A stretch of DNA of 64,000 nt from Pseudomonas fulva 12-X (GTDB lineage: Bacteria > Pseudomonadota > Gammaproteobacteria > Pseudomonadales > Pseudomonadaceae), in NCBI RefSeq assembly GCF_000213805.1, contig NC_015556.1, positions 434,001 to 498,000 on the forward strand, written 5' to 3'. Of this stretch, positions 1-64,000 are shown piece after piece. The notes under the pieces were generated by a model. The model was given only the letters and a program-made list of their open reading frames with translations, was not told the DNA's origin and made no database searches. Each line of letters starts with the position of its first letter. Positions within the stretch are counted from its first letter, which is position 1. Position numbers and translations under genes: made by a program.

Positions 1-127
1 CGCAGCCCTGCTGGGCCTGAGCGTCGGCCAGCACATCGACTGGCCGGCCCCAGGCGGCAAGGAACTCAAGCTGACCCTGCTGGCAGTCGAATACCAGCCA
101 GAAGCGGCGGGCGAATACGCGCGCTGA
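1..127 (+). CDS. rnk: Rnk, regulator of nucleoside diphosphate kinase (3' end only)
   Basis: Only the last 41 codons are in the window, read from base 2 to the TGA at 125-127. The visible part, with the motifs [16 protein letters not shown] and [16 protein letters not shown], is the C-terminal FKBP-like/GreA-C-type domain ending typical of Pseudomonas Rnk. Rnk is a small Gre-factor-like protein that binds RNA polymerase and influences nucleoside diphosphate kinase levels. A strong hairpin terminator follows, and the gene converges on cyaA, which is the gene order I know from P. aeruginosa. The N-terminal coiled-coil part cannot be seen, so the identification rests on the C-terminal residues and on position. 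Confidence 0.8.
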
Positions 128-178
128 GTTGCATCCGACTCGGCGCCGTTCCCACTGTCGAGTCAGCTCCCTTCTTGG

Positions 179-205
179 CCCGGATCGCGCCGCGATCCGG
201 GTTTT
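179..205 (+). terminator. Rho-independent terminator of rnk
   Basis: A perfect 11-bp stem (CCCGGATCGCG at 179-189, pairing with CGCGATCCGGG at 191-201) is followed directly by TTTT. It lies between rnk and the convergent cyaA stop codon. The T-run is on the plus-strand side, so it serves rnk. Confidence 0.85.
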
Positions 206-221
206 CAGGTAACGCCCATGA

Positions 222-3062
222 TCAGGACGTACGCAGCGCGGCGTTCAGCGCCTCTTCGAGACTGGCCTTGTAGCGCAGGTAATGCACCACCGAAGGCTGC
301 CGCTCGCCGAGCAGCGCGGAAAGGTCGAGGTCGGTGATGTAGCACGGGTACGGTTGCTGCTCGCTGCGTTGGGCGAGGATGTGCCGGGCCACGTTGGCGA
401 ACAGCTGCTCGCCGTATTCGAGTTCGGAAAACTCCCGGTGGTTGCAGAACAGGCTGACGTAGGCGCGAGGACCTTGGCCCGGCTCGACGATGGCTTGCAC
501 GTCATAGAACGGCAGGCTGATTTCATTCAGCGGCGCCGGCCTGGGCTCCAGGCGTTGCGCGCGCAGTGGCGGGGTGGGCAGCACCTGGTAGTAGAGAATT
601 TCCAGCGGCTGCGGCGCGGCGTCGAAGGCCTGGGCCGCGTCGCGCCGGTACAGCAGCGATTGCAGGAAGCGGTGCAACGGTGTCAGCAGGCTGTTTTCGT
701 TGTGGAACGGCGCCTGACTGCGCCACAGCGCACCGCATTCATCCAGCACGCTGATCTGCGCCTGGCTCTGCGCTTCGTCGAGGCGATAGAACACCTGAAT
801 GCACGCCGGCCGCCCGGCCTCGAGGATCAGCGCCAGGTCTTCGCCTTCCAGCGCGTTGCGGTCCAGGCGCAGTGGGCTGTATTCGGCGCGATCCTGGGCG
901 AGGTGTTCGAGCAGCGCGGGCAGATCCTCCAGCGTGCTGTGCCGCACGTCGCCGGGCGTCAGGTCGAGCAAGTGATAGCGGCGGGCGATCTGCAGCAGGT
1001 AGCGCTGCGCCTGGCCGCTGTCGAGGCAGTCGATCAGCTCGCCGAGCAAACCCTCGACGCGCTCGACGATGGTCGCGGCGCGGTTGCGGCAGTAGCAGAA
1101 CACTCGCAGATTGGGGCGCTCGTCGCGCCTGGGCAAGGCGCTTAACACATCGCTCAGGCAGTCGAGCAGCGCGGTGGGACCGTCGTAACGCTCGACCAGC
1201 AACTCGTTCCAGCTGTTGAGGGTGATGCGGTCCAGAGTCAGCACCAGATTGTCGCGCACGCCGGAATAGCCCAGCGGGTCGGTGCGCTCACTGGTCATGT
1301 GCACGTTCATCTGGCTGTGCTGCTTGAGCGGATCGATGCCGACGTTGATCAGCAGCAGTTCTTCGGCAGGCCGGCGCGGGCGTGCCAGAGCGGCTTCGGT
1401 CACGCTCGCCAGGGGCATCGGCAGGGCCTGGGCCAGGCAGCCCAGCAACTGGCTCAATTCGAATTCGGTGAGGTCGCTGTCGCCCGGATGCAGCGACAGA
1501 TGCGTGCCGCTGTCGATCACGCCATTGCGATGGCTCCAGGCGAGCAGCTCGATCAGGCTGCGGGCCTGGCGCAGCGGCGCGAAATCCTGCCATTCCTGGG
1601 CGCCCAGGCTGCCGTTGTAGAGCGCCCAGCGCTCGCCCTTGGGCGACGGGTTATGCACCAGGGTCAGGGTGTCTTCGCCCAGGTCCGGGGCGATGCCCGG
1701 GTTGATGAATTCCACCTTGCCGGCGCGGCGCTCGAAGGCGGCGTACAGGCGCCGGCCCAGCACGGCCAGGTCGCGGCTGCTGGCCGCCACGCCCTCAGGG
1801 CGATTGCGGGCGAACAGCGACAGGAAGCGGTAGCTGTAGTTGAGTTCGTTGACCAGCGCCTGGCGCTCGGCGACCACCTGGCGGACCTTCCACTGGCTGC
1901 GGCTGTCGAGCAGGATCAGCTGGCGTTCGCCCCAGCCCCACTCGCCGGTCAGGCGCTCGAGCAGCAGGCGCTGCCAGCTCTTTTCGCGGTGGCGCGGCGG
2001 CTTGCTGATCTTCTTGTTGACCTTCAGGTACAGGCAGCGCCTGACCAGCTCCAGGCGCTCGGTTTCGCCGCGCGCCTGCAGGTATTCCTCCAGGCGGCGG
2101 TAGATCAGCACGTAAGGATCCAGCTCGTCGAGGTCGAGCTGGCCGTCGTACACCGCCTGCTTGAAACGCAGCGACAGGCAGCGCACCTGGGGATGCTCGC
2201 TGGCATAGACCTCGGTGAGCAGCAACTTGAGCGCCGACTTGTAGGGCGACTCGATGCCCTTGAACAGCTGCCACATGCCTGCGCCGAGAAACTCACCGGC
2301 CGGCACCTCGGCCAGGTGGCCAAAGTCGAGCACATCCTCGGCGCGCACGAAGCGCTTGCTCAGCAGCGCCTCGGTGACATGGGCATAGCGATGCTCGTCG
2401 CCTGCCGGCACCAGCCACCACAGCGGCATGCGCCCGCCCAGCCAGATGGCCGTGCGGTAGAACTCGTCGAGCAGCAGAAAGTGCTGAGTGGTGCCGCAGT
2501 CGTCCGAGGTCAGCCGCGCTTCCCGTAAACCGCTGCGAAAACGTTCGGGGTCGATCAGGAAAAAATGCGCCTCGGCGCCCTGGCTGGCCGCCCAGCTCTG
2601 CAGCAGGTCGCACTTGCGCTGCAGCGCTTCGCGTTCGGTGGCGTCGAGCTCGCTGGCATGACAGACCCACAAATCCATGTCGCTCTGCTCGGCCTGGGCC
2701 ACGGTGCCCAGGCTGCCCATCAGGAACAGGCCATGGATGGGCGTTGGCGCCGGCGCGCGGGCCGGTTTGTAGGCGAAGGAACGGGTCAGGCGCTGGGCTT
2801 CGGCCAGCAGCTCTGCCGAAGGCTCAAAGTGCGCCAGACCAGCCGGCGTCTGCGCCGACACGTAGCCGGGCAGTAACGGATGATTGACGTGAAACAGCAG
2901 TGGCAACAGCGTCAGCACCCGTTGCTGACGGGGCGACAGAGCCTGCATGGCGCGCTGCTGGCGGCCGTGGTTGATGCGCATGAAGCGTGCGCGTAGCTGC
3001 GTCAGCACCTTGCGGTCGATGCCGTCATCGATATTGGGTCGCAGGGGCAGGTGGCGCGTCAT
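222..3062 (-). CDS. cyaA: Class I adenylate cyclase CyaA
   Basis: This enzyme makes cAMP from ATP in the cytoplasm. The roughly 946-residue length and architecture are those of enterobacterial-type class I cyclases. The nucleotidyltransferase-like catalytic site is visible near residues 115-132 (GSLG followed by SDMDLWV, with paired Asp residues), and a conserved LNSWNELLVERYDG segment lies further in. The C-terminal half is the regulatory region. The frame can be extended upstream to a TTG at 3089, but the ATG at 3062 gives the family's usual N-terminus; the ribosome-binding site is weak at both. In pseudomonads cAMP from this enzyme and CyaB feeds the Crp-like regulator Vfr. The gene converges on rnk. 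Confidence 0.93.
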   Translation of the reverse strand: MTRHLPLRPNIDDGIDRKVLTQLRARFMRINHGRQQRAMQALSPRQQRVLTLLPLLFHVNHPLLPGYVSAQTPAGLAHFEPSAELLAEAQRLTRSFAYKPARAPAPTPIHGLFLMGSLGTVAQAEQSDMDLWVCHASELDATEREALQRKCDLLQSWAASQGAEAHFFLIDPERFRSGLREARLTSDDCGTTQHFLLLDEFYRTAIWLGGRMPLWWLVPAGDEHRYAHVTEALLSKRFVRAEDVLDFGHLAEVPAGEFLGAGMWQLFKGIESPYKSALKLLLTEVYASEHPQVRCLSLRFKQAVYDGQLDLDELDPYVLIYRRLEEYLQARGETERLELVRRCLYLKVNKKISKPPRHREKSWQRLLLERLTGEWGWGERQLILLDSRSQWKVRQVVAERQALVNELNYSYRFLSLFARNRPEGVAASSRDLAVLGRRLYAAFERRAGKVEFINPGIAPDLGEDTLTLVHNPSPKGERWALYNGSLGAQEWQDFAPLRQARSLIELLAWSHRNGVIDSGTHLSLHPGDSDLTEFELSQLLGCLAQALPMPLASVTEAALARPRRPAEELLLINVGIDPLKQHSQMNVHMTSERTDPLGYSGVRDNLVLTLDRITLNSWNELLVERYDGPTALLDCLSDVLSALPRRDERPNLRVFCYCRNRAATIVERVEGLLGELIDCLDSGQAQRYLLQIARRYHLLDLTPGDVRHSTLEDLPALLEHLAQDRAEYSPLRLDRNALEGEDLALILEAGRPACIQVFYRLDEAQSQAQISVLDECGALWRSQAPFHNENSLLTPLHRFLQSLLYRRDAAQAFDAAPQPLEILYYQVLPTPPLRAQRLEPRPAPLNEISLPFYDVQAIVEPGQGPRAYVSLFCNHREFSELEYGEQLFANVARHILAQRSEQQPYPCYITDLDLSALLGERQPSVVHYLRYKASLEEALNAALRTS

Positions 3063-3169
3063 GCTCGGGCTCGGCCGGGTGATGAGCAAGCCTACAGGCG
3101 CGGCGCACCTGCTCGCAATGGCGTTCGGGAAAGGGCCTGCCGCGGCGGGCGGCAGGCGTGTTCAGGCTG

Positions 3170-3415
3170 TCAGAGCGCTTTGCCGGTGGTGAGGATGGTT
3201 TTCAGGCTTTGCGCGTGTTCGGCGGCTTCGTGGCCCAGGCGGGTCAGGTAACCGCCATCGGGGAGGGTGATCAGCCCCTTGTCATGCAGGCGCCCGGCAG
3301 CGGCGACGGCGGATGAGGCGGCATCGTGGTGGATCTTCAGACCCTCCTGTCCGTTGTCCAGGTTGAACAGCAAAAGAATTTCCAGTTCGGCGACCAGATC
3401 GGCATTAAAGGCCAT
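3170..3415 (-). CDS. Small conserved protein, TIGR02647 family
   Basis: An 81-residue cytoplasmic protein beginning MAFNADLVAELEILLLFN, which I recognise as the small Pseudomonas-conserved family TIGR02647 of unknown function. The ATG at 3413-3415 has a good AGGAGT ribosome-binding site 5 bases upstream. The start lies inside the last codons of the upstream binding-protein gene (11-base overlap), so the two may be translationally coupled. The sequence is mostly helical, with an HTH-like feel in its middle (AAGRLHDKGLITLPDGGYLT), resembling a winged-helix turn. That reading is only suggestive, and no function can be assigned. Confidence 0.75.
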   Translation of the reverse strand: MAFNADLVAELEILLLFNLDNGQEGLKIHHDAASSAVAAAGRLHDKGLITLPDGGYLTRLGHEAAEHAQSLKTILTTGKAL

Positions 3416-4259
3416 GGTGACTCCTGCCTGTTGTTGTAGTGCACGGCGCGGGCCGTGGATCGCGGGTTCGCCCCGCAGGCGAAGTGTAGTCAAGGCGGCG
3501 GCAGTTCGCCGGGGTGTGCTGCCAGCGCTCGAGAATCTTCTGGTAGCGACCATCCTTACGCAAGGCGCGCATGCCCTGTTCGAAGCGTTTGAGCAGGTCG
3601 GCGGCATCGGGATTACGACGCGAGAAACTCAGGTAGAGCGTGGGGCTGTCGAGGGTCTCCAGCGCCACGAACTGATCCTGTAACTCAGGATGCTCCCTGA
3701 ACAGCGCCTGGGCGGTGCCACGGTAGGCGGCCACGAAATCGACGCGGCCGCGCTGCAGCATCAGAAAACCGCTGAGGTCGCGGCGCACCGGGATGCGGAT
3801 CACCTGCTGGTCGTTGTCCAGGCGTGCGCCGTATTCATAGCCGATGGTCACCGCCACCTTGCGGCCGGCGAGATTCTGCGGCTTGCCGTTAGCCGGCGCT
3901 TCACCGACGCGGGCCCAGAGCAGGATGTCGTCGCTGAACAGCGGCTCTCCGGGGATCAGGTAATCGGCGTCGATGCGTGCATCCGGTGCTGTGTTGAAGC
4001 AGGCCGCCAGCACGCCTTCTTCGGTCATTTGCATGCAGCGCGAGTACGGGTAGGGCACCAGCTGCACCGGCGTGTCGCTGGCGGCGAAGGCGGCCTCGAC
4101 GATCTCCACCGACATGCCCTGCACGCGGCCGTCGCGGTAGGCAGTGTAGGGATACCAGTCATCCTCGGCGCCGATGCGCGGCACCTGCCCGGCCTGGGCC
4201 AAGACGCAGGTGGCGAACAACAGGACCAGGCACAATCTGAGGGGTGTGGAAGAACGCAT
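3405..4259 (-). CDS. Periplasmic amino-acid-type substrate-binding protein (SBP_bac_3)
   Basis: A 284-residue exported protein with an N-terminal signal peptide (LCLVLLFATCVLAQAG, cleavage near residue 23). It has the two-lobe layout of family 3 solute-binding proteins: lobe 1 contains DDWYPYTAYRDGRVQGMSVE, then GRKVAVTIGYEYG, and it ends with the typical MRALRKDGRYQKILERW. No ABC permease or ATPase gene is adjacent, so it may be an orphan receptor or a sensor-like binding protein rather than part of a local importer. The C-terminal 30 residues after ERWQ look degenerate and overlap the next gene. The ligand is unknown; a polar amino acid is the family default. Confidence 0.8.
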   Translation of the reverse strand: MRSSTPLRLCLVLLFATCVLAQAGQVPRIGAEDDWYPYTAYRDGRVQGMSVEIVEAAFAASDTPVQLVPYPYSRCMQMTEEGVLAACFNTAPDARIDADYLIPGEPLFSDDILLWARVGEAPANGKPQNLAGRKVAVTIGYEYGARLDNDQQVIRIPVRRDLSGFLMLQRGRVDFVAAYRGTAQALFREHPELQDQFVALETLDSPTLYLSFSRRNPDAADLLKRFEQGMRALRKDGRYQKILERWQHTPANCRRLDYTSPAGRTRDPRPAPCTTTTGRSHHGL

Positions 4260-4338
4260 CCGAGCTTATCCACAGGGGCATTGCGCAACCATAGCAGTGC
4301 CCGCAGCGGGAAAGAAGGCGGCTGGCTGTCGCGCGGGC

Positions 4339-4614
4339 TCAGGCTTCGTCGGGCAGGGTCGGCAGGGCGCGCAACAGGCGCTCGTAGTTCTCGGCATCGA
4401 AGGGCCGATCTTCGCGCAGCATGGCGTCCACTTCGTGGGCCAGCACCATGGCCATCATCTGCACGCTTTCCTCGCGGTCATGGCCGACCAGGGTCAGCTT
4501 GTTCAGCACTGCCTGGGCGAACGCCGGCTCACCGGATTCCAGCTGATTCTCGATGGCCTGAACCAGGGTGTTCTCAGTGAAGGTGTCGTCGTCGTGCTCG
4601 TCGGCGCTGCTCAT
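4339..4614 (-). CDS. Conserved hypothetical protein, acidic, 91 aa
   Basis: I do not recognise a named family. The protein starts MSSADEHDDDTFTENT, is strongly acidic at the N-terminus, and is otherwise helical (LVQAIENQLESGEPAFAQAVLNK, then MMAMVLAHEVDAMLRE). It has no signal peptide or membrane segment, so it is probably cytoplasmic. The ATG at 4612-4614 fits the start of the acidic head; the frame runs open further upstream into the shared intergenic region, which I judge non-coding. It is divergent from the IclR regulator and may share its operator region, although nothing in the protein links it to sugar metabolism. Confidence 0.6.
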   Translation of the reverse strand: MSSADEHDDDTFTENTLVQAIENQLESGEPAFAQAVLNKLTLVGHDREESVQMMAMVLAHEVDAMLREDRPFDAENYERLLRALPTLPDEA

Positions 4615-4694
4615 GGGGCGTTCCAGTCGGTCGGGAGAAAGTGGGCAGTGTAGGCAGGTGACTGGCCGCTGACCATGGATGTGGCGGCCAAAAT

Positions 4695-4736
4695 CATATA
4701 TCCCGATATATGGGAGTGTGTTTCTCATATTGAGAA
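4695..4736. promoter_or_regulatory. Two palindromes upstream of the IclR gene, candidate operators
   Basis: Two perfect inverted repeats lie in the divergent intergenic region: CATATAT-CCCG-ATATATG at 4695-4712 and TTCTCA-TAT-TGAGAA at 4722-4736. Both are AT-rich islands in high-GC DNA, 42-83 bases before the IclR start codon. IclR-family proteins bind short palindromes and usually autoregulate, so these are plausible operators. This is inference from position and symmetry. Confidence 0.5.
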
Positions 4737-4777
4737 TTGTGAGTTGCGCGACTACAGTCCTCTGTCTGGAGAAACCC

Positions 4778-5557
4778 ATGCAAACAGATCACGACAAACA
4801 GGCGCCGGCGGGCGCTCAGGCGCTGTTTCGCGGCCTGGCGGTCATCGATGCCGTCGCCCAGGGCGCCTGCAGCTTGGCCGATATTGGCGCCGCCATCGGC
4901 TGCACGCGCAGCACCACTCACCGGCTGATCGCCGCCCTGGTGCAGGCGGATTACCTGCGCGCCCTGGGCGGCAGCAGTGGCGGTTACCAGCTTGGCCCGC
5001 GGCTGATCGAGCTCGGCTACAAGGCTCGCGCGCAGATGCCGCTGAGCAGGCTCGCGCATGGGCACCTCGTCCGCTTGGCCCAGGCCACCCAGGACACCGT
5101 GCACCTGGGCGTGCGTGACGGCCGCGATGTGCTGTACATCGACAAGCTGCCAGGCAGCCGTGGCCTGGAAATGCGCTCGCGCATCGGCCTGCGCATGCCG
5201 CTGGCACTGACCGGCATCGGCAAGGCGCTGATGCTCGACCTGCCGGAAAGCGAATGGCAGGCGCTGCATGAGCACGGCCGCCAGTTGCGGGCCGGCAGCG
5301 CCATGATGTCTTGGGAAGCGTTTCGTGACCGCCTGCGCGACTACGCCAACGGCGGCTTCAGCCTCGACCTGGAAGAGAACGAGCTGGGGATTCGCTGCGT
5401 GGCCGCGCCGATACGTGATGCCGGTGGGCAGATCGTCGCTGCCCTGAGCGTGGCCAGCGCCGTGCCCTATATGCCCGAGGCGCGCCTGCACGACCTGCGC
5501 CCCGAGGTCATCGCCTGCGCGCAGTCGATTTCCGCCGAGCTGGGCTGGCGGCCCTGA
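4778..5557 (+). CDS. IclR-family transcriptional regulator
   Basis: A 259-residue regulator with the IclR layout: an N-terminal winged helix-turn-helix (about residues 15-70, including LADIGAAIGCTRSTTHRLIAALVQADYLR) and a C-terminal effector-binding domain (about 85-255) with the family-typical LPLALTGIGKALML-like segment and the ENELGIRCVAAPI motif. The ATG at 4778 is preceded by GGAGAAA; an upstream extension of the frame would run through the palindromic operator region and is rejected. It lies 45 bases before a DgoA-type aldolase gene on the same strand, so it probably controls a galactonate or related sugar-acid pathway. The effector is not identifiable from sequence. Confidence 0.88.
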   Translation: MQTDHDKQAPAGAQALFRGLAVIDAVAQGACSLADIGAAIGCTRSTTHRLIAALVQADYLRALGGSSGGYQLGPRLIELGYKARAQMPLSRLAHGHLVRLAQATQDTVHLGVRDGRDVLYIDKLPGSRGLEMRSRIGLRMPLALTGIGKALMLDLPESEWQALHEHGRQLRAGSAMMSWEAFRDRLRDYANGGFSLDLEENELGIRCVAAPIRDAGGQIVAALSVASAVPYMPEARLHDLRPEVIACAQSISAELGWRP

Positions 5558-5602
5558 GGCCGAGCTTTCATCCATTTCCGTGATGCCCGAGGAGGGCCTG
5601 CA

Positions 5603-6226
5603 ATGTCCGCTACCTACCTTCGCGAGCTGCCACTGATCGCCATCCTGCGCGGCGTCACCCCCGAGGAAATCATGCCCGTGGGCCTGGCGCTCTACGAGGC
5701 CGGTTTCCGGGCCATCGAGATTCCCCTGAACTCGCCCGAGCCGCTGCACAGCATCGGTCTGCTGGCGGCCGAGCTGGGCGAGCGCGCGCTGATCGGCGCC
5801 GGCACCGTGCTCAGCGTCCGTCAGGTCGAGGAGGTGGCGCAGGCCGGTGGCCGGCTGATCGTCTCGCCCAACTGCAACGCCCAGGTGATTCAGGCGACTC
5901 GCCAGGCCGGGCTGTTCAGTGCACCGGGTGTGGCGACGCCGAGCGAAGGTTTCGCGGCGCTCGAAGCGGGTGCCGACGTGCTCAAGCTGTTTCCGGCCGA
6001 ACAGTTCAACCCGGCGATCGTCAAGGCGTGGCGTGCGGTGTTCGCCAGGGACGTCGCGCTGCTGCCGGTGGGCGGCATCACCCCGGCGAACATGGCAGGT
6101 TACCTGGCGGCGGGCGCCAGTGGCTTCGGGCTCGGTTCGGCGTTGTACAAGCCCGGCATGAGCGCCCGTGAGGTGGGTGACAATGCCGCCGCTTTCGTCG
6201 CGGCCTGGCAGGCGATCCCGCGCTGA
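5603..6226 (+). CDS. dgoA: 2-dehydro-3-deoxy-6-phosphogalactonate aldolase (DgoA-type)
   Basis: A 207-residue KDPG/KDPGal-family aldolase that cleaves the 6-phospho sugar acid to pyruvate and glyceraldehyde 3-phosphate. The match to E. coli DgoA is close: LPLIAILRGVTP at the N-terminus, AIEIPLNSP with the catalytic Glu39, IGAGTVL at 64-70, and the Schiff-base lysine Lys128 in DVLKLFPAE. The C-terminal GGITPANMAGYLAAGASGFGLGS binds phosphate. It follows the IclR gene with a GGAGGG-type ribosome-binding site (gaggagggcc). The usual partner genes for galactonate dehydratase and the 2-dehydro-3-deoxygalactonokinase are not in the window, so the pathway must be completed elsewhere or the enzyme is used differently. 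Confidence 0.9.
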   Translation: MSATYLRELPLIAILRGVTPEEIMPVGLALYEAGFRAIEIPLNSPEPLHSIGLLAAELGERALIGAGTVLSVRQVEEVAQAGGRLIVSPNCNAQVIQATRQAGLFSAPGVATPSEGFAALEAGADVLKLFPAEQFNPAIVKAWRAVFARDVALLPVGGITPANMAGYLAAGASGFGLGSALYKPGMSAREVGDNAAAFVAAWQAIPR

Positions 6227-6253
6227 GCGCAATCACCTGGCGCCGCGTCTGCT

Positions 6254-6496
6254 TTAGGGACGGTTGGCGATCTTCTGCAGGTTCTCGTGGATCTTGAACA
6301 ACACGATCATCAGCTCGCACCAGATGCGCGCGCCGATGGCGCCGCCGATCAGGGTGCCGAGGCCGCCGATGAAGCTGCCGTAGGCGCCGAACATCATCGT
6401 CAGGCCGCTCACGGCCACGCTGAGCAACAACAGCCAGTAGACGAAGGTGATGATTTTCGGGGTGAGCATCGCGTCGAAGAAGAACAGGTTCTTCAT
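6254..6496 (-). CDS. DUF4282-type small membrane protein
   Basis: An 80-residue protein, MKNLFFFDAMLTPKIITFVYW..., with two hydrophobic segments (about residues 14-35 and 40-58) and a charged cytoplasmic C-terminus (IHENLQKIANRP). The FFDxMLTPKIITxxYW opening is the signature of the DUF4282 family, whose function is unknown. The ATG at 6494-6496 has a GGAGTT ribosome-binding site. It converges on dgoA and is divergent from the GST gene; neither neighbour suggests a job for it. Confidence 0.75.
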   Translation of the reverse strand: MKNLFFFDAMLTPKIITFVYWLLLLSVAVSGLTMMFGAYGSFIGGLGTLIGGAIGARIWCELMIVLFKIHENLQKIANRP

Positions 6497-6661
6497 GGGT
6501 AACTCCAGTCCGTGGGTTGGCCGGCCGATGCCGGGCGGCGCAGGGTAGCAGCCGTCGAGAGTGGCGGCCAGTTGTCCGAAATGCCGCTGGCGGGGCTCTG
6601 TGAATGTCGCTAGCGTGTAGAGCTGACCCGCTTCGGTCTGCCTACCAGAGGAAACGCATCC

Positions 6662-7327
6662 ATGCTCAGGCTCCATGGCTTCGCCGTCAGCAACTACTAC
6701 AACATGGTCAAGCTCGCCCTGCTGGAAAAGGGAGTGCCGTTCGAGGAGGTGCTGGTCTTTGCCTCCCGCGACGAGGCCTTCCTGGCGATCAGCCCGCGCG
6801 GCAAGGTGCCGGTTCTGCAATGCGAGCACGGCTACATCAGTGAAACGTCGGCGATTCTCGAATACATCGAGGCGCTGGGTCAGGGCCCGGCGCTGCTGCC
6901 CAAGGGCGCCTACCAGCAGGCGCGGGTACGCGAGCTGACCAAGTACATCGAGCTGTATATCGAGCTACCTGCGCGCGCCTGTTATGCCCAGGCGTTCTTT
7001 GGCCTGCAGGTTGATCCGGCAATCGTGGCCAAAAGCCGCGAGGAACTGCTCGGCGGCATCGATGCGCTCAAGCGCCTGGGCAAGTTTGCGCCCTATGTGG
7101 CGGGCGAAAGCCTGAGCATCGCTGACCTGTACTTCCTGTACAGCGTCGACCTGGCCGCTGCCGTGGCTCACAAGGTGTTCGCCATGGATCTGCTGGGCGA
7201 TTTTCCCAAGGCCAGAGAACTGCTCGACAGCTTCGCCAAGAACCCCAACGTGCAGCGCATCGCGGCCGACAAGGACGCGATGATGGGCCCGTTCCTGGCC
7301 CACATGAAGGCTCGCTTCGGCGGCTGA
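6662..7327 (+). CDS. Glutathione S-transferase family protein
   Basis: A 221-residue soluble protein with the two-domain GST layout. The N-terminal thioredoxin-like domain (about 1-76) starts MLRLHGFAVSNYYNMVKLALLEKGVPFEEV and carries the cis-proline segment GKVPVL and the glutathione-contacting ETSAILEYIE. The all-helical C-terminal domain (about 88-210) contains GESLSIADLYFLYSVDL, the GST N-capping-box region. Ser11 or Tyr13 would be the candidate thiol-activating residue. The substrate cannot be read from sequence. Its TGA at 7325-7327 abuts the stop codon of the convergent acetyltransferase gene with no intergenic base. Confidence 0.88.
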   Translation: MLRLHGFAVSNYYNMVKLALLEKGVPFEEVLVFASRDEAFLAISPRGKVPVLQCEHGYISETSAILEYIEALGQGPALLPKGAYQQARVRELTKYIELYIELPARACYAQAFFGLQVDPAIVAKSREELLGGIDALKRLGKFAPYVAGESLSIADLYFLYSVDLAAAVAHKVFAMDLLGDFPKARELLDSFAKNPNVQRIAADKDAMMGPFLAHMKARFGG

Positions 7328-7807
7328 TCAGCCGGCGGCGAAGCTCGTCAGGGCTTCGCCAGTCAGGCGATAGCCGATCCACTCGTTCTGCGGCTTGGCG
7401 CCGATGGAGTCGTAGAACTCGATGGCCGGCGTGTTCCAGTCCAGCACCGACCACTCGAAACGACCGCAACCGCGCGCCACCGCCAGCTTGGCCAGGTGGC
7501 GCAGCAGCGCCTTGCCGGCGCCGACGCCGCGCTGCTGCGGGGTGATGTACAGGTCTTCCAGGTACAGGCCGTGCTTGCCCAGCCAGGTCGAGTAATTGAA
7601 GAAATACACCGCGTAGCCCATCGGCTCGCCGTTCAGTTCGCAGATCAGCCCGTGGGCTGTGCTGCCCTCGCCGAACAGGCTGTTCTCGATACCGGCGACA
7701 TCGGTTTTCACCTCGTGCTCGGCCTTCTCGTAGATGGCCAGGTCGGTGATGAAACGCAGGATCAGGGCAGCGTCTTCGCGTACTGCGGGGCGGATGTTCA
7801 GGGTCAT
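7328..7807 (-). CDS. GNAT-family N-acetyltransferase, SAT-like
   Basis: A 159-residue acetyl-CoA-dependent N-acetyltransferase. The acetyl-CoA pyrophosphate-binding motif QQRGVGAGKALL is at about residues 91-102, preceded by LYLEDLYITP (motif A strand) and followed by RFEWSVLDWNTPAIEFYDSIGA (motif B). This set is characteristic of the diamine/thialysine acetyltransferase (SAT1/SAT2-like) subgroup, so a small amine is the likely acceptor. The opening, MTLNIRPAVREDAALILRFI, is the standard GNAT strand-helix start. The ATG at 7805-7807 is well placed. It is tail-to-tail with the GST gene and may be co-transcribed with the small membrane protein upstream. Confidence 0.86.
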   Translation of the reverse strand: MTLNIRPAVREDAALILRFITDLAIYEKAEHEVKTDVAGIENSLFGEGSTAHGLICELNGEPMGYAVYFFNYSTWLGKHGLYLEDLYITPQQRGVGAGKALLRHLAKLAVARGCGRFEWSVLDWNTPAIEFYDSIGAKPQNEWIGYRLTGEALTSFAAG

Positions 7808-7828
7808 GGAATTGTCTCGTGCAGAAGA

Positions 7829-8071
7829 TCAGTCATGGGTGACGGTCAGCCACGTCAGTAGCAAACCCACCAGGCAGAGGAAACCGAACACTGCGACCCA
7901 GGCCGTGCGTGAACCCATCGGGTCGTCCACGCGCAGCGGCAGATTCGGGTAGCGGCCCAGCGTCAGCAGGCGCAGGATCAGCCAGCCAATGCCGTAGAAG
8001 AGGTAGGCCAGAAACACCTCGGCGATCATCCCGGCCAGAAACCCCAGGCCGCGTAGCAGCAGTTCAAACAT
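7829..8071 (-). CDS. Small two-TM membrane protein, unknown function
   Basis: An 80-residue hydrophobic protein with two predicted membrane helices: about residues 3-36 (long, LLLRGLGFLAGMIAEVFLAYLFYGIGWLILRLL, possibly re-entrant) and 58-77 (WVAVFGFLCLVGLLLTWLTV). They flank a short polar loop (LGRYPNLPLRVDDPMGSRT). The start is the ATG at 8069-8071. It sits between argH and the GNAT gene, same strand, with short gaps of about 20-25 bases, so it may be in the argH transcript. I do not recognise the family. Confidence 0.6.
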   Translation of the reverse strand: MFELLLRGLGFLAGMIAEVFLAYLFYGIGWLILRLLTLGRYPNLPLRVDDPMGSRTAWVAVFGFLCLVGLLLTWLTVTHD

Positions 8072-8095
8072 GGGCGTCCTTTCCCTGGGCTTGAT

Positions 8096-9490
8096 TTAGC
8101 GGCTGGCCAGCAGTTCACGGCCGCGCAGCACTGCTGCGCGCACCTGATTCGGTGCAGTGCCGCCAATATGGTTACGAGCATTCACCGAGCCTTCCAGAGT
8201 CAGCACGGCGAACACGTCCTGCTCGATCTGGTCGCTGAACTGGCGCAGTTCGTCGAGGCTCATTTCGGCCAGGTCCTTGCCGCTGTCGACGCCGTACTTC
8301 ACGGCGTGGCCGACGATCTCGTGGCAGTCGCGGAACGGCAGGCCCTTGCGCACCAGGTAGTCGGCCAGGTCGGTGGCGGTGGAGAAACCGCGCAGCGCCG
8401 CTTCGCGCATGATGGCGTGCTTGGGTTTGATCGCCGGGATCATGTCGGCGAAGGCGCGCAACGAATCACGCAAGGTGTCGGCGGCGTCGAACAGCGGTTC
8501 CTTGTCTTCCTGGTTGTCCTTGTTGTAAGCCAGCGGCTGGCCTTTCATCAGGGTCAGCAGGCCGGTCAGGGCGCCGAACACGCGGCCGGTCTTGCCGCGT
8601 ACCAGCTCGGGTACGTCGGGATTCTTCTTCTGCGGCATGATCGAGGAGCCGGTGCAGAAACGATCCGGCAGATCGATGAACTGAAACTGGGCGCTGGTCC
8701 ACAGCACCAGCTCTTCGGAGAAGCGCGACAGGTGCATCATCGCCAGGGACGCGGCGGCGCAGAATTCGATGGCGAAGTCGCGATCCGACACGCCGTCCAG
8801 AGAATTGCCGCCCACGGCGTCGAAGCCCAGCAGCTCGGCAGTGATCTCGCGCTGGATCGGGTAGGTGGTGCCGGCCAGCGCAGCGCTGCCCAGGGGCATG
8901 CGGTTGGTGCGCTTGCGGCAGTCGACCAGGCGCTCGTAGTCGCGCGAAAGCATTTCGAACCAGGCCAGCAGATGATGGCCGAAGGTTACCGGCTGGGCGG
9001 TTTGCAGGTGGGTGAAGCCGGGCATGATGGTCTCGGCTTCGCGCTCGGCCTGTTCCAGCAGGCCCTGCTGCAGGCGGGTGATTTCGGCCAGGATCAGGTC
9101 GATCTCGTCACGCAGCCACAGGCGGATGTCGGTGGCCACCTGATCGTTGCGCGAGCGGCCGGTGTGCAGCTTCTTGCCGGTCACGCCGATGCGGTCGGTC
9201 AGGCGCGCCTCGATGTTCATGTGCACGTCTTCCAGGTCGACGCGCCAGTCGAAGCTGCCGGCCTCGATCTCGCCCTGAATCTGCTTGAGGCCGTCGATGA
9301 TCGAGTCGCGCTCGGCGTCGCTCAGCACGCCGACCTTGGCCAGCATGGTGGCGTGGGCGATGGAGCCCATGATGTCGTGGCGATACAGGCGCTTGTCGAA
9401 TTCCACCGAAGCGGTGAAACGGGCGACGAAGGCGTCGACGGGCTCGCTGAAGCGGCCGCCCCAGGACTGATTGGTTTTTTCTTGGCTCAT
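8096..9490 (-). CDS. argH: Argininosuccinate lyase
   Basis: This 464-residue enzyme catalyses the last step of arginine synthesis, splitting argininosuccinate into arginine and fumarate; it works as a cytoplasmic homotetramer. The fumarase/aspartase superfamily signature [15 protein letters not shown] begins at residue 281 and carries the catalytic serine loop. TGRSRNDQ (110-117) and the catalytic-histidine segment THLQTAQP (about 160-167) are also present. The ATG at 9488-9490 gives the family N-terminus ([14 protein letters not shown]); the open frame upstream is not supported. The gene is divergent from algZ, the arrangement known in Pseudomonas, and an extended -10 element lies about 70 bases upstream. 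Confidence 0.96.
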
Positions 9491-9558
9491 GAATGTGGCT
9501 CGGCTGTAGACGTGTTCGGACGGATCAAGGCTGCCCGTCATGGCGGAAAAGTGTGCCG

Positions 9559-9567
9559 ATGATAACA
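9559..9567 (-). promoter_or_regulatory. Candidate extended -10 promoter for argH
   Basis: On the minus strand this reads TGTTATCAT, an extended -10 element (TGn + TATCAT), which would start transcription about 60 bases before the argH ATG. No good -35 match is visible. The same 9-mer occurs upstream of hemC. The rest of the 219-base argH/algZ intergenic region shows no clear operator. Confidence 0.4.
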
Positions 9568-9709
9568 GACCCGGCAGCGGGCGCAGTGGCCGCTTCGAGT
9601 GTCGTCTGGGTCACAGTTTCGCCCCCTGACAAGGCGTTTACGCGGCTTATTTCGCCTGCCTGCCACGGGCTCTCTTGCCGGTTGCGCAGTGCACGTCGAA
9701 ACTGCCGAG

Positions 9710-10786
9710 ATGAACGACACACGCAAGACCTCGACCCCCAAGGCGCCGAACGATTTCTTCGTGCCCGAACTGTGCCAGCCCGAAGCGCTGCTCAGCACCG
9801 TGCTGCTCGCCGAACTGCTGGTGCTGGTACTGGTGCTAGCCGAGCCGATGTTGCCCGGTTTCGACTGGGTGCGCCTGGCGCTGACCTCGCTGTTCGTACA
9901 GTGGATCGTGCTTCTGTCCTCGGCATTGTTGTGCCGGTTGCGCCCGCTGCTCGCCAGGCTGCCAGCGATGTGGGCGGGGGCGGCCTGCTGTGCATTGGTG
10001 GTGGGGCTCACGCTGGGCTGCACGGCGGTCGCCGACTATTACGATCTTGGCGGGCCGCTGCCCCATGAGGGCGAGGTCAACCTGTACCTTCGTCATGCAC
10101 TGATCAGCCTGATCATGTCGGCGTTGCTACTGCGTTATTTCTACCTGCAGAGCCAGTGGCGGCGTCAGGAGCAGGCCGAGCTGCGCGCGCGCATCGAGTC
10201 GCTGCAGGCGCGCATCCGCCCGCACTTCCTGTTCAACAGTTTGAACAGCATCGCGAGCCTGGTTGTCACAGATTCTGCCAGGGCGGAACAGGCGGTGCTG
10301 GATCTATCCGACCTGTTCCGGGCAAGCCTGGCCAAGCCCGGAAGCCTCGTCAGTTGGAGCGAGGAACTGGAACTGGCACGGCGGTACCTGTCGATCGAGC
10401 AATACCGGCTTGGCGAGCGGCTACAGTTGCAGTGGGACGTCGATGACGTGCCCGCCGACCTGCCGATTCCCCAGCTGACTCTGCAGCCGCTGCTGGAGAA
10501 CGCTCTGATCTACGGTATCCAGCCACGTATCGAGGGGGGACTGGTGCAGATATCAGCCACATACACCGATGGGATTTTCCATCTCAGCGTCTGCAATCCC
10601 TATGAGGAGGGCAGCGCGCCCATGGCTTCGCGCGGTACGCACCAGGCACTGGCCAACATCGATGCGCGGCTTGCGGCACTTTTCGGTTCGCAGGCCAATC
10701 TGAGTGTGGAGCGCCGCGATGGCCTTCACTACACCCGTCTACGCTACCCATGTGCAAGACCCATGCAGGAAGCCAGATCATTATGA
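9710..10786 (+). CDS. algZ: AlgZ (FimS), LytS-type sensor histidine kinase
   Basis: A 358-residue inner-membrane sensor partner of AlgR, controlling alginate, twitching motility and virulence genes in Pseudomonas. The N-terminal half has four hydrophobic segments (about residues 26-48, 54-76, 85-107 and 127-147). The HisKA_7TM/LytS-type kinase half begins near 150, with the phospho-acceptor His172 in IRPHFLFNSLNSIASL and an N-box Asn264 in LQPLLENALIYGI. As in known AlgZ, the glycine-rich ATP-lid boxes are poorly recognisable. The ATG at 9710 is chosen because it gives the family's 358-residue length. The stop overlaps the algR start (ATGA), implying translational coupling. Confidence 0.93.
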   Translation: MNDTRKTSTPKAPNDFFVPELCQPEALLSTVLLAELLVLVLVLAEPMLPGFDWVRLALTSLFVQWIVLLSSALLCRLRPLLARLPAMWAGAACCALVVGLTLGCTAVADYYDLGGPLPHEGEVNLYLRHALISLIMSALLLRYFYLQSQWRRQEQAELRARIESLQARIRPHFLFNSLNSIASLVVTDSARAEQAVLDLSDLFRASLAKPGSLVSWSEELELARRYLSIEQYRLGERLQLQWDVDDVPADLPIPQLTLQPLLENALIYGIQPRIEGGLVQISATYTDGIFHLSVCNPYEEGSAPMASRGTHQALANIDARLAALFGSQANLSVERRDGLHYTRLRYPCARPMQEARSL

Positions 10787-11529
10787 ATGTCTTGATCGTT
10801 GATGACGAACCCCTTGCCCGTGAGCGCCTGAGCCGAATGGTGGCCGCGCTGGACGGCTATCGTGTGGTCGAGCCCTCTGCGAGCAATGGCGAAGAGGCAT
10901 TGGCCCTCGTGGAGAGCCTCAAGCCCGACGTAGTGCTGCTCGACATCCGCATGCCGGGCCTCGATGGTCTGCAGGCCGCTGCCAAGCTCTGCGAGCGCGA
11001 GGCGCCGCCAGCGGTGATCTTCTGCACCGCCCATGATGAATTCGCGGTGGAGGCCTTTCAGGTCAGCGCCGTGGGCTATCTGGTCAAGCCCGTGCGCCCC
11101 GAGCATCTCGAGGACGCGCTGAAAAAAGCCGAGCGCCTCAACCGTGTGCAACTGGCCGCGCTCACCCGCCCGGCGGCGGAAAGCGGCGTCGGCCCACGCA
11201 GCCACATCAGCGCGCGGACCCGCAAGGGCATCGAGCTGATCCCGCTGGACGACGTGATCTATTTCATCGCCGACCACAAGTACGTGACCCTGCGCCACGA
11301 CGGTGGCGAGGTGTTGCTAGATGAGCCGCTCAAGGCCCTCGAAGACGAATTCGGCGACCGTTTCGTGCGTATCCACCGCAACGCTCTGGTGGCGCGCGAG
11401 CGCATCGAGCGGCTGCAGCGAACCCCGCTGGGCCACTTCCAGCTGTATCTGAAGGGGCTCAATGGCGATGCGCTGGTGGTCAGTCGTCGTCACGTCGCGG
11501 GCGTGCGCAAGCTGATGAGCCAGATCTAG
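10783..11529 (+). CDS. algR: AlgR, LytTR-type response regulator
   Basis: A 248-residue DNA-binding response regulator. The receiver domain (about 1-120) starts MNVLIVDDEPLARERL and has the phosphorylation site Asp54 in VVLLDIRMPGLDG, with the conserved Thr/Lys region CTAHDEFAVEAF...YLVKPVRPEHL. The LytTR DNA-binding domain spans about 140-245 (LDDVIYFIADHKYVTLRH, GDRFVRIHRNALVARERI). Length and sequence match P. aeruginosa AlgR, which activates algD, the fimU-pil genes and others. The ATG at 10783 overlaps the algZ stop by four bases. HemC follows 100 bases downstream, the usual pseudomonad order. Confidence 0.96.
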   Translation: MNVLIVDDEPLARERLSRMVAALDGYRVVEPSASNGEEALALVESLKPDVVLLDIRMPGLDGLQAAAKLCEREAPPAVIFCTAHDEFAVEAFQVSAVGYLVKPVRPEHLEDALKKAERLNRVQLAALTRPAAESGVGPRSHISARTRKGIELIPLDDVIYFIADHKYVTLRHDGGEVLLDEPLKALEDEFGDRFVRIHRNALVARERIERLQRTPLGHFQLYLKGLNGDALVVSRRHVAGVRKLMSQI

Positions 11530-11590
11530 CTGAGTCGCGGGCAGTAGGGCGAAGGGTCGCAGCCGGCTTCGGGTCGGCGCCCCGTCAGCC

Positions 11591-11599
11591 TGTTATCAT
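11591..11599 (+). promoter_or_regulatory. Candidate extended -10 promoter for hemC
   Basis: TGTTATCAT (extended -10, TATCAT at 11594-11599) lies 30 bases before the hemC ATG, predicting a leader of roughly 25 bases. No clear -35 hexamer is visible 16-18 bases upstream. It could provide hem-operon transcription independent of algZR. Confidence 0.4.
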
Positions 11600-11629
11600 T
11601 CGCGGCAACTGGTTTTCTGGAACGTCCGC

Positions 11630-12568
11630 ATGACCCGCGAAATTCGCATCGCCACCCGCAAGAGTGCCCTGGCCCTGTGGCAGGCCGAACACGTCAAGGC
11701 CCGTCTCGAAGCGGCCCATCCCGGCCTCAAGGTAAGCCTGGTGCCGATGGTCAGCAAGGGCGACAAATTGCTCGACGCGCCGCTGGCCAAGATTGGTGGC
11801 AAGGGCTTGTTCGTCAAGGAACTGGAAACCGCGCTGCTGGAAGACCAGGCCGACATCGCCGTGCATTCGATGAAAGACGTGCCGATGGATTTCCCGGAAG
11901 GTCTAGGCCTGTTCTGCATCTGCGATCGGGAAGATCCGCGCGACGCCTTTGTCTCCAATACCTATGACAGCCTCGACGCGCTGCCGGCCGGTAGCGTGGT
12001 CGGCACCTCCAGTCTGCGTCGCCAGGCGCAACTGCTGGCGCGCCGCCCCGACCTGAAAATCCATTTCCTGCGCGGCAACGTCAACACTCGGCTGGCCAAG
12101 CTGGATGCCGGCGAGTACGACGCCATCATCCTGGCGGCTGCGGGGCTTATCCGTCTGGGGTTCGAAGACCGCATTCGCGCCTCGATCACCGTCGAGCACA
12201 GTCTGCCGGCCGGCGGCCAAGGCGCGGTGGGTATCGAATGCCGGGTCGGTGATGCCGAATTGCAGCAACTGCTGTCGCCGCTCAACCACACCGAAACGGC
12301 GCTACGCGTCACCGCCGAGCGTGCCATGAACAAGCGCCTCAACGGCGGCTGCCAGGTGCCCATCGCCTGCTATGCGATTCTCGAAGGCGAGCAATTGTGG
12401 CTGCGCGGCCTGGTCGGCGAGCCGGACGGCAGCCGCCTGCTGCGCGCCGAACAGCGCGGTTCGGCCGAGGATGCCGAGCGTCTGGGCATCGAGGTCGCCG
12501 AAGCGCTGCTCGCTCAGGGCGCGGGTGACATCCTCAAGGCTGTCTACGGTGAGGCGTCTGCCGAGTGA
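11630..12568 (+). CDS. hemC: Porphobilinogen deaminase (hydroxymethylbilane synthase)
   Basis: A 312-residue cytoplasmic enzyme that condenses four porphobilinogens into hydroxymethylbilane in haem and sirohaem synthesis. Domain 1 opens with [28 protein letters not shown] (about 78-85) carries the catalytic Asp83. [12 protein letters not shown] and LRGNVNTRL line the substrate channel. Cys241 in [13 protein letters not shown] is the dipyrromethane-cofactor attachment residue. The ATG at 11630 gives the family length. Its TGA overlaps the hemD GTG start (GTGA), so the two are translationally coupled. Confidence 0.96.
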
Positions 12569-13338
12569 GCGTCTGGCGCCTGTTGCTAACCCGCCCCGAG
12601 CAGGAGTGCCAGGCACTGGCCCAGGCGCTCGCCGGTGAAGGCATCCACGGCGCCTGCCTGCCCCTGCTGGGCATCGAGCAGCTGCCGGAAACGCCGCAGC
12701 AGGCCGCTACCATCTGCGACCTGCATCGCTACACCGCAGTGATCGTGGTGAGCAAACCCGCCGCCCGCTTTGGCCTTGAACTGCTCGATCGCTACTGGCC
12801 GCAGCCGCTGGCCGACCAGCCCTGGTTCAGCGTTGGTGCCGGCACCGGGCAGATCCTCGCTGATTACGGCCTGACGGTTTTCTGGCCGAAAAACGGCGAC
12901 GACAGCGAAGCGTTGCTGGAGCTACCCGAGCTGCAAGAACCCCTCAAGTCCGCGATGTTCCCGCGGGTGCTGATCATCCGCGGCGAGGATGGCCGTACCT
13001 TGCTTGCTGACAGCTTGCGGGCCCAGGGCGTCGAGGTGGACTATCTGCCGGTCTACCGCCGCGTGCTGCCCACCTACCCGGTCGGCACACTGCAGCGGCT
13101 GATACAGGTGGAACGCTTGAATGGGCTGGTGGTCAGCAGTGGGCAGGGTCTGACGCATCTGCAGCAACTGGCGGCGGATGACTGGCCCACGCTGGCGCAG
13201 CTACCCTTGTTCGTGCCCAGCCCGCGTGTCGCCGAGATGGCGCGCGAGCTTGGCGCGGTTGATGTTGTGGATTGCCGTGGTGCCGACACTGCGGCGTTGT
13301 TGGCGGCCTTGCGTGCGCAGGCTTCGCCCGACTCTTGA
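12565..13338 (+). CDS. hemD: Uroporphyrinogen-III synthase
   Basis: A 257-residue enzyme that cyclises hydroxymethylbilane with inversion of ring D to uroporphyrinogen III. The family is poorly conserved but recognisable by its [16 protein letters not shown] opening, [29 protein letters not shown] and [31 protein letters not shown]. The start is a GTG at 12565 overlapping the hemC stop by four bases, so expression depends on hemC translation. The downstream HemX-like gene begins 16 bases after the stop, consistent with a single hemCD-hemXY operon. Confidence 0.93.
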
Positions 13339-13354
13339 AGCAAAGGATGGATAC

Positions 13355-14491
13355 GTGAGCGAAGCGACTCCCCCGAAAGAGCAGGAACAGCCTGTGCTGA
13401 CCGCCCCCGAATCGTCCCCAGCCGCTGCCGAAGCCAAGCCTGCGGCGCGTGGCTCGGCCATTGCCGCCGTGGCCCTGTTGGTCGGCGCCATTGGTGTCGG
13501 CGTTGGCGGCTGGAGTGCCTGGCAACTGCGTGCGCTGCAGAGCGAAGCCCGGCAGCAGTCCAGCCAGCTCGAGCAGGCACGCAGCCAGGCCCAGGCACTG
13601 AACCAGCGCACTGAAAGCCTCGATGATCGTCTTCAGCAACTGCCCAGCGTGCAGGAGCTCGAAGAGCGTCGCCAATTGGTAGCGCAGCTGCAGGGCGATC
13701 AGCAATTGCTCAATCGCCGCCTGGAAACCGTACTGGGCGCCAGTCGGCAGGAGTGGCGCCTGGCCGAGGCCGAGCACCTGCTGCGCCTGGCCAGCCTGCG
13801 CCTGTCGGCGCTGCAGGACATCAACAGCGCGACGGCGCTGGTCCAGGCGGCCGACGAGATCCTTCGTGACCAGGACGACCCCGCCGCCTTCGCTGCGCGC
13901 GAGCAGCTGGCCAGGAGCCTGGAAGCGCTGCGCGCCACCGACAATCCGGATCGCACCGGTCTGTTCCTGCAGCTCGGCGCATTGCGCGAGCAGGCCGCGC
14001 AGCTCAACTCGCTCAATCCCAAGTTCGTCGCCGATGGTGGCGTGCTCGGCGAACTGGCCGCCGAAAGCGAGCCCGGCACCTGGTGGGGCCAGGCTCTGCA
14101 CAAGCTCTCGCAGTATTTCCGTCTCGACTTCAACGCTGACCAGAACGTGCGTCCGCTGCTCGCCGGGCAAAGCCTGACGCAAGTGCGCCTGGCTTTGAGC
14201 CTGGCCCTAGAGCAGGCCCAGTGGGCCGCGCTGCATGGGCAGACCCAGGTTTACCGGCAGGCGCTGCAACAGGCCGCGGACGTGCTGGACGCCAACTTCA
14301 ACCGCGACAACCCGGACAGCCGGGCCCTGCGCGCGCGCGTCGGCGAGCTGGTCGAGCGGCCCATCGAGGTCAAGGCGCCGGAGCTCAGTGACTCACTCAA
14401 CGCGGTACAGGCCTATATCGAACACAAGCAGTCGGCGCGTGAGCGCCTCAAGGATGCGCCGGGCGAGGACAGCGCGGAGGAGCGCCCATGA
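13355..14491 (+). CDS. hemX: HemX-like inner-membrane protein
   Basis: A 378-residue bitopic membrane protein annotated in this position as HemX or 'uroporphyrinogen-III C-methyltransferase'; it has none of the methyltransferase motifs, so the enzymatic name should not be trusted. It has an Ala/Pro/Glu-rich cytoplasmic N-terminus, one membrane helix (about residues 33-53), then a long coiled coil (about 58-125, rich in Gln, Glu, Leu and Arg) and a helical periplasmic domain containing EWRLAEAEHLLRLASLRL and WWGQALHKLSQYFRL. The start is GTG at 13355 with AAGGA upstream. Its stop overlaps the hemY ATG. Its role in haem synthesis is unproven. Confidence 0.85.
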   Translation: MSEATPPKEQEQPVLTAPESSPAAAEAKPAARGSAIAAVALLVGAIGVGVGGWSAWQLRALQSEARQQSSQLEQARSQAQALNQRTESLDDRLQQLPSVQELEERRQLVAQLQGDQQLLNRRLETVLGASRQEWRLAEAEHLLRLASLRLSALQDINSATALVQAADEILRDQDDPAAFAAREQLARSLEALRATDNPDRTGLFLQLGALREQAAQLNSLNPKFVADGGVLGELAAESEPGTWWGQALHKLSQYFRLDFNADQNVRPLLAGQSLTQVRLALSLALEQAQWAALHGQTQVYRQALQQAADVLDANFNRDNPDSRALRARVGELVERPIEVKAPELSDSLNAVQAYIEHKQSARERLKDAPGEDSAEERP

Positions 14492-15765
14492 AGCGCGTTT
14501 ATCTGCTGCTGCTCACCGTGCTGGTGATCGGCGCTCTGGCGCTGCTGGGCCTGGCCATCTCCGAGCATCAGGGCTATGTGCTGTTCGCCTACAAGGGCTT
14601 TCGCTACGAGTCGACGCTGTGGGCCTTCGTACTGCTGCTCGTCGCGGTCGTGCTGGCGCTGTGGTTGCTGCGCGTGCTGATTCGCGCGCTGCTGGTCTCG
14701 GTCGGGCTGATCAACCCCTGGTCGCGGCTGCACCGCGAGCGCCGGGTGCGTAGCGCTTCCGAGCATGGCTTCCAAGAGCTGATCGAAGGGCGCTGGAGCA
14801 AGGCGCAGACGCACCTGAGCCGCATCGCACGCAACGAGCCGCGCCCGTTGATCCATTACCTGGGCGCCGCCCGTGCTGCCCATAACCTCGAGCATTACGA
14901 GGAAAGCGACGCTCTGCTGGAAGAAGCCCTGCAGCGTCAGCCCAATGCCGAGCTGGCTATCGCTCTGACCCACGCCGAACTGCAACTGGCGCGTGGTGAG
15001 GTCGACAGCGCCCAAGAGACGCTGTTGGTGATGCACGAGCGCCATCCGCACAACCCGCAGGTGCTGCGTCAGCTGCAGGAGCTCTACGCGACCCGTGGCG
15101 ACTGGCAGGCGGTGCTCAAATTGCTGCCGGTGCTGCGCAAGGAAAAGGCCATGGCGCCGGCCGAGCTGATGGCGCTGGAGCGGCGCGCCTGGCGTGAATA
15201 CCTGCTGGCGCTGGAGTTCGATGATGCCGGCGACGGTGCGCTGCCGTCCCTCGCCCAGGCCTGGGAACGTCTGTCGCCAAACCTGCGCGGCGAGCCCGAA
15301 TTGCTGGCGGTGTATGCCGACCGTTTGCGTGCGCTCGGCGCCGAGCCGGGCGCCGAGGAGCTGCTGCACAAGGCGCTCAATCGTGAATACGACAGCCGCC
15401 TGGCGCGGCTCTACGGCTTGCTGCGTGGCCGCGATTCGGCCAGGCAGCTGCAGGCCGCCGAGGGCTGGCTCAAGCAGCATCCGGACGATGCCGGTCTGCT
15501 GCTCACTCTGGGCCGGCTGAGCCTGCACAACCAGCTGTGGGGAAAGGCTCGCGATTACTTCGAAACCAGCCTGCGCCTGGAGCGGCACCCGGAAACCTGT
15601 GCCGAGCTGGCGCGCCTGCTCGCCCAGCTGGGAGAGGTGGAACGCAGTAACCGCTTGTTTCAGGAAGGCCTGGGCCTGCTCGACCGACGTCTGAGTGGTC
15701 AGGCGGTGGGCGTGCCGCCGGTAACCACCGCCGTTGAGCCGCAGCCCACGTCCGGTCGCGGCTAA
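14488..15765 (+). CDS. hemY: HemY, TPR-containing inner-membrane protein
   Basis: A 425-residue protein with the HemY_N region: two membrane helices (about residues 4-24 and 43-66) separated by SEHQGYVLFAYKGFRYESTLW, followed by a cytoplasmic array of TPR-like helical repeats (from about 90, e.g. KAQTHLSRIARNEPRPLIHYLGAARAAHNL and AEGWLKQHPDDAGLLLTLGRLS). It is not the oxygen-dependent protoporphyrinogen oxidase also called HemY in Gram-positives. It probably scaffolds membrane-associated haem-pathway enzymes; that is inference. It overlaps the hemX-like gene by four bases and ends the hem operon. Confidence 0.9.
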   Translation: MKRVYLLLLTVLVIGALALLGLAISEHQGYVLFAYKGFRYESTLWAFVLLLVAVVLALWLLRVLIRALLVSVGLINPWSRLHRERRVRSASEHGFQELIEGRWSKAQTHLSRIARNEPRPLIHYLGAARAAHNLEHYEESDALLEEALQRQPNAELAIALTHAELQLARGEVDSAQETLLVMHERHPHNPQVLRQLQELYATRGDWQAVLKLLPVLRKEKAMAPAELMALERRAWREYLLALEFDDAGDGALPSLAQAWERLSPNLRGEPELLAVYADRLRALGAEPGAEELLHKALNREYDSRLARLYGLLRGRDSARQLQAAEGWLKQHPDDAGLLLTLGRLSLHNQLWGKARDYFETSLRLERHPETCAELARLLAQLGEVERSNRLFQEGLGLLDRRLSGQAVGVPPVTTAVEPQPTSGRG

Positions 15766-16079
15766 GCGGCTCTTGCCGGCGCCGGCCCCTTGGTCGGCGC
15801 CGCCTGCGCGGCGGCTTGTAGGACACCGATAGCAGGCATAACCTGAGACGAAATGAGTGGTCGACTGCAGTTCGAATCATGCTAGTGTCCGGACTCGGCT
15901 GCACGTTCAGGGATCGACTCGTGGTGCGTTGCCGTCTTTGCCTGCCTTGTTCGGCATCGACTTTCGGCCAGTGGGAAATGGCCCGGTGACCAGCCAACTT
16001 CCGATTCGTGGCGAAGACAGGTTGAACGATGTTCTGAGCCCCGATGCCTACAGGACTTACTCAAAGGGAGCGGATCACC
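15766..16079. other. Intergenic region between hemY and algQ (314 bp), no gene seen
   Basis: A GC-rich hairpin just after hemY (GGCGCCG at 15778-15784 pairing with CGGCGCC at 15795-15801) has no T-run and is at best a weak terminator. An extended -10-like TGCTAGTGT lies near 15880, and an 8-bp palindrome GTCCGGAC follows it. Short open frames exist but lack ribosome-binding sites and convincing composition. P. aeruginosa, as I recall it, carries dsbH here; no trace of a thioredoxin motif is visible. Confidence 0.5.
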
Positions 16080-16541
16080 ATGCTCGAAAGTTGCCAGAAT
16101 GCGCAGGAGCGGTGGGGTGGTGTACACCTGATGATCGACCGTTGGCTGCAGGAACGTGCCGAACTGATCAAGGCCTATGCCGCCATCGACGACGTCAGTG
16201 ACAAGGTGGTGATGCAGCGGTTCTGCGAATACCTCGTCGATTACGTGTCCGCCGGACATTTCGAGGTCTACCAGCAGCTCACCGAAGAAGCCCGGGCGTT
16301 TGGTGATCAGCGTGGCCTGGAGCTGGCCAAGCAGATCTATCCGCGTATCGAGGTGATCACCGAAGCGGCCCTGGCCTTTAACGACCGTTGCGACGAAGGT
16401 GATTGCGGCGATCCCGATGCGGTGAGCCTGGAGCTCAAACGCCTCGGCAAGATGCTGCACGAGCGCTTCGAACTCGAAGACTGCCTGATCGAAGTGCTGC
16501 ATACCGCCCACAAGCAGCAGGCGACCGCCGCTGCCGTATGA
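16080..16541 (+). CDS. algQ: AlgQ, Rsd-family anti-sigma-70 regulator
   Basis: A 153-residue Rsd/AlgQ-family protein (P. aeruginosa AlgQ is about 160). Such proteins bind region 4 of sigma-70, redirecting RNA polymerase to alternative sigma factors; in Pseudomonas AlgQ affects alginate, pyoverdine and nucleoside diphosphate kinase levels. Recognisable segments are [29 protein letters not shown] (N-terminal helices) and [16 protein letters not shown] in the middle. The ATG at 16080 has GGGAG upstream; an earlier in-frame ATG at 16044 would add 12 residues unlike the family. It is followed by a terminator and then algP, as in other pseudomonads. Confidence 0.93.
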
Positions 16542-16545
16542 GCCA

Positions 16546-16577
16546 CGAGGCCGCGATCATTCGCGGCCTCGTCGTTT
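16546..16577 (+). terminator. Rho-independent terminator of algQ
   Basis: A perfect 11-bp stem (CGAGGCCGCGA at 16546-16556, loop TCAT, TCGCGGCCTCG at 16561-16571) is followed by TCGTTT, starting 5 bases after the algQ stop codon. Confidence 0.75.
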
Positions 16578-16680
16578 CTGGCTTTCGCCTGCCGTGTGCA
16601 GGTGCTTGCAAAGCGCAGCGGGCGGGCGCAAATTTCACCCCACCTAAGTATGGCTTTACCCATCCGCCTGGAGGCGCGTC

Positions 16681-17787
16681 ATGCCGGCCACAAAAAACGT
16701 GAAGAAAAAAGCGGTCACCACCCCTTTGCATCTGCTGCAGCAACTCTCTGGCAGCTTGCTCGAGCACCTCGAAAACGCCTGCTCGCAAGCGCTGGTAGAC
16801 GCCGAGAAGATTCTCGCCAAGCTGGAAAAACAGCGCGGTAGCGCTCAGGAAAAACTGCACAAGGCCCGTGGCAAGCTGCAGTCGGCCGTCGCCGATGGCA
16901 AGGCCAAGGCGCAGTCCAAGGCCAAGGCCGTGGTGGATGAGTTGGAGGGCGCGCTCGATGCGTTGCAGGCCCGCCAGACCGAAACCCGTCAGTACATCGT
17001 GCAGCTCAAGCGCGATGCCCAGGAAAGCCTGAAACTGGCCCAGGGCGTTGGCAAGGTACGTGAGGCAGCCGGCAAGGCACTGTCCAGCCGTGACAAGGCA
17101 CCGGCCAAGCCGGCGGCCGCCAAGGCAGCGGTCAAACCTGGTGCCAAGCCAGCCGCCAAAGCGGCTGCAAAACCTGCTCCGGCCAAGGCTGTAGCTAAGC
17201 CTGCTACCAAACCAACGGCCAAGTCCGCCGCGAAACCGGCTACCGCCAAAACCCCGGCTAAACCGGCTGCAGCTAAACCGGTCGCCAAGAGCGCTGCCAA
17301 GCCAGCCACGCCTAAGGCTGCGGCGAAACCCGCTGCCAAGCCGGCTGCACAGACTGCCGCCAAGCCTGTCGCTAAGACAGCTACGAAGCCCGCCACGGCC
17401 AAGCCCGCAGCCAAAGCCGCAGCGAAGCCTGCAGCCAAACCGGCTACGCAGGCAGCTGCCAAGCCCGCTGCTGCTAAACCTGCGACCAAGGCCGCAGCCA
17501 AACCCGCTGCCAAGCCAGTGAGCAAAGCAGCCGCTAAGCCCGCAGCCCAACCGGCCGCCAAACCTGCAATTGCTGCCAAGCCGGCGGCCAAGGCGGCAGC
17601 CAAACCAGCGGCTAGCAAACCTGCCACCAAGGCTGCGAGCAAGCCGGCTGCAGCCAAGCCAGCCGCAAAGCCTGAAGCCAGAAAGCCTGCTGCTTCCGCC
17701 GCCAGCAAGCCGGCGACCGAGCCAGCCGCTGCCTCGACGCCAGCCGCCAACGCTGCCAATGGCGCAACGCCGCCAGCCAGCAACTGA
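16681..17787 (+). CDS. algP: AlgP (AlgR3), histone H1-like protein with KPAA repeats
   Basis: A 368-residue basic protein. The first about 135 residues are a helical, Lys/Glu-rich coiled-coil-like region (LLQQLSGSLLEHLENACSQ, ILAKLEKQRGSAQEKLHKARGKLQ). From about residue 139 to the end it is an almost pure Lys-Pro-Ala-Ala repeat tail resembling eukaryotic histone H1. AlgP is a nucleoid-associated regulator of alginate genes in P. aeruginosa (352 residues there). The ATG at 16681 has GGAGGCG directly upstream. The repetitive DNA is prone to slippage, and algP deletions are known in the literature. The tail is very like that of PhaF encoded just downstream. Confidence 0.92.
   Translation: MPATKNVKKKAVTTPLHLLQQLSGSLLEHLENACSQALVDAEKILAKLEKQRGSAQEKLHKARGKLQSAVADGKAKAQSKAKAVVDELEGALDALQARQTETRQYIVQLKRDAQESLKLAQGVGKVREAAGKALSSRDKAPAKPAAAKAAVKPGAKPAAKAAAKPAPAKAVAKPATKPTAKSAAKPATAKTPAKPAAAKPVAKSAAKPATPKAAAKPAAKPAAQTAAKPVAKTATKPATAKPAAKAAAKPAAKPATQAAAKPAAAKPATKAAAKPAAKPVSKAAAKPAAQPAAKPAIAAKPAAKAAAKPAASKPATKAASKPAAAKPAAKPEARKPAASAASKPATEPAAASTPAANAANGATPPASN
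17095..17784 (+). repeat. Degenerate KPAA-coding repeat tract in algP
   Basis: About 690 bases encode imperfect tandem copies of a 12-base unit (Lys-Pro-Ala-Ala, occasionally KPAT, KSAA or KTPA). Synonymous variation between units keeps the DNA from being a perfect tandem array, but many runs of 12-20 identical bases recur. One 26-base stretch (17143-17168) is repeated exactly, in the same frame, inside phaF at 19033-19058. Confidence 0.85.
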
Positions 17788-17798
17788 TCGGCTGTCCC

Positions 17799-17878
17799 AA
17801 GCCTGCGAGCCTTGCGCTCGCAGGCTTCGTACGAAGCCTCCCCGTTTCTCCTGAACGCTCCGCGCGATCCTGATCGCG
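17799..17878. promoter_or_regulatory. Nested palindromes between algP and phaI
   Basis: Three perfect inverted repeats lie in this spacer. AAGCCTGCGAGC pairs with GCTCGCAGGCTT (17799-17827, 5-base loop), a likely algP terminator although it lacks a long T-run. An 18-bp palindrome, AGGCTTCGT/ACGAAGCCT (17822-17839), shares six bases with the first. CGCGATC-CT-GATCGCG is at 17863-17878. The last two precede phaI by 92-148 bases and are candidate operators, for example for PhaD. Confidence 0.5.
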
Positions 17879-17969
17879 GCGATTAGTATGCGTTTTCTAG
17901 TTTTGCCCTTTACGGTGCTGATACGCCTGTCTCGCGCAGGCCATCTCCCAAGCTACTGTGAGGTGCACT

Positions 17970-18398
17970 ATGTCCAACGCTACCGTCAGCAAGAAGCCGC
18001 TCGTCTCTACTCGTCGCTCTACTGCCACCGATGAACCCTCGGGAGTCAGAAAGCTGTGGCTCGCCGGTCTGGGCGCCTATGCCAAGGCGGGTCAGGAAGG
18101 GCTGGATTATTTCCACAGCCTGGTGCGCCTCGGGGAGCAGGCGGAACGGCGCGGCCGTGAGCAGGTCAATGAACAGGTCGAGGCGGCCAATGGCCAGATC
18201 GACGAAGCCAGAAGCAGAGTGTCCGTTGTGAAGAACCAGGTGGCCGCCCGAATCGAGAAGATCGAGCAGGCCTTCGACTCACGCGTCGCTGGTGCACTGA
18301 ACCGTCTTGGCATTCCCGCCCGACAGGATATCCAGGCCCTGTCTGCTAAGCTGGATGAGCTGAGCGCGTTGCTCGAGCGTGTCGCGCGTACCCAATAA
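17970..18398 (+). CDS. phaI: PhaI, PHA-granule phasin
   Basis: A 142-residue phasin, a small amphipathic helical protein that coats polyhydroxyalkanoate granules. The conserved phasin segment VRKLWLAGLGAYAKAGQEGLDYF (about 27-50) is followed by a long coiled coil ending LSAKLDELSALLERVARTQ. It is the short paralogue of PhaF: the first about 130 residues of the two align, but PhaI lacks the histone-like tail. The ATG at 17970 has GAGGTG upstream. PhaF starts 10 bases after its stop, so the two form an operon (phaIF), opposite in direction to phaC1ZD, as in other mcl-PHA producers. Confidence 0.92.
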   Translation: MSNATVSKKPLVSTRRSTATDEPSGVRKLWLAGLGAYAKAGQEGLDYFHSLVRLGEQAERRGREQVNEQVEAANGQIDEARSRVSVVKNQVAARIEKIEQAFDSRVAGALNRLGIPARQDIQALSAKLDELSALLERVARTQ

Positions 18399-18408
18399 GG
18401 AGAGCAGG

Positions 18409-19239
18409 ATGGCTGTCAAAAAGAAAACCGAGAAACAGACCAGCTCGTGGATCGGCGAGGTTGAAAAGTACTCGCGGCAGATCTGGTTGGCAGGCCTAGG
18501 CGCTTACTCGAAGGTCAGCAAGGACGGCACCAAGCTGTTCGATACCCTGGTCAAGGATGGCGAAAAGGCCGAGAAAGTCGCCAAGAGCAACGTGGGCAAG
18601 CAGGCCGATGCGGTGAAATCGTCGGTCGACTCGTCCGTCAGCAGCGCCCGTTCGCGTGTCGATGAGGTCAAGGACAAGGCGATCGGCAAGTGGAGCGAAC
18701 TCGAGGAAGCCTTCGACAAGCGTCTCAACAATGCGATCTCGCGACTGGGTGTACCGAGCCGCAACGAGGTCAAGGCGCTCAACGACAAGGTCGATCTGCT
18801 GACCCGTCAACTGGAGACGCTGACCGGCGTTTCCAGCAAGGCAGCTGTCAAGCCTGCGGTGAAAAAGGCCGCGGCCAAGCCGGCGACCAAAGCGTCGACC
18901 CCGAGCAAGGCAGCCAGCACTGCCGCTGCCAAACCCGCCACCAAGCCAGCTACCGCCAAACCCGCAGCGGCCAAGAAGGCGCCGGCCAGCAAGACGGCCG
19001 CAGCCAAACCGGCTACTGCCGCCAAGACCCCGGCCAAGCCAGCCGCCAAAGCGGCTGCCAAGCCAGCGGCTAAGTCGGCAGCCAAACCTGCCGCGAAACC
19101 CGCTACCAAGGCAGTCAGCAAACCGGCAGCGAAGAAGCCTGCTGCGAGCAAGCCCGCCACGACGCCCGCACCGTCCGCAGCAGCGCCAGCTCCGGCAGCA
19201 ACTCCGGCCACCACCGCGCCTACCGGCACGCATTCCTGA
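18409..19239 (+). CDS. phaF: PhaF, phasin with histone H1-like C-terminal tail
   Basis: A 276-residue granule protein that also binds DNA and helps segregate PHA granules at division in P. putida. The N-terminal phasin domain (about 1-145) contains YSRQIWLAGLGAYSKVSKDGTKLFDTL and a leucine-zipper-like segment (VKALNDKVDLLTRQLETL). From about residue 148 on, the tail is Lys/Ala/Pro repeats (KPAA, KPAT, KKPA) binding DNA nonspecifically. The ATG at 18409 has AAGGAGAG upstream. A strong bidirectional terminator follows. Its tail shares amino-acid style and exact DNA runs with algP. Confidence 0.93.
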   Translation: MAVKKKTEKQTSSWIGEVEKYSRQIWLAGLGAYSKVSKDGTKLFDTLVKDGEKAEKVAKSNVGKQADAVKSSVDSSVSSARSRVDEVKDKAIGKWSELEEAFDKRLNNAISRLGVPSRNEVKALNDKVDLLTRQLETLTGVSSKAAVKPAVKKAAAKPATKASTPSKAASTAAAKPATKPATAKPAAAKKAPASKTAAAKPATAAKTPAKPAAKAAAKPAAKSAAKPAAKPATKAVSKPAAKKPAASKPATTPAPSAAAPAPAATPATTAPTGTHS

Positions 19240-19258
19240 GCCGTTAAGTCGCCGCTAC

Positions 19259-19289
19259 AAACGCCCGATCTCGTATCGGGCGTTTTTAT
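19259..19289. terminator. Bidirectional terminator between phaF and phaD
   Basis: An 11-bp stem (AAACGCCCGAT at 19259-19269, loop CTCGT, ATCGGGCGTTT at 19275-19285) is flanked by As on the left and Ts on the right. It can terminate phaIF from the left and the phaC1ZD transcript from the right. The phaD stop codon follows within a few bases. Confidence 0.85.
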
Positions 19290-19290
19290 T

Positions 19291-19914
19291 TCAGCGGGCG
19301 CTTTCCTGCAGATAGCTCAGGGCCAGCAGCTCGGTGGTGTGGCGCGCTTCGTCCTGCAGGTGCGGTGCGACCAGCATCATCACGCGGTAAACCACCAGGC
19401 GGCTGTCGGCCGGCTGGGCGACGATGCGCTGGTAGTCCTGAGCGAACAGCAGGGTCAGCACGATCTGCTCGACCAGTTGCTGCAGGGCTTTCTCTTCGCT
19501 GACCAACAGGTGCTGGGCCTTGAGGCGGGCCAGCAGGCCGGCCAGCGTATGGCGTAGCCTGGCGAGCCAGTGACGCATGCCGGCGGCCAGCTTGGGCAGG
19601 CGCCCGCTGAGGTTGGACAGGTCCTGGAACAGGAAGCGGTAGGCCGACATGCCTTCGGCGATCAGGTGCAGGAACAGCCAGTAATCCTGCGCGTCGAGAT
19701 CCACATCCTCAGGGGGCGTGAGCAGCGGCACCAGCTTGGCCTGAAACTGCTCGAAAAGCGCCAGGGTCAGCGGCTCCTTGCCGTGGAAGTGGTAGTAGAG
19801 ATTGCCCGGGCTGATATCCAGTTCGTTGGCGATTTCCAGGGTCGAGACGTTGGGCTCGCCGCGCTCGTTGAACAGCAGCAGGGTGGCGTTGAGGATACGG
19901 TCCCGGGTTTTCAT
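19291..19914 (-). CDS. phaD: PhaD, TetR-like regulator of PHA genes
   Basis: A 207-residue TetR-family protein. The N-terminal HTH (about 1-50) reads MKTRDRILNATLLLFNERGEPNVSTLEIANELDISPGNLYYHFHGKEPLT, and the helical ligand-binding domain fills the rest. PhaD is an activator of the phaC1 and phaI promoters in P. putida, probably responding to a CoA intermediate of fatty-acid degradation. The ATG at 19912-19914 lies 30 bases after the phaZ stop. In most pseudomonads phaC2 separates phaZ and phaD; here it does not, so PhaD is directly downstream of the depolymerase. Confidence 0.93.
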   Translation of the reverse strand: MKTRDRILNATLLLFNERGEPNVSTLEIANELDISPGNLYYHFHGKEPLTLALFEQFQAKLVPLLTPPEDVDLDAQDYWLFLHLIAEGMSAYRFLFQDLSNLSGRLPKLAAGMRHWLARLRHTLAGLLARLKAQHLLVSEEKALQQLVEQIVLTLLFAQDYQRIVAQPADSRLVVYRVMMLVAPHLQDEARHTTELLALSYLQESAR

Positions 19915-19944
19915 CTGTTCAGCGCGTCCTCGCGCAGGTGGTAT

Positions 19945-20805
19945 TCAGTGCTGCCCACGAGCCGTCACGTTCTGGGGATGCATGATCGCCGGCTGCCGCT
20001 CCTTGGCGAGGAATTTCATGATGATGGGCGCCACCACCTCGGCGCGGGTAACCAGAAACAGGTGGCCGTCGTCGATCACGTGCAGTTCGGAGTTGGGTAT
20101 GCGCCAGGCCAGCAGGCGCATGTTGAGCAGCGGGATGATCGGGTCATCGTCGCCGGCCAGCACCAGCGTTGGCTGACGGATCTTGTGCAGCCAGTGAATG
20201 CTCGTCCAGCCCATGCCGGCGAACAGCTGCCAGTAGTAGCCGAGCTTGCCGCCCGAGCGCACCTTGCTGGCGTGGGAGAGGGCGAGCTTGGGATCGCGGC
20301 GGAAGGCGCCGCCGTAGATATCGGCGGCGATATGCACGCCATATGAGGGCTGCAGGTAGCGGCGCGGGCTGGCCATGCGCCAGAGCACCTTGGGCTTGCC
20401 CGGAATCATCACCGCGCCTGCCGAAGTCGCAGCCAGCACCAGTTTCTTGCAACGTTCCGGATAGTCGCGGGCGAACTGCTGGGCCAGGGCGCCGCCCCAG
20501 GACACGCCGATGGCGTTGACCTGGCCGTAGTCCAGGTAATCGAGCATGCGCGCCGCCAGCTTGGCCAGGCCGGGAAAGCGATAGGGGATGCTTGGCGTGG
20601 AGGAGCCGCCGACGCCCGGCACATCGAATGCGATGATTTCCTGGTCCTTGTCCAGAGCGTTGACGAAGGGCATCACCAGTTCCAGGTTGGCGCCGATGCC
20701 GTTGAAGATCAGCAGTGGCACCCTGTCCGGGCTGCCGGGGCGCACGGCGGTGCGGATCGTCTGCTGATCCAGCACGATGGTGCGAAACACGAAGGCTGAT
20801 GACAT
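19945..20805 (-). CDS. phaZ: PhaZ, intracellular medium-chain-length PHA depolymerase
   Basis: A 286-residue alpha/beta hydrolase that degrades stored mcl-PHA on the granule. The nucleophile Ser102 sits in the GVSWGGA lipase-box elbow. The oxyanion region LLIFNGIGANLELVMPF is at about 31-47, and the acid and histidine are in LAGDDDPIIPL and VIDDGHLFLV. The ATG at 20803-20805 gives the expected N-terminus and a length close to P. oleovorans PhaZ (283). It lies 30 bases after phaC1 on the same strand, in one operon, allowing coordinated synthesis and turnover. Confidence 0.94.
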   Translation of the reverse strand: MSSAFVFRTIVLDQQTIRTAVRPGSPDRVPLLIFNGIGANLELVMPFVNALDKDQEIIAFDVPGVGGSSTPSIPYRFPGLAKLAARMLDYLDYGQVNAIGVSWGGALAQQFARDYPERCKKLVLAATSAGAVMIPGKPKVLWRMASPRRYLQPSYGVHIAADIYGGAFRRDPKLALSHASKVRSGGKLGYYWQLFAGMGWTSIHWLHKIRQPTLVLAGDDDPIIPLLNMRLLAWRIPNSELHVIDDGHLFLVTRAEVVAPIIMKFLAKERQPAIMHPQNVTARGQH

Positions 20806-20835
20806 GTGGCGCCCCTGTCGGTTGTCGTCGCGCGC

Positions 20836-22515
20836 TTAGCGCTCGTGCACGTAGGTGCCCGGTGCCGCCTCGGCCGCCGGGTAGCGCTTGTTGCCTAGCT
20901 TGGCGGGCGCCTTCTTGCTCTCCCCGGAGCGCGTGGTCAGCCATTTCTGCCAGTGCAGCCACCAGGAATCGGCGTGCTTGGTGGCGTCCTCCTGCCAGGC
21001 CTTCGGATCGGCCGGCATCTCGGGGTTGGTCATGTAGCGTGCCTTGGGGTTGCCCGGCGGGTTGAGGATGCTCTGGATGTGCCCGCTGCTGGACAGCACG
21101 AACTCGCACTGGCCGCCGAACAGCCGCGCCGACTTGTAGCAGGACGTCCAGGGCGTGATGTGGTCGTTGCTGCCGGCCACCACGTAGTAGTCACAGGTGA
21201 CCTGACTGAGGTCGATGGGCGTGCCGCAGACTTCCAGCGCGCCTGCGCGGGTCAGTGGGTTGGTCTGGAACATCTCGATGAACTCGCCGTGCAAGGCGGC
21301 GGGCAGGCGGGTGGTGTCGTTGTTCCAGTAAAGAATGTCGAACACCGGCGGCTCGTTGCCGAGCAGGTAGTTGTTGACCCAGTAATTCCAGATCAGGTCG
21401 TTGGGGCGCATCCAGGCGAACACCTTGGCCATGTCGCTGCCTTCCAGCACACCGGCCTGGTAGGAACGGCGTTTGGCCGCTTCCAGGGTCTGCTCGTCGG
21501 CGAACAGCGCGTACTGGCTGTCCAGCTGAGTATCCAGCACGCTGACCAGCAGCGTCTGGGCATGCACTTTCTGTTCGCCGATGGCTGCGTAGTGGCCGAG
21601 CAGCGAGGCGGTGGTGGCGCCGCCGGAGCAGGCGCCGAGTACGTTCACATCAGCACTGCCGGTGATCGCGCAGACTACCTCAACGGCCTTCTTGAGCGCC
21701 TCGATATAGGTCGACAGGCCCCATTCGCGCTGGGCCTTGGTCGGGTTGCGCCAGCTGACGATGAAGGTCTGCACCTGGCTGCGCAACAGAAAGCGCGCCA
21801 GGCTTTTTTCCGGCGACAAATCGAATACGTAGTACTTGTTGATCTGTGGCGGCACCACCAGCAGCGGGCGTTTGTAGACCTGCTCGGTGACCGGCGTGTA
21901 CTGGATCAGCTCCAGCACCTCGTTGCGAAACACCACGGCGCCTTCGGTGGTGGCCAGGTTGCGGCCCACTTCGAAGGCCTTCATGTCCACCTGGCTGGGC
22001 ATGCCACCGTTGTTCAGCAGATCCTTGGCCATGTGCGAAAGGCCATCGAGCAGACTCTTGCCGCCGGTGTCGAAGATCCGTTTGAGCGCTGCCGGGTTGG
22101 CCAGGCTGTTGCTCGGCGCCATCGCCTCGGTCAGCAGGTTGATGATGAAGTGGCCGCGGCTGACGTCTTGCTCGGACAGCGAGCTGTGCTCGACCCAGTC
22201 GTGCAGTTCCTGGCGCCAGGCCAAATAGGTTTGCAGGTAGCGACGGTAGAGCGGGTTCTGGCTCCAGGCCGGGTCGTTGAAGCGGCGATCGTTTTCGTCG
22301 GGTTGCAGCTTGGACTGGCCGAGCAGCACGTTCTTCAGCTCCAGGCCGAAGTGGGCGGCATGCCGGGCGCTGTGCAGCGGCTGGCGCATGGCCTGGGTCA
22401 GTACCAGTCGGGCGGAAGTCAGCAGATCCCTGCCGCGTATACCGATGACCGGGTTGATCCCCATGGTGCTCTTGGTGGGCTTGTATTTCAGGTCATCGTT
22501 CTGCTTTTCACTCAT
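20836..22515 (-). CDS. phaC1: PhaC1, class II PHA synthase
   Basis: A 559-residue class II (medium-chain-length) poly(3-hydroxyalkanoate) synthase polymerising 3-hydroxyacyl-CoA on granules. The lipase-like box GACSGG holds the catalytic Cys296. FDLSPEKSLARFLLRSQ, SWRNPTKAQREWGLSTYI and GSNDHITPWTSCY (acid residue) and SSSGHIQSILNPPGNPKA (general-base His) are all intact. The protein ends PGTYVHER, as in PhaC1 rather than PhaC2. The ATG at 22513-22515 with GGGAG 8 bases upstream gives exactly the P. oleovorans PhaC1 length; a TTG two codons earlier is less likely. It appears to be the only synthase in this locus. Confidence 0.96.
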   Translation of the reverse strand: MSEKQNDDLKYKPTKSTMGINPVIGIRGRDLLTSARLVLTQAMRQPLHSARHAAHFGLELKNVLLGQSKLQPDENDRRFNDPAWSQNPLYRRYLQTYLAWRQELHDWVEHSSLSEQDVSRGHFIINLLTEAMAPSNSLANPAALKRIFDTGGKSLLDGLSHMAKDLLNNGGMPSQVDMKAFEVGRNLATTEGAVVFRNEVLELIQYTPVTEQVYKRPLLVVPPQINKYYVFDLSPEKSLARFLLRSQVQTFIVSWRNPTKAQREWGLSTYIEALKKAVEVVCAITGSADVNVLGACSGGATTASLLGHYAAIGEQKVHAQTLLVSVLDTQLDSQYALFADEQTLEAAKRRSYQAGVLEGSDMAKVFAWMRPNDLIWNYWVNNYLLGNEPPVFDILYWNNDTTRLPAALHGEFIEMFQTNPLTRAGALEVCGTPIDLSQVTCDYYVVAGSNDHITPWTSCYKSARLFGGQCEFVLSSSGHIQSILNPPGNPKARYMTNPEMPADPKAWQEDATKHADSWWLHWQKWLTTRSGESKKAPAKLGNKRYPAAEAAPGTYVHER

Positions 22516-22723
22516 CGACAACGCTCCCTTTGCCCGCGCAGGCAGCCATTGGCTTTAGCCATGACGTCGATCCTGGCGAGGCTTGCGATTGGCAGTGGTA
22601 GTGGCGCTTGCGGCATCCAGAGGATGGCGGGTGAACCTGAAGTGCTCTGGTTACCCGAGTTTAGACGCTAGCGCAAGATCGGCCAGGTGGGAGCGAGGTA
22701 GGGAATCGACGATCTGAACGGCG

Positions 22724-23095
22724 TCAGAGCATCAGGCGTACGACCGACTCGTTCGGGTCGCGGGACTGACCGGCGGCGGCCAGGGCGTCCAGATAGTCAC
22801 GCCAGAGTTCGTCCTGGCGCAGGGCCAGTTGGTAGAGGTAATCCCAGCTGAACAGGCCGCTGTCGTGGCCGTCGTCGAAGGTCAGCTTGAGGGCGTAGTT
22901 GCCGGCGGGCTCGATGCCAATCAAGGCGACATTCATCTTGCCGGTTTGCAGAATCGGTTTGCCGTGGCCCTGCACTTCGGCCGAGGGTGAATGCACGCGC
23001 AGATACTCGGCGGGCAGCCGGTAGCTCTCGCTGCCGTAATGCAGTTCCAGAATGCGCGAGGCCTTGTGCAGCTTGATCGAAGTGGGGATGAGCAC
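22724..23095 (-). CDS. DUF971-domain protein
   Basis: A 123-residue protein of the DUF971 family (fold shared with the N-terminal domain of gamma-butyrobetaine hydroxylase), unknown function, some members linked to iron-sulphur proteins. Family features are SIKLHKASRILELHYGSESYRLPAEYLRVHSPSAEV and the C-terminal FDDGHDSGLFSWDYLYQLA. The start is a GTG at 23095 with GGAG upstream. It follows hslU by about 60 bases across a hairpin, and precedes the phaC1 locus, matching the hslVU-DUF971-phaC1 order of Pseudomonas. Conservation of this position is the only functional hint. Confidence 0.85.
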   Translation of the reverse strand: MLIPTSIKLHKASRILELHYGSESYRLPAEYLRVHSPSAEVQGHGKPILQTGKMNVALIGIEPAGNYALKLTFDDGHDSGLFSWDYLYQLALRQDELWRDYLDALAAAGQSRDPNESVVRLML

Positions 23096-23120
23096 GACGG
23101 GCTCCAGGCGGGCTGAAAGA

Positions 23121-23148
23121 CTGCACGGCGCCAGGCGGCGCCGTGCAG
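23121..23148 (-). terminator. Hairpin after hslU, possible terminator
   Basis: A perfect 12-bp stem (CTGCACGGCGCC at 23121-23132, loop AGGC, GGCGCCGTGCAG at 23137-23148) sits between hslU and the DUF971 gene. On the minus strand it is followed by TCTTTC, a poor T-run, so termination may be partial. Confidence 0.5.
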
Positions 23149-23157
23149 GTCAGGCTA

Positions 23158-24498
23158 TCAGAGAATGTAGCGCGACAGGTCTTCGTCCTGGGCCAATTCG
23201 CCCAGGTGGCTGTTCACGTAGGCGGCGTCGATGCGAATGATCTCGCCGCCCTGCTGGCCGGCGAGGTCGGCCGCGCTGAACGACACCTCTTCGAGCAGGC
23301 GCTCGAGCAGGGTGTGCAGGCGACGGGCCCCGATGTTCTCGGTCTTCTCGTTGACCTGCCAGGCGATCTCGGCGATGCGCTTGATACCCTCGTCGACGAA
23401 CTCCACGCCCAGGCCCTCGGTCTGCAGCAACGCCACGTACTGCTCGGTGAGCGAGGCGTGGGGTTCGCTGAGGATGCGCTCGAAGTCCTCTGGGCTGAGC
23501 GCCTTGAGCTCGACGCGGATCGGCAGGCGACCCTGCAGTTCGGGCACCAGGTCGCTCGGCTTGCTGAGGTGGAAGGCACCCGAGGCGATGAACAGGATAT
23601 GGTCGGTCTTGACCATGCCCAGCTTGGTGTTGACGGTGCAGCCTTCGATCAGTGGCAGCAGGTCGCGCTGCACGCCTTCGCGGGACACGTCGGCGCCGCC
23701 GGCATTGGCGCGCTTGGCGACCTTGTCGATCTCGTCGATGAACACGATGCCGTGCTGCTCGACGGCTTCCAGAGCCTTGGCCTTGAGTTCTTCCTCGTTG
23801 ACCAGGCGACCGGCTTCCTCGTCACGCACCAGCTTCAGGGCGTCCTTGACCTTGAGCTTGCGGCTCTTCTTCTTGCCCTTGCCCATGTTGGAGAACAGAT
23901 TCTGCAACTGGCTGGTCATTTCCTCCATGCCGGGCGGGGTCATGATCTCGATGCCGGCGGGGCTGTCGGCCACTTCGATATCGATTTCCTTGTCGTCCAG
24001 CTGGCCTTCGCGCAGGCGCTTGCGGAACAGCTGACGAGTGTTGGAATCGCCATTCGGCGCGGCTTCTTCGGCGAAGCCGGTGCGTGCCGGTGGCAGCAGG
24101 GCGTCGAGGATGCGGTCTTCGGCGGCGTCTTCGGCGCGGTGACGCACGCGGATGATTTCCTGCTCGCGCAGCATCTTCAGGGCGGCATCAGCGAGGTCAC
24201 GGATGATCGACTCGACATCGCGGCCGACGTAGCCGACCTCGGTGAACTTGGTGGCTTCGACCTTGAGGAACGGAGCGTTGGCCAGCTTGGCCAGACGACG
24301 GGCGATCTCGGTCTTGCCGACGCCGGTCGGGCCGATCATCAGGATGTTCTTCGGCGTGACCTCGGCGCGCAGTTCGGCCGGCAGCTGCATGCGCCGCCAG
24401 CGGTTGCGCAGGGCGATGGCCACGGCGCGCTTGGCGTCGTCCTGGCCGATGATGTGGCGGTTGAGTTCGTGAACGATCTCGCGGGGTGTCATGGACAT
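23158..24498 (-). CDS. hslU: HslU, AAA+ unfoldase of the HslUV protease
   Basis: A 446-residue ClpX/HslU-family ATPase that unfolds substrates and feeds them to HslV. Walker A is GPTGVGKT at 56-63; [17 protein letters not shown] (about 87-103) contains the pore loop GYVG. The inserted I domain (about 110-240) ends in the [12 protein letters not shown] segment. Walker B is IVFIDEIDK, sensor regions are [13 protein letters not shown] and [18 protein letters not shown], and the C-terminus LSRYIL docks into HslV. The ATG at 24496-24498 with GGAG upstream is used; a second ATG is two codons later. It follows hslV by 24 bases in one operon. Confidence 0.97.
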
Positions 24499-24522
24499 GA
24501 GCGGGCTCCGATCCGGACTGGC

Positions 24523-25059
24523 TTAGACAGCCGAGTCCAGCTCCTCGATGGTCAGGTTCTGGTTGGTGAACACGCAGATCGAGCCGGCGATGTTCAGCGC
24601 GGTTTCGGCGATCTCGCGGGCGCCCAGGTCGTCGCCGCCTTTCTGCAGCAGCGCCAGGGCTGCGGCCTGGGCGAAGCCGCCACCGGAACCCATGGCGATC
24701 AGGCCGTGCTCGGGTTCGACCACGTCACCGTTGCCGGTGATGATCAGCGAGGCGTCCTTGTTGGCCACGGCGAGCATGGCTTCCAGGCGGCTGAGGGAAC
24801 GATCGGTACGCCAGTCCTTGGCCAGTTCGACGGCGGCGCGCACCAGATGGCCCTGGTGCTTCTCGAGTTGCGCCTCGAAACGCTCGAACAGGGTGAAGGC
24901 GTCGGCAGTGGCACCGGCGAAACCGGCGATCACTTGGCCGTGGTAAAGGCGACGAACCTTCTTGGCGTTGCCTTTCATCACGGTGTTGCCGAGCGAAACC
25001 TGGCCGTCGCCACCCATGACGACTTTGCCATGGCGGCGGACTGAAACGATGGTGGTCAA
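24523..25059 (-). CDS. hslV: HslV, peptidase subunit of the HslUV protease
   Basis: A 178-residue proteasome-beta-like threonine protease forming a double hexamer capped by HslU. After removal of the initiator Met, Thr2 ([20 protein letters not shown]) is the nucleophile; the catalytic Lys (about 34) lies in NAKKVRRLY, and [16 protein letters not shown] is the family's C-terminal motif. The initiation codon is TTG at 25059, fixed by the requirement for the MTT N-terminus and a GGAG 8 bases upstream. A weak start may hold down synthesis relative to hslU, but that is inference. It is in a minus-strand run argS-SPOR-hslVU. Confidence 0.96.
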
Positions 25060-25113
25060 GGGAGAGTCTCCACGCTGCGGGGCGAAATGGCCCTGATGAA
25101 AACTCAGATGGGG

Positions 25114-25144
25114 GCCCGCCGCGGTTTTTCAACCGGCGGCGGGC
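25114..25144 (-). terminator. GC-rich hairpin between the SPOR gene and hslV
   Basis: GCCCGCCGC (25114-25122) pairs with GCGGCGGGC (25136-25144), overlapping the region after the SPOR-protein stop and before hslV. There is no T-run on the minus strand, so it may be a weak terminator or a 5' mRNA structure ahead of hslV. Confidence 0.35.
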
Positions 25145-25153
25145 GAAAGACGA

Positions 25154-25861
25154 TCAGCGTAGCTGTCGCTGCTGCAACAGCAGATTGCCGAACCCACCGG
25201 CTGCCAGGGTCTTCTGGGCGCTGGCCAGTTGCTCGCGGTTGGCGAAGGGGCCGACCAGCACGCGGTGCCAGGTCTTGTCCTGCACGGTGCCGGATTCCAC
25301 GCGCACGTTCTGGCCGAGCAGGATGATCTGCGCGCGCATGCTTTCGGCTTTGTCCTTGCTCGGGAAGGAGCCGGCCTGCAGGAAGAACTGGGTGGTCAGC
25401 GGCGCCTGGTTCGCTTCCGCCGGCTTGGTGACCGGAGGCGCGGGCGGCGGCGTTTCACCGTTGAGCGCGGCCTGGGCGCGGGCGGCGTCTATCTTGGCGG
25501 CCTCCTCGGGCGTGACCGGCTTCTGCTCGGGCGTTGGCGTGGTGGGCGGTGGCACGGCATCGGGCGGCACGATGACCTCCGACTCCGGCAGCAGGGTGTA
25601 GAAGTCGTACTTGGGCTTGCCCGGCTCCTGGCTGCTGGTGGTCGGTGTCGGTTTGGGCTTGGCTGTGCTGCTGGCGCGCTCGGGCTGGGGTTTTTCGCGC
25701 TTGACCGCGTCGTCGCCCGGCTTGAGGTTGAGCAGCAGGGTGACGAACACACCCACGGCCAGGCCGCAGGCGAGCCAGATCCAGCCGGGTACCGGGCGTT
25801 TGCTCGGGGCCTTGTAGCGGCTGGCGCCGCGCTTGGGTGCTGGCTTCTTGCGGGCGGCCAC
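25154..25861 (-). CDS. FtsN-like SPOR-domain protein
   Basis: A 235-residue bitopic inner-membrane protein. It has a basic cytoplasmic N-terminus (MAARKKPAPKRGASRYKAPSKR), one membrane helix (about 26-45), a proline/threonine-rich periplasmic linker, and a C-terminal SPOR domain (about 155-232, FFLQAGSFPSKDKAESMRAQI ... WHRVLVGPFANREQLASAQ) that binds denuded septal peptidoglycan. This is the position and layout of FtsN in Pseudomonas, a trigger of septal cell-wall synthesis. The start codon is GTG at 25861, immediately after the argS TAA with no intervening base. The name ftsN is likely, but other SPOR proteins share this architecture. Confidence 0.82.
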   Translation of the reverse strand: MAARKKPAPKRGASRYKAPSKRPVPGWIWLACGLAVGVFVTLLLNLKPGDDAVKREKPQPERASSTAKPKPTPTTSSQEPGKPKYDFYTLLPESEVIVPPDAVPPPTTPTPEQKPVTPEEAAKIDAARAQAALNGETPPPAPPVTKPAEANQAPLTTQFFLQAGSFPSKDKAESMRAQIILLGQNVRVESGTVQDKTWHRVLVGPFANREQLASAQKTLAAGGFGNLLLQQRQLR

Positions 25862-27601
25862 TTACATGCGCTCCAGGGTTTCCAGGCCCAGCAGTTCCAG
25901 GCCTTGCTTGAGGGTACGACGGGTCAGGGCTGCCAGGCGCAGGCGGCTCTGGCGGGTGCCTTCGTCTTCGGCGCTGAGCACCGGGCAATGCTCGTAGAAG
26001 CTGGAGAACAGCCCGGCGACGTCGTACAGGTAGGCGCACAGCAGGTGCGGCGTACCCTTGTCGGCGACGCTGCCCAGCACTTCACCGAACTGCGCCAGCT
26101 TGCCGGCCAGTTCGATTTCCTGGGGGGCGTGAAGTTCGATGTGGCCACCGATGTCCTCGATGCCCTTGCCCAGCTTGCGGAAGATGCTCGCGGTACGGGT
26201 GTAGGCGTACAGCAGGTAGGGCGCGGTGTTGCCCTCGAAGCTCAGCATCAGCTCGAAGTTGAAGCTGTAGTCGCTGGTGCGGTGCTTGGAGAGGTCAGCG
26301 TATTTAACCGCGCCGATGCCCACTGCACGGGCGATCTGGCGCAGCTCGGCTTCGTCGAGCTCCGGGTTCTTGGCTTTGACCAGTTCATAGGCGCGCGACT
26401 CGGCTTCATCGAGCAGGTCGATCAGCTTCACGGTGCCGCCGTCGCGGGTCTTGAACGGCCGGCCATCGGCGCCGTTCATGGTGCCGAAGCCCATGTGCTC
26501 CAGGTCCATGCCTTCATGCACGAAACCGGCGCGGCGGGCGACTTCGAAAGCCATCTGGAAGTGCAGGGCCTGGCGCTGGTCGACGAAGTACAGCGCGCGG
26601 TCGGCCTTGAGCACCTGGCTGCGGTAACGCATGGCCGCCAGATCGGTGGTCGAATACAGGTAGCCGCCGCCGGCCTTCTGCACGATCACTGGCAGCGGGT
26701 TGCCTTCGGCGTTCTTGTACTCGTCGAGGAAGACGCACTGGGCGCCATTATCTTCGGTGAGCAGGCCCTTGCTGCGCAGGTCGGCGACCACGTTGGCGAG
26801 ATCCGCGTTGTAGGCGCTTTCACCCTTGACGTCGGCCGGGGTCAGTTTAACGCCCAGGCGATCGTAGGCCTTCTGGCAGTGGCTCAGGGAGATTGCGTTG
26901 AAGCGGTTCCACAGGCGCATGCACTCCGGCTCGCCGGCTTGCAGCTCGACGACCAGGGCGCGGGCGCGCTCGGCGAATTCCGGCGACTCGTCGAAGCGCT
27001 TCTTGGCGGCGCGGTAGAAGCCCTCCAGGTCGGCCAGCTCGCTTTCCGCGGCAGCCGGGTTCTCTTCCATGAAGGCCAGCAGCATGCCGAACTGGGTGCC
27101 CCAGTCGCCGACGTGGTTCTGGCGGATCACCTCGTCACCGAGGAACTCCAGCACCCGCGCCACGGCGTCGCCGATGATGGTCGAACGCAGGTGACCGACG
27201 TGCATTTCCTTGGCCAGGTTCGGCGAGGACAGGTCGACGACCACGCGCTGCGCCGGCCCATTCTTGCGCACGCCGAGATGATCGTCGGCCAGGGCCGCTT
27301 CCAGGCGCTCGGCCAGGGCGTCGCTGTTCTGGAAGAAGTTGAGAAAGCCGGGGCCGGCGATCTCGACCTTGCTGATCTGCGCATCGGCCGGCAGGGCGTC
27401 GATCAGTTTCTGGGCCAGGTCGCGGGGCTTCATGCCGGCCGGCTTGGCCAGCATCATGGCGATGTTGCTGGCGAAGTCGCCGTGGGTCTTGTCCCGGGTG
27501 TTCTCCACCTGGATCGTCGGGCTCAGGCCGTCGGGCAGCACGCCTTCGGCGGTCAGGCGGGTCAGGGCTTGCTGGATCAGGTGGCGAATGCTGTCTTTCA
27601 T
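25862..27601 (-). CDS. argS: Arginyl-tRNA synthetase
   Basis: A 579-residue class I aminoacyl-tRNA synthetase. The N-terminal Add1 domain (about 1-100) is followed by the Rossmann catalytic domain with [16 protein letters not shown] (HIGH-type motif HVGH) and [10 protein letters not shown], a KMSKS-region equivalent [10 protein letters not shown], and the DALR-type anticodon-binding domain in the C-terminal 120 residues, ending [16 protein letters not shown]. The ATG at 27599-27601 matches the family. It is downstream of priA (about 140 bases) and abuts the FtsN-like gene, so the latter is probably translated by reinitiation. Confidence 0.97.
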
Positions 27602-27742
27602 GGTCTGCTCGTTCGGCCGCGAGGGGCGGCGTCGCTCGAAAGCGTGGGTGGAAAACTGCGCATTATAAAAGCAGCCGCAGGCGGCAAGCCACCGGCGGCG
27701 GGGATAAAGCGCGCTGGTGTTGTCGCGCGATGTTGATTGCGG

Positions 27743-29962
27743 TCAGAACAGGTCGATCGGGTCCACATCCAGCGACCAGCGCACCGCGCGGCCACTGGGC
27801 AGGCTTTCCAGCATCAGCAGCCAGTGCGCCAGCAGCTTGTGCAGCGGCGCCCGGGCGTTGCCCTGCAGCAGCAATTGCGCGCGGTAGCGCCCGGCGCGCC
27901 GCTCCATGGGCGCGGGCACCGGGCCCAGCAGTTCGATGCCGCTGAGCGCCAGTTCGTTCAGCAATTGCTCGGCCTCGCTGCAGGCCTCATCGAGAAAGCC
28001 CTCAGCCTGGCCGGGCTTGTGCGCCTCGGCGCGCAGCAGCGCCAGGTGGCAGAACGGCGGCAGGCCGGCCGCTCGCCGCTCGCTCACGGCCTGATCGGCA
28101 AAGGCGAAATAACCCTGCTCGGTGAGTTGCACGAGCAGCGGGTGGTCGGCCAGATGGCTCTGGATGATCACCTTGCCCGGCTCCTCGGCACGCCCAGCGC
28201 GGCCAGCGACCTGAACGATCAGCTGGGCCATGCGTTCGCTGGCGCGGAAGTCGGCGGAGAACAGGCCGCCGTCGGCATCGAGGATCGCCACCAGGGTGAC
28301 ACGTGGGAAGTGATGCCCCTTGGCAAGCATCTGGGTGCCCACCAGGATGCAGGGTTCGCCGCGCTGCACGGTGTTGAACAGCGTATTCATGGCTTCCTTG
28401 CGCGAGGTGCTGTCGCGGTCGACACGCAGCACCGGCACGTCCGGGAAGAGAATCTCCAGCCTTTCTTCTGCGCGCTCGGTGCCGGCACCGACCGGGCGCA
28501 GGTCGACGTTGTTGCAGCTCGGGCAGTTGCTCGGCTGGCGCTCGGCGTGGCCGCAGTGGTGGCAGCGCAACTCGCGGCTGCGCTGGTGCACGGTCATGCG
28601 CGCATCGCAGCGTGGGCATTCGGACAGCCAGCCGCATTCGTGGCACAGCAGGGTCGGCGCGAAGCCGCGGCGGTTGAGAAACACCAGCACCTGCTGGCCG
28701 GCGGCCAGGGTCTGGGTAATGGCCTGCTGCAGCGGCGGCGACATGCCGGCATCCAGTGGGCGGCTCTTGATGTCCAGGCGCAGGAAGCGCGGTGGCTGGG
28801 CGCCGCCGGCACGCTGGTTCATGCGCAGCAGGGCATAGCGGCCGCTGTGGGCGTTGTGCAGGCTTTCCAGTGACGGTGTGGCCGAGCCGAGTACGATCGG
28901 CACGTTTTCCTGGTGGGCGCGCACCACGGCCAAGTCGCGGGCGTGGTAGCGCAGGCCTTCCTGCTGTTTATAGGAGGCGTCGTGCTCCTCGTCGATAATG
29001 ATCAGCCCCGGGCGCTTCATCGGCGTGAACAGCGCCGAGCGAGTGCCGATGATGATGTCGGCCTCGCCATCGCGTGCTGCCAGCCAGGCATCCAGGCGCT
29101 CGCGGTCGTTGACCGCCGAGTGCAGCAGGGCGATGCGTGCATTGAAACGCCGCTCGAAGCGCGCCAGGGTCTGCGGGCCCAGGTTGATCTCGGGAATCAG
29201 CACCAAGGCCTGCTTGCCTGCCTCCAGCGTCTCGCGGATCAGTTGCAGGTAGACCTCGGTCTTGCCGCTGCCGGTCACGCCGGCCAGCAGGAAGGCATTG
29301 AACCCCTCGAAGCCGGCACGTATCGCCTCGGCTGCTGCGCGCTGCTCGGCATTGAGTGGCAGTTCCGGCTGGGCCAGCCAGTTGCCGTGACGTTCCGGGC
29401 TGCTCAGGCGGCGCACTTCGACGCGCACCAGGCCTTTGTCCTGCAGCAGTTGCAGGCTGTCGCGGTTGATCTGCAACTGGCTGAGCAACTGGTGGGCGAC
29501 GCCATGGGGGTGCTGGGCGATGGTCTTCAGGGCTTCGCGCTGGCGCGGTGCGCGGGCCAGGCGCGGGTCATCCAGGCGGGCATCCTTGGCGATCAGCCAG
29601 AAGCGCTCCTGGCGCGCTTCGGCCGGTTCGCCCTGGCGCAGCAGCACCGGCAGCGCCCAGCTCAGGGTGTCGCCGAGGCTGTGCTGATAATACTGGGCGG
29701 TCCATTGGCACAGGCGCATCAGCGCTGGCGGCACCGGGGCTTGCAGATCGAGCAGCTCCAGCGCGGGCTTGAGCTTGTCGGCCGGCACCTCGCTGTGGTC
29801 GGTGACCTCGATCAGCACGCCGATCATCTCGCGGCGGCCAAAAGGCACGCGCAGCCGCGCACCAGGCTGCAGGTCGCGGGCCGATACGCCACGCGGGGCG
29901 AGGTAGTCGAACAGCCGGCGCAGTGGCGAGGGCAGGGCGAGTCGCAGGATGACGTCAGGCAC
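27743..29962 (-). CDS. priA: PriA, replication restart helicase
   Basis: A 739-residue superfamily 2 DNA helicase that reloads the replisome at stalled forks. It has an N-terminal 3'-DNA-binding domain (about 1-105), Walker A GVTGSGKTEVYLQLI, the DEAH-type box IIIDEEHDASYKQQ, and a zinc-binding insertion with paired cysteines (CHECGWLSECPRCDA ... CHHCGH ... CPSC). Helicase motif QVAGRAGRAEEPGKVIIQS is in the C-terminal half. The start is a GTG at 29962 with GGAG 9 bases upstream. It is divergent from rpmE. All catalytic motifs are intact. Confidence 0.96.
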   Translation of the reverse strand: MPDVILRLALPSPLRRLFDYLAPRGVSARDLQPGARLRVPFGRREMIGVLIEVTDHSEVPADKLKPALELLDLQAPVPPALMRLCQWTAQYYQHSLGDTLSWALPVLLRQGEPAEARQERFWLIAKDARLDDPRLARAPRQREALKTIAQHPHGVAHQLLSQLQINRDSLQLLQDKGLVRVEVRRLSSPERHGNWLAQPELPLNAEQRAAAEAIRAGFEGFNAFLLAGVTGSGKTEVYLQLIRETLEAGKQALVLIPEINLGPQTLARFERRFNARIALLHSAVNDRERLDAWLAARDGEADIIIGTRSALFTPMKRPGLIIIDEEHDASYKQQEGLRYHARDLAVVRAHQENVPIVLGSATPSLESLHNAHSGRYALLRMNQRAGGAQPPRFLRLDIKSRPLDAGMSPPLQQAITQTLAAGQQVLVFLNRRGFAPTLLCHECGWLSECPRCDARMTVHQRSRELRCHHCGHAERQPSNCPSCNNVDLRPVGAGTERAEERLEILFPDVPVLRVDRDSTSRKEAMNTLFNTVQRGEPCILVGTQMLAKGHHFPRVTLVAILDADGGLFSADFRASERMAQLIVQVAGRAGRAEEPGKVIIQSHLADHPLLVQLTEQGYFAFADQAVSERRAAGLPPFCHLALLRAEAHKPGQAEGFLDEACSEAEQLLNELALSGIELLGPVPAPMERRAGRYRAQLLLQGNARAPLHKLLAHWLLMLESLPSGRAVRWSLDVDPIDLF

Positions 29963-30086
29963 GCAAGGGCTCCAGGCAGGCGAGGCGCGATCTTAGCAGG
30001 CCCCTGAAAAACTACCTACGCTGCTTTCACAGCCTGAAGCCATGGCTTGCGATGGGTTGGCGCGACGGTCGGTAACGGCCGGCGAG

Positions 30087-30114
30087 TTGCATCGTGGGCC
30101 GGCTCTGGTATGAT
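30087..30114 (+). promoter_or_regulatory. Candidate sigma-70 promoter of rpmE
   Basis: TTGCAT (30087-30092), a 16-base spacer and TATGAT (30109-30114) preceded by TGG, making an extended -10. Transcription would start about 60 bases before the rpmE ATG. It lies in the priA/rpmE divergent spacer. Confidence 0.55.
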
Positions 30115-30182
30115 CCGCGGCCAACCTAAGTGCGGTACCTGGCAATGGTGTCAGGTGGCGGCACGAAACCTGAGGAACAATC

Positions 30183-30395
30183 ATGAAAGCCGATATCCAT
30201 CCGGAATACGTCGCCATCGAAGCCACCTGCAGCTGTGGCAACGTCATCAAGACCCGCTCCACTCTGGGCAAGCCCCTGAGCCTGGACGTCTGCTCCGAGT
30301 GCCACCCGTTCTACACCGGCAAGCAGAAGGTGCTGGACACCGGCGGCCGTATCGATCGCTTCAAGCAGCGTTTCGGTGTGTTCGGCGCCAAGTAA
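30183..30395 (+). CDS. rpmE: Ribosomal protein bL31, zinc-binding (C+) form
   Basis: A 70-residue component of the 50S subunit bridging to the 30S head. It is the C+ paralogue: four zinc-ligand cysteines are present at 16, 18, 37 and 40 (ATCSCGN and [14 protein letters not shown]). C+ L31 serves as a zinc reserve and is replaced by a cysteine-less paralogue under zinc limitation; that paralogue is not in this window. The ATG at 30183 has GAGGAAC upstream. A hairpin-plus-T terminator for this gene lies inside the first codons of the next gene. Confidence 0.97.
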
Positions 30396-30421
30396 GCGAC
30401 CGAGCAGCGAAAGAGGCCCAC

Positions 30422-31219
30422 ATGGCTGTTTTCGCATCATTGAAAAAGGCGTCCCTGGTGGGCGCCTTTTTCGTTTCTGTGTTTTGCCTTCCCGCTCATG
30501 CGTTCTGTCCGGTGCCCGGCAAGCTGCCCCAGGCCAAGGTGCAGCGGGTGGTGGACGGCGATACGGTGCGCCTGGCCGATGGTCGCAGCGTGCGGCTGAT
30601 CGGCATCAACGCCCCCGAACTGGCACGCAAGGGCAGACCGGCCGAGCCGTTCGCCGAGGCTGCCCGTGAGCGCCTCACCGCGCTGGTCGCCGCCAATGGT
30701 GGGCGGGTGGGCGTAAAGGTCGGTAGCGAGCGGCAGGATCGCTATGGCCGTACCCTGGCCCATCTCTACGACAGCGCCGGCAACAATCTGGAGGCGCAAC
30801 TGCTTGCCGAGGGCTATGGCCAGCTAGTGGCGATCACTCCCAATATCAATCTGGTGAGCTGCCAGCGTGAAGCCGAGCGCCAGGCACGCAGCGCTCGCGC
30901 CGGGCTTTGGGCGCAACTGCGACCTTTGCCGGCCCGCGCGGTGCGCAGCGGCGGTTTCGTGCTGCTCGAAGGTCAGGTGCAGCGCGTCGAGCGCAATCGC
31001 GGCGGCGTGTGGATCGAGCTGGGCAATTCGGTAGTGCTGCGTATTGCACCGCAGGTGCTGGATACCTTTGCCGCAGCGGATCTGCGCAATCTGCAGGGCA
31101 AACGGATCGAGGCGCGTGGCTGGGTGGTCGACCGCTCCCGCGGCGGCGGCCTCAAGGTCGGCCAGGCGCGCTGGCTGCTGCCGCTGACCCACGGCGCCAT
31201 GCTGGAGGTGCAGCGATGA
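30422..31219 (+). CDS. Secreted staphylococcal nuclease-like (thermonuclease) protein
   Basis: A 265-residue exported protein with a Sec signal peptide (MAVFASLKKASLVGAFFVSV..., cleavage after Ala27) and an SNase domain (about 38-155). The SNase catalytic features are visible: VVDGDTVRL (Asp ligand), RLIGINAPELAR (Asn/Glu) and DRYGRTLAHLY (the second Arg). After it comes an extra domain of about 100 residues (FVLLEGQVQRVERNRGGVWIELGNSVVLRIA...), beta-rich and possibly an OB-fold. The substrate would be extracellular or periplasmic nucleic acid. The start ATG at 30422 has AAAGAGG upstream. The stop overlaps the M48 gene (ATGA). Confidence 0.88.
   Translation: MAVFASLKKASLVGAFFVSVFCLPAHAFCPVPGKLPQAKVQRVVDGDTVRLADGRSVRLIGINAPELARKGRPAEPFAEAARERLTALVAANGGRVGVKVGSERQDRYGRTLAHLYDSAGNNLEAQLLAEGYGQLVAITPNINLVSCQREAERQARSARAGLWAQLRPLPARAVRSGGFVLLEGQVQRVERNRGGVWIELGNSVVLRIAPQVLDTFAAADLRNLQGKRIEARGWVVDRSRGGGLKVGQARWLLPLTHGAMLEVQR
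30443..30471 (+). terminator. Rho-independent terminator inside the nuclease coding start
   Basis: AAAAAGGCG (30443-30451) pairs with CGCCTTTTT (30463-30471); the loop can pair further (CCC with GGG) around a bulged T. The U-run TTTTT then follows. This is a classical terminator for rpmE, yet it encodes residues 8-17 of the nuclease signal peptide. It would reduce transcription of the nuclease-M48 genes. Confidence 0.7.
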
Positions 31220-32649
31220 GGCTGTGCCTGCTGATTCTGATGTTGGCGACCTTGGCGGGCTGCGCGGTGAATCCCGCGACCGGGCGCACCGATTTCGTGA
31301 TGATGAGCGAATCCCAGGAGCTGTCCATCGGCCGGGATGCCCATCAGCAGATACTCAAGCAATACCCGCGCTACCCCGATGAAGCCCTGCAGGCCTACGT
31401 GCAGCAGGTCGGCGAGCGCGTGGCGCGACACAGCCACCGCGGGCAGCTGGATTATCGCTTCACGGTGATCGACAGTCCGGACATCAACGCCTTCGCCCTG
31501 CCAGGCGGCTACATCTATATCCACCGCGGGCTGATGGCCTACCTGAGTTCCGAGGCCGAGCTGGCGGCCGTACTCGGTCACGAGGTCGGCCACGTGACCG
31601 CTCGCCACGGAGTGCGTCAGCAAAGCCAGTCCACCGCCTGGGGCATTCTCGGCCAGGCGGTGGCCATGGGCACCGGCGTTGGCGCAGCGGCGGACGTCAC
31701 CGGGGTGCTGGGCAATGCCGTGGTGCGCGGCTATGGCCGTGACATGGAGCTGGAGGCCGACGGCCTTGGCGCCCAGTACCTGGCGCGCGCGGGTTACGAC
31801 CCGCAGGCGATGATCGAGGTGGTCAAGGTGCTCAAGCTGCAGGAGGACTTCGCCCGCGATCAGGCCGCTGCGCGTGGTGAGCAGCAGCCGGTGGGCAGTT
31901 ATCACGGCCTGTTCGACACCCACCCGGATAATGACCGGCGCCTGCAGCAGGTGATCGGCCCGGCGCGGGCGCTGGTCGGCGGGCAACAGGAGGTCAACCG
32001 CGAAGCCTTTCTCAAGCATCTGCAGGGCCTGCCATTCGGCGATTCGGCCGAGAGCGGAATTCGCCGTGGCGAGCGCTTCTATCATCGCGATCTGGATTTC
32101 ACCCTGGCGTTCGCCAAGGGCTGGAGCATCATCAATGAGCCGCAGCAACTGGTCGGCCAGTCGCCGGACAAGCAGGTGCTCGTCGCCATGACCCTGGAAG
32201 ACAATCCGCGTGGTCTCGACGCTGCCAGCCTGCTCAAGCAGCGCATCGGTGGCCGGCGGTTGCTCGCTGGCGAGGCGCTGCAACAGGCTGGGCTGCAGGG
32301 CTATACCGGCCTGGTCGAGGGCAACGTGTCGCGCCGGGTGGCGGTGATTCTCAAGGGCGACAAGGCCTACCTGTTCGTGGGTGCGGTCAAAGGCCGCGCT
32401 GCCAGTGCCACGGAAGATGCGCAGATGCTCGCGGCGATCAATAGCTTCCGGCCGCTGCAGCCAGCCGAGCGCAAGCTGGCCGAGCCGCTGAGGCTGCAGC
32501 TGGTGCGCGTAACGCCGGGCCAGACGGTCAAGTCATTCGCCGCAGGCAGCGGCTTGGCCAGCGATGCAGAAGCTACCTTGCGGCTGCTCAACGCTCTTTA
32601 TCCACAGGGCGAGCCTCGCCCCGGGGAATGGTTCAAAACGGTTCGCTGA
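31216..32649 (+). CDS. M48-family zinc metalloprotease, outer-membrane lipoprotein (BepA/LoiP-like)
   Basis: A 477-residue peptidase. The lipobox LATLAGC puts the lipidated Cys at 16, and the next residues (AVNPATGRTDFVMMSESQEL) are typical of periplasmic M48 proteins. The zinc site is HEVGH at 122-126 with the third ligand in MELEADGLGAQYLARAGYDP. The C-terminal half contains a long extension with ERFYHRDLDFTLAFAKGWSI and a SmtA/LysM-like tail (RLQLVRVTPGQTVKSFA) that may bind cell wall. Such enzymes take part in outer-membrane protein quality control. The start overlaps the nuclease stop by four bases. Confidence 0.88.
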   Translation: MRLCLLILMLATLAGCAVNPATGRTDFVMMSESQELSIGRDAHQQILKQYPRYPDEALQAYVQQVGERVARHSHRGQLDYRFTVIDSPDINAFALPGGYIYIHRGLMAYLSSEAELAAVLGHEVGHVTARHGVRQQSQSTAWGILGQAVAMGTGVGAAADVTGVLGNAVVRGYGRDMELEADGLGAQYLARAGYDPQAMIEVVKVLKLQEDFARDQAAARGEQQPVGSYHGLFDTHPDNDRRLQQVIGPARALVGGQQEVNREAFLKHLQGLPFGDSAESGIRRGERFYHRDLDFTLAFAKGWSIINEPQQLVGQSPDKQVLVAMTLEDNPRGLDAASLLKQRIGGRRLLAGEALQQAGLQGYTGLVEGNVSRRVAVILKGDKAYLFVGAVKGRAASATEDAQMLAAINSFRPLQPAERKLAEPLRLQLVRVTPGQTVKSFAAGSGLASDAEATLRLLNALYPQGEPRPGEWFKTVR

Positions 32650-32750
32650 GGCACGTTTGCAGGCTGACTGCATAGTCTTGTGCAGGCCCCCGCACATTGC
32701 GTATCCTCGCCGACTGCCAGTCAATAGCCCAAAAAAAGCGGAACGCCACT

Positions 32751-34019
32751 ATGTCTGATCTGAAAACTGCCGCTCTCGAATACCATGAGAAGCCCCGTCC
32801 GGGTAAGTTGAGCGTTGAGCTCACCAAGCCCACCGCCACTGCCCGTGACCTGTCGCTGGCCTACAGCCCGGGTGTCGCCGAGCCAGTGCGCGAGATCGCT
32901 CGCGATCCGGAGCTCGCCTACCGCTACACCGGTAAAGGCAACCTGGTAGCAGTCATTTCCGACGGCACCGCAATCCTCGGCCTGGGCGACCTCGGCCCGC
33001 TGGCTTCCAAGCCGGTCATGGAAGGCAAGGGCGTGCTGTTCAAGCGTTTCGCCGGCGTCGACGTGTTCGACATCGAAGTCGATGCCGAAAGCCCGCAAGC
33101 CTTTATCGACACCGTCAAGCGCATCTCCATCACCTTCGGCGGCATCAACCTGGAAGACATCAAGGCGCCCGAGTGCTTCGAGATCGAGCGCGCGCTGATC
33201 GAGCAGTGCGACATCCCGGTTTTCCACGATGACCAGCACGGCACCGCGATCGTGACCGCGGCCGGTATGCTCAACGCCCTGGAAATCGCCGGCAAGAGCC
33301 TGCCGGAAGCCAAGATCGTCTGCCTGGGCGCCGGCGCAGCGGCCATCTCCTGCATGAAACTGCTGGTGAGCATGGGCGCCAAGGTCGAGAATATCTACAT
33401 GATCGACCGCAAGGGCGTGATCCACGCCGGCCGCGACGACCTGAACCAGTACAAGGCGGTATTCGCCACCGAAACCGACAAGCGCACTCTGGACGATGCG
33501 CTGACCGGCGCTGACGTATTCGTCGGCCTGTCCGGCCCGGACCTGCTGAGCCCTGAAGGCCTCAACCTGATGGCGCCGAACCCGATCGTGTTCGCCTGCT
33601 CGAACCCGGACCCGGAAATCAAGCCCGAAGTGGCGCACGCCACCCGCAGCGACGTGATCATGGCCACCGGTCGTTCCGACTACCCGAACCAGGTCAACAA
33701 CGTGCTGGGCTTCCCGTTCATCTTCCGGGGTGCGCTGGACGTTCGCGCCACCCGCATCAACGAAGAGATGAAGATCGCTGCCGCCAACGCCCTGCGCGAG
33801 CTGGCCAAGCTGCCGGTGCCGCAGGAAGTCTGTGATGCCTATGGCGGCATCAAGCTGGAATTCGGCCGTGAGTACATCATTCCGAAGCCGATGGATGTCC
33901 GTCTGATCAACGTGGTGTGCGATGCGGTAGCCAAGGCTGCCATCGAAAGCGGCGTGGCGACCCTGCCGTATCCGAAGCACTACCCGCTGCAGTCGGTCAA
34001 CGACGTGTTCAAAGGCTGA
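32751..34019 (+). CDS. maeB: NADP-type malic enzyme, short form
   Basis: A 422-residue oxaloacetate-decarboxylating malate dehydrogenase, converting malate to pyruvate and CO2 with NADP reduction. The malic domain includes LSLAYSPGVAEPVREI, SDGTAILGLGDLGPLASKPVMEGK and VFHDDQHGTAIV; the NAD(P)-binding domain has CLGAGAAAISCMKLL and FACSNPDPEI. It lacks the C-terminal phosphotransacetylase domain of E. coli MaeB, as usual for Pseudomonas. The ATG at 32751 is preceded by a weak ribosome-binding site (GGAACGCC); the upstream frame does not look coding. A strong terminator follows. Confidence 0.94.
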   Translation: MSDLKTAALEYHEKPRPGKLSVELTKPTATARDLSLAYSPGVAEPVREIARDPELAYRYTGKGNLVAVISDGTAILGLGDLGPLASKPVMEGKGVLFKRFAGVDVFDIEVDAESPQAFIDTVKRISITFGGINLEDIKAPECFEIERALIEQCDIPVFHDDQHGTAIVTAAGMLNALEIAGKSLPEAKIVCLGAGAAAISCMKLLVSMGAKVENIYMIDRKGVIHAGRDDLNQYKAVFATETDKRTLDDALTGADVFVGLSGPDLLSPEGLNLMAPNPIVFACSNPDPEIKPEVAHATRSDVIMATGRSDYPNQVNNVLGFPFIFRGALDVRATRINEEMKIAAANALRELAKLPVPQEVCDAYGGIKLEFGREYIIPKPMDVRLINVVCDAVAKAAIESGVATLPYPKHYPLQSVNDVFKG

Positions 34020-34036
34020 GTCGTTCAGCCGGCAAT

Positions 34037-34062
34037 AAAAAACCCGCTTCGGCGGGTTTTTT
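34037..34062 (+). terminator. Rho-independent terminator after maeB
   Basis: An 11-bp A/T-flanked stem (AAAAAACCCGC at 34037-34047, TTCG tetraloop, GCGGGTTTTTT at 34052-34062), 18 bases after the maeB stop. It is symmetrical, and could also act on ponA transcripts from the other strand. Confidence 0.92.
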
Positions 34063-34125
34063 ATTGGGCCCTCGTTGGCTGCAGGTTACAGGCTCTCGCC
34101 TGTCGCTTGCTGTCTGTAGCTGTTT

Positions 34126-36561
34126 CTAGAACAGGTCGATCGGCGCGCTCTCGTCCGCCGGCAGCGGGCTGTTTGGCGCACCCATGCCCGGGTCGAGTTC
34201 ATTCATCGGCGGCGGCGAGTCTTCGCTCTTGAACAGTTCGAAATACGCATCCGGGGTGCCTGGCGCGGCGGCGCGGCCGCTGTGCGGATCGACGCGCAGG
34301 GTGAGGATGCCATCCGGTTCGGCGGGTGCGTGGTTGGGTTTGTCTTTGAGAGCGGCGCCCATGTAATTCATCCAGATCGGCAGGGCCACGGTACCGCCAT
34401 ATTCATTGCGGCCCAGACTCTCCGGCTGGTCGAAACCGGCCCACACGGTGGTCACGTAGTCGGCGTTGTAGCCGGAGAACCAGCTGTCCTTGGATTCGTT
34501 GGTGGTACCGGTCTTGCCGGCCAGGTCGTTGCGGCCCAGGGCCATGGCGCGGCGGCCGGTACCGCGCTTGATCACGTCCTGCAGCATGCTGGTCATGATG
34601 TAGGCGGTGCGTTCATCGAGAATGCGCTCGGCCTCGGCTGGCTGTGGTACGTCCGGCAATTGCTCGGGCGCCGCCTCGGCCGGGTTCATCACGCCTTCTT
34701 CGTTGACCGGCGGCGGCACTTCGACCTTGGCGGCATTGGGTACGCTCGGCGGATTGGCGACGAACAGCGGGTCGCCATGGCGGTTGTCGATACGCTGGAT
34801 CAGGTACGGCTGAACCTTGTGGCCGCCGTTGGCGAACGCCGTCCAGCCGGTGGCGATTTCCATAGGCGTCAGGTTGGCGGTGCCGAGTGCCAGGGACAGG
34901 TTGCGCGGCAGGTCCTGGCGATTGAAGCCGAAGCGCTCAATGTAGCTCAGCGTGTTTTCGATGCCCATGGCCTGCAGCAGACGGATCGACACCAGGTTGC
35001 GCGACTTGTACAGCGCCTCGCGCAAGCGGATCGGGCCGAGGAAGGTGTTGTTGTCGTTCTTCGGGCGCCAGACCTGATCCATGTAATCGTCGACGAACAC
35101 GATCGGCGCGTCGTTGACCAGGCTGGCGGCGGTGTAGCCATTATCCAGCGCGGCGCTGTAGATGAACGGCTTGAAGCTCGAACCGGGCTGGCGCTTGGCC
35201 TGCACGGCGCGGTTGTAGTTGCTCTGCTCGAACGAGAAACCACCAACCAGGGCGCGGATGGCGCCGTTCTGCGGGTCGAGGGAAACCAGCGCGCTCTGGG
35301 CGCTGGGCAGCTGTACGAAGCGCAGGCTGTCGTCGTCCTGGCGCTGCACGCGGATCAGGTCGCCGATCTGCACCACGTCCGACGGCTGCTGCGGGCGCGG
35401 CCCCAAGCTGTTGGTGTTAAGGAAGGGGCGTGCCCACTTCATGCTGTCCCAGGACACGGCTTCTTCGTTGCCGCGGCGGGTCAGCACCAGAATGCCGCTC
35501 TTCTCGACCTGGGTGACGATGGCTGGCTCCAGGCCGCCGCGCAGGCCTTGCTTGGCCAGCTCGGTCTGCCAGGTTTCTCGGGTCATGCCGGGCAGGCGGC
35601 TTTCCGGGCCGCGGTAGCCGTGGCGCTGGTCGTATTCGATCAGTCCGTCACGCAGTGCCTTGTTGGCCATCACCTGCAGGTTGCTGGGCACCGTGGTGGT
35701 GACGTTGAAACCCTGGGTGTAGGCGTCGCTGCCATAGCGGCCGACCATTTCGGCGCGGGCCATCTCGGCAACGTAGGGCGCCGACACTTCAGGCGTCGCG
35801 ACGTGGTAGCTGGCATTCATCGGCTCGGCCAGCGCCGCTTCGTAGCGCGCCTGGTCGATGCGGCCAAGGCGGAACATGCGGCCGAGAATCCAGTCGCGGC
35901 GCTCCTTGGCGCGGGTCGGGTTGGTCAGCGGGTTGAACGCCGACGGTGCCTTGGGAAGACCGGCTATCGTCGCAAGTTGCGCCAGGCTCAAGTCTCGGAT
36001 GGATTTGCCGTAATAGACTTGGGCGGCGGCTTCGATGCCGTAGGCGCGGTGGCCCAGGTAGATCTTGTTGACGTACAGCTCGAGGATTTCGTTCTTGCTC
36101 AGCTCGCGCTCGATCTGCAGGGCGAGGAGGATTTCGGTGATCTTGCGCGAAAAACTGCGCTCGCTGGTGAGGAAGAAGTTCTTCGCTACCTGCATGGTGA
36201 TGGTGCTGCCGCCGGATTGAATCTGACCTGTTTTCAATAATTGCGTGGCAGCGCGCATCAGGCTCGTAAGATCGACGCCATAATGATTTGCGAAGTTATC
36301 GTCTTCGGCCGCCAGCAGGGCGCTGGTGAAGTCGGGCGGAATGTCGGCGAAGGCGATGGGTGAGCGACGCATCTCGCCGAATTCGGCGATGAGTTTTCCA
36401 TCGCTGGTATAGACGCGAAGCGGTATTTGCAGCTCTATACTGCGCAAGGCATCGACAGAGGGTAGGGTCGGGCTCAGGTAGAGGAAAGCACCACTGACGG
36501 CGAGTACCAGCGCACAAAAAACGGCGATGACGGACCAGCAGAAAAACTTCAGCAAACGCAT
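34126..36561 (-). CDS. ponA: Penicillin-binding protein 1A
   Basis: An 811-residue bifunctional peptidoglycan synthase: an N-terminal membrane anchor (about 6-28), a GT51 glycosyltransferase domain (about 45-230, with AAEDDNFANHYG and GGSTITMQVAKNFFL), an OB/linker region, and a transpeptidase domain with the active-site serine in PGSSFKPF, the second motif SRN, and the KTG box in LAGKTGTTNESKDSW. A Pro/Glu/Asp-rich tail follows. The ATG at 36559-36561 is used; a TTG precedes it by one codon, and neither has a strong ribosome-binding site. It is divergent from the pilM operon, as in P. aeruginosa. Confidence 0.96.
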   Translation of the reverse strand: MRLLKFFCWSVIAVFCALVLAVSGAFLYLSPTLPSVDALRSIELQIPLRVYTSDGKLIAEFGEMRRSPIAFADIPPDFTSALLAAEDDNFANHYGVDLTSLMRAATQLLKTGQIQSGGSTITMQVAKNFFLTSERSFSRKITEILLALQIERELSKNEILELYVNKIYLGHRAYGIEAAAQVYYGKSIRDLSLAQLATIAGLPKAPSAFNPLTNPTRAKERRDWILGRMFRLGRIDQARYEAALAEPMNASYHVATPEVSAPYVAEMARAEMVGRYGSDAYTQGFNVTTTVPSNLQVMANKALRDGLIEYDQRHGYRGPESRLPGMTRETWQTELAKQGLRGGLEPAIVTQVEKSGILVLTRRGNEEAVSWDSMKWARPFLNTNSLGPRPQQPSDVVQIGDLIRVQRQDDDSLRFVQLPSAQSALVSLDPQNGAIRALVGGFSFEQSNYNRAVQAKRQPGSSFKPFIYSAALDNGYTAASLVNDAPIVFVDDYMDQVWRPKNDNNTFLGPIRLREALYKSRNLVSIRLLQAMGIENTLSYIERFGFNRQDLPRNLSLALGTANLTPMEIATGWTAFANGGHKVQPYLIQRIDNRHGDPLFVANPPSVPNAAKVEVPPPVNEEGVMNPAEAAPEQLPDVPQPAEAERILDERTAYIMTSMLQDVIKRGTGRRAMALGRNDLAGKTGTTNESKDSWFSGYNADYVTTVWAGFDQPESLGRNEYGGTVALPIWMNYMGAALKDKPNHAPAEPDGILTLRVDPHSGRAAAPGTPDAYFELFKSEDSPPPMNELDPGMGAPNSPLPADESAPIDLF

Positions 36562-36664
36562 CAAGATTTTTGGATTTCCAGATAAAAGAATGAGTTAAGC
36601 GGAAGGCAAATTCAAAAGGCAAAAGCTGATCACATTATAAGCGTTTTTTTTGCTGGGGAGCCAT

Positions 36665-36693
36665 TTGCGCTTCTGTCAAGTCTGCTATTTAAT
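36665..36693 (+). promoter_or_regulatory. Candidate sigma-70 promoter of the pilMNOPQ operon
   Basis: TTGCGC (36665-36670), a 17-base spacer and TTTAAT (36688-36693), in an unusually AT-rich 180-base divergent spacer with ponA. It would give a leader of about 45 bases before the pilM GTG. Confidence 0.35.
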
Positions 36694-36718
36694 GTGGAAA
36701 AACATAAATCATCCGTAA

Positions 36719-37809
<1,091 letters not shown>

Positions 37810-37810
<1 letters not shown>

Positions 37811-38382
37811 TGGCGCGGATTAACCTCCTTCCCTGGCGCGAGCAGCTTCGCGAAGAGCGCAAGCAGCGCTTTCTGGTATCGCTTGGTGGTCTGCTGGTCG
37901 CCGCCGCGGCCTTGGTGTTCCTGGGCGACCAGTACCTCAATGGTGAAATCGAGAACCAGCAGGCCCGTAACGACTTCGTGCGCAAGGAAATTGCCGTGCT
38001 CGATACCCGCATCGCGGAAATCAGCGAGCTGCGTACACGTCGCCAGCAACTGCTGGAGCGGATGAAGATCATTCAGGATCTGCAGGGCAACCGCCCGATC
38101 ATCGGCCACGTGTTCGACCAGTTGGTACGAACGCTGCCCGATGGTGTGTATTTCACTGGGGTGAAAATGACCGGCAAGACCATCGCTATTGTCGGCGCCG
38201 CGGAATCCAATAGCCGAGTTTCCAAACTTATGCGTGACATGGATGCTTCCGACTGGCTGACTGCCCCCAACCTGACCGAGGTCAAGGCCGTTACCGCCGG
38301 TGCGGTGGATCAGGCCAATACCTTTCAACTGACCGTGCAGCAAGCGCAGCCGGGCAAGGATCAGGCGGAGGTCAAGCCATGA
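37810..38382 (+). CDS. pilN: PilN, type IV pilus inner-membrane assembly protein
   Basis: A 190-residue bitopic membrane protein that links cytoplasmic PilM to periplasmic PilO. The short cytoplasmic tail MARINLLPWREQLREERKQR contains the PilM-binding INLLPWR motif; one membrane helix follows (about 22-42), then a coiled coil (about 45-90) and a ferredoxin-like periplasmic domain (LPDGVYFTGVKMTGKTIAIVGAAES). Its start overlaps the pilM stop (TGATG) and its stop overlaps the pilO start (ATGA). The subcomplex aligns the pilus motor with the PilQ secretin. Confidence 0.95.
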
Positions 38383-39002
38383 GCCTGAACGATTCTCTGG
38401 CCAGTTTGCGCAAGATCGACGTCAATGATCTGGACCTGAACAACATCGGCTCCTGGCCTGCCGCGGTCAAGGTGATCGCCGGCATTCTGGCCGTCGTGCT
38501 GGTGCTTGCCCTGGGTTACAACTTTCACCTCAAGGATCTGCAGGCCACGCTGGACCAACAGCGGCTGGATGAGGAAACGCTCAAGGAGCAGTTCTCCACC
38601 AAGGCTTTCCAGGCCGCCAACCTCGAGGCTTATCGTGAGCAGATGAAGGAGGCCGAAACCTCGTTCGGCGCCCTGCTCAAACAGCTGCCCAGCGATACCG
38701 AAGTGCCGGGTCTGCTCGAAGACATCACCCGTATCGGCCTGGATAGCGGCCTGGAGTTCGAGGAAATCAAGTTGCTGCCGGAAGTGACCCAGCCTTTCTA
38801 TATCGAGCTGCCTATTCAGATCAAAGTGGTGGGGGGGTATCACGATCTGGCGACGTTCGTCAGTGGTGTGGCCAGTCAGCCGCGAATCGTCACGCTGCAC
38901 GACTTCGAGCTGGTGCCGGCCGAACAGGGCAGCACGTCCAAGCTGCGCATGAGCGTGCTGGCCAAGACCTACCGCTACAACGACAAAGGGGCACACCAAT
39001 GA
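38379..39002 (+). CDS. pilO: PilO, type IV pilus inner-membrane assembly protein
   Basis: A 207-residue bitopic protein forming a heterodimer with PilN. It has a longer cytoplasmic N-terminus (residues 1-25, MSLNDSLASLRKIDVNDLDL), a membrane helix (about 28-48), a periplasmic coiled coil (KDLQATLDQQRLDEETLKEQF...) and a ferredoxin-like fold (TRIGLDSGLEFEEIKLLPE, IKVVGGYHDLATFVSGVAS). Both gene ends overlap neighbours by four bases (pilN and pilP), giving tight stoichiometric coupling. All parts expected of the family are present. Confidence 0.95.
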   Translation: MSLNDSLASLRKIDVNDLDLNNIGSWPAAVKVIAGILAVVLVLALGYNFHLKDLQATLDQQRLDEETLKEQFSTKAFQAANLEAYREQMKEAETSFGALLKQLPSDTEVPGLLEDITRIGLDSGLEFEEIKLLPEVTQPFYIELPIQIKVVGGYHDLATFVSGVASQPRIVTLHDFELVPAEQGSTSKLRMSVLAKTYRYNDKGAHQ

Positions 39003-39517
39003 AACGTGTCCTCGTACCCGGCATGCTGCTGTTGACCCTGAGTGGTTGCGGCGGTGGTGACTTCAGTGATCTTCAGGCCTACATGGATGAAGTGCGAGCG
39101 CGACCAAAGGGCCAAATCGAGCCCCTGCCGCAACCTGAACCCTACGAGAGCTTCACTTACAGTGCGGCCGCCTTGCGTAGTCCTTTCCAGCCGCCGGTGA
39201 AGATCGATATGGTCGCGCGGGCGAAAGGCAGCAAGGAAATCAAACCCGACGAGACGCGCGTCAAGCAGTTCCTCGAAGGTTTCAATATCGAGCTGTTCGA
39301 GATGGTCGGCACCCTGGCCAATGACAAGGGCTCGTTCGCATTGGTAAGCGGTGCCGGTGGTGTCCATCGCGTCAAGGTCGGGGATTACCTGGGACGCAAT
39401 GAAGGCCGCATCGTTGCCATCGACAGTGCCAAGATCGACGTGGTCGAGATCGTCCCGGACGGTGAGGGCGGCTGGCTCGAACGTCCTCGCACCCTCACTC
39501 TGAAGGAGCGCTCCTGA
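38999..39517 (+). CDS. pilP: PilP, type IV pilus pilotin-like inner-membrane lipoprotein
   Basis: A 172-residue lipoprotein with signal peptide and lipobox LTLSGC (lipidated Cys17). An unstructured linker (RPKGQIEPLPQPEPYESFTYSAAALRSPFQPP) binds the PilN/PilO pair, followed by a beta-sandwich HR domain (about 85-165: FELVGTL-like EMVGTLANDKGSFALV, HRVKVGDYLGRNEGRIVAI) that touches the N0 domain of the PilQ secretin. It overlaps pilO by four bases. PilQ starts 15 bases after its stop, with a good ribosome-binding site between them. Confidence 0.95.
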   Translation: MKRVLVPGMLLLTLSGCGGGDFSDLQAYMDEVRARPKGQIEPLPQPEPYESFTYSAAALRSPFQPPVKIDMVARAKGSKEIKPDETRVKQFLEGFNIELFEMVGTLANDKGSFALVSGAGGVHRVKVGDYLGRNEGRIVAIDSAKIDVVEIVPDGEGGWLERPRTLTLKERS

Positions 39518-39532
39518 GGAGCGAGGTGATCC

Positions 39533-41782
39533 ATGAATAGAAATAACCGGTCTGCCAAACGGAACTCAAGCATGAACAGCTCCCTCTCTCGCCTCAGTAT
39601 TTCGCTGCTGGTGGCTATGCTCTCTCCTGCCGTTCTGGCCGCCAATCTGCAGGCGCTGGATGTGGCTGCTCTGCCGGGTGACCGTGTCGAGTTGAAACTG
39701 TCTTTCGACGAGCCGGTGGCGGCGCCGCGTGGCTATACCATCGAGCAGCCGGCGCGTATCGCTCTGGATCTGCCGGGCGTATCCAACAAGCTGGGCGTGA
39801 AGAATCGCGAACTGGGCATGGGTAACGCGCGCAGTGTCACCGTGGTCGAGGCCAAGGACCGTACGCGGCTGATCATCAACCTGACCAATCTGTCGCCTTA
39901 CAACACTCGCACCGAAGGCAACAACCTGTTCGTACAGGTCGGTACCGGCGTGGCCACTTCGGCGACCACGACCGCCGCAGCGCCCGTGACTGCGCCTGCC
40001 GCAGCGGCCGCCCGTCCTGCTCAGGCTGCAACGCCAGTTTCCGCGCCGACCGCTCCGACCGCTCCGAAAGTATTCGGCGCCGTGAACAAGTCGATCAGCA
40101 ATATCGACTTCCAGCGCGGCGAGCAGGGTGAGGGCAATATCGTCATCAACCTCTCCGATGCCTCCGTCAGCCCCGATATTCAGGAGCGTGGTGGCAAGAT
40201 CATCCTCAACTTCAATCGCACCCAACTGCCTGAGGCTCTGCGGGTGCGTCTGGACGTCAAGGACTTCGCCACGCCCGTGCAGTTCGTCAGTGCCACTGGT
40301 AAAGGCGACGATGCCAGCATCGTTATCGAGCCGGTGGGTGCCTTCGATTACCTGGCCTACCAGACCGAAAACAAGCTGACCCTCAGCGTCAAGCCGCTGA
40401 CCCAGGAAGATGCAGAGAAGCGTCAGGCTGACCGCTTCGCCTATACCGGCGAGAAGCTGTCGCTGAACTTCCAGGACATCGACGTACGCTCGGTGCTGCA
40501 GCTGATCGCCGACTTCACCGATCTGAACCTGGTCGCCAGTGATACGGTTGCGGGCAATATCACCTTGCGTCTGCAGAATGTGCCGTGGGATCAGGCGCTG
40601 GATTTGGTGCTGAAAACCAAGGGGCTGGACAAGCGTCAGGTCGGCAACGTATTGCTGGTCGCACCAGCGGAGGAAATCGCTGCCCGCGAGAAACAGGAGC
40701 TGGAGTCGCAGAAGCAGATCGCCGAACTGGCGCCGCTGCGTCGTGAGCTGATCCAGGTCAACTACGCCAAGGCTGCCGATATGGCCAAGCTGTTCCAGTC
40801 GGTGACCAGTGCGAATGGTGGTGTCGCCGATGATCGTGGTTCGATTACTGTCGATGAGCGTACCAATAGCATCATTGCTTACCAAACTCAGGAGCGCCTG
40901 GACGAACTGCGTCGTATTGTTGCTCAGCTAGACGTAGCGGTACGTCAAGTGATGATTGAGGCGCGGATTGTTGAGGCGAACGTCAACTACAGCAAGGCGC
41001 TGGGTGTTCGTTGGGGTGGGGCAATAGGTGCCGGCTCGCGTTACACCGCGTACGGAAAAAATGGCAACGTGGGTATTAGGGATGCGACCGGTGGTACTAC
41101 CAGTAGTGGCTGTGGGCCGTTCGCCGGGAACTGCACATTGCCCACGACTGCCGCTGCTGGCGGCGGCGGTAGCTCGGGTAGCTCGCCAACACCGTTTGTC
41201 GACATGGGTGTGGCGAATAGTACCTCTGGGATCGGTATAGGTTTCATTACCAACAGCGCGATTATCGACCTCCAGCTTTCTGCCATGGAAAGTTCTGGCA
41301 ACGGTGAAATCGTTTCGCAGCCTAAGGTTGTGACCTCTGATAAAGAGACCGCGAAAATTCTCAAGGGTCAGGAAATCCCTTATCAAGAGGCCAGCTCCAG
41401 CGGTGCGACAAGTACTTCATTCAAGGAGGCTGCGTTGTCTCTTGAGGTAACCCCGCAAATTACTCCTGATAACCGCATTATCATGGAGGTGAAGGTCAAC
41501 AAGGATGCGCCTGATTATCAGAACGAATTGAATGGTGTTCCGCCTATCAGTAAGAACGAGGTAAATGCCAAGGTCCTGGTAGCTGATGGCGAGACTATCG
41601 TCATTGGGGGGGTATTTGAGAATACGCAGACAAAGTCCACCGAAAAGGTACCGTTCCTTGGTGATGTGCCTTATCTCGGCCGCCTGTTCCGGCGCGATAC
41701 CGTCAACGACAACAAGACCGAGTTGCTGGTTTTCCTCACTCCGCGCATCATGAACACTTCCGCGGTGGCTGTGAGCCAGTAA
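39533..41782 (+). CDS. pilQ: PilQ, type IV pilus outer-membrane secretin
   Basis: A 749-residue secretin through which the pilus leaves the cell. From the ATG at 39533 (GAGGTGATCC upstream) there is a signal peptide ending LSPAVLA; an in-frame ATG at 39572 would give the usual P. aeruginosa N-terminus and a shorter leader. Two AMIN peptidoglycan-binding domains (about 38-130 and 180-280) follow, then N0/N1 domains (LSLNFQDIDVRSVLQLIADFTDLNLVAS) and the secretin core (from about 470, ending VPFLGDVPYLGRLFRRDTVNDNKTELLVFLTPRIM). The central secretin part (about 40960-41650) uses many A/T-ending codons unlike its surroundings. Confidence 0.95.
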   Translation: MNRNNRSAKRNSSMNSSLSRLSISLLVAMLSPAVLAANLQALDVAALPGDRVELKLSFDEPVAAPRGYTIEQPARIALDLPGVSNKLGVKNRELGMGNARSVTVVEAKDRTRLIINLTNLSPYNTRTEGNNLFVQVGTGVATSATTTAAAPVTAPAAAAARPAQAATPVSAPTAPTAPKVFGAVNKSISNIDFQRGEQGEGNIVINLSDASVSPDIQERGGKIILNFNRTQLPEALRVRLDVKDFATPVQFVSATGKGDDASIVIEPVGAFDYLAYQTENKLTLSVKPLTQEDAEKRQADRFAYTGEKLSLNFQDIDVRSVLQLIADFTDLNLVASDTVAGNITLRLQNVPWDQALDLVLKTKGLDKRQVGNVLLVAPAEEIAAREKQELESQKQIAELAPLRRELIQVNYAKAADMAKLFQSVTSANGGVADDRGSITVDERTNSIIAYQTQERLDELRRIVAQLDVAVRQVMIEARIVEANVNYSKALGVRWGGAIGAGSRYTAYGKNGNVGIRDATGGTTSSGCGPFAGNCTLPTTAAAGGGGSSGSSPTPFVDMGVANSTSGIGIGFITNSAIIDLQLSAMESSGNGEIVSQPKVVTSDKETAKILKGQEIPYQEASSSGATSTSFKEAALSLEVTPQITPDNRIIMEVKVNKDAPDYQNELNGVPPISKNEVNAKVLVADGETIVIGGVFENTQTKSTEKVPFLGDVPYLGRLFRRDTVNDNKTELLVFLTPRIMNTSAVAVSQ

Positions 41783-41785
41783 TTT

Positions 41786-42304
41786 GTGCGTAATCTGATC
41801 CTTGTCGGCCCGATGGGTGCTGGAAAAAGCACCATCGGGCGTTTGCTTGCCAAAGAGTTGCGGTTGCCATTCAAGGACTCCGACAAGGAGATCGAACAGC
41901 GTACCGGTGCCGATATACCCTGGATTTTCGATGTCGAGGGCGAGCAGGGCTTTCGCGAGCGCGAGCAGGCAGTGATCTGCTCGCTCTGTGAAGTCGATGG
42001 TCTCGTTCTGGCGACCGGCGGTGGTGCGGTATTGCGCCCGCAAAATCGTCAGGCGTTGCGAAGAAGTGGTCGAGTCGTTTATCTGCATGCTTCCGTGGAG
42101 CAGCAGATCGACCGCACGGCCCGTGATCGCAATCGTCCCTTGTTGCGTGCGCCCAATCCCGGGCAGGTGCTGGCTGATCTGCTGGCCATTCGTGACCCGC
42201 TGTATCGGGAAATCGCTGACGTGATCATCGAGACCGATGAGCGTCCGCCGCGAATGGTGGTTCAGGAAATTCTCGAGCGGCTGGAAGCGCTGGCGCCCCG
42301 TTAA
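41786..42304 (+). CDS. aroK: Shikimate kinase AroK
   Basis: A 172-residue P-loop kinase phosphorylating shikimate at the 3-OH in aromatic amino-acid synthesis. Walker A is GPMGAGKST (about 8-16). The shikimate-binding [10 protein letters not shown] and [16 protein letters not shown] (GGG motif) and the LID-arginine region [17 protein letters not shown] are all present. The start is a GTG at 41786, three bases after the pilQ stop and with little ribosome-binding site, so translation probably depends on pilQ. The aroK-aroB pair downstream of pilQ is conserved in gammaproteobacteria. Confidence 0.95.
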
Positions 42305-42355
42305 TGATAGGGCAGAACTGCGCTATCCTAGAGCCCTTTTTCAATCGGGGGCTCC

Positions 42356-43462
42356 ATGCAAACACTTCATGTTGATCTCGCTGAGCGCAGCTACCCCATT
42401 CATATCGGGGCTGGCCTGCTGAGCCGCGCCGACTTGCTGGCGCCGCATATCGTCGGCCGTCAGGTGGCTATCGTCACCAACGAGACCATCGCGCCGCTGT
42501 ATCTGCAAGCCCTGCAGGACACGCTCGCCGATTACCGCGTCACCCCGATCGTGCTGCCCGATGGCGAGGCGTTCAAGAACTGGGAAACCCTGCAGACCAT
42601 CTTCGATGGCCTGCTCGGCGCTCGCCATGACCGCCGTACTACCGTGCTGGCTCTGGGCGGCGGGGTCATCGGCGATATGGCCGGCTTCGCTGCAGCCTGC
42701 TACCAGCGAGGGGTGAACTTCATCCAGTTGCCGACCACGCTGCTGTCCCAGGTCGACTCGTCCGTGGGCGGCAAGACCGGCATCAATCACCCGCTGGGCA
42801 AGAACATGGTCGGTGCGTTCTACCAGCCGCAAGCCGTGCTGATCGATACGCGCAGCCTGGATACTCTGCCACCGCGTGAGCTGTCGGCGGGCCTGGCCGA
42901 GGTCATCAAGTACGGGCTGATCTGCGACGCGCCGTTCCTCGGCTGGCTCGAGAAAAACATGGCCGCCCTGCGCGGCCTGGATCAGGCCGCGCTGACCGAA
43001 GCCATTGAGCGCTCCTGTGCCGCCAAGGCGCGGGTCGTCGGTGCGGACGAGAAGGAAACCGGCGTGCGCGCCACGCTGAACCTGGGCCATACCTTCGGCC
43101 ATGCCATCGAGACGCAGATGGGTTATGGCGTCTGGCTCCATGGTGAGGCCGTGGCGGCCGGAACGGTGATGGCTCTGGAGATGTCTCATCGCCTGGGCTG
43201 GATCAATGCCGACGAGCGTGATCGTGGTATTCGTCTGTTCCAGGCGGCAGGGCTGCCTGTGGTGCCGCCGCAGGAGATGACGCCTGCGCAGTTCATGGAG
43301 CACATGGCCGTGGACAAGAAGGTGCTGGATGGTCAGTTGCGCCTGGTTCTGCTGCGTTCGCTGGGCGAAGCGGTGGTGACCAGCGATTACCCGGCAGAGA
43401 TATTGAGTGCCACCCTGGCTGCCGACTACCCGGCGCTGGTGGCCCGGCTTAACAATCAGTGA
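42356..43462 (+). CDS. aroB: 3-dehydroquinate synthase AroB
   Basis: A 368-residue NAD- and metal-dependent enzyme converting DAHP to 3-dehydroquinate. The NAD-binding part includes [22 protein letters not shown] and the [33 protein letters not shown] active-site block. Metal ligands lie in [20 protein letters not shown] and [10 protein letters not shown]. The ATG at 42356 has GGGG upstream. It follows aroK by about 50 bases and precedes the DamX-like gene by 7 bases, in the pilMNOPQ-aroKB-damX arrangement. Confidence 0.96.
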
Positions 43463-43469
43463 GTATTCA

Positions 43470-45086
43470 ATGACCAGTTTGCACGCCGACGAAGCATTTC
43501 TCGATCACTACCAGTTCACCCATGATCCGTTCGCGGCGCGGGTGCCTGGCTTCAAGTTCTTCCCGGCGCAACGCAAGCCGGTGCTGGGGCAGTTGCATCA
43601 CCTGGCGCGCTATAGCCAGTTGCTGTTGGTGGTGACCGGCCCCGAGGGCAGCGGCAAGACCCTGCTGCGTCAGGCGCTGGTGGCCAGTACTAACAAGCAG
43701 GCCGTGCACAATGTGGTGGTTTCGGCCCAGGGCGCTGCGGACCCCGCGACCCTTATGCGCCACATAGCCCAGGGCCTCAATACCCAGCAGACCGACCGCA
43801 CCTCCCTGCTTGGTCAGGTTGGCCAGCTTTCGCTGACCGGGCAGGAGGTGTACCTGCTGATCGACGACGCCGAGGAGCTAAGCGACGCGGCGATCGATGA
43901 GCTGCTGGTGTTGGCGCAAGGCAATGGCGAAGGCCGCCCTCACGTTTTCCTGTTCGCCGACACCGATCTGATTTCGCGCCTGGATACCCTGAGCAACGGC
44001 GAAGAGTCCTTCCACGTCATCGAGCTGGAACCGTATAGCGAAGAAGAAACCCGCGAGTATCTAGCCGTTCGCCTTGAAGGCGCGGCCCAGGGCATCGAGC
44101 TGTTGTCCGACGAGCAGGTCGAGCTGATCCACGAGCGCTCCGGCGGCTGGCCGGGCGAGATCAACCGGGTGGCGCGGGACGTGCTGATCGACGCCATGGC
44201 TTCGCGCCGTGGCGCGGCCAAGAGTGGTGGGCTGGCGCTCAAACTGCCGAAGAAGCACCTGCTGGCCCTTGGCGTGGTCGCTGTCGGTGTAGCTGCCGCG
44301 CTGCTGATGCAGGGCCGCTCCGAACCGACCGATGCGCAGGCTCCTGCACCGACTCAGGCTCAGCTGCCCATGGGCAGTGCACCGCAGCCGCAAACGGCGC
44401 CAAGCGCTCCGGCAAGTACCGAGCAGGGCGCTGATGGCAAGCCGCCGATCGAGTTCGCCGGCAGCAACCAGCCGCTGCCGTTGCCGCTGGTAGGCCAGTC
44501 GCAGCCGGTGATCCGTCAGCCACTGGCTCAAGCGGCTGGCGAAACGGATGGCGAGGCCAATGTGGAGCTGCCCGAGTCCACGCCGGCCGCGCCGGTGACC
44601 CTGCCGCCCACGCAAAATGCGCCTGCGCCGACACCGGCCCAGCAAGTGACCACGCCGGCTACGCCGCAACCGAAGCCAGCCGAGCAGCCCAAAGTCGCTC
44701 AGCAGCCGAAACCGGTTGAGCAACCCAAGCCGGCAACCCAGCCTGCGCCAACAAGCCGGTCGGCTCCCGCCGCCCAGGCACCGGCTGCGGCAGGCGGTTC
44801 GCAAGCCAATGGCTGGTACGCGTCGCAGAACAAGGCTCACTTCACGCTACAGGTGCTCGGCACCAGCACCGAGGCGGCGGCGCGTTCCTTCGTCAGCCAG
44901 AACGGCGCGCAGTACCGCTACTTCAAAAAGATGCACCAGGGTAAGCCACTTTTCGTCATCACTTATGGTAGCTTTGCCAGCCGCGATGCCGCCCAGGCTG
45001 CCGTGAAGACCCTGCCTGCCAAGGTTCAGGCCGGCAAGCCGTGGCCCAAGACCTTTGCCAGCGTCACCCAGGAAATGGCCAACTGA
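43470..45086 (+). CDS. DamX-like AAA+ ATPase with SPOR domain
   Basis: A 538-residue bitopic membrane protein. The N-terminal AAA domain (about 15-235) has the ExeA/DamX-style opening FLDHYQFTHDPFAARVPGFKFFPAQR, Walker A TGPEGSGKTLL and Walker B VYLLIDDAEEL. A membrane helix follows (about 265-283, HLLALGVVAVGVAAALLM), then a long Pro/Gln/Ala/Lys-rich linker and a C-terminal SPOR domain (about 455-535, HFTLQVLGTSTEAAARSFV ... KPLFVITYGSFASRDAAQAAV). SPOR proteins localise to the septum; DamX of E. coli inhibits division when in excess. The start at ATG 43470 follows aroB by 7 bases. Confidence 0.87.
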   Translation: MTSLHADEAFLDHYQFTHDPFAARVPGFKFFPAQRKPVLGQLHHLARYSQLLLVVTGPEGSGKTLLRQALVASTNKQAVHNVVVSAQGAADPATLMRHIAQGLNTQQTDRTSLLGQVGQLSLTGQEVYLLIDDAEELSDAAIDELLVLAQGNGEGRPHVFLFADTDLISRLDTLSNGEESFHVIELEPYSEEETREYLAVRLEGAAQGIELLSDEQVELIHERSGGWPGEINRVARDVLIDAMASRRGAAKSGGLALKLPKKHLLALGVVAVGVAAALLMQGRSEPTDAQAPAPTQAQLPMGSAPQPQTAPSAPASTEQGADGKPPIEFAGSNQPLPLPLVGQSQPVIRQPLAQAAGETDGEANVELPESTPAAPVTLPPTQNAPAPTPAQQVTTPATPQPKPAEQPKVAQQPKPVEQPKPATQPAPTSRSAPAAQAPAAAGGSQANGWYASQNKAHFTLQVLGTSTEAAARSFVSQNGAQYRYFKKMHQGKPLFVITYGSFASRDAAQAAVKTLPAKVQAGKPWPKTFASVTQEMAN

Positions 45087-45088
45087 TC

Positions 45089-45136
45089 GAAAGAGCCCGT
45101 TACCTACAAAATCGCGTAACGGGCTCTTTCGTTTTT
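45089..45136 (+). terminator. Strong rho-independent terminator ending pil-aro-damX
   Basis: A perfect 15-bp stem (GAAAGAGCCCGTTAC at 45089-45103 with GTAACGGGCTCTTTC at 45116-45130, 12-base loop), then GTTTTT. It begins two bases after the damX-like stop and closes the pilMNOPQ-aroKB-damX transcription unit. Confidence 0.92.
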
Positions 45137-45158
45137 GCGACATTTTATTCCTGTTTTT

Positions 45159-45200
45159 CGTCACATTGTTCTTTGTGACGTCTATCTCGCTATGTACAAT
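45159..45200 (+). promoter_or_regulatory. gltB promoter with inverted repeat
   Basis: TTGTGA (45173-45178), a 16-base spacer and TACAAT (45195-45200) make a credible sigma-70 promoter about 80 bases before gltB. An inverted repeat CGTCACA-N8-TGTGACG (45159-45180) covers the -35, a plausible regulator site. The half-sites point the opposite way from a Crp/Vfr site. Confidence 0.55.
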
Positions 45201-45289
45201 GCCCTCCGTTTGCCTGCGCAACGCGGCGTCTAGACCTGCGCGCAGATTAGAGAAAACGCCTGAGAAAGGCTGTCTGGTGAGAGTCCCCT

Positions 45290-49738
<4,449 letters not shown>

Positions 49739-49826
49739 GCAGCTTCAAGCGGCGCGCCCGACCAAAGGGCCGCCGCTCAACGTGATTGTCTCGCAGCATC
49801 GGGCATATCCCCGGCGCTGCTGCTAA

Positions 49827-51257
<1,431 letters not shown>

Positions 51258-51271
51258 ATCCTTCGCGTCGT

Positions 51272-51304
51272 GACGGAGCCGGCCTAGTGCCGGCTTCGTC
51301 GTTT
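51272..51304 (+). terminator. Terminator after gltD
   Basis: A 12-bp stem with one G-T pair (GACGGAGCCGGC at 51272-51283, loop CTAGT, GCCGGCTTCGTC at 51289-51300) followed by GTTTC, 14 bases after the gltD stop. Confidence 0.75.
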
Positions 51305-51455
51305 CTGGCGCCTCGCTGACCTGGGACAATGCGCCGTGCGACCACTTGCCTCATCCTCCCGCACCTGCGGCACGGCGTCCCACTCCGTGCCTTTTAAAGC
51401 CTGCTCTGCGACAATGTGCGCACTTTTTGCTCACCGCTTCTGCCCGGGAATACCC

Positions 51456-52523
51456 ATGACTGCCCTGAAGAACGACCGCTTCCTTCGCGCCCTGCTCAAG
51501 CAGCCCGTCGACGTCACGCCGGTGTGGATGATGCGCCAGGCCGGTCGTTACCTGCCCGAATACCGCGCCAGCCGCGCCAAGGCCGGGGACTTCATGAGCC
51601 TGATGATGAACCCCGAGTTCGCCTGCGAAGTCACCCTGCAGCCGCTGGATCGCTACCCGCAGCTCGATGCCGCGATCCTCTTCTCCGACATCCTCACCAT
51701 TCCCCATGCCATGGGCCAGGGCTTGTATTTCGAGACCGGCGAAGGCCCGCGTTTTAGGAAGGTGATCAGCAGCGCTGCCGATATCGATGCGCTGCCGATT
51801 CCCGATCCGGAACAGGACCTGGGTTACGTGATGGACGCGGTGCGCACCATCAAGTCGGCCCTCAACGGCCGTGTTCCGCTGATCGGCTTTTCCGGCAGCC
51901 CATGGACGCTGGCGACCTATATGGTCGAAGGCGGCTCGTCGAAGGACTTCCGCAAGATCAAGGCGATGCTCTACGACCAGCCCGAGGCCATGCACGCGCT
52001 GCTCGACAAGCTGGCGCAGTCGGTGACCGCCTACCTCAACGGGCAGATTCGCGCGGGTGCCCAGGCCGTGCAGATCTTCGATACCTGGGGCGGCAACCTG
52101 TCGTCAGCCGCCTATCAGACCTTCTCCCTGGCTTACATGCAGAAGATCGTCGACGGCCTGATCCGCGAGCAGGATGGCCGCAAGATTCCGGTGATCCTGT
52201 TCACCAAGAATGGCGGCCTGTGGCTGGAGTCCATGGCCGCCACCGGCGCCGACGCGCTGGGCCTGGACTGGAGCTGCGACATCGGCGAGGCGCGCCGCCG
52301 CGTCGGCAATCAGGTGGCCCTGCAGGGCAACATGGACCCGACCGTGCTGTACGCCAAGCCGGCAGCGATCCGTGCTGAAGTGGCGCGCATTCTCGAAAGC
52401 TATGGCAGTGGCAGTGGCCATGTCTTCAACCTGGGCCATGGCATTACCCCGGAGGTCGACCCCGCACACGCTGGCGCCTTCCTGGAGGCCGTTCACGAAC
52501 TCTCGGCCCAGTACCACGGCTGA
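51456..52523 (+). CDS. hemE: Uroporphyrinogen decarboxylase
   Basis: A 355-residue cofactor-free enzyme converting uroporphyrinogen III to coproporphyrinogen III. The signature [16 protein letters not shown] is near the N-terminus (about 23-38), the catalytic Asp is in [16 protein letters not shown], and [32 protein letters not shown] and [14 protein letters not shown] follow. The ATG at 51456 has GGGAA upstream and gives the usual length; the long upstream frame is not coding. It is the third haem gene location in the window, separate from hemCDXY. It converges on the DUF2141 gene with a 6-base gap. Confidence 0.96.
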
Positions 52524-52529
52524 TCGCAG

Positions 52530-52982
52530 TCAGTTCGCCTGAGGCTTGCCGCGAGGCGAGTGCAGGCGGATATCGATCAGCGTGTCGTCTTCGCCGTGCT
52601 CGAACTGCGCCGCCTTGGGCGCAGGCTTGCCCTTGAGCAAGGTCGGATTGGTGGAGAAGCCGACGGGCTCCAGCGGAATGCCGCGGGGGCTGAGGTCGAG
52701 CCGGCCATTGCCGTTGCTGTCCTGATACAGCTGCAGGGCGAAGCGCCCGGGCGGCACATCCTTGACGATCAGCTGCTCGCCGCTGCCCTGCTGCATGCGC
52801 AGCAGCGGCTCCCAGCCTGGCTGGTCGGCGGCGACCAGCCCCAGGTACAGCGGCGCGTCGCTCTGGTTGTCCTGAACCCGAACCAGTAGATCGCCCGCCT
52901 GAGCCGGCAGGGTGTCAAACAGGAGAACCACTGCACAGGCCGCGCAGCCTTTGGTTACGATTTGAAGAAGTCTCTGTGGCAT
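52530..52982 (-). CDS. Exported DUF2141-domain protein
   Basis: A 150-residue secreted or periplasmic protein with a signal peptide (residues 1-29, ending TLPAQA) and a single DUF2141 domain: a transthyretin-like beta-sandwich including VKDVPPGRFALQLYQDSNGNGRLDLSPRGIPLEPVGFS. The D-x-N-x-N-x-xLD segment could bind calcium. Function is unknown. Its start codon is only 33 bases from the divergent flavodoxin-like gene, and the two promoters must overlap each other's coding starts. Whether it belongs to the lipid cluster or to the core genome is unclear. Confidence 0.78.
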   Translation of the reverse strand: MPQRLLQIVTKGCAACAVVLLFDTLPAQAGDLLVRVQDNQSDAPLYLGLVAADQPGWEPLLRMQQGSGEQLIVKDVPPGRFALQLYQDSNGNGRLDLSPRGIPLEPVGFSTNPTLLKGKPAPKAAQFEHGEDDTLIDIRLHSPRGKPQAN

Positions 52983-52985
52983 AAT
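52977..52985 (+). promoter_or_regulatory. Candidate extended -10 promoter for the flavodoxin-like gene
   Basis: TGGCATAAT (52977-52985) is an extended -10 element that would start transcription about 25 bases before the ATG at 53016. It overlaps the start codon of the divergent DUF2141 gene. A poor -35 (TTACGA, 52955-52960) lies 19 bases upstream. Confidence 0.4.
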
Positions 52986-53015
52986 CCGCCCATTTTGCAG
53001 GGATTCGCTTTAAAA

Positions 53016-53933
53016 ATGCGTCAGGTTCTCGTCGTTCACTTTTCACAGACTGGCCAATTGAACCGCCTGGTGCAATCGGTCTGTGCGCCCTTGCAGGCGA
53101 GCGACGGCCTGCAGGTCGACTTCCTGGCCCTGCAACCGGCCCAGCCGTTTCCCTTTCCGTGGCCCTTTCTCGGCTTTTTCCGGATCTTCCCGGAAACCGT
53201 GCTGATGAAACCGCAGCCGCTGCTGCCCCTGGCCGTCGACCCCGACAAGCGGTACGACCTGATCATTCTCGCCTATCAGGTATGGTTCCTGTCGCCCTCG
53301 TTGCCCTGTACCAGTTTTCTCGCATCCCCCGAGGCCGCGCGGCTGCTCAAGGGTACGCCGGTGGTGACCCTGATCGGCTGCCGCAACATGTGGCTAATGG
53401 CCCAGGAAAAGGTCAAGGCGCGCCTGCAGGGGCTGGGTGCGAAACTGGTCGACAACGTGGTGCTGACCGATGCCTGCGGCACGGCAGCCAGCTTTCTGGC
53501 CACGCCGCTGTGGATGTTCACCGGCCGGCAGAAACCCTATAGCTGGGTGCCGCGTGCCGGCATCGACGAGAGCGAACTGGCCGCCGCCAGCCGTTTTGGC
53601 GAGGCCATCGCGCGACGCCTGCAGGCGGACGAGCAGCCCATCGAGCAGCCGATGCTCCGCGGCCTGGGCGCGGTGAAAGTGGACGAGAAGCTGATCGCCA
53701 GCGAGAAGGTCGGCAATCGCAGCTTTACCCTGTGGAGCCGCCTGCTATCAGCGCTCGGGCCCCAGCAGAGCCGACGCCGTGGTGCCGGGCTGGTGGTCTA
53801 CATCGTTTTCCTGATCTGCCTGATCATCACCGTGGTGCCGATCACCGCAGTGCTGAAGAAGCTGCTGGCGCCGCTCTCCAAGGCGCGCATCCAGCGTGAA
53901 AAGGCCTATTTCGCCGGGCCTTCCGGCGAGTGA
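53016..53933 (+). CDS. Flavodoxin-fold protein, dialkylresorcinol condensing enzyme-like
   Basis: A 305-residue protein. The N-terminus MRQVLVVHFSQTGQLNRLVQSV has the flavodoxin phosphate-binding loop (SQTGQL), and IILAYQVWFLSPSLPCTSFL is the second flavin-contact region; VVTLIGCRNMWLMAQ follows. A membrane helix near the C-terminus (about 250-275, GLVVYIVFLICLIITVVPITAVL) with a basic tail anchors it in the inner membrane. I recognise it as the family commonly named DarA-like 'dialkylresorcinol condensing enzyme'; how that activity relates to the flavodoxin fold is not obvious. It is followed after 20 bases by a KAS III-like gene, the same pairing as darA-darB. Its ribosome-binding site (AGGGA, 13 bases away) is weak. 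Confidence 0.72.
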   Translation: MRQVLVVHFSQTGQLNRLVQSVCAPLQASDGLQVDFLALQPAQPFPFPWPFLGFFRIFPETVLMKPQPLLPLAVDPDKRYDLIILAYQVWFLSPSLPCTSFLASPEAARLLKGTPVVTLIGCRNMWLMAQEKVKARLQGLGAKLVDNVVLTDACGTAASFLATPLWMFTGRQKPYSWVPRAGIDESELAAASRFGEAIARRLQADEQPIEQPMLRGLGAVKVDEKLIASEKVGNRSFTLWSRLLSALGPQQSRRRGAGLVVYIVFLICLIITVVPITAVLKKLLAPLSKARIQREKAYFAGPSGE

Positions 53934-53953
53934 CACGGGCCGAGGACAAGTTC

Positions 53954-55111
53954 ATGGCTACACCCGTATTCATCAACCGCATCAGCACCTGCCTGCCCCA
54001 TGCGCCTGTGGGCAACGAGCAGATGGAAGCGCGCCTCGGCATGGTCGGCGACAAGCCGTCACGGGCGCGCAGGCTGATCCTGCGCCGCAACGGCATCCAG
54101 CAGCGCCACTACGTCATCGACCCGCGCACCGGCGAGCCGAGCATGAACAACGCTCAGCTCAGCGCCGAGGCGATTCGCGGCCTGGCCGGCGATGGCTTCG
54201 AGCTGAATGACCTCGAATGCCTGGTGGCCAGCACCTCGTCGCCCGACCAGGTGATGCCCGGCCACGCGGTTATGGTGCACGGCGAGCTGGGCAACCCGCC
54301 CTGCGAGGTGGCGACCACCGCCGGCATCTGCGTGTGCGGGATGACCGCCCTGAAATACGCCTGGATGAGCGTGGCCAGCGGGCAGAGCGGCAACGCCGTG
54401 GCCTGCGGCTCGGAAGTGGCCTCGGCGATGATGCAGGCGCGCAACTTCAACGCCGAGTACGAGAGCCGCGTCGACGAGCTGGAGAAGCACCCGGAAATCG
54501 CCTTCGAGAAGGACTTCCTGCGCTGGATGCTCTCCGACGGCGCCGGCGCCGTGCTGCTGCAGGATCGCCCCAATTCAAACGGCCTGAGCCTGCGCATCGA
54601 TTGGCTGGACATCCTGTCCTTCGCCGATCAGATGCCGGCCTGCATGTACGCCGGCGCGGAGATGGAAGAGGGCGCCCTGCGCGGCTGGACTAGCTATGAC
54701 GCCGAGCAGCGCGCGCAACGCTCGGTGATGGCGGTCAAGCAGGACGTCAAACTGCTCAACGACAACATCGTGCGCCTCACCGTGGTCGAGGCGCTGCGGC
54801 GCATCATGGCGCGCCGCGAGCTGCGCGTGGCGGACATCGACTGGTTCCTGCCCCATTACTCGTCCGATTTCTTCCGCGAGCGCCTGGCGGCTGGTCTGGC
54901 CGAGGTCGACCTGCCGATTCCCATGACGCGCTGGTTCACCAATCTGACGAGCAAGGGCAACACCGGCGCGGCGTCGATCTTCATCATCCTCGACGAACTG
55001 TTCAATGGCGGGCACCTGCGCAGCGGCCAGAAACTGCTCTGCTACGTGCCGGAAAGCGGGCGTTTCTCCAGTGCATTCATGCACCTGACGGTGGTCGGCG
55101 ATGAAGCTTGA
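53954..55111 (+). CDS. KAS III-like beta-ketoacyl synthase (DarB/FabH-like)
   Basis: A 385-residue thiolase-fold condensing enzyme. It carries a FabH-type triad: Cys126 (AGICVCGMTALKYAW, a second Cys at 128), His301 (DIDWFLPHYSSDFF, in place of the usual HQAN) and Asn336 (SKGNTGAAS). The N-terminal LEC LVASTSSPDQVMPG region is typical of KAS III. It probably condenses or transfers an acyl chain in the pathway rather than starting general fatty-acid synthesis. The ATG at 53954 has GAGGAC upstream; a GTG at 53930 is less likely. It overlaps the next gene by 11 bases. Confidence 0.82.
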   Translation: MATPVFINRISTCLPHAPVGNEQMEARLGMVGDKPSRARRLILRRNGIQQRHYVIDPRTGEPSMNNAQLSAEAIRGLAGDGFELNDLECLVASTSSPDQVMPGHAVMVHGELGNPPCEVATTAGICVCGMTALKYAWMSVASGQSGNAVACGSEVASAMMQARNFNAEYESRVDELEKHPEIAFEKDFLRWMLSDGAGAVLLQDRPNSNGLSLRIDWLDILSFADQMPACMYAGAEMEEGALRGWTSYDAEQRAQRSVMAVKQDVKLLNDNIVRLTVVEALRRIMARRELRVADIDWFLPHYSSDFFRERLAAGLAEVDLPIPMTRWFTNLTSKGNTGAASIFIILDELFNGGHLRSGQKLLCYVPESGRFSSAFMHLTVVGDEA

Positions 55112-55508
55112 CGAGGTTCCTCAGGATCCGGATTCCGCCTACGGCGGGCACAGCAAGCTGCTCTATGCCGTTGACGACAAGGGCCAGTACCAGGGCGCGC
55201 CGAGCGCCGGTTGGGAGCCGGAGTCCTATTCCACCCAGCTGGCCGTCGCCGAGCTGCAGGCCCAGGAAGCCGAAGCCCACGCCGCCTGGCAGCGCGGCGA
55301 AGCATCGCCGCTCGAGTGCCTGATGTACCGCTACCGCATGGACCTGCCGGCCCTGGCGCAGATCGCCGGGCTCTGGCAGTGGCGCGTGCGCCGGCACTTT
55401 CGCCCGGAAATCTACCGGCGCTTGAGCGATTCGCTGCTGGGCCGCTACGCCGAGGCCTTTGGCTTGAGCGTCGAAGAACTGCGTCGCTACCAGAAGGAAC
55501 AGCCATGA
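55101..55508 (+). CDS. Small HTH-like protein of unknown function in the lipid cluster
   Basis: A 135-residue soluble protein I do not recognise. The N-terminal 45 residues are acidic and polar (DEVPQDPDSAYGGHSKLLYAVDD...); the C-terminal part (about 72-133), ECLMYRYRMDLPALAQ then IAGLWQWRVRRHFRPEIYRR and LLGRYAEAFGLSVEELRRYQ, has the spacing of an Xre-like helix-turn-helix plus a capping repeat. It could be a regulator or a protein-protein adaptor. It overlaps KAS III by 11 bases at its start, and its stop overlaps the BtrH-like start (ATGA), so it is co-translated with both and probably required in fixed ratio. Confidence 0.6.
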   Translation: MKLDEVPQDPDSAYGGHSKLLYAVDDKGQYQGAPSAGWEPESYSTQLAVAELQAQEAEAHAAWQRGEASPLECLMYRYRMDLPALAQIAGLWQWRVRRHFRPEIYRRLSDSLLGRYAEAFGLSVEELRRYQKEQP

Positions 55509-56506
55509 GCGCGTTCGAGCACCGCCAGAGCGCCCACTGCGAAAGTGGCGTGATGGCCAGCCTGCTGACCCAGGCCGGTCTGCCGATGAGCGAGCCGATG
55601 GCCTTCGGCCTGGCCTCGGGCCTGGCATTCGCCTACCTGCCGATCGTCAAACTCGGCGGCATGCCGCTGATCGCCTACCGCATGCCGCCGCGGCACCTGA
55701 TCAAGACCCTGAGCAAACGCCTGGGCGTGCGCCTGACCAGCCGCACCTTCAACAACCCGGAGCAGGGCCGTCAGGCCCTAGACGAAGCGTTGGATGGCGG
55801 CCGTCTGGTCGGCCTGCAGAGCTCGGTGTTCTGGCTGCCGTACTTCCCGCCGGAGATGCGCTTTCACTTCAACGCCCACAACCTGCTGGCCTATGGTCGC
55901 GAGGGCGACGACTACCTGCTCAGCGACCCGGTGTTCGAAGCGCCAGTGCTCTGCGCCGCCGCGGACCTGCAGAAAGCGCGCTTCGCCAAAGGCGCCCTGG
56001 CGGCCAAGGGGCTGATGTATTACCTGGACGATGTGCCGCCTGAGCAGGACTGGCACAAGCTGATCCGCCAGAGCGTGCTGTCCACCTCGCGCATTCTCGA
56101 TGGCCTGCCGCTGCCGTGGATCGGCATTCGCGGTATTCGCCACCTAGCCAACTGCGTGGAGAAACTCGACCCGGCCCAGGCCAAGTACAACCGCCTGTAC
56201 CTCACCCATATCGTGCGCATGCAGGAAGAGATCGGCACCGGCGGCGCCGGCTTTCGCTTCATGTATGCGAGCTTTCTGCAGGAGGCTGGCGAGAAGATCG
56301 GCGACGCCACCTTGCGCGAAGCCTCGACGCGCCTGACCGCCGTGGGCGACGACTGGCGCCAGTTCGCCTCGGCCTGCGTGCGCGCTAGCCGCAGCAAGGG
56401 CGAGGCGCCGGACTTCCGGCCGATTGCCGAGATGCTGCGGGGGATTGCTGGGCAGGAGCGGGTGTTGATGAAGGAGTTGGGGGCTTGGGCCAAGCGTAAG
56501 GGCTGA
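55505..56506 (+). CDS. BtrH-like acyltransferase (BtrH_N/DUF4872)
   Basis: A 333-residue protein with a papain-like BtrH N-terminal domain: Cys12 in SAHCESGVMASLL, His125 (with His121) in HFNAHNLLAYG, and Asp141 in LLSDPVFE, matching the family's Cys-His-Asp arrangement. The C-terminal half (about 190-330, including HKLIRQSVLSTSRILDG and GTGGAGFRFMYASFLQEAGE) corresponds to the associated DUF4872 region. BtrH of butirosin synthesis moves an acyl group from a carrier protein to an amine. Here it may offload the product of the nearby ACP. The start overlaps the previous stop by four bases; a REPIN-like spacer follows. Confidence 0.78.
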   Translation: MSAFEHRQSAHCESGVMASLLTQAGLPMSEPMAFGLASGLAFAYLPIVKLGGMPLIAYRMPPRHLIKTLSKRLGVRLTSRTFNNPEQGRQALDEALDGGRLVGLQSSVFWLPYFPPEMRFHFNAHNLLAYGREGDDYLLSDPVFEAPVLCAAADLQKARFAKGALAAKGLMYYLDDVPPEQDWHKLIRQSVLSTSRILDGLPLPWIGIRGIRHLANCVEKLDPAQAKYNRLYLTHIVRMQEEIGTGGAGFRFMYASFLQEAGEKIGDATLREASTRLTAVGDDWRQFASACVRASRSKGEAPDFRPIAEMLRGIAGQERVLMKELGAWAKRKG

Positions 56507-56539
56507 CGCTCAGCTGTCTGAGCGCGCTAATCCGAAGAT

Positions 56540-56690
56540 TTTTCGCGGGCATGGCCCGCTCCCACAGGGGTTGGCTCAGCATGTAAGGTTGGATGACGCT
56601 CTTTTCATCCACCGTTGTGATCGTGTGGCGGTGCACGAGAGAAGGGTCGTCCACCCCCCAACTTGTGGGAGCGGGCCTTGCCCGCGATAG
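56540..56690. repeat. REPIN-like pair of inverted REP sequences
   Basis: Two Pseudomonas-type REP elements face each other in the 309-base gap between the two converging blocks. One (about 56540-56570) has the core GCGGGC-ATG-GCCCGC followed by TCCCACAGG; the other (about 56664-56690) has TGTGGGA-GCGGGC-CTT-GCCCGC. The spacer between them is about 90 bases. This is the layout of REPINs mobilised by RAYT transposases; no RAYT gene is in the window. Confidence 0.75.
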
Positions 56691-56732
56691 TTCGCGCCCA
56701 TAGCGCGCTCCCGCTGGGTTACAGCTGCAGCC

Positions 56733-56783
56733 CGTAGGATGGGTGAAACCCATCAATTGCCGATGGGTTGCACCCATCCTACG
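56733..56783. repeat. 51-base imperfect palindrome
   Basis: The left arm CGTAGGATGGGTG-A-AACCCATC (56733-56754) pairs with GATGGGTT-G-CACCCATCCTACG (56762-56783) around a 7-base centre (AATTGCC), with a single A/G mismatch. The CGTAGGATGGG ends are typical of a small dispersed repeat found in pseudomonads. With the REP pair it fills the convergent junction and may terminate both transcripts. Confidence 0.65.
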
Positions 56784-56815
56784 AGTGGCTGCTCCGACCA
56801 CAAAACAGTCACTAT

Positions 56816-57367
56816 TTAAAGCTGCAATTCCAGCACATCGATCCCCGCCGTCAGCCCGGCAAAATCCGCTGCCTGGCTTAGCCCTTCGATCACTACCGCC
56901 TGGGCCTCGAACTCGTCGTCTTCATCGATCATCACCAGCAGCGCCTGGCCGATCAGGCCGTCGGCTAGGTCGAGGTTGGCCAGGGCCTGCAGGTGTTTCC
57001 ATACATTGGGGCCGGCGCCGATGAACAGGTTCGGGCCTTCCAGGCCCAGTTGCGCGGCGACGTGGAAGCCGGCGGCGTTGCTGACGCTGTTGACGAATTC
57101 GAAGGGCTTGGGCTGCAGCTGGTGCACGCACACGCTGTCGAGCAGCGAGCCCATGGTGGCCCGTGCCGGATGGCGGGATGCCAGGTACAGGCCGCAGTCG
57201 CGGCGGATCTTGGCCTTGAGCGGCGCGGTGCACAGCAGCGCCTGGAGGATCAGCCGGTCGATGCGCCGCGGCGTGGTCGGCAGCCAGTTGATCAGCGCGG
57301 CTTTGATGTCCTTGTCGGTGTCCTGTGCGTCGCCGCTTACGCTGCAGGCTGCGATGGTCGAACTCAT
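56816..57367 (-). CDS. Beta-ketoacyl synthase chain-length-factor-like protein, short
   Basis: A 183-residue ketosynthase-like protein. FVNSVSNAAGFHVAAQLGLEGPNLFIGAGPNVWKHLQALANLDLADG (about 90-136) aligns with the N-terminal active-site region of KAS I/II enzymes, but the position of the catalytic cysteine (normally in a ACSSS-type motif) is occupied by the GAGPN segment. No condensing chemistry is therefore expected. It covers only half of a KS fold and resembles the chain-length-factor subunits of aryl-polyene clusters, which are short. It overlaps the upstream KS gene by four bases (ATGA) and is the last gene of the operon. Confidence 0.72.
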   Translation of the reverse strand: MSSTIAACSVSGDAQDTDKDIKAALINWLPTTPRRIDRLILQALLCTAPLKAKIRRDCGLYLASRHPARATMGSLLDSVCVHQLQPKPFEFVNSVSNAAGFHVAAQLGLEGPNLFIGAGPNVWKHLQALANLDLADGLIGQALLVMIDEDDEFEAQAVVIEGLSQAADFAGLTAGIDVLELQL

Positions 57368-58470
57368 GGTGCGTCTCCCGCGCCGCGTTGCAGCACCAGG
57401 CTGGCGTTGTTGCCGCCGAAGCCGAAGTAGTTGGCCAGCAGCAGGCTGCTTTCGCTGATCGCCAGCGGTTCGCCCGGCAGTGGCAGCAGGGCGTCCCTGG
57501 CGTAATCGCAGGCAGGCAGGTGAGCGAGGTTTTCCACCAGCAGCAGGGTTTCGGTCAGGCCGCAGGCGCCCAGGGTGTGGCCGAGCCAGGGCTTGAGCAC
57601 ACAGAGCGGCGGCAGCGCGTCGCCGAACAGCAGGCGCACGCCGTTGCTTTCGGCGCGGTCGTTGGCGCCAGTGGCGGTGCCATGGGGTTTGACCAGGCCG
57701 ATCTGCCCGGCATCCACCCCGGCGCTGCGCAGGGCTTGGCGCATCACCCACTCGATATGGCTACCGTCTTCGCGGGTATTGGTCAGGCTGCTGGTGTCGC
57801 AGGCGCTGAAACCGCCGAGCAGGCGTGCCAGCGGCGCCGGGCCGGGCTCCAGGGCCAGCAGGGTGGCCGCGTAGGCTTCGCCCAGCACCAGGCCATCGCG
57901 TTGCGGATGAAAGGGCCGGTACTCGCCGCTCGGCGAAACCAGGCCTAAAGCGCCAAAGCCCTGCTGGGCGATGGCGCTGGGCGTTTCGAAGGCCAGCACC
58001 AGTACCCGCCGATAGAGCCCGGCGCCGAGCATCCGGGCGCCGTAGAGCAGGCCGTTGGCGGCGCTGGTGCAGGCGGTGTTGAGGGTGAAGGCATCATTGA
58101 AGCCCCAGAGCTGGCGCAGGCGGTCAGCGATCAGGTCGAGGGAGGTCGAATGATCCGGGTGAAAGCCGCCATTTCGGGCGGCCTGCGCTTCCAGCTCGTC
58201 GATATCCAGGCTGGTGCTGGCGACGATCAGCAGGCAGTCGTCCAGCGTTCCGGGCGCGTCGCCCAGGGTTTCGCGGATCAGCCGGTCGAAATGCTCGCCC
58301 AGGGCTTCGTTGCTGGCCACGACCAGATACGGCCGTGGCTCTTGCAGCTCGTGCAGCATCACGGTTTCAGCAATTGGCCGCACGCCGCTACGCAGGGCGG
58401 CGTTGGCGGCGGGCAGGTCGGCGCCGAGGGCGCTGTGCAGGGCGCCGCGCTGCAGGTAAACAGGCGTCAC
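57364..58470 (-). CDS. Beta-ketoacyl-ACP synthase (KAS I/II-type)
   Basis: A 368-residue condensing enzyme with a complete Cys-His-His set: Cys134 in LNTACTSAANGL, His263 in KPHGTATGAND and His298 in WLGHTLGACG. The C-terminal LLANYFGFGGNNASLVL is the usual KS ending. It is shorter than housekeeping FabB/FabF (about 405-415). The N-terminus starts at a GTG at 58470 overlapping the ACP stop (GTGA), and its stop overlaps the CLF-like gene. Together with that protein it probably forms a KS-CLF heterodimer extending an ACP-bound chain. Confidence 0.85.
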   Translation of the reverse strand: MTPVYLQRGALHSALGADLPAANAALRSGVRPIAETVMLHELQEPRPYLVVASNEALGEHFDRLIRETLGDAPGTLDDCLLIVASTSLDIDELEAQAARNGGFHPDHSTSLDLIADRLRQLWGFNDAFTLNTACTSAANGLLYGARMLGAGLYRRVLVLAFETPSAIAQQGFGALGLVSPSGEYRPFHPQRDGLVLGEAYAATLLALEPGPAPLARLLGGFSACDTSSLTNTREDGSHIEWVMRQALRSAGVDAGQIGLVKPHGTATGANDRAESNGVRLLFGDALPPLCVLKPWLGHTLGACGLTETLLLVENLAHLPACDYARDALLPLPGEPLAISESSLLLANYFGFGGNNASLVLQRGAGDAP

Positions 58471-58733
58471 GCCTGTTGCCTGATGAAGGCCGCGATACTG
58501 GCGATGCTGTTGAGAATCCGTCGGCCATCCTGGGCGCCTTCGATGCGCACCCCGTAGTGCTGCTGCAGCGCCAGGGAGACCTGCAGGGCGTCGAGGCTGT
58601 CCATCTGAATGCGGCTCTGCTGGCCGAACAGCGGTTCGTCGTCGGTGATGCTCTGCCAGTCGATGTCGTCTTCCTTGTCGCACTCGCGAATCAGCAATTG
58701 CTTGAGCTTTTCTTCTAGTAGTGTGTGGTCCAT
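58467..58733 (-). CDS. Acyl carrier protein (dedicated)
   Basis: An 88-residue acyl carrier protein. The phosphopantetheine-attachment serine is Ser46 in IQMDSLDALQVSLAL (DSL motif). Flanking helices are acidic (LLEEKLKQLLIRECDKEDDI) and the C-terminus ILNSIASIAAFIRQQA matches helix IV. It is distinct from housekeeping AcpP, which is normally next to fabF and fabD. The ATG at 58731-58733 lies inside the end of the permease gene (19-base overlap) and its stop overlaps the KS start. No phosphopantetheinyl transferase is in the window. Confidence 0.88.
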   Translation of the reverse strand: MDHTLLEEKLKQLLIRECDKEDDIDWQSITDDEPLFGQQSRIQMDSLDALQVSLALQQHYGVRIEGAQDGRRILNSIASIAAFIRQQA

Positions 58734-59902
58734 TGCGTTTGCTGTACTCGTTTGTGGAACAGGAACAGGCCGCTGATACCGGCTGCCGCTGCGAACAGCA
58801 GCAGGCGCACGCACCAGGGGGCTACGTCGTTCAGTGAGCCGTGGCCCACCAGCAGGGTGAGAAAGGCGTCCAGTGCCCAACTCATCGGTGAAATCTCCGC
58901 CAGTTGGCGCATGGCCTCGGGCATCACGCTCTTGGGCACCATGATGCCGCCGATGGCTGCGAGGATGATATTGATCCCGCCGCCAAGCAATAGGGCTTGT
59001 TCACTGCTGCGTGCCAGGGCGGCCAGGAGCAGGCCCAGGCTGGTGGTCGCCAGGGCGATGCTGATGGCCAGCCAGGCATAGGCAAGCAGGCTGCCGTTGA
59101 GTTCCAGCGCCGGCAGGCCGACCAGTGGCAAACCGTGCACGCCGATACTCAGCAGCACCGCGAACTGCACCAGGTTGATGGCCAGATACGGCAGCACCTT
59201 GCTCGCCGCCAGGGTGCCTAGCCCCAGGCCCAGGCAACGGAAACGCAGCAGTGCGCCGCTCTGCTGCTCGCGCTGGAAGCTGCCGGCCATGGGCAGCATC
59301 ACGAAGAACATGCCGAAGATCAGCCAGGCCGGCACGCTCATCTGCGTGGCATTGGCCTGGGCGCTGAGGTCGCCGCTGGCCAGGCGTTCCTGCTCGTCGA
59401 TGCGGCTTTCGGTGCGCTGCTGGATCAGTTCGAGCTGCTCGGCACGGGACAGGCCGTCCTGCAGTGCGCCACTGTCCTGCAGGTAGGCGAGCAGCCGGGT
59501 CTGGGCCAGGGCGATGGTCACCGCCCCGTGCAGGCGCTGGCGCGAGAGGCGGTCGAACTGGGCGGGGAAGCTCAGGCTCGGGCCCTGGTGCGGCGTATCC
59601 AGCAAATGCTGGTCGAAGTCTTCGGGCAGGCTGATGCGCGCCATCTGCGCCGGGCCGCTTTCCAGCAGCTGGCTGTCCGGCAGCTGCGCCTGCAGGGCGT
59701 CGTGGAAGAAGCGGCTCGACTCGCTCTGCTGTGGGGCCTCCAGCACCAGCTGCAGTGGCGGCAGACGATCCTGCAGGTAGCTGGACATGGCGCCGGCCAT
59801 GATCACCAGAAACAGCGTCGGCATCAGGAACAGCACGGCCAGGGCGTGAGGGTCACGCACCAGCAGGACGATTTCCTTGCGAACCAGGGCGCGCAGTCTC
59901 AC
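58715..59902 (-). CDS. ABC-2-type exporter permease
   Basis: A 395-residue membrane protein with the ABC-2 layout: one N-terminal helix (about 22-42, AVLFLMPTLFLVIMAGAMSS), a large extracytoplasmic domain (about 45-200), and five C-terminal helices (from about 205: VPAWLIFGMFFVMLPMAG, LAINLVQFAVLLSIGV, LLAYAWLAISIALATTSLGLLL, GGGINIILAAIGGIMVP, VRLLLFAAAAGISGLFLF). The start is a GTG at 59902 overlapping the ATPase stop (GTGA). With the ATPase it forms an exporter, presumably for the lipid/polyketide product of the same operon. Only one permease gene is seen, so it likely homodimerises. Confidence 0.85.
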   Translation of the reverse strand: MRLRALVRKEIVLLVRDPHALAVLFLMPTLFLVIMAGAMSSYLQDRLPPLQLVLEAPQQSESSRFFHDALQAQLPDSQLLESGPAQMARISLPEDFDQHLLDTPHQGPSLSFPAQFDRLSRQRLHGAVTIALAQTRLLAYLQDSGALQDGLSRAEQLELIQQRTESRIDEQERLASGDLSAQANATQMSVPAWLIFGMFFVMLPMAGSFQREQQSGALLRFRCLGLGLGTLAASKVLPYLAINLVQFAVLLSIGVHGLPLVGLPALELNGSLLAYAWLAISIALATTSLGLLLAALARSSEQALLLGGGINIILAAIGGIMVPKSVMPEAMRQLAEISPMSWALDAFLTLLVGHGSLNDVAPWCVRLLLFAAAAGISGLFLFHKRVQQTQWTTHY

Positions 59903-60783
59903 AGGCGACCTCCGTTGAGGCGCAGGTACAGCTGCTCCAGGGACGGCCGACCGAAGCGCAGCAGGCTGGGCGCTTGCGGCTGTGCGGCGATGAAGCGGGT
60001 GATTGCCAGCAGCTGTTCGACGTTCAGCGCGGCGATGCGCAGTCCGTCCGGCGTGGGCTCGGCGCTTAGCCCGAGCTCGGCCAGCAGCGCCGGCAAGGCT
60101 TGCGGCACACCCTCGGGCCACTCCAGAAACAGCCCCGGCTGGTCACCGAGCAACTGGCGCGTGTCGACATCCAGCTGCACGCGGCCTTCGTGCAGCAGCA
60201 GAATGCGGTCGGCGACCTTTTCCACTTCGTCCAGGTAATGGCTGGTGTAGATCACCGCCTTGCCGTCGGCGGTCAACTGCTGCACGGCGTCGAGCAGCAA
60301 CTGCCGGCTGGCGGCATCGACGCCCACGGTGGCCTCGTCGAACAGGTACAGCTCGGCCGGTTGCAGCAGGCCGATGGCGAAGTTCAGGCGCCGCTGCTCA
60401 CCACCGGACAGGCGTTCGGCGCGGCGTTCGAGCTTGTCTTCTAGGGATGTGCTGGCGATGCAGCGCTCCAGGCGCTGGCGCCGCTCGACGCCGCGCAGCC
60501 CGTAGAGGTCAGCGAACAGCGCGAGGTTTTCCTTCACCTTCAGCCCGGCGTAAAAGGCCAACTGCTGGGGCACCAGGCCCAGGCGTCGCTCGCCCTGCCA
60601 GGCGATTCGCCCGTCGAGCGGCTGCAGCACGCCACTGAGCAGTGACAGCAGGGTGGTCTTGCCGGCGCCGTTGCTGCCCAACAGCCCCAGGCACTGGCCG
60701 GCCTGCAGGTTCAGGTCGATACCGTGCAGCGCCGGTTGCGCGGCGCCGGGGTAGCGATAGGAGAGGCGGCTGAGTTCAAGCAC
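59899..60783 (-). CDS. ABC transporter ATP-binding protein
   Basis: A 294-residue ATPase with Walker A GLLGSNGAGKTTLL, Q-loop region LVPQQLAFYAGLKVKENLALFADLYGL, signature LSGGEQRRLNFAIG, Walker B LYLFDEATVGVD and the H-loop YTSHYLDEVEKVA. The subfamily is DrrA/CcmA-like, associated with ABC-2 permeases. The C-terminal 80 residues, including GLRIAALNVEQLLAITRFI, form an accessory domain. The start is GTG at 60783, which overlaps the hotdog gene by eight bases. All catalytic motifs are present. Confidence 0.9.
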   Translation of the reverse strand: MLELSRLSYRYPGAAQPALHGIDLNLQAGQCLGLLGSNGAGKTTLLSLLSGVLQPLDGRIAWQGERRLGLVPQQLAFYAGLKVKENLALFADLYGLRGVERRQRLERCIASTSLEDKLERRAERLSGGEQRRLNFAIGLLQPAELYLFDEATVGVDAASRQLLLDAVQQLTADGKAVIYTSHYLDEVEKVADRILLLHEGRVQLDVDTRQLLGDQPGLFLEWPEGVPQALPALLAELGLSAEPTPDGLRIAALNVEQLLAITRFIAAQPQAPSLLRFGRPSLEQLYLRLNGGRL

Positions 60784-61183
60784 GGATGAGCACCAGCAGC
60801 AGTTTGCCGTCCAGCAGCAGGTGCTCGCCTTCGTGCACGCTGAAGCCATAGAGCGCGCCGGCGGGGCTCAGGGCTTCCTGGGTGGCGCTGACCAGCAGGG
60901 CGCCTTCGCGCTGGGTGGGGTGATAGTGCAGCTGCAGCTGGGAGAGTTTGCCGACCAGGGCCATTTCGATGGCGCTGTCGTTGCCGTATAAGGCACCATG
61001 CGCAGCGCACAACTGGGCAGCGGCCTCGAACAACAGGCAGGGAGAAGCGTTTTCGCCCAGGCTCTGTAGATGCCGCCAGTCGCTCAGGCCGCGAATGCCA
61101 CTGGCATCGTGGTCTAGCAGGGCATCCAGCCAGAGGGCCTGGCCCTGATGCGGCAGCAGTGAGTGCAGTTGGGTGCGATCCAT
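60776..61183 (-). CDS. Hotdog-fold protein, ApeP/FabZ-like, atypical
   Basis: A 135-residue hotdog-fold protein, first gene of the minus-strand operon. LHSLLPHQGQALWLDALLDHDASGI resembles the N-terminus of 3-hydroxyacyl-ACP dehydratases, and the central helix SPCLLFEAAAQLCAAHGALYG carries the conserved Glu53 and AAQ. The residue just before that Glu region, where dehydratases of this group (and FabZ) place a catalytic His, appears to be Leu or Cys. Dehydration is therefore doubtful; a thioesterase, a chain-binding or a dead subunit is possible. The ATG at 61181-61183 is used; the ribosome-binding site is weak. It is divergent from the methyltransferase-like gene. Confidence 0.72.
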   Translation of the reverse strand: MDRTQLHSLLPHQGQALWLDALLDHDASGIRGLSDWRHLQSLGENASPCLLFEAAAQLCAAHGALYGNDSAIEMALVGKLSQLQLHYHPTQREGALLVSATQEALSPAGALYGFSVHEGEHLLLDGKLLLVLIRA

Positions 61184-61241
61184 GGCGGGTGTCTGGCGTG
61201 CGAGCGCAGCAGTGTAACAGAGGGTCTTAGGGAGCAAGCGA

Positions 61242-61796
61242 GTGGGCGGTTGGCAATTGGTGGTTTTCGTGGGGCTGAGCATCGCCCTGACCCTGGTCTC
61301 CTGGCGTTCGCTGGGCAACCCGCGCAGCCACGGCTTCTACCGCTACTTCGCCTGGGAAGTGATGCTGGTGATGCTGGTGCTCAATGCGCCGTTCTGGTTC
61401 GAGGACCGCGCCGCCGTGCATCAGCAGATTTCCTGGGTGTTGCTGACCGCCTCGCTGGCGGTGCTGTTCGCCGGCATCTACCAGATGCGCCGCTTCGGGC
61501 GTGCCGACGAGCGCCGCCAGGACGACGAACTGTTCGCCTTCGAGCGCACCTCACAACTGGTCACCAGCGGCATCTTCGCCCATATCCGCCATCCGATGTA
61601 CTGCTCGCTATTGTTGCTTGCCTGGGGCATTGCCTGGAAGCAGCCGGGTGTTCTGGTCATGCTGCTGGCCTTGGCGGCCAGTGCGCTGCTCTGGCTGGCC
61701 GCGCGCGTCGAGGAGCGTGAGTCGCTGGTCTATTTCGGCGACGCCTACCGCGACTACATGGCGCGCAGCCGGATGTTTGTACCCTTTATCTTCTGA
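61242..61796 (+). CDS. Isoprenylcysteine carboxyl methyltransferase-like membrane protein
   Basis: A 184-residue membrane protein with four or five helices (about 4-20, 38-55, 68-86, 118-148). The ICMT/PEMT signature is SGIFAHIRHPMYCSLLLL with the downstream EERESLVYFGDAYRDYMARSRMFVP, which binds S-adenosylmethionine in this family. Bacterial members methylate lipids or have unknown substrates. The start is a GTG at 61242 with AGGGAG 8 bases upstream. It is divergent from the operon starting at the hotdog gene, so it may be a late tailoring enzyme of the same product or an unrelated neighbour. Confidence 0.72.
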   Translation: MGGWQLVVFVGLSIALTLVSWRSLGNPRSHGFYRYFAWEVMLVMLVLNAPFWFEDRAAVHQQISWVLLTASLAVLFAGIYQMRRFGRADERRQDDELFAFERTSQLVTSGIFAHIRHPMYCSLLLLAWGIAWKQPGVLVMLLALAASALLWLAARVEERESLVYFGDAYRDYMARSRMFVPFIF

Positions 61797-61798
61797 GC

Positions 61799-62398
61799 TC
61801 AGCGAACGTCTGATGAAGGCCGGTCTTCCAGCATCAGCTGGCGGTAGGCGCGCTGATATGTCTCGTAATCCAGATTCTGCTGCTGCAGCTGCTTGAGCCG
61901 CTCCTGCTTGTTCAGCTTGCCGCTCTCGCTTACATCTGGAGCCTTGGTGACAGGCTCGGCGATCAGCTGAGTGTTGCTCAGCAGCTCATCGATCACTGGG
62001 TCCATCTTGCTTTTCGTGCCCTGCCACTTCATCAGCGACAGACCGCCTTTGCCGCGCAGGTGGTAGGCCGCCGTGGCCAGTGTCTGCCGCCGCGGACCGA
62101 GAATGGTCAGCTCGGCGCTGGACATATAAGGCGCCATGTCCCACGAGCGCCGCGCCGTATACCGCACCACGTACGGGCACTGGTCCCATGGAATCGTCGA
62201 ATATTGCTGGATGGTGATGCCGTGCCGGGCGAAGCCCTGCTGCAGCACCGGTACGAAATCGCTGACCATGACCTTGGGATTTTCTTCGATACACATGGTG
62301 GTCGGCGCGCTTTGCAGTGGCGTGACGCGAACCGAGGTGCAGGCGGCCAGGCCTAGCGCCAGAACCGAGAGGGAAAGCGCGGATAGAGCTTTGGACAT
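61799..62398 (-). CDS. Sbal_3080-type lipoprotein
   Basis: A 199-residue exported lipoprotein. Lipobox LALGLAAC places the lipidated Cys at residue 20, followed by TSVRVTPLQSAPTTMCIEENPKVMVSDFVPVLQQGFARHGI, the pattern I recognise from the Sbal_3080 lipoprotein family (unknown function). MKWQGTKSKMDPVIDELLS is another shared segment. The C-terminal 45 residues are helical and charged. The ATG at 62396-62398 has AAGGAAG upstream; a TTG three codons earlier is unlikely. It is downstream of two other exported-protein genes and the ketosynthase on the same strand, separated from them by a terminator. Confidence 0.68.
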   Translation of the reverse strand: MSKALSALSLSVLALGLAACTSVRVTPLQSAPTTMCIEENPKVMVSDFVPVLQQGFARHGITIQQYSTIPWDQCPYVVRYTARRSWDMAPYMSSAELTILGPRRQTLATAAYHLRGKGGLSLMKWQGTKSKMDPVIDELLSNTQLIAEPVTKAPDVSESGKLNKQERLKQLQQQNLDYETYQRAYRQLMLEDRPSSDVR

Positions 62399-62420
62399 GC
62401 TGAGCAACTTCCTTGTGATG

Positions 62421-62443
62421 AAAAAGCCGCCCGCAGGCGGCTT
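62421..62443 (-). terminator. Rho-independent terminator (minus strand)
   Basis: On the minus strand an 8-bp stem (AAGCCGCC/GGCGGCTT, 62424-62431 and 62436-62443, 4-base loop) is followed by TTTTTC. It ends the transcript of the 62466 gene; the lipoprotein gene beyond it starts 23 bases later. Confidence 0.7.
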
Positions 62444-62465
62444 GTTTGGCAGGGGAAGCAGGCGC

Positions 62466-62906
62466 TTACTTGACGCTCGCGTACTTACCCTTCAGCGCGA
62501 CGCCCGCCATGATGGCGCCGGCGTGGCATTCGAACTTGCTGTTGTCGCGGTATTCCTGGTTCTTGTAGTTGCTGGCCAGGTCGACCACGGCGTTGGCGCC
62601 GGCGGCCTTGGCCGAGTTCTGCAGCTTGATCAGCGCCGATTGCAGCACCCAGCGGCAGGCTTCTTCGTCGGTCTTGTTGAAGGCGTTGGTCTTCTGGCTG
62701 GTGGTGACGTTGGCGTTGATGATCTTGGCGCCGGCCGGGGTCTTGTTCAGGTAGAACTTCACCGAGCCGTCCAGGCGACCGGCCTGGGTGGCTTCGTTGA
62801 CCACCGACTGGAAGTCCAGGAAGTGGGCGGTGTCACGGGCCTGGCTGACGGCGGGCAGCAGGGCGGCGGTAAGCAGAGCAGCAGCGGTCAAGCGTTTCGC
62901 ATTCAT
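62466..62906 (-). CDS. Exported protein of unknown function (often mislabelled excinuclease subunit)
   Basis: A 146-residue secreted/periplasmic protein with a signal peptide (residues 1-23, ending AVSQA). The mature part contains DGSVKFYLNKTPAGAKIINANVTTSQKTNAF, EEACRWVLQSALIKLQNSAKAAGANAVVDLASN and KFECHAGAIMAGVALKG; the two Cys could form a disulphide. Similar sequences are sometimes labelled 'excinuclease ATPase subunit', which is clearly wrong as there is no ATPase motif. The fold resembles YbjQ/DUF4156-like proteins at the AGANAVVD motif. The ATG at 62904-62906 has GGAGAAA upstream. Confidence 0.68.
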   Translation of the reverse strand: MNAKRLTAAALLTAALLPAVSQARDTAHFLDFQSVVNEATQAGRLDGSVKFYLNKTPAGAKIINANVTTSQKTNAFNKTDEEACRWVLQSALIKLQNSAKAAGANAVVDLASNYKNQEYRDNSKFECHAGAIMAGVALKGKYASVK

Positions 62907-62924
62907 CGGTTTTCTCCTGGGGTG

Positions 62925-63329
62925 TCACTGGGTCTTGGAAAGGGAAGGACGGCGCAGTTCCTGCTGGATGGTGCGGTCGAGCGTGCGCACCCACTTGTTG
63001 TAGGCGCGGTGGATCTTGCCGTCGCGATAGCCGAGATTCTGGCTGTCGCGGTACTGGATCGCGTAAGTCGAGGCCGTGTAGGGAATGGTGATGTCGGCCT
63101 GGTGCCCGCGGCGCGTGTACTGCGCCATGATCTGCCCGCGGTCGGCGCGCTCTACTGTCCACTGGCGGCGCTGCAGGGCGGTGAGGACCGCACGGCGCAT
63201 GTCGTCCTCGCTCACCGTCACGCTGGCAGGTGCGCTGCTGTTGATGTTCATCAGCGGTTTCGAGGTGCAGGCGGTAATGCCCAGCAAGAGCGCGGCGAGT
63301 AGGGCGAAGCGGTTGAAACGAGACATCAT
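62925..63329 (-). CDS. Small lipoprotein of unknown function
   Basis: A 134-residue lipoprotein with a lipobox LLGITAC (lipidated Cys21). The mature domain starts SKPLMNINSSAPASVTVSEDDMRRAVLTALQRRQWTVERAD and ends WVRTLDRTIQQELRR; it is an alpha/beta protein of about 110 residues. Two ATGs occur in tandem; the first, at 63327-63329, has AAGGA at good spacing. It lies 18 bases before the 62466 gene and 24 bases after the ketosynthase, so the three are one operon. The family is not recognised by name. Confidence 0.65.
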   Translation of the reverse strand: MMSRFNRFALLAALLLGITACTSKPLMNINSSAPASVTVSEDDMRRAVLTALQRRQWTVERADRGQIMAQYTRRGHQADITIPYTASTYAIQYRDSQNLGYRDGKIHRAYNKWVRTLDRTIQQELRRPSLSKTQ

Positions 63330-63353
63330 CCTTGGTCCTTGTCTTGAGAGAAA

Positions 63354-64000
63354 TCAGCGCCAGCGGCGGAAGATCAGCGAGGTGTTGACCCCGCCAAAGG
63401 CGAAATTGTTGTTCATCACGTACTCGTGGCTCATCTCGCGGAACTCGCCGCGCAGATAATCCAGCTCGCCGCAGGCCGGGTCGATGTGATCCAGGTTGAG
63501 GGTGTGCACGTAGCTGTCGCGGTTGAGCATCTCGATGCTGAACCAGGACTCCAGCGCGCCGCAGGCGCCCAGGGTGTGGCCGAAGTAGCTCTTCTGCGAG
63601 CTGATCGGCATGCGCGCACCGAACAGGCTGCTGGTGGCCTGGGTTTCGGCGACGTCGCCCTGTTCGGTGGCGGTGCCGTGGCCGTTGACGTAGCCGATGG
63701 CGTCGGGTGCCAGGGCAGCGTCTTCCAGGGCCAGTTCCATGGCCCGGCGCATGGTGGCCTGCACCGGTTTGGTGGCGTGCTGGCCGTCGGCATTGCAGCC
63801 GAAGCCGACGATCTCGGCGTGGATGGTCGCGCCACGCGCCAGGGCGTGCTCCAGCTCCTCGAGCACCAGCATGCCGGCGCCTTCACCGATCACCAGGCCG
63901 TCGCGGCCGCTGTCGTAGGGGCGCGGGCTGGTGTGCGGCGCATCGTTCTTCAGGCTGGTGGCGTACAGCGCATCGAACACCATGGCTTCGGTCGGGCACA
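63354..64000 (-). CDS. Beta-ketoacyl-ACP synthase, C-terminal part (runs off the window)
   Basis: The last 215 codons of a KAS I/II-type condensing enzyme; the N-terminal half, with the active-site Cys, lies beyond the right edge. Both catalytic histidines are visible: YVNGHGTATEQGD and SYFGHTLGACGALESW. The ending MNNNFAFGGVNTSLIFRRW is the usual glycine-rich KS C-terminus. This sequence is closer to ApeO/ApeR-type KSs than to housekeeping FabF. It heads an operon with the two small exported proteins. Whether it is part of the same pathway as the KS at 57364 is likely but unproven. Confidence 0.8.
   Translation of the reverse strand, partial: CPTEAMVFDALYATSLKNDAPHTSPRPYDSGRDGLVIGEGAGMLVLEELEHALARGATIHAEIVGFGCNADGQHATKPVQATMRRAMELALEDAALAPDAIGYVNGHGTATEQGDVAETQATSSLFGARMPISSQKSYFGHTLGACGALESWFSIEMLNRDSYVHTLNLDHIDPACGELDYLRGEFREMSHEYVMNNNFAFGGVNTSLIFRRWR

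What the first reader, a model, noticed from the sequence alone, without database searches (positions are those of the whole stretch)
53016..64000. Unusual type II fatty-acid/polyketide-like cluster combining DarA-like, KAS III, KS-CLF, ACP, BtrH and an ABC exporter
Seen: two converging blocks plus a third operon encode a flavodoxin-like DarA-type protein, a KAS III, a BtrH-like acyltransferase, a KS, a CLF-like protein, a dedicated ACP, a hotdog protein, an ABC-2 exporter and at least one more KS. Known: aryl-polyene and dialkylresorcinol clusters contain KS, CLF, ACP, hotdog and DarA/DarB genes. The difference: here no ketoreductase, MMPL exporter or ligase is visible, and a BtrH and an ABC exporter are present. 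Inference: it builds an ACP-bound acyl chain, transfers it and exports it, possibly a variant or new family.
Basis: partly seen in the sequence, partly recalled or inferred. Interest (0 to 1): 0.85.

Follow-up and report, generated by a model that had tools for sequence, protein, structure and literature searches.

The report
Hybrid polyene–resorcinol pigment gene cluster
This is the left half of a known kind of bacterial pigment cluster, in which a yellow polyene chain is probably joined to a resorcinol lipid; it looked strange only because the window ends inside it, though its BtrH-like enzyme is a good, testable candidate for the joining step.

Summary
The genes are real, but the 'missing' ketoreductase, MMPL exporter and ligase lie just beyond the window edge. 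The window holds a dialkylresorcinol (DAR) unit (darA, darB, darD, BtrH-like darE; converging on them hotdog, ABC ATPase, ABC permease, ACP, KS, CLF-like gene) beside a near-complete E. coli-type aryl polyene (APE) cluster. The same DAR gene set is printed for arcuflavin of Azoarcus BH72 (PMC3949708), and hybrid APE-DAR clusters are reported in marine Pseudomonadaceae (PMC10165715). So: a new member of a known kind.

Added here: in 398 Pseudomonadota genomes the DarE/DarH and DarB models exceed their cut-offs in exactly the same 13 genomes, and all 13 carry the polyene chain-length factor (89 of 398 at E<=1e-15), not nearby in 7. The DarH model folds like carrier-protein-dependent acyltransferases (CtaG, CcbD) and keeps a Cys-His-Asp triad. 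Best guess: DarH joins polyene and resorcinol, a step assigned in print to a ligase, FlxW. Against it: two relatives have DarB and polyene CLF but no DarH; no activity was tested.

The parts
53016..53933 (+). DarA: flavodoxin-like protein, DAR aromatase/condensing protein (role from the literature)
   Evidence: 23-row alignment A3; profile matches PDB chain 2mwm, 'putative trp repressor binding protein', over positions 1-104 (E 2.9e-4; that this is a flavodoxin-type protein is recalled); no Pfam or NCBIfam match; near DarH in 70 of 81 loci
53954..55111 (+). DarB: StlD/DarB-family KAS III, DAR cyclase
   Evidence: NCBIfam NF005293 593.8 bits, cut-off 450; the narrower resorcinol_DarB model NF053539 gives 486.4, below its cut-off of 550; profile matches solved StlD 5gk0 over its full length, 616.5 bits; C126, H301, N336 invariant in 19 rows
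55101..55508 (+). DarD (Azoarcus naming; NCBIfam DarG family): 135 aa, C-terminal half with XRE/lambda-repressor-like helix-turn-helix fold
55505..56506 (+). DarE/DarH: BtrH-like acyltransferase with conserved C12-H125-D141
56816..57367 (-). DarK: short chain-length-factor-like protein
   Evidence: alignment A5 matches ketosynthase N-domain chain 7f28_A (E 3.3e-6) and 6qsp_B (E 1.3e-4; recalled as the ApeC chain of an ApeO-ApeC complex); no Pfam match over cut-off
57364..58470 (-). DarJ: ketosynthase, GTG start
   Evidence: Pfam PF02801 and PF00109; Cys142 invariant in 20 rows of A6; start
58467..58733 (-). DarC: acyl carrier protein
   Evidence: Pfam PF00550, 21.1 bits, cut-off 20.8; DSL motif visible in the translation
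58715..59902 (-). DarI: ABC-2 permease
   Evidence: PF12698 and PF01061; GTG start with GGAGG upstream
59899..60783 (-). DarF: ABC ATPase
   Evidence: PF00005; GTG start, an upstream ATG at 60849 is possible
60776..61183 (-). hotdog dehydratase-like protein, related to ApeP
   Evidence: no Pfam match over cut-off; the iterated profile started from host ApeP finds it at E 5.5e-22
61242..61796 (+). PEMT/ICMT-like membrane methyltransferase
   Evidence: PF04191 35.3 bits, cut-off 25; 22 of 81 loci
61799..63329 (-). three small predicted lipoprotein/secreted proteins (61799-62407, 62466-62906, 62925-63329) between the DAR and APE parts
   Evidence: ORFs; signal-like starts by eye; no Pfam match over cut-off; in 6-9 of 81 loci
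63354..64000 (-). ApeR-type KS of the aryl polyene cluster (gene runs to 64580); the cluster continues right to 81406
   Evidence: NF006587 726.6 bits, cut-off 470; right flank

Best explanation
A hybrid aryl polyene-dialkylresorcinol (APE-DAR) pigment cluster. Step 1: the APE part (ligase, ApeO/ApeC KS-CLF, KR, two dehydratases, ACPs) builds an aryl-polyene thioester on an ACP, from an aromatic starter made by the ammonia lyase or taken from metabolism (shown by others for related APE clusters, inferred here). Step 2: DarJ/DarK (KS/CLF-like) on DarC, with the hotdog dehydratase, supply beta-ketoacyl and 2-enoyl thioesters; DarB condenses and cyclises them and DarA aromatises the product to a 2,5-dialkylresorcinol (DarA/DarB role from the literature; the DarJ/K/C and hotdog roles inferred). 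Step 3: DarE/DarH, a Cys-His-Asp acyltransferase of the BtrH/CtaG/CcbD type, takes the polyene from its ACP and esterifies it with a resorcinol hydroxyl (inferred, about 0.45). Step 4: the ABC exporter moves the ester across the inner membrane, and MMPL/LolA-type proteins carry it to the outer membrane (inferred). DarD is a small HTH-fold partner or regulator. Membership in the APE-DAR class is about 0.9; the specific DarH step about 0.45.
Against: No product, activity or expression was measured. Two genus members, G018 and G108, have DarB over cut-off and the polyene CLF but no DarH, so DarB plus polyene does not require DarH; they may simply not join the two parts. In the host genus the CLF is common anyway (10 of 11 genomes), so the four genus members among the 13 say little. 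The published guess for the ester bond is a ligase-like enzyme, FlxW. One control genome passes the DarB cut-off (Caulobacter vibrioides or Bacteroides ihuae; the output does not say which); neither has a hit to DarH or DarG_fam, nor to BtrH_N. The narrower NCBIfam models resorcinol_DarB and flexirubin_DarG stay below their cut-offs. The host APE part has its own ApeD- and ApeJ-like enzymes and a thioesterase, so the polyene may go to another anchor. 4 of 13 DarH+ genomes lack an E. coli-type ApeR over cut-off; their polyene type was not worked out. Three of five delta-type assemblies with DarD-DarH but no DarA/DarB nearby show no DarB at E<=1e-40 (completeness unknown). The DarH model is of low confidence at residues 108-123, next to H125.
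Confidence: 0.85

Rival explanations
1. The DAR unit makes a separate alkylresorcinol lipid or signal; DarH moves a DarC-bound acyl group (not the polyene) onto it or onto another acceptor, the ABC pair exports it, and the APE cluster makes its own lipid-anchored polyene.
For: The DAR unit has its own ACP, KS and CLF-like protein. DAR and polyene genes are not near each other in 7 of 13 genomes. The host APE part keeps ApeD/ApeJ-like enzymes and a thioesterase. Two genus members have DarB and polyene CLF without DarH. Some delta-type assemblies keep DarD-DarH with no DarB found.
Against: All 13 DarH+ genomes of the phylum draw carry the polyene CLF; the reported product of the same gene set in Azoarcus is a polyene-DAR ester, and the free DAR was not detectable there.
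Confidence: 0.25
2. The ester is made by a ligase-like or ApeD/ApeJ-type enzyme of the polyene cluster, and DarH does an accessory job such as editing or ACP unloading.
For: Published postulate for flexirubin (FlxW, PMC3992019); a DarB-positive control genome without DarH.
Against: DarH is found in exactly the DarB-positive genomes of the phylum draw, and its fold is that of enzymes acting on carrier-bound acyl groups.
Confidence: 0.2
3. A new family of acyl-ACP export cluster.
For: BtrH and ABC genes are not among the genes described for the HPR dar cluster or in the E. coli APE passages that I saw.
Against: Same genes printed for arcuflavin in 2014 and NCBIfam models already named for them.
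Confidence: 0.03

Closest known systems
Arcuflavin dar locus of Azoarcus sp. BH72 (azo0283-azo0293)
   Same: darA, darB, darD, darE (BtrH-like), darF (ABC ATPase), darI (ABC permease), darC (ACP), darJ (KS), darK, as listed in Table 1 of PMC3949708
   Different: In Azoarcus the polyene genes are two unlinked xanthomonadin-type loci; here one E. coli-type APE cluster sits beside the DAR unit. Here the two DAR blocks converge and a hotdog gene accompanies the ABC genes; Azoarcus lists PHD and PilT genes between its ABC genes. The Azoarcus sequence itself was not fetched.
Hybrid APE-DAR V1-V3 clusters of marine Pseudomonadaceae (PMC10165715)
   Same: APE cluster similar to E. coli/V. fischeri connected to a DAR part that differs from the HPR cluster (passages)
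   Different: Gene order of those clusters is in a figure that I could not see, so which variant this matches is unknown
E. coli CFT073 APE cluster (apeA-R)
   Same: apeB-like methyltransferase and counterparts of apeC to apeR (G and N by position)
   Different: No apeA counterpart identified; ligase and ApeI dehydratase fused; glycosyltransferase and acyltransferase separate genes; extra ammonia lyase, FAD halogenase/reductase-like protein and multi-TM protein
HPR dar cluster of Pseudomonas chlororaphis (darA, darB, darC, darS, darR)
   Same: DarA and DarB pair
   Different: Described with three biosynthetic and two regulatory genes only, no BtrH, ABC, KS or CLF gene (PMC6403133 passages)
CtaG, AziU3, CcbD acyltransferases
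   Same: Predicted fold and Cys-His-Asp triad of DarH
   Different: 10-17% identity; CtaG is proposed to move a hydroxybenzoyl group between carrier proteins, forming an amide, whereas DarH is proposed here to form a phenol ester

Membership tests
Hybrid APE-DAR (arcuflavin/flexirubin-type) cluster | DarB/StlD-type KAS III with intact triad | tested here: met
   (family model over cut-off; C126, H301, N336 invariant in 19 rows; triad assignment recalled). The narrower resorcinol_DarB model is not passed (486.4 of 550 bits)
Hybrid APE-DAR (arcuflavin/flexirubin-type) cluster | DarA next to DarB | tested here: met
   a DarA relative also lies beside DarB in L135 and L136 (in L135 it is in two pieces)
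Hybrid APE-DAR (arcuflavin/flexirubin-type) cluster | Accessory set darC, D, E, F, I, J, K as in Azoarcus BH72 | tested here: met
   functions compared with Table 1; by sequence in Azonexus, Dechloromonas and Variovorax loci; BH72 itself not compared by sequence
Hybrid APE-DAR (arcuflavin/flexirubin-type) cluster | Polyene-building gene cluster in the same genome | tested here: met
Hybrid APE-DAR (arcuflavin/flexirubin-type) cluster | Product is a polyene-DAR ester | not testable with these tools
   needs LC-MS
E. coli-type aryl polyene cluster | KS-CLF (ApeO/C), KR (Q), dehydratases (I, P), KS (R), ACPs, ligase, MMPL, LolA | tested here: met
BtrH/CtaG-type carrier-protein-dependent acyltransferase | Fold and Cys-His-Asp triad | tested here: met
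BtrH/CtaG-type carrier-protein-dependent acyltransferase | Acyl transfer from a carrier protein | not testable with these tools
   no assay
HPR-type DAR cluster | Only darA, darB, darC plus darS/darR regulators | tested here: not met
   BtrH, ABC, KS and CLF-like genes present

The most novel reading that the evidence does not exclude
DarE/DarH, working with its constant small neighbour DarD, is the enzyme that joins the polyene to the resorcinol in proteobacterial arcuflavin-like pigments: a carrier-protein-dependent phenol esterification in the CtaG/CcbD fold. DarD-DarH with DarC/J/K and the ABC pair is a transferable acyl-transfer-and-export module that some deltaproteobacteria may use without DarA/DarB.
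Probability: 0.37. Interest if true: 0.5.

Novelty: new member of a known kind. Interest (0 to 1): 0.3.

Why it matters
The cluster is a further example of the APE-DAR pigments already reported from Pseudomonadaceae. Its value is that it makes one open step testable: which enzyme forms the polyene-resorcinol ester. The published guess is a ligase; the co-inheritance and fold results here point to the BtrH-like protein.

Tried and rejected
Rejected: 'no KR, MMPL or ligase' (window edge). Rejected: independent housekeeping genes (order recurs). Rejected: HPR-type DAR cluster. Tried without gain: PDB sequence search with DarH (only weak matches) and with DarD; literature for AziU2/U3 and for CtaG/BtrH/CcbD; arylpolyene plus resorcinol in Pseudomonas (listing only); promoter/terminator scan of the convergent gap; Rfam. 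NF006587 and NF005293 at the default E-value match almost every genome, so only matches over the curated cut-off were used. I looked for AziU2 as a precedent for a DarH-DarD complex; AziU2-U3 entries were not among the rows shown for DarD, which proves nothing.

Full report
What is there. The window is G000:C1:434001-498000 of a 4.92 Mb single-contig genome. The nearest named relatives of its DarH protein are Pseudomonas, with P. straminea at 97%, so the host is inferred to be a Pseudomonas. The window holds a + strand block, DarA 53016-53933, DarB 53954-55111, DarD 55101-55508 and DarE/DarH 55505-56506, and a converging - strand block, hotdog 60776-61183, ABC ATPase 59899-60783, ABC-2 permease 58715-59902, ACP DarC 58467-58733, KS DarJ 57364-58470 and CLF-like DarK 56816-57367. 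Neighbouring genes within a block overlap by 4-19 bases, apart from DarA and DarB (20 bases apart). Naming: I use DarD and DarE as in Azoarcus; NCBIfam calls the same proteins DarG family and DarH.

The right flank. I fetched the next 26 kb. In window numbering it carries, on the - strand, ApeR KS 63354-64580, KR 64597-65325, ApeP dehydratase from 65325 to about 65780, ApeO KS 65786-66979, a DUF3261 protein 66976-67455, methyltransferase 67452-68174, a FAD halogenase/reductase-like protein 68185-69429, a multi-TM protein 69416-70564 without Pfam match, MMPL 70561-72903, LolA 72887-73495, thioesterase 73492-73917, aromatic ammonia lyase 74007-75548, LpxL-type acyltransferase 75529-76464, glycosyltransferase 76464-77207, ligase fused to an ApeI-type dehydratase 77204-78862, membrane protein 78859-79404, two ACPs (79401-79658, 79670-79930), PlsC-type acyltransferase 79911-80720 and ApeC CLF 80693-81406. 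This agrees with the E. coli APE genes described in PMC8253772 (passages) apart from apeA, which I did not identify; apeG and apeN counterparts are by position.

Known precedent. PMC3949708 (abstract, sections 18 and 22 and passages seen) lists for the arcuflavin producer Azoarcus BH72 darA, darB, darD, darE (BtrH-like), darF (ABC ATPase), darI (ABC permease), darC (ACP), darJ (KS) and darK. It argues from MS that arcuflavin is a polyene-DAR ester and reports, among 39 genomes, 16 with DAR clusters and nine with DAR genes in or next to the polyene cluster. [quoted passage not shown] coli/V. fischeri-like APE cluster connected to a DAR part. NCBIfam family models for StlD/DarB, DarG family and 'BtrH-related acyltransferase DarH' are passed here; the narrower models resorcinol_DarB (486.4 of 550 bits) and flexirubin_DarG (126.2 of 170) are not. 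PMC6403133 (passages) describes the HPR cluster of P. chlororaphis as darA, darB, darC, darS and darR only.

Conservation. A scan with the DarH alignment found at least 565 encoding stretches, of which 80 loci were fetched: Pseudomonas, Rheinheimera, Marinobacter, Vibrio, Photobacterium, Neisseria, Aggregatibacter, Avibacterium, Variovorax, Dechloromonas, Campylobacterota and delta-type MAGs among them. In 81 loci including the host, DarD occurs in 79, ABC ATPase in 74, DarB in 72, ABC permease in 72, DarA in 70 and DarK in 67 (loci cut by contig ends are included in the 81); the gene-order map is. The APE KS ApeR is adjacent in Pseudomonas loci L038-L041, L052 and L062 and not seen within about 10 kb in, for example, L042-L045, L054 and L057.

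Co-inheritance. In one draw of 398 Pseudomonadota genomes, DarH is over its cut-off in 13 (three further genomes match below it) and DarB in 13, the same 13 genomes in 10 genera. The polyene CLF family PF13723, whose only host match is ApeC and not DarK, is in 89 of 398 at E<=1e-15 and in all 13; the chance figure is 1.7e-9 if kinship is ignored. In the host genus the family is common (10 of 11 genomes of the draw), so the weight lies outside it: 9 of 9 DarH+ genomes against 79 of 387 (counted). An E. coli-type ApeR is over cut-off in 65 of 398 and in 9 of the 13. The CLF lies within about 30 kb of the DAR unit on the same contig in 6 of 13 (G000, G267, G209, G475, G555, G465); in 7 it is 73 kb or more away or on another contig (positions). 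In the genus, DarH is over cut-off in 15 of 199 and DarB in 16 of 184. Fourteen of those 16 are DarH+; the remaining DarH+ genome, G194, has DarB next to DarH. The other two DarB+ genomes, G018 and G108, have no DarH match and short dar loci: darA-darB with a small ACP-like gene (G108, where the DarA match is in two pieces) or a methyltransferase-like gene by eye (G018), with no DarH, DarD or ABC match in 16-17 kb. Both carry the polyene CLF far away. So DarB plus polyene does not require DarH; these strains may make both parts without joining them. G122 has a DarB relative below cut-off (428.7 bits) in a different setting.

Results against. One of the 14 control genomes passes the DarB cut-off, either Caulobacter vibrioides or Bacteroides ihuae; neither matches DarH, BtrH_N or DarG_fam. 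The host APE part has its own acyltransferases and thioesterase. G018 and G108 are described above. Of five delta-type loci with DarD-DarH but no DarA/DarB nearby, two assemblies contain a DarB relative (one over cut-off at 521.6 bits, one below at 392.3) and three contain none at E<=1e-40; completeness is unknown.

Verdict. Ordinary as a cluster: a hybrid APE-DAR pigment locus seen through a window edge. Modestly interesting as a source of a testable assignment for the esterification step.

Noticed in passing
L110 4039-5458, L114 about 9400-10978, L117 8936-10327: DarD-DarH pairs (with KS/ACP/ABC genes in L110 and L117) without DarA/DarB nearby and without a DarB match at E<=1e-40 in the assembly, in delta-type MAGs.
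   Followed up: partly
L055, L069, L109 (DarJ, alignment A6): DarJ of these betaproteobacterial loci has Gln where most other rows have the first active-site His (KxQA instead of KxH), while the Cys and the GH motif are kept.
   Followed up: no
L083, L107, L111: Campylobacterota loci carry a second KS/CLF-like gene pair matched by the DarJ and DarK profiles, and an ammonia lyase match, near the dar genes.
   Followed up: no
window 55284-55508 (DarD C-terminal half): DarD, a constant neighbour of DarH, has a repressor-type helix-turn-helix fold with a conserved basic helix.
   Followed up: partly
window numbering 69416-70564 (right of the window): Multi-TM protein inside the APE cluster without Pfam match; Azoarcus arcG is annotated as a Na/H antiporter, and this protein looks similar by eye.
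   Followed up: no
window numbering 87548-89929 (right of the APE cluster): A 793-aa open frame whose translation looks like an OsmC-type domain followed by a YcaO-type domain (recognised by eye, no family scan run).
   Followed up: no
L137 7853-9085 (G122): A more distant DarB relative (428.7 bits, below cut-off) next to a ligase-like gene, a different DarB setting in the same genus.
   Followed up: no
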